Source: Chitinophagaceae bacterium
Lineage (GTDB): Bacteria > Bacteroidota > Bacteroidia > Chitinophagales > Chitinophagaceae
DNA: 32,084 nt
Direction: 5' to 3'
Assembly (NCBI GenBank): GCA_020848815.1
Contig: JADLHL010000009.1
Span: 1 to 32,084 of the forward strand
Shown: piece after piece, positions 1-32,084 of the stretch
Layout of the letters: every line of letters starts with the position of its first letter
How positions within the stretch are numbered: the first letter of the stretch is position 1
Translations under genes and position numbers: made by a program
The notes under the pieces: generated by a model
What the model saw: the letters and a program-made list of their open reading frames with translations, nothing else
The model's database searches: none
Told to the model about the DNA's origin: nothing

Positions 1-464
1 ATGCTGGTGCTACCCAATGCATAGCCTGCCCATAAGGTTTGTGCAATGCCAACGGGGTTGGGCGTTAGCGGCACTTGCTTCCTGAATTCTGGCAGATTTC
101 TACCCATCAGTAACCGGCCACTTTGCCGGCAGGCATACACGGGTAATCTTCCCTGTATATCATTGAAAAATAGCACGGATTCGGGTGTTTCTATCCAGCA
201 GGCGAGTTCGCCGGATAATGCCTGTCTTTTTTGTACCGTACCAATTATTGATTGTTCGTCCTCATTTGCTAACAGATTAATAATATCCGACAGTTTTTCC
301 TCAACTGTTTTGAGAGTTGAATTGTAACAAACCCCAGTAAATAAAAGAAGGCCTTTAGGATGCTTTAAATCATGAGTAAACTGATTCATTCCATACTCAC
401 TACAAAGCCAATGAAATAGGTCATTGGCTTTGTAGTGAGGAATATGATTGTCTGACAGAGACAT
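1..464 (-). CDS. Asparagine synthase-like protein, N-terminal part (truncated by left window edge)
   Basis: Not in ORF track. Reverse-strand frame open from ATG at 464 to the window edge: MSLSDNHIPHYKANDLFHWLCSEYGMNQFTHDLKHPKGLLLFTGVCYNSTLKTVEEKLSDIINLLANEDEQ...ACWIETPESVLFFNDIQGRLPVYACRQSGRLLMGRNLPEFRKQVPLTPNPVGIAQTLWAGYALGSTS; resembles the N-terminal Ntn-like domain of AsnB-type proteins (FFNDxxGRLPxY...). Start could instead be the ATG at ~388. Confidence 0.6.
   Translation of the reverse strand, partial: MSLSDNHIPHYKANDLFHWLCSEYGMNQFTHDLKHPKGLLLFTGVCYNSTLKTVEEKLSDIINLLANEDEQSIIGTVQKRQALSGELACWIETPESVLFFNDIQGRLPVYACRQSGRLLMGRNLPEFRKQVPLTPNPVGIAQTLWAGYALGSTS
396..439. repeat. Perfect 19-bp inverted repeat with 6-nt loop (ctcactacaaagccaatga-aatagg-tcattggctttgtagtgag)
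   Basis: Direct reading; arms are exact reverse complements. Confidence 0.95.
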
Positions 465-482
465 ACTTGAATGAAATATAAG

Positions 483-1976
483 CTAAGGAACTACTGAAGG
501 TTGATGCTGGTTATTGCCCGTATTTCGAGAAGGAACTTCTGCTTGTAAATTTCGCTGATGCTGCAACCTTCGTTTTTTGTTCATTAGCAGAGGTTTCCAA
601 TCATAGTTTGTTGGAACAAAATTGATGAATGCAAAAGCGAACAACAATGGTGTAATCATGGTACGCATGGCACTATGAAATGTGGAAGCCAACCCCATTA
701 TGAGAAAAAGCAGCATGATAGATTTTCGATAATTATTGGGTTCGTTGTAGGCTTTAAAAAAGGGGTAAAAAAATATCATGATTACCAAAACTAAGCCTGG
801 CAGCCCATGCTCTGCTAAAAGTCTTGAAATTTCAATGTGAGCATTCAAACCTTCGCCCCCCCCATGGTTAACTCTTTCAATTTTGGAATAGCCCACGCCA
901 ACTCCTAGAGCAGGATAAGCTATAAACATCCGAAGATCTGACATCATAATAGAATATCTGCCGGAAGAGATTTGATCAATATCAGCCGATCTGTCAAAGC
1001 CTGTTTGCAGACTACGTTCTGTTTTGCCCTGATAGCGATACAACAAAAAATTATCCGTGTAGGAGTTGATAGCCAAAAAAACAATCGAAATAATCAGAAT
1101 TGCAGCGAATACAGGACCAGCGGAAAATTTGCGCAATACAGTCTCATTATCCTGCCAAGCAGCTCTGGCCTTGGGAAAAAGAATAATGATAAATATCGCC
1201 AAAATTGCTGCAAGCATTCCTCCTCTGCTAAAGGTGAGTAAACCCCTTGTAAGGAAAAGCATTAACATTAAAACATCAATTACTTTATGTTTAAATAGCA
1301 ACTGCCTTGTAATGTAAGCTAATGCCAGTATACCAATGGCTAAGCCAAAAAGTGTAGAAACCTGATTAGTAAAACGTCCACCACCCGAGTCGTAGTTGGC
1401 CGTGAGACCGTAGTCAATTTTTTCAATCTGTGCTGCTTTAAAAAAGGTAAATACTGCAAGCGAGATAATCGGATAAACAATAATGCGTCCCAATTCTTTA
1501 AAGTTCTTAAAAGTCATAATCTGACGAGAACAATAAATAACACCGAGTATAAGTGCCAACAGACCAAAATAATTGTAAACAACAGGCTTATACGAATCGT
1601 AAGGCGCCACAATTAATGCAGGCACTGATAGGATAAGCATGATGACACCATAAATTGAAACCCGTTTTATGGGACCTCCCAAGGCAAGGCCAAAAGCAAA
1701 ACCCACAACCCCTAGGTATTTCCCAATCTGATCGGGTATGAATGGTGTAGCTCCAATAGCTCGGGCCATAACCTCAACAGCCAATGAGTACCCCAACAAG
1801 TAAATCATTAAATGCTCAAGATTTTTTCTGGTGAAAAATTGAACTCCAGCAGAAAAAATAATCAGATAGTACCAAAAAATAAGCGGCCATTTACTATTAA
1901 CAGATAACCCGCCTAATGCAACATGAAAAATGATCCAAAATATTTGCAAACTGTCTTTTCTCAATAATTGTAACAT
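483..1976 (-). CDS. O-antigen ligase / Wzy-type polymerase family membrane protein
   Basis: Many hydrophobic segments; large polar loop followed by GVGVGYSKIERVNHGGGEGLNAHIEISRLLAEHGLPGLVLVIMIFF, typical of the Wzy_C/O-antigen ligase family. Confidence 0.85.
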   Translation of the reverse strand: MLQLLRKDSLQIFWIIFHVALGGLSVNSKWPLIFWYYLIIFSAGVQFFTRKNLEHLMIYLLGYSLAVEVMARAIGATPFIPDQIGKYLGVVGFAFGLALGGPIKRVSIYGVIMLILSVPALIVAPYDSYKPVVYNYFGLLALILGVIYCSRQIMTFKNFKELGRIIVYPIISLAVFTFFKAAQIEKIDYGLTANYDSGGGRFTNQVSTLFGLAIGILALAYITRQLLFKHKVIDVLMLMLFLTRGLLTFSRGGMLAAILAIFIIILFPKARAAWQDNETVLRKFSAGPVFAAILIISIVFLAINSYTDNFLLYRYQGKTERSLQTGFDRSADIDQISSGRYSIMMSDLRMFIAYPALGVGVGYSKIERVNHGGGEGLNAHIEISRLLAEHGLPGLVLVIMIFFYPFFKAYNEPNNYRKSIMLLFLIMGLASTFHSAMRTMITPLLFAFAFINFVPTNYDWKPLLMNKKRRLQHQRNLQAEVPSRNTGNNQHQPSVVP

Positions 1977-2142
1977 ACAGCGTCAAATTAGATACAAAAG
2001 AAGGATGGCGCCCAAGGAAACGACCTTGCACTGCCGACTCGTTGATTCGGGTCAAAAATACCTGCTTACGTTCAAATTGGCTCCGGACATTTTACCTTCT
2101 TATTATTTCATCCATTTTATGAAACAACCACCATCCGCAGCC

Positions 2143-2159
2143 ATTGACGTAAAGTCAAT
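2143..2159. promoter_or_regulatory. Short palindrome ATTGAC-gtaaa-GTCAAT in divergent intergenic region (candidate operator)
   Basis: 6-bp arms, 5-nt spacer, between divergently transcribed 483-1976(-) and 2216-3316(+). Confidence 0.3.
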
Positions 2160-2215
2160 TTCGGTCATATAGGCGGTCTTTAATAAATTGCTTTCCAATC
2201 ATCTAATTACACGTA

Positions 2216-3316
2216 TTGTCTAACCTGATCATTTGCCACAACTACAACAGCTTTTCGTATGCTGCCAACTCGGTGGCATTGGCCCACCAATTGGCAAAAG
2301 AAGGGCATCAGGTATTGTTCATCAGCCACGCCACACCCGAAGAGATGGCTGCTATTCCCAATCTCACTGTAGTAACATGGCCGGGTGAAAGGCCGGTTGG
2401 CTGGCAAGCTTTCCGCTTTATAGCCAAATGGATACGCCGGCACAAATGCGATGTACTATTGGCACAGGCTGCCGCATTGAACATAGCCGGGCTGGCAGCC
2501 TGGCTTTTGAGGGTGCCCAAGCGAATTGGCTACTACCACAGCATTTATGCTTCCACCGTTATCGACAATGCCGAAAGCAACTGGACAACACGCCTCAAAA
2601 AGTGGCGTAAAAAAATGTTTCTGGATTGCTACAATCACATGGTTTGCGTAAGCAGGCATGCTGCCAGCGATCTGCAAACGCAGTTTCAATTTCCCGCTAA
2701 GCGATGCCATATTATTTACAACAGCCTTGCCGACCGCGGACAAGATTTGCTACACCCAAGACCAACAGAGGGGCCGCTCCGTTTTTTTGCGCCTACACGT
2801 CTCGATCCGGGCAAAAACATGCTGACGGTTATTGAAGCATTTCAAACTTTTGTAGCAAACACTGGTTATCACGCAAAGCTAGAGATTGCCGGTAGTGGCC
2901 TGCAAGAAGAACAGGTGCAACAACTGGCAGCCAAACAACCATGTACTCAATTTGTGGGACTCCTGCCATATCATCAGATTGATGCACATTTTCAACAAGC
3001 CCATTTTGTGGTATGCTCCACTTTGTCTGAAGCTTTTGGCATGGTAAATATTGAAGCTATGATGCTGGGTACCCCGGTTATAGCCAGCAATATTGGCGGC
3101 ATACCAGAAATAGTAACGGATGGAGAAACAGGTTTATTAGTGGATGGAAATTCGGCGGAGCATTGGCAAGCAGCTTTTGCAAAAGCATGCCATCTCTTTT
3201 TGGCAGAACGAGAAAAATATGAACGCATCCGCCAGCAGGCCAGGCAGCATTTTACGCAATCATTTACCCAACCGCAGCAACTACAGCAGTTACACAAATT
3301 GATATTGGAAGACTGA
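2216..3316 (+). CDS. Glycosyltransferase family 4 (GT-B)
   Basis: N-terminal LIICHNYNSFSYAANSVALAHQLAKEGHQVLFIS and C-terminal SEAFGMVNIEAMMLGTPVIASNIGGIPEIVTDGETGLLV; start codon would be TTG. Confidence 0.9.
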   Translation: MSNLIICHNYNSFSYAANSVALAHQLAKEGHQVLFISHATPEEMAAIPNLTVVTWPGERPVGWQAFRFIAKWIRRHKCDVLLAQAAALNIAGLAAWLLRVPKRIGYYHSIYASTVIDNAESNWTTRLKKWRKKMFLDCYNHMVCVSRHAASDLQTQFQFPAKRCHIIYNSLADRGQDLLHPRPTEGPLRFFAPTRLDPGKNMLTVIEAFQTFVANTGYHAKLEIAGSGLQEEQVQQLAAKQPCTQFVGLLPYHQIDAHFQQAHFVVCSTLSEAFGMVNIEAMMLGTPVIASNIGGIPEIVTDGETGLLVDGNSAEHWQAAFAKACHLFLAEREKYERIRQQARQHFTQSFTQPQQLQQLHKLILED

Positions 3317-3318
3317 TA

Positions 3319-4437
3319 TCAAATCAGCTTTTTCAAATCGGCTTCAAACTTATCCAACGTAAACTGGCGGCTCCATTCCATGCACAAGGCACTCATGTGC
3401 TGGCAGGCCGCTTTGTCGTTCCACAAAGCAAGTACCCGCTCAGCCATTGCTGCAACCGCATCGTTGGGTTTTGTCAAAATGCCCCGTTCGCCCTGGCCCA
3501 GCATTTCCGGAACGATGGATACTTCTCTGGTAACAGGAATGGCACCCCAAAACATGCTTTCTGCTACCGCTTTGGGCCATCCTTCCGACTTGGATTGAAA
3601 CAATAAAAAATGAGCCGACTGATAATGCCGTTTCATTTCATCTTTAGGAATACTGCCAGTGCACAACACTTGCGCAGCCAATCCATCTGCAGCAGCCATT
3701 TGCTCAATCACGGGTTGTAAATAACCGCCGCCACAAAATACCATTCTTGCACCCTCTGCAGCTTGTGCAATGGTTTTGAACATTTGATACGCAACCAGCG
3801 GCTGCTTGTGTTCTTCGAGCACACCGCTAAACATAAACACAGGTGGCACATTCCAGTCTTTTGATACCGGTACTTTTTCATGCTCCCGATAAGTAGCCGT
3901 AAAAAACGGCAGGATGTTTTTTGACCTGTACGGCCAGCTGCCATACACCAACACTTTGATGTTGTGCGTAAGCCATGTGTTATTCGGAATTCGTTTTTGT
4001 AGTTTGTATGAAAAAGGGGCCGGAAAATGCCAGTCCCAGTTGCCGGCATATTTCATCGTTTTCTTTTTCCAGGGAAAAAGTATTTGTACAAACGTGGCAA
4101 TGAGTGCAATGGAGGCGGGCCCACGAAAATGGATATGATCGGCCAGCCACATTTCGCGGATCATGCGAAAAATAAGCAATGGCAACAATGCTATCGAACG
4201 TACACTTGCTTTGGCCGAAGTAAATTCAAATCCTTTGTGCCCCACCACTTTAATGGGTTTGGAATGCTCATAAGGAATGTCCATGCCTGCTGGCTCTCCA
4301 TCGTGCAATTCGCACATTACCACCACTTCATCTACCTGCGAAATCCAGATATTCATTTCACGTACGTAAGGGCCGTAGGCATATAAAAGACCATTCTTTT
4401 TGTAGTGATAAGCGCCGGATATAATCAGGAAACGCAT
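3319..4437 (-). CDS. Glycosyltransferase family 4/1 (GT-B)
   Basis: FMFSGVLEEHKQPLVAYQMFK..., SKSEGWPKAVAESMFWGAIPVTREVSIVPEMLGQGERGIL. Confidence 0.85.
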   Translation of the reverse strand: MRFLIISGAYHYKKNGLLYAYGPYVREMNIWISQVDEVVVMCELHDGEPAGMDIPYEHSKPIKVVGHKGFEFTSAKASVRSIALLPLLIFRMIREMWLADHIHFRGPASIALIATFVQILFPWKKKTMKYAGNWDWHFPAPFSYKLQKRIPNNTWLTHNIKVLVYGSWPYRSKNILPFFTATYREHEKVPVSKDWNVPPVFMFSGVLEEHKQPLVAYQMFKTIAQAAEGARMVFCGGGYLQPVIEQMAAADGLAAQVLCTGSIPKDEMKRHYQSAHFLLFQSKSEGWPKAVAESMFWGAIPVTREVSIVPEMLGQGERGILTKPNDAVAAMAERVLALWNDKAACQHMSALCMEWSRQFTLDKFEADLKKLI

Positions 4438-4452
4438 GTTGTATTGATGAAT

Positions 4453-5607
4453 TTAACGACCAATAAGTGATTGATAAAACAACACATTTTTTTGGGCAAG
4501 CTTTGCAGCATTATACTCATTTACCACCATCGTTCTTCCTTCATGTGCCATACTTGCAGCCTCTTGAGGGTGCAGCAGCATGTAGGTTATTTTTTCTGCT
4601 ATATCAGCAGGTTGTAGAGGATCGCAGAGCAATCCGTTTTCATAGGGCGTTACCACTTCGGGCCCCGGGCCAAGCGTACTGCCAATAAACGGACGTTGCA
4701 TGGCCAATGCTTCCAACCAGGCCAGCGGCATAGCTTCCATGTGAGATGGCAACACAATAACTGATGCTTTGGCCAGTAAAGCCGGCATTTCATTGTTGGG
4801 CAATGCTTCGTGTATGTATACATTTTGCAGTTGCAACTTCGCAATCAACCCGTCAAGCAATGCTTTAAAGCTTTCGCCACTTGGCCGCATGGGTATATCA
4901 CGACCGTAAATGTGCAAGGCTGCATTTTTTACTTGTTCATTTACCAAAGGCATGGCTTCAATGAGCTGGCGTACGCCTTTTTTTTCGGTAAGCGAACCGA
5001 AAAATAAAATGAAGCCGTCTTGCTGCTGTCCTTCAAATTTGGAAGGGTCAAACCTGTTGACTAAAATGGGATTGGGAATAATGGCACTAGGCAGTGCTTG
5101 TATAAACGGATAATAGCTTTGTGTTTGCGTTAGTACATACTTGCTTACACCAATAATAGCATCGGCATTCTTCAACGATCTTTTTTCAACAAAAGCATTT
5201 CGCCAGCGGGGTGGTGTATCTGTAGTGCTTTTGGCAAAAAACACATGACCACCATTTAATCGCACCACATACTGTACACCTGGTATTTTTTGCAATGCAA
5301 ATAATCCATACTCTGGTGCCTCTATAATGTGCAACGGAGAACGGGCGTGTATTTGGCGCAGCACTTTGTTGGTATCAAGTTTCACCTTCATTAACCGCAG
5401 TCTGCCCCACTGTTTGGGATTAATCCAATAAATGCTAAAACCATCTAATGTTTCATGTTCGAGGGCAGCTTGCTGATGGCGAAAAGAAACGATGCTCACC
5501 TCATGGCCCTGCTTAACGAGCTCGGCACTAAGGTTGGCTACAAATGTGCCAATGCCGCCGGTTTTTACAGTTGGGGTGGCTACTTCGCCTACAAAACAAA
5601 TGTGCAT
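4453..5607 (-). CDS. Glycosyltransferase family 4 (GT-B)
   Basis: MHICFVGEVATPTVKTGGIGTFVANLSAELVKQGHEVSIVSF; FFGSLTEKKGVRQLIEAMPLV; SHMEAMPLAWLEALAMQRPFIGS. Confidence 0.9.
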   Translation of the reverse strand: MHICFVGEVATPTVKTGGIGTFVANLSAELVKQGHEVSIVSFRHQQAALEHETLDGFSIYWINPKQWGRLRLMKVKLDTNKVLRQIHARSPLHIIEAPEYGLFALQKIPGVQYVVRLNGGHVFFAKSTTDTPPRWRNAFVEKRSLKNADAIIGVSKYVLTQTQSYYPFIQALPSAIIPNPILVNRFDPSKFEGQQQDGFILFFGSLTEKKGVRQLIEAMPLVNEQVKNAALHIYGRDIPMRPSGESFKALLDGLIAKLQLQNVYIHEALPNNEMPALLAKASVIVLPSHMEAMPLAWLEALAMQRPFIGSTLGPGPEVVTPYENGLLCDPLQPADIAEKITYMLLHPQEAASMAHEGRTMVVNEYNAAKLAQKNVLFYQSLIGR

Positions 5608-5649
5608 GCTGCTACTGTTTTTTGGGGCATTACCCGCTTCAACAATTGT

Positions 5650-6600
5650 TTACAAAATAGAGCGGTACCATTCAATGGCTTCCGCCAGTTGCCCATCCAA
5701 ATCATCATCGGGCGTGTACCCAATGGTTTGTTTGGCTTTGCTTACATCGGCAAGGCTTTGCATGATATCACCGGGCCGGTTAGGACCGTGCGTTACAGCA
5801 ACGTTGGCACCGGTAATGCGACAAATCTTTTGCCATAATTCATTGAGCGTTGTGGTTTTGCCGCAGGCAATATTTAATACTTCATGAAAGCCTTCCGTTC
5901 TTTCTAAGAGCATGCTGTTGATATTGGCCTGCACCACATTTTTTACCGGTGTAAAATCACGGGTGATATTTCCATCGCCATTGATGGTAGGCGAAGTATT
6001 GGTAAGTGCCGCTCTGATAAACAATGGAATAACAGCAGCGTATGGCCCGTTGAAACTTTGGTTTGGACCAAACACATTGAAGTAACGAAAACCTACCAAC
6101 TGCATGCCATAACTTTTGCTCCATGCCTGCGCATAAATTTCATTGGCATACTTGGTAGCGGCATACGGCGACAATACTTTGCCCACTCTTGTTTCCACTT
6201 TTGGGCTATCGGGCAAATCGCCGTATACAGATGAAGAAGATGCATACACCATGCGACGGATGCCAGCCTTATTAGCAGCCTGCAGCATGTTCACAAATCC
6301 GTTGAGGTTTACTTCATGCGACGTGGCAGGATCGGCAATAGAACGGGGCACAGAACCCAGTGCAGCCTGATGTGAAATGGCATCGATGCCTTCAACAGCC
6401 GCCGCACAATCTGCAGCATTGCGAATGTCGCCCTCCAGCAATTCGAACTTTGGATGCTGCAAAAAGGGCTTCAGGTTTTCTCGATAGCCAGTTGCAAAAT
6501 TATCAAACACTCTAACCGTGGCAATACGCTCATCTTTCAACAATGCATCGCACAGATTGCTGCCAATAAAACCTGCACCACCTGTTATCAAAATCTTCAT
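5650..6600 (-). CDS. NAD-dependent epimerase, UDP-GlcNAc(A) 4-epimerase-like (WbpP/TviC type SDR)
   Basis: ITGGAGFIGSNL Rossmann motif, SSVYGD, YAATKYANE, RYFNVFGPNQ, NGDGNITRDFTPVKNVVQANI. Confidence 0.85.
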   Translation of the reverse strand: MKILITGGAGFIGSNLCDALLKDERIATVRVFDNFATGYRENLKPFLQHPKFELLEGDIRNAADCAAAVEGIDAISHQAALGSVPRSIADPATSHEVNLNGFVNMLQAANKAGIRRMVYASSSSVYGDLPDSPKVETRVGKVLSPYAATKYANEIYAQAWSKSYGMQLVGFRYFNVFGPNQSFNGPYAAVIPLFIRAALTNTSPTINGDGNITRDFTPVKNVVQANINSMLLERTEGFHEVLNIACGKTTTLNELWQKICRITGANVAVTHGPNRPGDIMQSLADVSKAKQTIGYTPDDDLDGQLAEAIEWYRSIL

Positions 6601-6648
6601 GCTGCTTGTTTCTGTTGAGTGTTGTAAAAAAATTTGTTGAGCTGGTTG

Positions 6649-7911
6649 TTATAAACGGGCAGCCACTTTTTCTTTTGGCAAAAAAGACTTGATATCATAC
6701 AAGATGGTATCGTCTTTACTTAGCAACCCAAAATCAATTTCTGAAAATTCTTTATGCGCCACTGCCAGCAAAATGGCATCGTATTGGGCTGATGGCAAAG
6801 TATTGGCAATAGTAAGACCGTACTCATGTTTCACTTCGGCAATATCTGCCAGCGGATCAAATACTGTAACATTAATACCAAACTCTTGCAACGCTTTGAT
6901 GACATCTACCACTTTTGTATTGCGTACGTCAGGACAATTTTCTTTAAACGTAATACCCATAACCAATACACTGGCGCCCTTCACACGATGGTCTTTTTGC
7001 ACCATTTTTTTTACCAGCTCTGTGGCTACATATTGGCCCATACCATCATTCAACCGGCGTCCGGCCAAAATGATTTCGGGGTTGTAGCCATGCTCCTGTG
7101 CTTTCTGCGCCAAATAGTAAGGGTCTACACCAATGCAATGACCACCCACTAACCCAGGTTTGAATGGTAAAAAGTTCCATTTGGTACCAGCGGCTTCCAA
7201 CACTTCAGTTGTATCGAGCCCCAGAAGATTAAAGATTTTTGCCAACTCATTTACAAAAGCAATATTGATGTCGCGTTGGGCATTTTCAATTACTTTGGCA
7301 GCTTCTGCTACTTTGATACTTGGTGCCAGATAAGTGCCTGCTTCAATAATCGCACCATACAATTCATCAACATATTTTGCAGCTTCGGGAGAAGAGCCTG
7401 AAGTGACTTTACGAATTTTTGTAACCGTATGTTTTTTATCCCCGGGATTAATTCTTTCGGGGCTGTAGCCTGCAAAAAAATCCTGATTGAAAACAAGGCC
7501 AGAAACCTTTTCCAAAATTGGCACACATTCTTCCTCGGTTACACCGGGATACACGGTGCTTTCATAAATCACCACATCGCCCTTGCGGAGCACTTTACCT
7601 ACTGTTTCGCTGGCTTTTACCAGTGGCGTCAGATCGGGTCTATTGTGTTTGTCAACCGGTGTGGGCACGGTGATGATGTACGTATTGCAATCTGCAATGT
7701 CTGCCGATACTGCGCTATAGCTCAGATGCAGGCTGGATGCCAGATTCTCAGGGCTTACTTCGAGGGTTCTGTCGTAGCCATTTTTAAGTTCCTCAATACG
7801 GGCGGTGGCAATATCAAAACCGACTGTCAGATATTTTTTACCAAATTCAACTGCCAAGGGAAGGCCAACATAGCCCAAACCGATGATGGCAATTTTAGGT
7901 TGTGTGATCAT
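6649..7911 (-). CDS. UDP-sugar (UDP-GlcNAc/GalNAc) 6-dehydrogenase, WbpA/TviB/WecC-like
   Basis: [54 protein letters not shown]. Confidence 0.9.
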
Positions 7912-8062
7912 TTTATTTTGCTTTATTCATAGCCCTTTTGGGGCTGCGCAAATAACGGATTATTTAGGGGGACTACCTTATTTGGTTAGCAAAAAATATC
8001 CCCGATTTATGCCTGAAAAAAGGACAACTCAAATACAAACAAATGCATTTATTGCATAATGC

Positions 8063-9184
8063 CTACCCTTTCCATAGTTGCAAATTTTGCAGCAGCACAG
8101 TGTCTAATGCAAAATATTGCACAGCCTTTTGGCGGGCTTGCTCTCTTATCTGCTGCACTTCTTCGGGGTGCTGAAGTGCCCAACGCAGTTGCCCGGCAAT
8201 GTCAGCCGCATCGGTTGGCTTGCACAACAAACCGGTATGGCCATGTTGAATAAGTTCTTTGGCGGGTCCGGCATCGCCGGCTATCAGCAACTGCCCGCAG
8301 GCCAATACCTCTAACCATGCTACCGGCATGGCTTCCATTTGACTGGGATATACACAACAGAAAGCGGTATTTATAATTTGGGGCAGTTGTTCATTGGGCA
8401 CATTTCCGTGAAAGAAAATACGGGGGCCCATATCTGTTGGAACTGTTTGTACAAGGCTTTCCCAATACGACTGACCCGATTCATCATTTGTATCTCTGCC
8501 ATAAAAATGAAGTCTTGTATCGGGAAAATCGTTGGCCAGCTGCAAAAATGCCTGTAGCAAAAAGGCAGGCCCTTTTTTGGGCACCAACCAACCTACAAAA
8601 ACAATATCACGATAAGCAGTTGGTACTTTTTGCTGTGGCGAAAAAAGCGCCACATTCACCCCGTTGAATATGACATGCATTGGCTTATCGGTTGGTATAT
8701 ATGGTTTCGTTTCGGCCAAAACATAAGCACTCACCCCCACTATAGCGTCCGCTTTTTTAAACGATTGAATTTCTTGCCAGGTAGGCCAGCTTTTCATAGG
8801 CTGCCTGAGTGCCCTTGCAAAAAACATGTGCCCGCCGTGCAGCCGAATTACATATCGGATAACGGATATTTTTGGTAAAAAACACAGGCCTGATTCAGGT
8901 GTTTCAACTGCATCAATCGGGTGCACTGCATGCAACGCTTTCAGCACCCGATGTTGCTCACGGGCTATACGCCAAAAATTCAGGAGTTTCCATTTTTTTG
9001 GATGAACCCGGTAAATCGCAAAAGGCGATTGTTGCTCCCAACCGTACACCGTTTCAGAAAAAGACAAGACCGTAACCCGGTGCCCGTTTTCTACCAGCAA
9101 GTTGGCGGTATTACGAATGTACATGCTGATGCCGCCGACCGGCTGCCCCTGATGTGGAAACTCACCTATGAAACAAATGTGCAT
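8063..9184 (-). CDS. Glycosyltransferase family 4 (GT-B), paralog of 4453-5607
   Basis: MHICFIGEFPHQGQPVGGISMYIRNTANLLVENGHRVTVLSF; VFVGWLVPKKGPAFLLQAF; SQMEAMPVAWLEVLACGQLLIAGDAGPAKELI. Confidence 0.9.
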   Translation of the reverse strand: MHICFIGEFPHQGQPVGGISMYIRNTANLLVENGHRVTVLSFSETVYGWEQQSPFAIYRVHPKKWKLLNFWRIAREQHRVLKALHAVHPIDAVETPESGLCFLPKISVIRYVIRLHGGHMFFARALRQPMKSWPTWQEIQSFKKADAIVGVSAYVLAETKPYIPTDKPMHVIFNGVNVALFSPQQKVPTAYRDIVFVGWLVPKKGPAFLLQAFLQLANDFPDTRLHFYGRDTNDESGQSYWESLVQTVPTDMGPRIFFHGNVPNEQLPQIINTAFCCVYPSQMEAMPVAWLEVLACGQLLIAGDAGPAKELIQHGHTGLLCKPTDAADIAGQLRWALQHPEEVQQIREQARQKAVQYFALDTVLLQNLQLWKG

Positions 9185-9287
9185 GTAAGAAATGGCTACA
9201 AGCCTTTACGGCAAAGTACACACAAAAACAGATTCAAAGATTGAGTGGTTTTTTGCGGCACTACCTATGCAGATTGATGTTATCAAC

Positions 9288-9295
9288 TACATTTG
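9288..9295 (+). promoter_or_regulatory. Bacteroidota-type -7 element TACATTTG upstream of deacetylase gene
   Basis: Exact match to TAnnTTTG; 45 nt upstream of the ATG at 9340; no well-spaced -33 TTG seen. Confidence 0.4.
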
Positions 9296-9339
9296 AATTG
9301 TCAAAGCCAGATTACCCATCTACAACTACTGAACGAAGG

Positions 9340-10251
9340 ATGAAAGTCATCATGTACCATTATGTGCGGCCGCATACAGATTTTGCCAATAACAAATCTG
9401 TGCTTCCGCTTGATGTTTTTTGTTGGCAACTTGATTTCTTTAGTAAAACAGGCAGCATCATTCATCCGGCTGAATTATTTAACCCTGGCTTTCAGCCTGA
9501 GCCCAATCAGTACTTACTCACGTTTGATGATGGATTGATTGATCATTACACATATGTTTTTCCTGAACTGCAGCAACGCGGCTTATCGGGTTTGTTTTTT
9601 TTGAATGGAAAAAACTTTGCAGAACAACGACTATTGAATGTGCATCGGTTGCATTATTTGCTGGCCAACTGTACGGCAAAAGCACTGGAATCGGCCTGTC
9701 TCAATTTGCTGGAGAAATACCCGTTGGTACCAGCATACAAGCAACGGTTTGAAGCAAGTGTGTACGAGGGGTTGCAACAGGAAGAAGTGATTTCAGACAT
9801 AAAAGCCAGGTTGAACTTTTTTGTATCGCCACAAGATCAAGACAGTATTTTGGAGCAGCTTCTGTATCAGTTTGGCATTGATGAAAATGCCATCATGCAA
9901 AACTTCTATATCAACCAAACTCAAGCGGCGGCCATGCAGCAAGCAGGCATGTATTTTGGTGCACATGGCTATTCGCATTATGTAATGAGCAATTTGGCTG
10001 CCCCGGCACAACAGTCAGACATAGATCAGTCCATTCATTTTTTACAACAATGGTTGCCAGAAAATCAACCGCTGAGTTTTTGTTACCCCTACGGCTACCA
10101 CAACTCCTACGACGAATTTTGCACTTCCTATTTACAGCAAAAAACAGCCTGTGCATTTGCAGTAGAAAACCGCTCATTAAACGAAGCTGACTGGAATAAC
10201 AATCGCTGGGCACTGCCCCGTATTGACTGCAATCGTTTTTTACCTGACTAA
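9340..10251 (+). CDS. Polysaccharide deacetylase family protein (NodB-like)
   Basis: MKVIMYHYVRPHTDF...YLLTFDDGLIDHYTYVFPELQQRGLSGLFFLNG...MYFGAHGYSHYVMSNL...SFCYPYGYHNSYDEF. ORF track start is 9241; ATG 9340 fits the family N-terminus and lies downstream of the -7 element. Confidence 0.85.
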   Translation: MKVIMYHYVRPHTDFANNKSVLPLDVFCWQLDFFSKTGSIIHPAELFNPGFQPEPNQYLLTFDDGLIDHYTYVFPELQQRGLSGLFFLNGKNFAEQRLLNVHRLHYLLANCTAKALESACLNLLEKYPLVPAYKQRFEASVYEGLQQEEVISDIKARLNFFVSPQDQDSILEQLLYQFGIDENAIMQNFYINQTQAAAMQQAGMYFGAHGYSHYVMSNLAAPAQQSDIDQSIHFLQQWLPENQPLSFCYPYGYHNSYDEFCTSYLQQKTACAFAVENRSLNEADWNNNRWALPRIDCNRFLPD

Positions 10252-10258
10252 TAACAGC

Positions 10259-11089
10259 ATGCAGGCAAGAATTGCCACTATACAAGATCATGGGCAGTTG
10301 ACAAAATTTTATAGCTGCTACTACCCATCGGGGCATCCATTGTACAATCATGAATTTTGGGCCTGGATGTTTACTAACCCTGCATACGGGCAATGTATAG
10401 TTGTAGAAAATAAAGCAAAGGAAATTGTTGGCCACATGGGTTTTGTACAAGCTGGCGGTTTGGTTTGGTTGGTAAATATTTTAGTTGATGCCAACCATCG
10501 GCATCAAAACATTCCGGATATTTTATTTGATGTAGCAAGGGGGTATGGCCCTCTCGCAGTGGCTGTAGCCAATGATGCAGGCGCATCGCTACTACGCAGA
10601 AAAAAATGGCAGGAACAACAACTACTACAAAGATGGATATGGACTAGGCCAAACACAGACTTTCAAAATAATAAGGATTTTTTTAAGGCCATACAGCAAC
10701 CGGCCGACCTGCAAAAACCAGAAGGCTATTTATGGCAGCAACCATATTTGCAAAGTGTAGCATTTAATTGGGGAGATATTGCACAACTGGCCTTGAATGC
10801 CGGAGGATTGAGATTAGTAACATGCAATAACCCAAAAGCATGTGTAGCATGGGCGATGGACAATAGTTGTAACTGGATTGATTTTGTGACAAGCAATACA
10901 AATGCAGCAATGCAACATGCGTTACAAGATGCAACCTTTTCCCGCAATGAAAATTTCCCCTGGTACCTCAACCCGCCAGAGTTCAACAGAAAAGTAACCC
11001 TCAATTGGTTTACAGAAAATCAATTGCCAGAGGGATTTGTTTTCAACCGTTCAATGGCAGATATGACAAGGATTGGCAGTATTGATTAG
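10259..11089 (+). CDS. GNAT-like acetyltransferase
   Basis: MQARIATIQDHGQLTKFYSCYYPSGHPLYNHEFWAWMF...VVENKAKEIVGHMGFVQ...NILVDANHRHQNIPDILFDVAR; ATG at 10259 lies just after the deacetylase stop. Confidence 0.6.
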   Translation: MQARIATIQDHGQLTKFYSCYYPSGHPLYNHEFWAWMFTNPAYGQCIVVENKAKEIVGHMGFVQAGGLVWLVNILVDANHRHQNIPDILFDVARGYGPLAVAVANDAGASLLRRKKWQEQQLLQRWIWTRPNTDFQNNKDFFKAIQQPADLQKPEGYLWQQPYLQSVAFNWGDIAQLALNAGGLRLVTCNNPKACVAWAMDNSCNWIDFVTSNTNAAMQHALQDATFSRNENFPWYLNPPEFNRKVTLNWFTENQLPEGFVFNRSMADMTRIGSID

Positions 11090-11095
11090 TGGTTT

Positions 11096-12052
11096 CTATT
11101 GCAGCAGTGCTTGCTGTAATTTCTTAGCCATAAATATTTCTGTAGCAGCCATCGATTCAAAAGTAGCGCCTGCAATATGTGGAGTAATCAGCACCCGGTT
11201 GTTGTGTTGAGCAAGTTGCCACAGCGGACTTTTAGTCAAATACCCGTTAAGTTCATCATGAATAACATCTGTAGCCACAGCTGCGATAAGCCCTTGTTCA
11301 ATTAATCCTGCTACCGCTTCTTCATTCCACACATTTCCCCTGGAGGTATTTATTAAAACACTTCCTGGTTTACAATGCTGCAGCAATTCTGCCGATAAAA
11401 AATTATCGTTTCCTGTACCAGGTATGTGAATGCTGATTACATCACTTTGTTGCAACAATTCAAGTAATGGTACTGGCTGAACGGATTCATTGCGAAGCTG
11501 TTCTTCATTGATATCGTAAGCCAACCATCGCATGCCGAATGCTGTTGCAAACCGGGCCACCTGCCTGCCTACTCTACCTAAGCCAATAATACCAATGGTT
11601 TTGCCTTGCAAATTATTGCCTTTCCAATCATTTCTGTTCCACACTCCTTGCAGCACATCTGCAGTAGCTGGAACAAGTCTTTTCATTGATGCCATTAACA
11701 AGGCCCAAGTATGCTCAGCTGTAGATGGAATATTATCGAGAAAATGGGTTTCGCCTTGAAGCGATAAAATCTTGATATTTTTTGTTTCACAATAAGCTAT
11801 ATCAATATGATCGAGGCCTGTGGTAGGGGTAACAATGTATTGCAAATGATGAGCCTGTGCCAAAGAAGCTGCATTCCAAACTTTAGCCAGCCTAACTACA
11901 AGCACGTTAGAAAGGGCTAAAGCATCTTCAAACCCTATTTCAACAGGTGATAAGAATTGTTGCACCTCTCCCAATTGCTTATACAAAGCCAAAGCCTCTG
12001 CGCTGTATTCGCCGGCTTCTGCTATCACTATTTGGGGGTTATGCAACCTCAT
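11096..12052 (-). CDS. D-2-hydroxyacid dehydrogenase (NAD-binding)
   Basis: GKTIGIIGLGRVGRQVARFATAFGMRWLAYD; NTSRGNVWNEEAV; LITPHIAGATFESM. Confidence 0.88.
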   Translation of the reverse strand: MRLHNPQIVIAEAGEYSAEALALYKQLGEVQQFLSPVEIGFEDALALSNVLVVRLAKVWNAASLAQAHHLQYIVTPTTGLDHIDIAYCETKNIKILSLQGETHFLDNIPSTAEHTWALLMASMKRLVPATADVLQGVWNRNDWKGNNLQGKTIGIIGLGRVGRQVARFATAFGMRWLAYDINEEQLRNESVQPVPLLELLQQSDVISIHIPGTGNDNFLSAELLQHCKPGSVLINTSRGNVWNEEAVAGLIEQGLIAAVATDVIHDELNGYLTKSPLWQLAQHNNRVLITPHIAGATFESMAATEIFMAKKLQQALLQ

Positions 12053-12066
12053 ACGTTGTATTTGAT

Positions 12067-13065
12067 TTATGCAATATCATCAGCAGTAAGAAAACTCCAT
12101 TGTGCCAATGCTTTATTGAGCTGCTTCCCCAATACTTGCTGATATTGATTTGCAGGAATCCCTTTATCACCCGGTTTTTTTGATTCCAAATCGCTTAGGG
12201 AAAGTACATGGCCAACCGGCAGATTTTTATTTACCGCCAAAGATTTACCAAACATCACTTTTAATTCTGCAAATTGGCTATTGTCCTCTTTCAAAGCCAG
12301 TGGCTGTAAGCCTTGTTCAATTTTCGCCACGCCTTCGCACAAGAAAGCAATTTCATCAATCGTTAAAGATGCTTTGGCATCGGGGCCAAACATGCGCCTG
12401 TCAAACACGGCATGAAACTCTAATATGCTTGCGCCCAGTGCCGCAGCTGCCAGGCAAGCAACGGGGGTACCACTATGATCGCTAAAACCAACAGGTAGTT
12501 GATAACGGTCACGCATTTGTTGCATGTAGCTGAGCCCCCACTGCGATGGTTGTGTTGGGTAGGCTGTGGTGCATTGCAAAATAGATGTATCAACCTGACG
12601 AGCTTTCAAAAAAGCGATGGCTTCATCCAACTCTTGCCAGTTGCTCATACCACTTGATATAATTACTTTTTTTCCAGTAGCAGCAATTCTGTCCAACAGC
12701 AATAAATTACTGATTTCGCCAGAACCAATTTTATAGGTTTGAATTTTTGTTTTTTCAAGCAAATCCACAGCTGCTATCGAAAATGGACTCGACATAAAAT
12801 CTACACCAGCTTCTGTACAATGAGCAGCGATATCCATCCATTGCACTTCTGTAAATTCCATACGGCGCCAATAATCGAAACGGGTAGCGTCCTGCTTTGA
12901 AAACTTTACCCGAAAAGGTTCATAAGCACTGCTTTCTGCTTCAGCTATATGTGTTTGGAACTTTACCGCATGTACTCCAGCTTTTGCCAGTGCATCTATA
13001 TAACTATGTAAGATGCCCAAACTGCCATCGTGTGCCTGTGCTATTTCTGCAATGATATACGCCAT
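12067..13065 (-). CDS. N-acetylneuraminate synthase family protein (NeuB-like, C-terminal SAF domain)
   Basis: MAYIIAEIAQAHDGSLG...AVKFQTHIAEAESS...SSPFSIAAVDLLEK...KIGSGEISNLLLLDRIA...GFSDHSGTPVACLAAAALGASILEFH...VFDRRMFGPDAKASL. Confidence 0.88.
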   Translation of the reverse strand: MAYIIAEIAQAHDGSLGILHSYIDALAKAGVHAVKFQTHIAEAESSAYEPFRVKFSKQDATRFDYWRRMEFTEVQWMDIAAHCTEAGVDFMSSPFSIAAVDLLEKTKIQTYKIGSGEISNLLLLDRIAATGKKVIISSGMSNWQELDEAIAFLKARQVDTSILQCTTAYPTQPSQWGLSYMQQMRDRYQLPVGFSDHSGTPVACLAAAALGASILEFHAVFDRRMFGPDAKASLTIDEIAFLCEGVAKIEQGLQPLALKEDNSQFAELKVMFGKSLAVNKNLPVGHVLSLSDLESKKPGDKGIPANQYQQVLGKQLNKALAQWSFLTADDIA

Positions 13066-13109
13066 GGATTACTGCAATTAAAATGCTTTCAACAAATATA
13101 GTTCTCGCT

Positions 13110-14573
13110 TTACTTGAATAATGATGTAGTAGTTCGCTGCTGCATCAGCTTGAGTACACAATTGGCCAATTTTTCCGAAGCAGGATAAATATCATCGGTT
13201 ATAATTTTCTTCCACCGAAGCTTATCCGGAGCCAGTAGATGTGGAGCAGATATAAGCTGTGGCAATAACGAGTTCAAATCATCTTTCTTATGGAGCATAA
13301 CCACGGCGTTTAGTCCATCCCACGTTTTCAAATGCTCCTGCAAATAACCTTGTGTAATATCGAAACCCGGACAATCGGGATGATTGTACGCAAAGTTGAT
13401 TGCTGGTTTATTATGGTGTGCAAAATCGAGGTTCATGGTAGAGCCTATATTGAATAATGCGTCACAATGTAATACCAGATTTACCAACACTGCTTCATCT
13501 TCAGGAGTAGGAATATTCGTTTCCCAGTCTCGGTTGCCCTCCCGTTTCCATAACGGACGAGCAACTATTGCCAAATCTGGAAACCTTTCCACAACAGCTT
13601 CTAATCGCCCGGAATAATCATTGGGTGATGGCCGAACTAATACAACACAATCTTTCGCTTCAGCAAGTTTTGACAGTTGCATTAATACATCCAACAAATA
13701 CAAATGATCGGAAGGAAACGAAGGCTCATTGCCGGAAAAACAAAAGACATGCTTCTTACCCTTGGTACCAAAGCACTCATGAAACCTTTCTTTGGTCCAA
13801 TACAACGCAGTATTATAATAGGCATCGAACTGTGGCGTTCCTGTTACATGAATATTTGCAGTATTGATTTTTGGATACAACAAACAGAATTCATCTTTCA
13901 TCCAATTGCTCCATACCAGCCAATCTTTTGCCTCATAAGTCATACGAGTTTTGGGAAGATTATCCCAAGAAAAAACAACGCTGCACGTATGTATGCCTAA
14001 TGTATTGGCAACACTCATTGCATAGCCGGCTTCAATGGATCGCTGATGGGTACATAACATCATATCTGGCTTCAATTGCTGCAGCAATGAAGCATATGAT
14101 TTTCCGGCATCATCATTCAACATTTTTCTACGTAGCCATGCTTCGGACATGTCACTCATCCATGCAACCTTTGCCAGCAGTCCTGCCAGCATATTCATAA
14201 GTTGAAATAGTATTTTTTTTCTACCCTTTTGTGTACTAAAGAAAAACCAGTTATCAGCTATGCTTTTATTGTTCAGTGTTTTAGCGTTGCGATGCATCCT
14301 GATGAACATACAAAGCCTGCGTAGCAAATCAGCACTTCTGCTTTCTGCAATATCTGGTAAATACACAGTATTAAAAGTATCTGGATGCAACTGTGCCACC
14401 TGTGCGACTACTGAAGGAGCAAGGCGATGTAACAGCACTAACTGAATACCTGCCTGCTGCAAATATTTGAGCACATCTGTAAAAAGATAATTGCGTACAC
14501 CAATCCCATCTGGTACCAACAGTACCAGTGTAGGTTTGCGATTTTCAGTAGTATGATGGTCTGCAACCTGCAT
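13110..14573 (-). CDS. GT-B-fold-like glycosyl-/glycerophospho-transferase of unassigned family (paralog of 18200-19621)
   Basis: LVLLVPDGIGVRNYL...MLCTHQR...FSWDNLPKTRMT...VWSNWMKDE...HVTGTPQFDAY...HCDALFNIGSTMNLDFAHHNKPA, shared with 18200-19621. Confidence 0.5.
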   Translation of the reverse strand: MQVADHHTTENRKPTLVLLVPDGIGVRNYLFTDVLKYLQQAGIQLVLLHRLAPSVVAQVAQLHPDTFNTVYLPDIAESRSADLLRRLCMFIRMHRNAKTLNNKSIADNWFFFSTQKGRKKILFQLMNMLAGLLAKVAWMSDMSEAWLRRKMLNDDAGKSYASLLQQLKPDMMLCTHQRSIEAGYAMSVANTLGIHTCSVVFSWDNLPKTRMTYEAKDWLVWSNWMKDEFCLLYPKINTANIHVTGTPQFDAYYNTALYWTKERFHECFGTKGKKHVFCFSGNEPSFPSDHLYLLDVLMQLSKLAEAKDCVVLVRPSPNDYSGRLEAVVERFPDLAIVARPLWKREGNRDWETNIPTPEDEAVLVNLVLHCDALFNIGSTMNLDFAHHNKPAINFAYNHPDCPGFDITQGYLQEHLKTWDGLNAVVMLHKKDDLNSLLPQLISAPHLLAPDKLRWKKIITDDIYPASEKLANCVLKLMQQRTTTSLFK

Positions 14574-14583
14574 ACAAAAGGCA

Positions 14584-16290
14584 TTACGCTTGCAAAAGCA
14601 TCGCAGCGTTTATCCACTGCCACACAAAAAAGCTATTGTCCGTTTTTTCATCCAGAAAGTCTTGCCAGCCTTTTTCTACCTCTTTTGTATTGAACCAACC
14701 ATTATTTAATGAGCCGGTGAGTGTTCTAATATAATCCTCAGCCCATGATTTTAATGACCCTCGCAACCATTCACGTTGTGGGGTTTGTAAAGGACGTTTT
14801 GGTGCAAGCACCAATTGCTGCTGCATAGAACGCAATGCTAATTGACGCAAACCAAATTTCGTATTGCCATCTCTGTACTTCATGTGTTTGGGCAATGCAA
14901 ATGCATACTCCAACAATCGATGATCAAGAAATGGCTCCCTTAATTCGGTGCTGTACAACATGCTGGCCCTATCGTTAAAACGAAGTGCTCTTGGGAACTT
15001 TGTATAAAAAATATCCCTGTATTGAAGATTTTGCAGGTCGTTATCAAATGGCTTTTTGTATTGAGGGGCTGTTGCCAAACCAGCAAAGTCCGCATCAAGT
15101 GTGGCAGGCAGCACAGGTGCATAATTACTGCCCTGTATTATTCCACCACCGGTTTTATAGTAGTAATCATAGCCACCCCATGCTTCATCCATACCCTGCC
15201 CATCTAGCAGCACCAATACTCCCGCTTGCCTGGCATGCTTAAAGATCTGGCTATATGCAATAGTTGGAATGCCCCCATAAGGTTCATCTTGTTGAATGGC
15301 CATTTCAAGGGCCAAGGCAGGAATATTTTCTGCCTGAAGCAAAACAGGACGCAGCGGCTTACGGGTATGCTCAATGAGTTGTTTTACCCAAGGGAGTTCA
15401 TCATAGCGGTCATCATTGCAATAAAACGTATAGGCATTTATGCTATCATTTTCAGGATAAGCATGATGAATAGCATTGAGCAGGGTACTTGAATCTAGAC
15501 CACCACTGATATTAAAACCAACAGGCACATCAGCTCTGAAACGCAACGCTACTGCATCATTCATTAATGCACTGTAATTGCTTAATATTTCTGTTTCATC
15601 TTGTGCATGTGAAATGTGCTGCACTTCATCTTCCAGTTGATACCATTGATGCAGTTTCGGCTCACTTCCTTTTTCAAACACTGCATAATAACCAGCAGGT
15701 AGGGTGTGTATGTGCTCCCAAAAGGTTTGGTGAGGCTGCCCATACATTCCATGTGTAAAAAAACCTGCCCATACTTCATCATTCGTTTGCTTAGGCACAC
15801 CTGCCGCCCAAAGCGATTTTATTTCGCTGGCAAAAAAATACTGTCCATCCCGCTTTGAGTAATAAAATGGTTTTACACCAAACCTGTCTCTGACCGCAAG
15901 CAATGTTTCTGTAACACTATCCCAAATGGCAAAAGCGAACATGCCAATTAGGAGGGGCAGCATGTCTATGCCTTTTTTTTCGTACAAAGCAAGTAACACT
16001 TCTGTGTCGCTATGTGTTCTAAGTGTTGTATCGGATAGGTATTGCTGCTGTAGCTCTTTGTAGTTATAAATTTCTCCGTTGAATACAATGTGGTATCGGC
16101 CACTGCCACTTTGCATAGGCTGGTTGGCGGCCTCGCTTAAATCAATAATTGACAACCGATTGTGCCCCAAGGCAATGTTTTCTCCAATCCAAATACTGGT
16201 ATTGTCGGGGCCGCGATGGCGCTGTGCATGCAACATTTGATGTAACACATCTTTGTGCCCTTCTCCTATAATGCCTGCAATTCCACACAT
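14584..16290 (-). CDS. asnB: Asparagine synthase (glutamine-hydrolysing) / glycan amidotransferase
   Basis: MCGIAGIIGEG with N-terminal Cys nucleophile; RHRGPDNTSIW; HNRLSIIDLS; FNGEIYNYKEL; PVGFNISGGLDSSTLL. Confidence 0.92.
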   Translation of the reverse strand: MCGIAGIIGEGHKDVLHQMLHAQRHRGPDNTSIWIGENIALGHNRLSIIDLSEAANQPMQSGSGRYHIVFNGEIYNYKELQQQYLSDTTLRTHSDTEVLLALYEKKGIDMLPLLIGMFAFAIWDSVTETLLAVRDRFGVKPFYYSKRDGQYFFASEIKSLWAAGVPKQTNDEVWAGFFTHGMYGQPHQTFWEHIHTLPAGYYAVFEKGSEPKLHQWYQLEDEVQHISHAQDETEILSNYSALMNDAVALRFRADVPVGFNISGGLDSSTLLNAIHHAYPENDSINAYTFYCNDDRYDELPWVKQLIEHTRKPLRPVLLQAENIPALALEMAIQQDEPYGGIPTIAYSQIFKHARQAGVLVLLDGQGMDEAWGGYDYYYKTGGGIIQGSNYAPVLPATLDADFAGLATAPQYKKPFDNDLQNLQYRDIFYTKFPRALRFNDRASMLYSTELREPFLDHRLLEYAFALPKHMKYRDGNTKFGLRQLALRSMQQQLVLAPKRPLQTPQREWLRGSLKSWAEDYIRTLTGSLNNGWFNTKEVEKGWQDFLDEKTDNSFFVWQWINAAMLLQA

Positions 16291-16298
16291 AGCTGTAC

Positions 16299-17015
16299 CT
16301 ATTTATATTCCGGATTAGCTGCCAAAAAAGAATCCAACAACTCGACCGCCATTTGCCAATCTTCAGGCGTATCCACGTTTACCAATACTTCCTGATTGAT
16401 TGGATAGCCCACAAGTTTTGGACCGTAAAAAGTATTTTCTTGTAGCAGTGATGTTTTGAAAATGTAAACAGAACCGTCACGTATGTATGTAACAGGAAGT
16501 AATTGCCGGCGGGTAATAATTTTCTCTTCTCCTGTTGATATGTTTAAGTACCCATCTTGGTTCTGTTCGAATACCCAATGAGGATTGTATTTCTGTGGCA
16601 CTTCGGTAGTTGACACAAGTGTATCAGCATCCAGTTCTGTTAGCTTTTCAAAACAAGCATCAATAAAGCCAACTGATCTAAAAGGATTTGTAGGTTGCAA
16701 AATAGCCACATAGTCAAACACTTTGCCCAATGATGCAAGAAAGGCAATGTCATCCTGCATTACATCTAGCATTGGCGTTGAATCCAAAGCCAAATGAGCA
16801 GGCCGCATTCTTGGCACTTCAATGCCATAGCTTTTAGCAATACTGGCTATTTCGTCGTCATCAGTTGATACAAAACACTCAGTGATACATGCACTTTGCT
16901 GAGCGGCCAAAATTGTATAACCAATCAAGGGTCTTTCTCCCAGCATTTTTTTGTTTTTGCCAGGTACGCCTTTGCTTCCACCTCTTGCGGGTATATATCC
17001 GAGTACACGTTTCAT
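16299..17015 (-). CDS. neuA: Acylneuraminate cytidylyltransferase (CMP-nonulosonate synthetase)
   Basis: MKRVLGYIPARGGSKGVPGKNKKMLGERPLIGYTI; VAILQPTNPFRS; DTPEDW. ORF track extends to a TTG at 17018; ATG at 17015 overlaps the neuC stop (TGATG). Confidence 0.88.
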   Translation of the reverse strand: MKRVLGYIPARGGSKGVPGKNKKMLGERPLIGYTILAAQQSACITECFVSTDDDEIASIAKSYGIEVPRMRPAHLALDSTPMLDVMQDDIAFLASLGKVFDYVAILQPTNPFRSVGFIDACFEKLTELDADTLVSTTEVPQKYNPHWVFEQNQDGYLNISTGEEKIITRRQLLPVTYIRDGSVYIFKTSLLQENTFYGPKLVGYPINQEVLVNVDTPEDWQMAVELLDSFLAANPEYK

Positions 17016-18172
17016 CAATACATGATGGTTTTATGAAATCGCAAATCAATGGCAGCTAATATATCTGCGATTTTTTTTCCTGCATCGCCACCTCCATACA
17101 CGTTTGATGGAGCAGGCCTTTCGCTTTTCAGCAGTTGCTGAATAGCAGCGGCAATACTCGCTGTATCGTAGTTGGTGTCAATTACATTATTGCCCCGGTC
17201 TCTTCTGTTTTGTCGACTGCCCAAATTGATAACAGGTACACCCAAATAGGCACATTCCCGAATACCCACACTACTATTTCCTATCAGCATTTTGGCATTG
17301 AGCAGCAGCTTCAGAAAATCTTCAGACTCCATGTTCTTGAAGAAATGAATATTAGCCGGCTTGTGTACTTCTCTGTAATGACGAATACCACTTGAAGTGC
17401 CATCAGCACCTGCATCTACATTTGGCCAAAACCAAAAAACAGGCAAATCGAGCTTCGCAACAGCGGCCAGGGTTTCCATTACATGATGCCGGCTTTCCTG
17501 ATATTCTGTGGTAACAGGGTGTTGCATCACCACCAGATATCCGTTGCTATAATCTGGCGTGGCACCCACCCCACCGTATTTTTCATACACTTTAAAATCA
17601 AGTGAAGGATTAGCCTTTACATTGGCAGCCAAATCGATTGATGGACAACCTGTGTTGAATACATACTCAGGATCTTCTCCCAATTTTATAACCCGCTCCT
17701 TAGCTGACTCACTGGCTACAAAATGAATGTCGGCCAGTTTGGTATTGGCATGTCTTACTTTTTCATCGATATTGCCAGTTACCTCACCACCTTGCACATG
17801 GGCCAGTGGAATATTTTGGTAAGAAGCCGCAATGCTGATAGCGATGGTTTCAAAACGATCTGCGATGGCAATAACGACATCAGGCTTTAAGTTGTAAAAA
17901 ACATTGGCCAATTCCATGATACCAAGGCCGGTGGTTTTTGCCATGGCAGTTGGGTTTTCGCCTTCCAGTACCATGAATACTTTTTCATTTACCTCAAACC
18001 CATCTTTCTCTATAAATTCCAATGCATTGCCATAACGGCCTAGCAAGGCACTACCTGCCACCACCAGTTGCAGTTGCAAATCGGGATGCTCCTGAATGGC
18101 TTTCAATGCGGTTTTAATTCTGCTATAGGAAGGACGAGCAGTTATTACTACGCAAACTTTTCTCTTACTCAT
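17015..18172 (-). CDS. neuC: UDP-N-acetylglucosamine 2-epimerase (hydrolysing), NeuC/LegG-like
   Basis: KVCVVITARPSYSRIKTALKAI; VIAIADRFETIAISIAASYQNIPLAHVQGGEVTGNIDEKVRHANTKLADIHFVAS; NSSVGIRECAYLGVPVINLGSRQNRRDRG. Confidence 0.9.
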   Translation of the reverse strand: MSKRKVCVVITARPSYSRIKTALKAIQEHPDLQLQLVVAGSALLGRYGNALEFIEKDGFEVNEKVFMVLEGENPTAMAKTTGLGIMELANVFYNLKPDVVIAIADRFETIAISIAASYQNIPLAHVQGGEVTGNIDEKVRHANTKLADIHFVASESAKERVIKLGEDPEYVFNTGCPSIDLAANVKANPSLDFKVYEKYGGVGATPDYSNGYLVVMQHPVTTEYQESRHHVMETLAAVAKLDLPVFWFWPNVDAGADGTSSGIRHYREVHKPANIHFFKNMESEDFLKLLLNAKMLIGNSSVGIRECAYLGVPVINLGSRQNRRDRGNNVIDTNYDTASIAAAIQQLLKSERPAPSNVYGGGDAGKKIADILAAIDLRFHKTIMY

Positions 18173-18199
18173 GATGCTATTGTGCTTACGTTCTCAGAA

Positions 18200-19621
18200 T
18201 CATTCATGTTTATGTGCCAGTTGTAACAACAGGTTCGAAATGTTTTCAGATGCATTGGGTATATCATCGGTTAGTTTTCGTTTCCATTCGTTGCGTTGTG
18301 TGGCCACAGCTCCCGGGGTGTTAAGTCCGGCTTGTATCACCTGCACAATATCGGACTTTGATTTTATCCAAAGTACAGCATCCAAGCCATCGAGGGTCCG
18401 GAAATGTTCTAGCCCGTAAATAAACTCGATATCATACCAATCAGCATTGTAAGGCTTGGGATAATTGATGTAGACAGCCGGCTTGTTGAAGTGGGCAAAA
18501 TCGAGCCCCATGGTGCTGCCAATGTTTACAACCAAATCGCAATGCAGGCAAAGATTGGTAAGTAGTGCTACATCTGAATAACTTGGCAGAATTTCAAACC
18601 ATCCTTTATCAGCACTACCTTTCGTCCATAAAGGATCAATACATGTAACAAAGTCCTTATATCTATCTGCGAATCCATCAAACCTGCCGGAAGCATCAAC
18701 TGGTGCTCGACGTAAAATTAAATGAGGTCTTTTAGCCTCAGGCATTTCTTGTATAGCCTCGGCAATATCTTCGAAATAATATTGGTCGTTAGGGCTGCTC
18801 ATATCATTGCCACTCAGTAATACCCACTGCTTTTCTGCTGGCAAACTCCATTCATTAGCAAATGACACTCTTTCTTGATACAACGATGTTTTAGTATAAC
18901 ACTCAAACTGCGGAGTTCCTGTAATAATTACTTTTTCTTGCGGTATTTCTGGATAGTACCATGCCATTTCTTGCTTCATGTAGCTACTCCATACAATGTA
19001 CGCATCAGCACGAAGTGTAATTCTACTCTTAGGCAAATTATCCCAAGAAAAAATAGCTGTGACAACAGGAATGTGCAGTTGATTTGCAGCCAAAGCCATA
19101 ATTGCTGCTGAAGGAACCCGCTGGTGAGTACAGAGTATGACGTCAGGCTTTGTCTGCTGCAGCAATTGTTTGTAAACTTTGGCAGCCTTTGATTTTCCGT
19201 AACTGTTGTCGAGCAAAGTGTCTATGCCCTTTATTGTTTTTATATTGTACGAACAAATCCTGGCAGCAAGAATTACTAATTGATAATAGCACCATTCAAA
19301 TCCTGTTGGATTTTTTACCAGTAAGAGACTTTTCCAGATTCTATGATTTTTTCTTACACGGCTATTCCGCATCAGTCTTGAAAAAGCAGCAATTTCGCGG
19401 AGTATTCTTTGCCATTTCGATTCGCTAAACTTGGGCAACCTGTGCTCATGGAGATTTACCCCATGTAACTGTTCTACGGTTTCTAATACAAAAGCCGGCA
19501 AATTATGCAGCATGCCGATTTGTGCAGGCTGTAAATACTTAATCAAATCCGAATACAAATAATTTCGCACCCCGATCCCATCGGGAACAAATAGAAATAC
19601 ATTTTTATAATTCAAAGTCAT
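18200..19621 (-). CDS. GT-B-fold-like glycosyl-/glycerophospho-transferase of unassigned family (paralog of 13110-14573)
   Basis: VFLFVPDGIGVRNYLYSDLIKYL...ILCTHQR...FSWDNLPKSRIT...VWSSYMKQE...ITGTPQFECY...HCDLVVNIGSTMGLDFAHFNKPA. Confidence 0.5.
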   Translation of the reverse strand: MTLNYKNVFLFVPDGIGVRNYLYSDLIKYLQPAQIGMLHNLPAFVLETVEQLHGVNLHEHRLPKFSESKWQRILREIAAFSRLMRNSRVRKNHRIWKSLLLVKNPTGFEWCYYQLVILAARICSYNIKTIKGIDTLLDNSYGKSKAAKVYKQLLQQTKPDVILCTHQRVPSAAIMALAANQLHIPVVTAIFSWDNLPKSRITLRADAYIVWSSYMKQEMAWYYPEIPQEKVIITGTPQFECYTKTSLYQERVSFANEWSLPAEKQWVLLSGNDMSSPNDQYYFEDIAEAIQEMPEAKRPHLILRRAPVDASGRFDGFADRYKDFVTCIDPLWTKGSADKGWFEILPSYSDVALLTNLCLHCDLVVNIGSTMGLDFAHFNKPAVYINYPKPYNADWYDIEFIYGLEHFRTLDGLDAVLWIKSKSDIVQVIQAGLNTPGAVATQRNEWKRKLTDDIPNASENISNLLLQLAHKHE

Positions 19622-19657
19622 TTAAAAATTTCTTGATTGTATTGACAAAAACCAGGA

Positions 19658-20797
19658 TCAGCCATTATCCAGCAGCATTGAAATATTGAAGCTTGATTCT
19701 ACCTGCTTAAAAACAAGTTCAAACTCATGTGACCATGTTTCGAAATCTAAAAAATCAATCTTAGGAGCAGTTATCTGCCATGAAGGCAGTTGGTGTAGTG
19801 CCCGGTCAAACGCTTTCATCCACTCATTTACTTCATTAGGATAATGTATGGCAATACCATGGACTCCATCTTTAAAAAACTCTTTAACACCTCCAGCTTG
19901 TGATGCAATCATAAAACATCCGCAGCACATCATCTCCATTAAGCTCAGCGGAAATCCTTCTAGCACAAGTGAAGAAAATATTCCTATATCTGCTGCTTGA
20001 AGATAAGCCGGCACTTCATTGTTATTTATCAGGCCAACAAAATCTACACTAGAGATGGTATTGGGACCGGTTACACCTATTACATGCAGCACAACATCTT
20101 GACTGCTGCGTGATGACATCCATGTTACCCATGCATTTAGCACTATATCGAAGCCTTTTTTGGGCCGGTTGTGGCTCAGCCATACAAAATGCTTTTTTTC
20201 GGCAGCCCAACCTAATCTTTTTTTCAAACTAGCCTTTTCTAAAGCACTTGGTGCTTTGAACAATTGTTTATTTATCGGATTGTGAAGTACCGATATACTA
20301 AATGGCAAAGCAAAACTGTGTGCTAAATGGTACTCATATGCAACACGAGTAAGAAAGACAAAATGGTGAATACCGTGAATAAACTTTTCCCAAATAGGCT
20401 TTGTAAAGAAATAAGAATAACCATGAAAATAAAACATCATTCGAACCCTGCTCGTAAGTTCCTTCCTTTGAAGATGAAGCTCGATTTCATTTTTCACACG
20501 GGTAGAATCTACAATACAAAGAATGAGATAATCATACTCATTAAGCAAATCATCGATTGCTCTATAATAATGCCTGTATCTGTATTGAATTTTCAATTTA
20601 TTCAACACCCTGTTTGGCTGTTGCTTACAGTAATATACTTTATGGTGTGTAGTTAATGCATCTTCAGATGGCGGGCATATAACAGCATCAATATGACAAA
20701 TATTATCTTCTAACAACCTGGTTATTAGCTTAGGCCAGCTGGCAGTGTTTTTACCAGGCACTGGTGTGTCAGTTACAATTACTCTGGCAATTTTCAT
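19658..20797 (-). CDS. Glycosyltransferase family 4 (GT-B)
   Basis: FVWLSHNRPKKGFDIVLNAWVTW; SSLVLEGFPLSLMEMMCCGCFMIASQAGGVKEFFKDGVHGIAI. Confidence 0.85.
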   Translation of the reverse strand: MKIARVIVTDTPVPGKNTASWPKLITRLLEDNICHIDAVICPPSEDALTTHHKVYYCKQQPNRVLNKLKIQYRYRHYYRAIDDLLNEYDYLILCIVDSTRVKNEIELHLQRKELTSRVRMMFYFHGYSYFFTKPIWEKFIHGIHHFVFLTRVAYEYHLAHSFALPFSISVLHNPINKQLFKAPSALEKASLKKRLGWAAEKKHFVWLSHNRPKKGFDIVLNAWVTWMSSRSSQDVVLHVIGVTGPNTISSVDFVGLINNNEVPAYLQAADIGIFSSLVLEGFPLSLMEMMCCGCFMIASQAGGVKEFFKDGVHGIAIHYPNEVNEWMKAFDRALHQLPSWQITAPKIDFLDFETWSHEFELVFKQVESSFNISMLLDNG

Positions 20798-22323
20798 GTG
20801 GTCAAATTATGATGAATTTTTTTTCCAATGGTTGCTATTACCGGCACGCCTGAATCGGAGAGAACAACTGAAAGCTTTTGTAGCAACTGAATGCTAAGTT
20901 TTCGATTGCACAGCCAAAACATTACAAACTGAATAACATACAATACCATTGCGACCAGGACAAGCGACAAAATCGTATCAACGGTCAGAACATACCTAAT
21001 ACCCAATGCTACCAGCAGCAGGCAGATAAAAATGAGTATCAATCGGCTGTTTTTTTTAATAAAATAAGCCGGATTAATATTCAGAAAATATAACCCGGAA
21101 AAAACCTTCAGGTTTTCTCCAATGATGTTTAGAAGTACTATAGCCACAGCAAAAACAAAAATACCGCCTCCGTACAAACCAATTGCAGACAATACAATAA
21201 TCGTTAGCAACAGTTGGATGTAAGTAACTATAGACCCGATTTTCAATTTACCGACAGCCAAGTGAATGCCTAAGCCGGGAGAGTAACAAATTCTGATCAG
21301 CGTGTAGGCACAATACAACGACATGATAGAGACGGCCGGTTGCCATTGCGCATCGAACAATAAGGTGATAATTGGCGCTGCAAATACGGTACCTAAAATC
21401 AAAGGGATGCCAAGTATTAAATAACCAGATGCTGCCATTAAATGAATAGCATTTAGGATCCGATCTGGATGTTCCTTGTGATTGCTATAGTAGGAAAAAA
21501 GTAATTGCGATTGAGAAGAAAACATGGCGGAATGCAATTCCAGCGAATAGGAGGAAGCAAATTTGATTAAGCCTATATCACTTATTGCATTGAATGTTTT
21601 GAGCAACCAGTTACTGGATTGTGCATGCAGGTATTGACCCACACCCATAAACCACGAGTGCTTTGCATACCACCAAATTTCACGCTTCACTTCATCAGAT
21701 AATTTGGTGAATCTTGGGGTAAACGTGCCATATTTATACAACAACCCATTGTACACAAAAGTGCCCAACACAAGTCCTGCAGCCCACCCCAAAATGCCGT
21801 AACCCGCGAAAACCAAAAACACACGTGCCACAGCAGATATGAGGTTTGAAAAGAAACGAGCCCATGTAATCGCTCCGAATTCCATGCGCTTCTTCATCCG
21901 TACTTCATTGATTTTGCCAGCTATCGTAGCGATATAATTCAATGCAAGTATGCGCAAATAGCTATCAACAGGTGCATCAAATAAAATACCATTTAACGCA
22001 TGCGACGCCAAGACCTGTAGTGCAAATAAAACTACATTGGAAATGAGCCTGAGCTTAAAAATAGCTTGTTCAATTTCGTCGACTTTGCCAGACTGAAAAG
22101 CTGCATTATCATTTAGGTCTACCTTGAAGATGTAATAGTTTTCAAATCCGATATCCAGAAGTATGTCGAACAAGCCAGTGATGATACCCACAATGAGCAG
22201 GAGGCCAAAACCTTTGGGGCCAATGGTTGAAGTAACTGCCAATAAGGCCAAAAGGTTGATAACCCGCCCTGCAACAGTGCCCATAAGCACATGATAAGTG
22301 GCTTTAGCAACCTTTTGTGACAT
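20794..22323 (-). CDS. Oligosaccharide flippase (Wzx/MATE-like polysaccharide transporter)
   Basis: Multi-pass hydrophobic protein; MGTVAGRVINLLALLAVTSTIGPKGFGLLLIVGIITGLFDILLDIGFENYYI typical of flippase N-termini; 4-nt overlap (ATGA) with the next gene. Confidence 0.85.
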   Translation of the reverse strand: MSQKVAKATYHVLMGTVAGRVINLLALLAVTSTIGPKGFGLLLIVGIITGLFDILLDIGFENYYIFKVDLNDNAAFQSGKVDEIEQAIFKLRLISNVVLFALQVLASHALNGILFDAPVDSYLRILALNYIATIAGKINEVRMKKRMEFGAITWARFFSNLISAVARVFLVFAGYGILGWAAGLVLGTFVYNGLLYKYGTFTPRFTKLSDEVKREIWWYAKHSWFMGVGQYLHAQSSNWLLKTFNAISDIGLIKFASSYSLELHSAMFSSQSQLLFSYYSNHKEHPDRILNAIHLMAASGYLILGIPLILGTVFAAPIITLLFDAQWQPAVSIMSLYCAYTLIRICYSPGLGIHLAVGKLKIGSIVTYIQLLLTIIVLSAIGLYGGGIFVFAVAIVLLNIIGENLKVFSGLYFLNINPAYFIKKNSRLILIFICLLLVALGIRYVLTVDTILSLVLVAMVLYVIQFVMFWLCNRKLSIQLLQKLSVVLSDSGVPVIATIGKKIHHNLTT

Positions 22324-22487
22324 ATTTCAAAACGTTCGTTGCAGAATAGCATTAAAAAACAACAACCCAATTTACTGCAATAAGATTATGAAGGGCGATC
22401 ACTTCATTTACCATATCCGCTTTATCATTCCAATAAAATAAGAACACAATCAAATTCAATTAGTACTTCGAGGAATGCCAATTATGA

Positions 22488-24935
22488 TTAAATACCAAGA
22501 ATACTAAGCACCCGCTTGAAGAAACCAGGTTTTTTCTCTTCGTCCATATAATAGCCTGATTTGTTTTTAGCATTCCCGTAATAACCATAACCATAGCCAT
22601 AGCCGTAGCCATACCCATAGCCATAGCCATACCCGTAGTTTTCGCCAGCTCCTGTTTTAATACCGTTTACAACAATTCCCAAGTTCTTGAACTTCTGTTC
22701 CTCATAAATTTTTTGTATGAAAGTAAGTGTTGATCTAAATGTGTATTTATGACGAACGATGAAAAAAGTAAAATCAGCAAACTTATCCAACAGTAATGCA
22801 TCAGTAACGAGACCAACAGGAGAAGTATCCATAATAATGAAATCATACTTGGTACCTAAAAGAGCCATCAGCTCCTCCATTTTTTTACTCAGGATCAATT
22901 CGGAAGGGCTTGGCGGTGTTGGTCCCGAAGGGAGTAGGTCGAAATTGCTATAACCAGGCACTTTTTGAATTGCGTCAAAAATATTGGGTTCACTACCAAT
23001 GAGGTAATTACTCAAACCTACTTTATTACTAATGCCCAAGTATCGGCTTACCCGTGGTTTACGCAAATCGAGTTCTATCAATAAAACACGTTCTTTTACC
23101 AATGATACGGCTGCAGCTAGGTTGATAGAAAAGAAAGATTTACCCTCACCACTCATAAAAGACGTTGCAGTAACGCATTTTATAGGCGTATCCAATGCAA
23201 CGTACTTCAGGTTAGTTCTAACCAATCTGAATTGCTCAGAAATTGCTGACCTGCTTTGTGGGGTTACAACCAACGGCTCATCAGACTGCTTGTATATAAT
23301 TTCACCAATGATTGGTGTACTCGTTGCCGCCTCAATTTCAGCCCTATCTCCAATAGTATTATTGAAAAGCTCAAATATGATTAGCAAGATTGTTGGAAAG
23401 AGAAAACCGATAAGTATGGATAGTAAAAAAATCTGTGATCGAACAGGTTTTACCTGACCCTGATTCATGGCTGGATCAAGCACCCTTGCATCACTTGTAT
23501 TGGAGGCTACTGAAAGCTCGGCTTCCTCACGTTTCTGCAAAAGGAAAGTGGCAATTTCATCTTTAATTTTTGCTTCTTTTTCCAATCCAAAAAGCTGCAT
23601 CTCAACTATAGGCAATTTTGCTACTTCAGCATCAGTTTTTTGCAGCGATTGTTGAACTGCTTGAAGTCTGACTTTTTGTGCATTAATTAAATTCTGAAGG
23701 TTTGTCAGCAACGCCATACGAGAGGTAACTACTGCGGCATTTGCAGATTTCACTTCTGGGTCATCTTCTGTACCAATTTCAAGTTTGGCGCTTCGGTCAA
23801 ATATTAGTTGGTTGTGAGATGCGATGAGTTGATTCAGTGAAGTCTCCTGAATACCTACGGAAGAAGGTATAATCTCATAAATATTTTTACCGTTAGATAC
23901 ATAATTGTAAATGCCGTTCATTAGTTCCAACTCTGTACGCAATCCTATTTCGGACTCCAAAAGCCTAGTTGATTGACCTAGCAATTGTTGAACTTTATCG
24001 TTTCCGTCCCCCCCAATATTATTCTGAGACCTGTATTGAGCAACTTTACTATTTGCCCCCCCCAATTCACCACTAATTGCTGATAGCCTTTCATTTAAAA
24101 ACTTAATAGAGTTTATCCCTTGTGTATTTTTGTCATCTACACCGGCTTGAACGTATTTAGCTACTAATACGTTAAGAATATCTTCTGCCCTCTCTGGAAT
24201 TATATCCTTCAACGCAAGCTCAAGCACTCCTCCAAATTCTCTTGTTTGATTTACTTCAACTGCATTCCTGAGACCATCGGCATAAGACTGACGTTCTAAA
24301 ATGGCAATATAGACTGTGCTGTTAGGGTTTTCTTGAAAAGATGGATTTCGCCTCAGAGATAAGTAGTGACCTTCAAAAAGCACGGTATCTCCATATTTTA
24401 TAGCTGTATTTTTTCCAGTGGAAGCAGTTATAACGAAACTATCTCTACCTAATTGCACAGGTGCATCTCCAAAAAATACATTTCCTTCTGTATGATTTCC
24501 TGGTTTAAAATAGTCGATTATAAATGGACTTTTTTTACCATACAGAGTGAGCTTACGTATTCTGCCTTCTATAAAAAATTGCAAATCAAGATTTAAAGAA
24601 TCTACTACACGATTCATAAGGGTGTACGACTGTAACACATCCTTTTCGTTTTCAATGCTTCTATCGCCGGATTGTAGGCTGAGCGTATTTAATATTTTTT
24701 GTTCTTCGGTACCTACACGATGATCTCTTATGAGCACCAAAGAATTTGCACGAAAAACAGGTGCCGAAAACTCCAAATAAACCTTTGCAAGCAGCAGACT
24801 GACAATAATTGAGATTACATACCAAGGAAGTATAGAAACTGCCTTGGCTGCAAGTTTTAGAACATCAAATTTTGATGATTCACCAATACCTATATCAATC
24901 TTAGGTTGAGTATTATTGAATTGGGGGGCCGACAT
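22488..24935 (-). CDS. Polysaccharide biosynthesis tyrosine autokinase (Wzz + BY-kinase, Wzc-like)
   Basis: N-terminal Wzz-like TM region; Walker A TATSFMSGEGKSFFSINLAA; Walker A' LLIELDLRKPRVSRYL; DFIIMDTSPVGLVTDALLL; Tyr-rich C-terminus. Confidence 0.92.
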   Translation of the reverse strand: MSAPQFNNTQPKIDIGIGESSKFDVLKLAAKAVSILPWYVISIIVSLLLAKVYLEFSAPVFRANSLVLIRDHRVGTEEQKILNTLSLQSGDRSIENEKDVLQSYTLMNRVVDSLNLDLQFFIEGRIRKLTLYGKKSPFIIDYFKPGNHTEGNVFFGDAPVQLGRDSFVITASTGKNTAIKYGDTVLFEGHYLSLRRNPSFQENPNSTVYIAILERQSYADGLRNAVEVNQTREFGGVLELALKDIIPERAEDILNVLVAKYVQAGVDDKNTQGINSIKFLNERLSAISGELGGANSKVAQYRSQNNIGGDGNDKVQQLLGQSTRLLESEIGLRTELELMNGIYNYVSNGKNIYEIIPSSVGIQETSLNQLIASHNQLIFDRSAKLEIGTEDDPEVKSANAAVVTSRMALLTNLQNLINAQKVRLQAVQQSLQKTDAEVAKLPIVEMQLFGLEKEAKIKDEIATFLLQKREEAELSVASNTSDARVLDPAMNQGQVKPVRSQIFLLSILIGFLFPTILLIIFELFNNTIGDRAEIEAATSTPIIGEIIYKQSDEPLVVTPQSRSAISEQFRLVRTNLKYVALDTPIKCVTATSFMSGEGKSFFSINLAAAVSLVKERVLLIELDLRKPRVSRYLGISNKVGLSNYLIGSEPNIFDAIQKVPGYSNFDLLPSGPTPPSPSELILSKKMEELMALLGTKYDFIIMDTSPVGLVTDALLLDKFADFTFFIVRHKYTFRSTLTFIQKIYEEQKFKNLGIVVNGIKTGAGENYGYGYGYGYGYGYGYGYGYYGNAKNKSGYYMDEEKKPGFFKRVLSILGI
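22576..22637 (-). repeat. Imperfect 6-bp coding tandem repeat encoding consecutive Tyr-Gly dipeptides
   Basis: Reverse strand tacgggtatggctatggctatgggtatggctacggctatggctatggttatggttattacggg = (YG)9-YYG, with synonymous variation. Confidence 0.9.
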
Positions 24936-24968
24936 GTTATGTGTTGAATAGTATGCTTTGGAATTCGG

Positions 24969-25781
24969 TTACTTAAAAAGCGTAATGAACAATGTAGACA
25001 ATGCAAGTATGATAGTTGCTATAGGTGCATAAGTCTGACCGAAGTTTCGAATCGTTCTAGTAGGTAGCGTTGGTATATATATTACATCATCTGGCTGAGG
25101 ATAGAAGAATTCTGATGCCAAAAAACCAGTATCGCGAAGATTCATATTTGCCAATATCCTTTTGCCCTCAGGAGATTCTCTATAAACTTTGACTTTAGAT
25201 AAATCTCCATATTCTGTTACGAATCCGACTTGCGCTAAAGTTTCAAACAAATTAGCTCGTTCTTTAGCAAATGCAATGGTAGAGGGGCTTTTGACCTCGC
25301 CCAAAATAGTAACTCCTCTTTTGGGTAAATCAACCAAAACAAAAGGGTTTTGCATCATTGGGGTAATCAACTCCATAAGTTTAAGTCGCAGCTGTTCTTT
25401 TGTTAAGCCTTCAGCCTTTACTTTTCCCAAAACAGGAAAATTAATATTGCCCTCAATATCAACTTGTAAACCTGTTTGCTCTGGCCCTTCAGACCCCTTA
25501 ACTCTTGTTTCTAAATCACCGCCCGCCCCTCCATTTAACTGACTGGCCACATTGGGATTTTTACCTGCAAACTTTACTCTGACAATATCATATTTACGTA
25601 TCGTAGGCTCCTGATATTTAAATGGATACTCAGCTAATTCAATGGTTTTAGTGGTATCAAGATATGCGCCCATCATATTGAGTTGGGGCCCTTTACAACT
25701 GGTCATAAATGACAATGACAACACGATTATGCCAAGCAATAACGTAAGTGTGGAAATGGAACAGTGTTTAATTTTCGTCAT
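24969..25781 (-). CDS. Polysaccharide export outer-membrane lipoprotein (Wza-like)
   Basis: Lipoprotein signal LSLSFMTSCKG; IRKYDIVRVKFAGKNP; VDIEGNINFPVLGKVKAEGLTKEQL; PFVLVDLPKRGVTILGEVKSPS. Confidence 0.9.
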   Translation of the reverse strand: MTKIKHCSISTLTLLLGIIVLSLSFMTSCKGPQLNMMGAYLDTTKTIELAEYPFKYQEPTIRKYDIVRVKFAGKNPNVASQLNGGAGGDLETRVKGSEGPEQTGLQVDIEGNINFPVLGKVKAEGLTKEQLRLKLMELITPMMQNPFVLVDLPKRGVTILGEVKSPSTIAFAKERANLFETLAQVGFVTEYGDLSKVKVYRESPEGKRILANMNLRDTGFLASEFFYPQPDDVIYIPTLPTRTIRNFGQTYAPIATIILALSTLFITLFK

Positions 25782-25803
25782 GGAATACTTGCTGAAATGT
25801 GTG

Positions 25804-25832
25804 CAAATGTATCTAAAAAAGCTTCATAGCAA
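25804..25832 (-). promoter_or_regulatory. Bacteroidota-type promoter for the polysaccharide operon (-33 TTG, 18-nt spacer, -7 TACATTTG)
   Basis: Reverse strand TTGctatgaagcttttttagaTACATTTG, ending 23 nt upstream of the wza ATG. Confidence 0.6.
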
Positions 25833-25859
25833 TGGCAGCTTTTCACTCGGTGGATAAAG

Positions 25860-25886
25860 TAATAAAGGCGGAGAACAATCTCCACC
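25860..25886 (-). terminator. Rho-independent-like terminator after the S41 protease gene
   Basis: Reverse strand GGTGGAGA-TTGT-TCTCCGCC followed by TTTATTACTTT; 8-bp stem with one G-T pair. Confidence 0.65.
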
Positions 25887-25934
25887 CTTATTGATAATCA
25901 AACATTTATTGTTGAATACTTATCAACGCTCGTT

Positions 25935-28079
25935 TTATTTGGCGGCTGTTTTGCCTTTCATAATCATATCATCTATTACCCGAGATGTTTCAAACAGGTA
26001 GCGGTCGGTTTTCAAACCCTTGAGCCAGAGCATAAAGCGTTCGCTTTTGTCTTTGTCCATTTTGTTGATACGCTCCTGATCGGCCGTCATGAAGGCTACA
26101 TCCATGGGCTGCTCCAGGGTTTGGAGGCTCTCGTTTTGCTTTACAGTAGTGCGTATTTGCTTTTGCAACTGCTGGTACTCTGGCAGGTACAGGTTCACCG
26201 ATTCTTCGTTTACCTTACTCAGCCATTCTGCATTGGTACGTATCAGCCGGAAGGCTTCGTTTTCAAGCAGTTTTTGCTGGTAAATGGTTTTTACCTGGGC
26301 AATATCTACACCGGCAGGCCAGTTGGTATAGGCTGCACGGGGTATTTCGTCGTAAGCCAGGGCGTTGGGGCTGTGCTTTTCACGTGATTTGGTAAACTCA
26401 AAATTGTCTGGCATAATAATGTCCGGCGTCACGCCATTCAATTGCGTAGAGCCACCATTAATGCGGTAAAACTTTTGCAAAGTGAGCTTTAAGGTACCCA
26501 ACTCAGATGCCGGCATAAAGAAACCAGTGTTGCGGTCGAGGCCTACATTGCGCTGCACTGTACCCTTGCCATAGCTGGGGGTGCCCACCACAATACCACG
26601 GCCATAATCCTGAATAGCAGCTGCAAAAATTTCGGATGCCGATGCGCTGAACTCATTAATCATCACCGCCAACGGACCATTGTACAATACGCCTTTGTCT
26701 TTATCGCGATACACACTGGCATCGCCGTCTCTGTCTTTCACCTGAACCACGGGGCCATCTTCTATAAACAGCCCCACCATTTGAATTACATCTTGCAGGC
26801 TACCACCACCGTTGTAGCGCAGGTCCATCACAATGCCATCTACGTTTTCTTCCTTCAGTTTCTTTATTTCATTGGCCACGTCACGGGCACAGCGGGCTCC
26901 GTTGGGGTCATCAAAATTGGCGTAAAACTCAGGCAGAAATATGTACCCGATTTTATTGGTGCCTTTTACAATAGCACTGCGGGCAAAGGTTTCTTCCTGC
27001 ACAATGCGGTCACGAATAAGCGATACCACTTTAACCGAACCATCCGTTTTTTTCATAGTCAGTCGAACTTCCGTACCCTTTTGACCACGAATCAGTTTAA
27101 CGGCGTCGGTGGTTTCAAAGCCAGTGATATCAACTGGTTCGGCAGCACCCTGAGCTACTTTCAATATCACATCATTTACCTGTATTTCGCCACTCTTCCA
27201 GGCGGGGCTACCGGTAACAACGCTTACAATTTTTATGGCACCGTCTTGCTCACTCAGCTGGGCACCTATACCAAAAAACTCGCCACTCATGGCTTCGTCA
27301 AATGCTCTTTTTTCGATAGGTGGAAAAAACTGGGTATGCGGATCCATGGTTTCCGCAATCGTGTTGATGTATTGATTGAATTTTTCGTCGAGGGTGAATT
27401 TGTTTTTTAACCGGTCGTAAGTGCGGTCCCAAATTTTCAGCACTCTTTCGCGGCTTTCCCGCTCCAGTGTAGAGTCTTCTTTTACTACGAATTCTTTTAC
27501 GCCTTTGTTTTTTTCACGGTTTTCAAGGGCATCAGCGTATCGCTCCAGCGTCATATACTTCAAGCGTTTGCGCCAGTTTTCGCGGCGCTGCGCATCGTTG
27601 GTAGCAAAGGGTGCATCTTCCATATCGAGTTGCACACTCTCCTTTACCATAAAATCGAAAGGTTTGTTTAGCACCGACTTATAAATACCCATCGACTCGG
27701 CCAAGCGCTTGTTGAAAATGGCATCAACGGCCGGTATAAACTCCATTTTGCCCGACTTTAATTCATCGTCGATGCTGAGTTCGTATTTCGCCAGCTCCTT
27801 TATATCGCTTTGCAGCAAAATGGTTCTGTCAGGATCAATGCTGTTGAGGTAGGTTTTGAAAACCGCTTTTGAAAAATTATCGTCGAGGCGCTTGGGGCTA
27901 AAGTGGGCCTGCTCCAGATAATCACCCACAATGGTGAGAATTTTTTCATACTTACCACCCGGCTCACTGGTTTTGCCATTGCCCCAGCTTTTGGCACCAA
28001 TAAAAACCAACAATGCAATAGCCGGCACCAAAAAGGGCCACACTCTTTTATTCATCATAAATTGTCCTATTTTCTGCAT
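25935..28079 (-). CDS. Carboxy-terminal/tail-specific protease, S41 family with PDZ domain
   Basis: VIVMDLRYNGGGSLQDVIQMVGLFIE-like core (GIVMDLRYNGGGSL), NEFSASASEIFAAAIQDYGRGIVVGTPSYGKGTVQ (Ser/Lys dyad region). ORF track start at 28097 is a TTG; ATG at 28079 (or 28058, MMNKRVWPF) more likely. Confidence 0.92.
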   Translation of the reverse strand: MQKIGQFMMNKRVWPFLVPAIALLVFIGAKSWGNGKTSEPGGKYEKILTIVGDYLEQAHFSPKRLDDNFSKAVFKTYLNSIDPDRTILLQSDIKELAKYELSIDDELKSGKMEFIPAVDAIFNKRLAESMGIYKSVLNKPFDFMVKESVQLDMEDAPFATNDAQRRENWRKRLKYMTLERYADALENREKNKGVKEFVVKEDSTLERESRERVLKIWDRTYDRLKNKFTLDEKFNQYINTIAETMDPHTQFFPPIEKRAFDEAMSGEFFGIGAQLSEQDGAIKIVSVVTGSPAWKSGEIQVNDVILKVAQGAAEPVDITGFETTDAVKLIRGQKGTEVRLTMKKTDGSVKVVSLIRDRIVQEETFARSAIVKGTNKIGYIFLPEFYANFDDPNGARCARDVANEIKKLKEENVDGIVMDLRYNGGGSLQDVIQMVGLFIEDGPVVQVKDRDGDASVYRDKDKGVLYNGPLAVMINEFSASASEIFAAAIQDYGRGIVVGTPSYGKGTVQRNVGLDRNTGFFMPASELGTLKLTLQKFYRINGGSTQLNGVTPDIIMPDNFEFTKSREKHSPNALAYDEIPRAAYTNWPAGVDIAQVKTIYQQKLLENEAFRLIRTNAEWLSKVNEESVNLYLPEYQQLQKQIRTTVKQNESLQTLEQPMDVAFMTADQERINKMDKDKSERFMLWLKGLKTDRYLFETSRVIDDMIMKGKTAAK

Positions 28080-28146
28080 GAGTTTCAAACGTAGCAATAA
28101 ACTACAATGATATGCCGCCGATAGTTGAAATTAACAAACCCCGAAA

Positions 28147-28181
28147 GCTTTTTTACCAACCCTTTGAATGGGTAAAAAAGC
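28147..28181. repeat. Perfect 11-bp inverted repeat GCTTTTTTACC...GGTAAAAAAGC (13-nt loop)
   Basis: Direct reading in the divergent region between the S41 protease gene and tRNA-His. Confidence 0.85.
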
Positions 28182-28244
28182 ACTGCCAGTTCTCTCCCGT
28201 TCAAAAAATGTCTGCCCATTTTTTTTCTGCAAACCTGATTTCCC

Positions 28245-28252
28245 TATTTTTG
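28245..28252 (+). promoter_or_regulatory. Bacteroidota-type -7 element TATTTTTG upstream of tRNA-His
   Basis: Exact match to TAnnTTTG, 14 nt upstream of the tRNA 5' end. Confidence 0.45.
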
Positions 28253-28266
28253 CGCTCCGAAAAAAC

Positions 28267-28341
28267 GGAGAGTGTAGCTCAGTAGGTTAGAGCGTCAGTT
28301 TGTGGCACTGAAGGCCGTGGGTTCGAGACCCATCATTCTCC
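28267..28341 (+). tRNA. tRNA-His (anticodon GTG), with encoded G-1 opposite C73
   Basis: Folded by hand: acceptor GAGAGTG/CATTCTC plus G-1:C73; D-stem GCTC/GAGC; anticodon arm TCAGT-TTGTGGC-ACTGA; T-arm GTGGG-TTCGAGA-CCCAT. No encoded CCA. Confidence 0.95.
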
Positions 28342-28359
28342 CTCTTTCAACATCAACAC

Positions 28360-28388
28360 AAACCTCCTGCTTGTCAGGAGGTTTTGTT
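28360..28388 (+). terminator. Terminator-like hairpin after tRNA-His
   Basis: AAACCTCCTG-cttgt-CAGGAGGTTT followed by T-rich TGTTTG. Confidence 0.65.
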
Positions 28389-28404
28389 TGTAAATGCACT
28401 ATCC

Positions 28405-29010
28405 ATGAATATTTGGCTGTTACTGATACCGGTTATTTCTGCCTTTATTGGTTGGTTTACCAACTGGGTAGCTATTAAAATGCTGTTTCATCCGCGGCAG
28501 CCCAAAAAAATGCTGGGCATCACCATACAGGGCATTTTTCCAAAAAGACAAATACAGTTTGCGCAAAAGCTGGGCAAACTGGTAAGTGAGGAGCTACTCT
28601 CGTTTGATGAAATTGCCAATACCATCAGCAGTCCCGAAAATCTGGACAAGCTCCGCCCCATGATTGAAAGCCATGTAGATCATTTTCTCCGGGAAAAGCT
28701 ATCGGCCGAAATGCCCATGATCAGCATGTTTATTGGCGATAAAACCATCACCAAACTCAAAACGGTGTTTATGGAAGAGCTCACCACGCTTTTTCCATCG
28801 CTGATGAAAGAATATGCCGGGGAACTAAAACAGCAGCTGGACCTTGAAAAAATAGTAACAGAAAAAGTAGCCGGTTTTTCTTCAGACAAACTGGAGTCTA
28901 TTTTGATGCAAATCATGGCCAAGGAGTTTCGTTTTGTTGAAATACTCGGCGGTGTGCTGGGTTTTCTCATCGGTTTGCTGCAGGTGGCTATCACCGTTTT
29001 TACAGCCTAA
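28405..29010 (+). CDS. DUF445 family membrane protein
   Basis: MNIWLLLIPVISAFIGWFTNWVAIKMLFHPRQPKKMLGITIQGIFPKRQIQFAQKLGKLVSEELLS; C-terminal GGVLGFLIGLLQVAITVF. ORF track start 28384 is TTG; ATG 28405 preferred. Confidence 0.85.
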   Translation: MNIWLLLIPVISAFIGWFTNWVAIKMLFHPRQPKKMLGITIQGIFPKRQIQFAQKLGKLVSEELLSFDEIANTISSPENLDKLRPMIESHVDHFLREKLSAEMPMISMFIGDKTITKLKTVFMEELTTLFPSLMKEYAGELKQQLDLEKIVTEKVAGFSSDKLESILMQIMAKEFRFVEILGGVLGFLIGLLQVAITVFTA

Positions 29011-29084
29011 TCTCCATTTATCCATTTCTTAACACTTGTATCGAGGGGTTAACGGGCGTGTGCCGTCAAACCTTCCTGTCACAT

Positions 29085-29118
29085 TTTTGTCATACAATGC
29101 TTCCACAGTATGACAAAA
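29085..29118. promoter_or_regulatory. Perfect 11-bp inverted repeat TTTTGTCATAC-N12-GTATGACAAAA upstream of outer-membrane protein gene
   Basis: Direct reading; 12-nt loop AATGCTTCCACA; 50 nt before ATG 29169. Confidence 0.6.
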
Positions 29119-29168
29119 GCATGACAATTACCTTTTCAGAACAATTAACCGGAATCAGCTTCCATTTT

Positions 29169-31949
29169 ATGAAACGTTCATTTACACTCTTCTTTGTTTC
29201 CTTTCTTTTCACCGTAAGCATGGCGGTAGCCCAGCCTGGTGGTGCCCGCATGGGTGCCGGCGGCATGAGTATGGGTGCCGGCCAAACTGGCCGCTTGTAT
29301 GGCAAAATACTCGACAGCACCAGTGGAAAACCACTGGATGCCGTATCGGTACAGCTGGTCAGCAGCAAGTTTGATATGGTAAAAAAGCAACGGAAAGACA
29401 CCATTATCAGTGGTATGCTCACACCTGCCAACGGCGATTTCTCTTTGGAAAACGTACCCATTATGGGCGACTACCGCATCCGCATTTCGGCTATTGGCTA
29501 TGTTACCCTGGAGCAAAAGGTTTCTTTTCTTTCTGCCGAAGTGCAACAAAAGCTGATGCAGGCTTTTGCCAGCATGAACCAGCCAGCTGCTAAAGGCGAC
29601 AGTGCCAAAGGAAAGCCCGCTGCACAGCCCAACATGATGGAAGTGCTGCGCAAAGCATTTGGCGGCGACATGAGCCAAATGGCCAGCATGGCCGATAAAG
29701 ACCTTGGCAATTTTATGCTGAAGCCCGATGCCAAAATGCTGGAAAACGTAACCGTAACCGCCAACCGACCCATGATGCAAATGGGCATCGATCGTAAAAT
29801 ATTCAACGTAGATAAAAGCCTGGCTGCATCAGGCTCTTCTGCCATTGATATTATGCGTCAGATTCCATCGGTAAACGTGGATATTGATGGAAATGTCTCT
29901 GTTCGTAATGCTTCGCCTACATTGTTTATTGATGGCCGACCCACTACCCTTTCGTTGGACCAAATACCTGCGGATGATATTCAAAGTGTAGAACTGATTA
30001 CCAACCCATCGGCTAAGTATGATGCTTCGGGTGGTACTGCAGCCATTATAAATGTGGTATTGAAAAAGAACAAAAAAAGCGGTTATAATGGCTCGGTAAG
30101 AGCTGGCATGGACAGCCGTTTCAGGCCAAACCTTGGTGGCGACATCAACGTTCGCCAGCAAAAGGTAAACCTGTTTGCGTCGGGCAACTTTAGCATGCGC
30201 AAAAGCCTTGGCTGGAGCGACATTGCCACCGATTATGCACCCACGGGCAACCTTCCTGCATATGCCATTGCTCAAGATGTAAACAACACCAACCGTGGCT
30301 ACTTTGCCTTTGGCCGTGCCGGTGCCGATTTCTTTATTGATAACAGAAATACACTTACCCTTTCTACCAACCTGGTAAATGGCAGTTTCGACAGCGAAGA
30401 GTCGAACTATATTAAATATGATACCTTGTATGCACCGCCTACAAGCTCTACCACCCGCCGCCTCACCGAAAGCGACCGTAACTTCCGCAACCTGGGTAGC
30501 TCATTAAGTTTTAAACACCTGTTTGCCAAACCCGGCCACGAGTGGACGGCAGATGTAAACTTCAACAGCATGAAGAGCGACGGCGCATCGCTGTTCGACA
30601 ATCAGCTGCTGGATGCCAACAGCAACCCCAAAGGCAACCCTGCCCTGCAGCGTACAGAAAGCGGTACTACCAGCACCTTTATAGTGGCACAAACAGACTA
30701 CACGAATAAGCTGTCGAACAATGTAAAATTTGAATCGGGCCTTCGTGCACAGCTGCGCAACTTTAGTGCTGATAACAACAACTTCATTTTTAACTACAAT
30801 ACCAACGGATTTGTATTGCTGCCGGCGGTGAGCAACGACTATGAATTTACCGACCGTGTGTTTGCAGGCTATGTAACCTTTACCGGCAAAGTAGGCAAAG
30901 AAGGAAAGCTGGGCTACAACCTTGGCCTTCGTGCAGAAAGCAGCAACTATGATGGCAAGTTGGTATCGCTTGATTCTGGCTTCAATGTACAATTCCCGAT
31001 TTCGCTTTTCCCTTCTGCCTTCCTGAGCTACAAGCTTACCGAAAGAAGCGACATTCAGATGAACTATACCCGCCGTATCAACAGACCGAGCTTTTTCCAG
31101 TTGATGCCATTTATCGACTTTACCGACCCGCTGAACCTGAGTGTGGGTAATGCTAATTTGTCGCCCGAATTTACCAACAGCCTTGAGGCAAACTTTAGCC
31201 AGCAGTTCAACAACAACCACACATTGCTGGTAAGTACTTACTACAAATACACCACAGGCTTACTTACCCGCTTTCAGTACAAAGACCTGAACCAGGTAAG
31301 TAAAGACAGTGCCATTTACAACACCTGGATTAATGCAAACAACTCTCAGACTTACGGTTTAGAAATAACAAGTACCAACAAATTCACCAAGAAATTTGAA
31401 ACTACTACCAACCTGAATTTTTACAACGCCAGCATCAACAGCGAAAACATTCAGCAGAACCTGAATAACAGCCAGGCCAGCTTTTTTGGTAAAATAACGC
31501 TGACCCAACGCATTGGCAAAAGCAACCAGTGGACGTTGCAAATGAATGCCGACTACCAAAGTAAAACGGTACTTCCTGTAGGCGGAGGCCGAGGATTTAT
31601 GGGTGGTGGCCCCATGGGCGGTGGTAGCCAGGCAGCAGGTAGCAACGGTTTTGTAAACCCGAACTATGGTGCCGATTTCAGCATTCGCCGCGACATTATT
31701 AAAAACAAAAACGGACAGGGCTATGCTGGCTCACTTACCCTCAGCATGAATGACATTTTCCGTACACGTATTTATGATGCCACTACCAGCAGCGCCTTTT
31801 TTGTGCAAAACCTTACCCGCCGCCGCGACCCACAAATTTTGCGCCTGCAGTTCAACTGGCGTTTTGGTAAAATGGATGCCAGCCTCTTCAAGCGTAAAAA
31901 CATGAAGGGCGAAATGGAAGGCATGAGCGAAGGGATGAACATGCAATAA
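29169..31949 (+). CDS. Outer-membrane beta-barrel / TonB-dependent receptor family protein with carboxypeptidase-like regulatory and plug domains
   Basis: Signal peptide MKRSFTLFFVSFLFTVSMAVAQ; GRLYGKILDSTSGKPLDAVSVQL; plug-like LENVTVTANRPM...IDIMRQIPSVNVDIDGNVSVRNASPTLFIDGRPT; ITNPSAKYDASGGTAAIINVVLKK. ORF track start 29058 is GTG; ATG 29169 precedes the signal peptide. Confidence 0.88.
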   Translation: MKRSFTLFFVSFLFTVSMAVAQPGGARMGAGGMSMGAGQTGRLYGKILDSTSGKPLDAVSVQLVSSKFDMVKKQRKDTIISGMLTPANGDFSLENVPIMGDYRIRISAIGYVTLEQKVSFLSAEVQQKLMQAFASMNQPAAKGDSAKGKPAAQPNMMEVLRKAFGGDMSQMASMADKDLGNFMLKPDAKMLENVTVTANRPMMQMGIDRKIFNVDKSLAASGSSAIDIMRQIPSVNVDIDGNVSVRNASPTLFIDGRPTTLSLDQIPADDIQSVELITNPSAKYDASGGTAAIINVVLKKNKKSGYNGSVRAGMDSRFRPNLGGDINVRQQKVNLFASGNFSMRKSLGWSDIATDYAPTGNLPAYAIAQDVNNTNRGYFAFGRAGADFFIDNRNTLTLSTNLVNGSFDSEESNYIKYDTLYAPPTSSTTRRLTESDRNFRNLGSSLSFKHLFAKPGHEWTADVNFNSMKSDGASLFDNQLLDANSNPKGNPALQRTESGTTSTFIVAQTDYTNKLSNNVKFESGLRAQLRNFSADNNNFIFNYNTNGFVLLPAVSNDYEFTDRVFAGYVTFTGKVGKEGKLGYNLGLRAESSNYDGKLVSLDSGFNVQFPISLFPSAFLSYKLTERSDIQMNYTRRINRPSFFQLMPFIDFTDPLNLSVGNANLSPEFTNSLEANFSQQFNNNHTLLVSTYYKYTTGLLTRFQYKDLNQVSKDSAIYNTWINANNSQTYGLEITSTNKFTKKFETTTNLNFYNASINSENIQQNLNNSQASFFGKITLTQRIGKSNQWTLQMNADYQSKTVLPVGGGRGFMGGGPMGGGSQAAGSNGFVNPNYGADFSIRRDIIKNKNGQGYAGSLTLSMNDIFRTRIYDATTSSAFFVQNLTRRRDPQILRLQFNWRFGKMDASLFKRKNMKGEMEGMSEGMNMQ

Positions 31950-31977
31950 CGTCCTAATGAAAGCTTCCCTATAAACC

Positions 31978-32084
31978 GTAGCACGTAAAAATAGAGTATG
32001 GTGCTACATTTAGGGAGGAAAAATGAAAAAGAGCAAATTCACCGAGAGCCAGATTATTGGCATTTTGAAGGCCCAGGAAAGTGG
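31978..32084 (+). mobile_element. Left end of a probable IS3-family insertion sequence (truncated by window edge)
   Basis: GTAGCAC(31978-31984)...GTGCTAC(32001-32007) short inverted repeat just before an IS3-type OrfA start; the exact IS end cannot be fixed without the other terminus. Confidence 0.55.
32023..32084 (+). CDS. IS3-family transposase OrfA, N-terminus (truncated by right edge)
   Basis: ATG at 32023 gives MKKSKFTESQIIGILKAQESG, the typical IS3/IS911-like HTH N-terminus; not in ORF track. Confidence 0.8.
   Translation, partial: MKKSKFTESQIIGILKAQES

Follow-up and report, generated by a model that had tools for sequence, protein, structure and literature searches.

The window examined here is one whole 32-kb contig (32,084 nucleotides) of a Chitinophagaceae bacterium genome. 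Its minus strand carries an operon that begins with a Wza-like export protein (24969..25781) and a Wzc-like chain-length/export protein (22488..24935; GNVR, AAA_31), followed by a MOP/Wzx-type flippase (20794..22323) and a GT4-type glycosyltransferase (19658..20797). Next come GTx-2 (P0002; 18200..19621, 473 residues); NeuC, a hydrolysing UDP-GlcNAc 2-epimerase (17015..18172; TIGR03568, 394 bits against a cut-off of 236); a NeuA-like CMP-nonulosonate synthetase (16299..17018); an AsnB-type glutamine amidotransferase (14584..16290; TIGR01536, above cut-off); GTx-1 (P0001; 13110..14573, 487 residues), a putative CMP-nonulosonate transferase and the paralog of GTx-2; the nonulosonate synthase NeuB (12067..13065); and a D-2-hydroxyacid dehydrogenase (11096..12052), an enzyme that recurs in the nonulosonate (NulO) cassettes carrying GTx. 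From the flippase through the dehydrogenase the intergenic gaps are merely −4 to +44 bp, so these genes almost certainly form a single operon.

The NeuA-like gene matches PF02348; its best NCBIfam model is PseF, below cut-off, and its start is likely the ATG one codon past a TTG. NeuB scores 223.6 bits with PF03102 and 289 bits with NeuB_NnaB (cut-off, 399.65). AsnB probably amidates a sugar in the window's repeat unit. After the operon lie a convergent plus-strand pair, a polysaccharide deacetylase (9241..10251; PF01522) and a GNAT-like acyltransferase (10223..11089), then more GT4 genes, a UDP-sugar dehydrogenase, and, on the minus strand, a Wzy-type gene (Wzy_C-type polymerase/ligase, 483..1976). 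By profile annotation, every glycosyltransferase in the window other than GTx-1 and GTx-2 is of the GT4 type.

The first-pass annotation had given the coordinates of the two GTx ORFs, naming no strand. Those coordinates hold: both ORFs are uninterrupted throughout on the minus strand, and the plus strand there is stop-rich. It had also placed AsnB, NeuA, and NeuC between them with NeuB just beyond, the order found in the operon, and each motif that it quoted as common to the pair is present in both proteins. The two are intact paralogs, with similarity far above chance (BLASTP: 317 bits, 38% identity, 55% positives, and 4 gap positions over 466 residues), and they are the only GTx copies in the genome. 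A quick tree groups them in a clade specific to the genus (SH-aLRT 97), which divides into a GTx-1 group and a GTx-2 group (supports 99 and 100); the pair thus appears to have arisen by duplication inside this genus, perhaps to serve two acceptors or linkages. Most GTx relatives have one copy per locus. The presence of both copies around the CMP-sugar genes had been read as a hint that they transfer the CMP-activated sugar, perhaps in two linkages; the linkage to CMP-nonulosonate genes extends across the family (see below), but paired copies are confined to the genus.

Sister genomes with named records are Chitinophagaceae MAGs and isolates. GTx-1 and GTx-2 share an operon in G000, G004, and G008, with synteny preserved in G004 and G008; G005 carries a pair of GTx genes along with two sets of NulO genes. 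Relative to G008, dN/dS is about 0.09 for GTx-1 and about 0.10 for GTx-2, at high synonymous divergence, so both copies are under purifying selection. (G008 is assembled as a single contig, and frameshifts within L023:11064-12499 and L023:14179-16630 break up its GTx-2 ortholog and its Wzc; these are probably assembly errors, not genuine pseudogenes.) Duplication raises the prospect of a functional split, in which one paralog keeps NulO transfer and the other uses a different donor or a NulO acceptor. Such a split would agree with the reading that we favour for the family and would differ from it for one window copy alone. It draws on the genus-specific duplication, on the divergence of the two copies to just 38% identity, and on the single-copy state of most relatives; set against it are the complete set of invariant residues in both proteins, the purifying selection on each, and their retention in one operon in the three genomes. 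We consider it unlikely, though not to be dismissed lightly.

How widespread are these proteins? A scan of GTDB genomes with a 9-row alignment recovered at least 528 relatives in one pass, and the best 80 of these come from Bacteroidota, one Sulfurovum excepted. (That exception, L058, is a Campylobacterota MAG with a complete NeuB-NeuC-NeuA-AsnB-GTx cassette, through either horizontal transfer or a misbinned contig.) Relatives were not found in viral contigs. P0001 has no Pfam matches at E values up to 1. P0002 barely matches PF13439 (29.1 bits, cut-off 28.5) over 85 residues, with the GT4 C-domain PF00534 absent, and over a similar stretch it matches MGDG_synth (27.4 bits, cut-off 25). Scores with NF046086, 26.9 bits for P0001 and 33.7 bits for P0002, fall under the curated cut-off of 200, as does that of P0002 with TIGR04396, a surface carbohydrate biosynthesis protein family (13.8 bits, cut-off 125). 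By these measures, both proteins lie outside any meaningful Pfam or NCBIfam family.

A deeper alignment of 17 GTx rows, reaching down to 18% identity, brings remote relatives into view. Weak matches occur to NF046086 (15/17 members), TIGR04396 (13/17; best 5.5e-9), and PF04464 (7/17; best E 8.6e-9), and none of the 17 members matches the GT38, GT52, and GT80 profiles PF07388, PF07922, and PF11477 at E up to 1. Comparison by hhalign of the 17-row alignment with NF046086 gives 98.8% with three NF046086 rows and 99.3% with ten, over 280 columns, against 0.5% for GT4 and 65% for NeuC/epimerase controls; these probabilities are from single-pair comparisons, not database searches. GTx and NF046086 are thus homologous over the C-terminal two thirds; their N-terminal domains do not align. 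The nearest relatives of GTx are NF046086 and TIGR04396, with the CDP-glycerol transferases of PF04464 more remote, and by these matches the superfamily adjoins families with cytidine-nucleotide donors. Neither single proteins nor profiles gave significant matches in PDB sequence searches, the best for NF046086 being KpsC (E 1.2). The earlier remark that no familiar family is recognisable therefore stands insofar as no catalogued family claims GTx, but NF046086, TIGR04396, and PF04464 are true, if remote, relatives.

The GT-B fold suggested in the first-pass annotation is borne out by modelling. The AlphaFold2 model of GTx-2 (pLDDT 91, pTM 0.90) confidently predicts a GT-B fold, and its top Foldseek matches are two-domain GT-B proteins throughout, including TagF (E 2e-7) and UDP-GlcNAc 2-epimerases. 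(The model of an NF046086 member, pLDDT 60, is too low in confidence for a fold comparison.) Each of these matches invites a different reading. TagF uses a cytidine-nucleotide donor, and TagF/TarF proteins have in common with GTx both the GT-B fold and an 'SS/ST...D' loop. GTx might be a CDP-glycerol or CDP-polyol phosphotransferase, as the Foldseek match and the PF04464 hits in 7 of the 17 members would suggest. Yet the window proteins themselves give no match to PF04464 at E up to 1, a CDP-glycerol cytidylyltransferase was not found among the annotated window genes, and the CTP-using partner gene is invariably a CMP-NulO synthetase; this makes a phosphotransferase of the TagF/TarF type very improbable. 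The resemblance to 2-epimerases, along with the close coupling of GTx to NeuA and NeuC, could instead mark GTx as a modifier of NulO or CMP-NulO rather than a transferase. The two-domain GT-B architecture, the nearest sequence relatives (which are glycosyltransferase families), and the far weaker match to the epimerase profile (65%) leave that idea with hardly any credence.

One line of evidence for function is the company that GTx keeps. Among 101 related genomes, strong NeuB matches occur in 12 of 13 GTx carriers and in 25 of 88 others (Fisher p 1.5e-5, relatedness ignored); the sole carrier without NeuB is a MAG of 67% completeness, in which the contig breaks off within GTx-1. Among 248 Bacteroidota drawn evenly across the phylum, the counts are 26/26 carriers versus 135/222 non-carriers (Fisher p 1.1e-5, again ignoring relatedness). 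At 80 named GTx loci, NeuB lies within 10 kb in 57, at a median of about 2.0 kb. At 30 of these loci NeuA or NeuC immediately precedes GTx (gap −47 to +62 bp); at a further 19, that position is taken by AsnB, GNAT, or the dehydrogenase. For the 21 loci that lack a local NeuB, together with four relatives, all 25 genomes encode NeuB, mostly on the same contig and 11–31 kb away. The neighbourhood survey therefore finds the family together with CMP-nonulosonate genes, and frequent occurrence in genomes free of NulO genes, which would sit ill with the first-pass hypothesis of CMP-sugar transfer, was not seen (NeuB in 26/26, 25/25, and 12/13 carriers). The GTx family occurs essentially only where activated sialic-acid-like sugars are made.

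Algoriphagus loci were considered as a disproof of this link and rejected, every such genome having NeuB. GTx also forms part of a conserved GTx-GT4-GT4-Wzy block, and in Algoriphagus more than 10 kb separates this block from the NulO genes.

A second line of evidence is the variety of partner pathways. Three different CMP-NulO cassettes are found immediately ahead of GTx: Neu5Ac-type A, Neu5Ac-type B, and KDN (type C). Type A loci, the window included, have a divergent NeuB. Type B loci have near-canonical Neu5Ac genes, with NeuB at 391–396 bits (cut-off 399.65) and NeuC above its cut-off. The KDN type pairs a NeuB-like synthase with a fusion of CMP-synthetase and KDN-9-phosphate phosphatase (NF058599), and is found directly upstream of GTx in Marinilabiliaceae (L039, L061, L064, L072, and L087); an unfused form with a separate phosphatase gene occurs in the same family (L025:11292-15182). 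The partner pathway thus varies, and the predicted product class, CMP-NulO, is constant. A pair of Flavobacterium loci illustrates the point. L101 and L105 are 86–88% identical in DNA over GTx and its flanks, and their GTx proteins are 89% identical, but their NulO genes (about 3000–7655) encode proteins of merely 30–32% identity. This difference indicates that the NulO cassette was swapped for a distant one while GTx was retained.

The possibility that GTx subclades track NulO type was also considered and rejected: type labels cluster on the tree yet switch 24 times, so donor type does not map simply onto GTx sequence.

Two accessory features of the cassettes deserve mention. A deacetylase and GNAT pair adjoins the NulO genes, just upstream of GTx, in L046, L097, L098, and L110, which suggests that the N-acyl group of the nonulosonic acid is removed and replaced. 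A D-2-hydroxyacid dehydrogenase, which may be the source of a hydroxyacyl group, is present in the NulO cassettes of L023, L027, L032, L040, L048, L069, L080, L102, and L105, often without AsnB.

Alignment of 90 core members and a divergent set of eight outlines a candidate active site (numbering as in P0002). All 90 core proteins have S192, W193, D194, N195, R304, P307, N366, S369, and D374; H406 is present in 89, and T370 in 88, with Ser in the other two. The 17-row alignment keeps S192, D194, N195, R304, N366, S369, T370, and H406. GTx-1 and GTx-2 each retain the entire invariant set, the candidate catalytic residues of GTx-1 being D204, R314, S378-T379, and H414 (equivalent to D194, R304, S369-T370, and H406). 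The family thus conserves a catalytic-looking set of residues, to which we would assign individual roles only provisionally. For the GT38 polysialyltransferase, the catalytic set comprises the base E153, the HP-motif histidine H291, the phosphate-holding pair S339-T340, and H382 (PMC5517516). In GTx the acid, the Ser-Thr pair, and a later His follow in matching linear order (PMC5517516). At the place of the D/E-D/E-G motif, GTx has the invariant S-W-D-N, with D194 in a topologically similar loop after strand 186–189. The GT38, GT80, and GT52 sialyltransferases (MhPST, PmST1) likewise have a GT-B fold and an acid in the loop after an N-domain strand. They do not match GTx in sequence, but their Ser-Ser/Thr pair is also found in GTx, where a role in phosphate binding would be plausible.

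The HP motif sets core GTx apart. Its histidine is typical of characterised bacterial sialyltransferases and β-Kdo transferases, yet none of the 90 core proteins has it: position 306 is C, V, S, A, or T, ahead of the invariant P307. The motif is present in seven of the eight divergent cousins. This absence, with SWDN in place of D/E-D/E-G, counts against NulO transfer, as does the GTx-GT4-GT4-Wzy block, which can sit far from the NulO genes and so could serve another sugar. The main alternative is accordingly that GTx moves some other common sugar of a unit that always contains NulO, for example the residue before or after it; constancy of that block even at loci that hold their NulO genes at some other place, and of GTx itself while NulO cassettes are exchanged, would both fit. 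But the Neu5Ac-type and KDN pathways have the CMP-NulO product alone in common, and the remaining glycosyltransferases of the window are of the GT4 type, a class in which we know of no NulO transferase. Nor do other sialyltransferases offer themselves: in 37 carriers, GT38 passes its cut-off in one, and GT52, GT42, and GT80 in none (the controls for these last three were silent, so their absence is weak). On balance we regard transfer of another sugar as rather improbable.

On the reading that we favour and think likely, the two GTx proteins work in the cytoplasm as CMP-NulO transferases, belong to an uncatalogued GT-B family, and act on a lipid-linked repeat unit, with the donor being the inferred element. 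It rests on the family-wide linkage, the varied CMP-NulO partners, the cassette swap, the GT-B model, the profile link to NF046086 (whose own genes lie near NeuB), and the residue set, and also on the GT4 type of all other window glycosyltransferases and on dN/dS of about 0.1. The following pathway is proposed, in which the steps of NeuC, NeuB, and NeuA rest on established family functions. NeuC would convert UDP-GlcNAc to ManNAc, NeuB would form a Neu5Ac-type acid, and NeuA would activate it to CMP-NulO; the acid may be amidated by AsnB, or its acyl group exchanged by the deacetylase and GNAT. GTx-1 and GTx-2 would then add this Neu5Ac-type NulO, possibly amidated or re-acylated, to the lipid-linked unit, for export by the flippase, Wzy, Wzc, and Wza as a Wzx/Wzy/Wzc-type surface polysaccharide. 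Catalysis would be inverting: D194 in the SWDN loop would serve as the base, S369-T370 together with R304 would hold the CMP phosphate, and H406 would assist. More tentatively, and with rather less confidence than even chances would warrant, one may suppose that the family lost the HP histidine, that Arg304, the Ser-Thr pair, and His406 stabilise the CMP leaving group, that both Neu5Ac-type and KDN donors are used, and that the genus-specific duplication provides two NulO linkages.

Genes for NulO synthesis occur widely in environmental Bacteroidota, and most of the matching transferases are unassigned. No curated model names the GTx family, despite its 528 or more loci. If the proposal is correct, it fills a gap in how Flavobacteriaceae, Cyclobacteriaceae, Marinilabiliaceae, and Chitinophagaceae build sialic-acid-like surface polysaccharides, provides new enzymes for making sialosides and KDN-glycosides, and reveals a sialyltransferase-like active site that dispenses with the HP histidine. 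Minimal cassettes of NeuB, a NeuA::KDN-9-phosphatase fusion, and GTx make the question of the donor directly testable.

NulO transfer by a Bacteroidota glycosyltransferase is already known (GtfS, PMC6388019); neither Pfam nor NCBIfam has a family for GTx. In Tannerella forsythia, GtfS (Tanf_01245) and TFUB4_00887 were identified as pseudaminic and legionaminic acid transferases by knock-out and mass spectrometry, and the NulO glycan locus, like that of GTx, also contains an AsnB gene (PMC6388019, PMC6120980). These enzymes are reported to carry a DXD as well as D/E-D/E-G and HP motifs; GTx departs from the HP motif. NF046086 resembles GTx in its profile and in the nearness of its members to NeuB, but it keeps invariant E-G, HP, and TxxLE residues, whereas GTx carries SWDN and lacks the HP histidine. 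It is the BFO_1060 family of glycosyltransferases, named after a T. forsythia locus tag. In all eight genomes with NF046086 genes above cut-off (L133–L142), these genes lie 1–15 kb from NeuB, and in L140 one of them is flanked by two divergent GTx genes. Divergent GTx cousins, most of which keep the HP motif intact, are found in L029–L034; several sit in O-antigen loci of the ABC-transporter type, together with an AsnB-like gene and an extra unassigned conserved gene.
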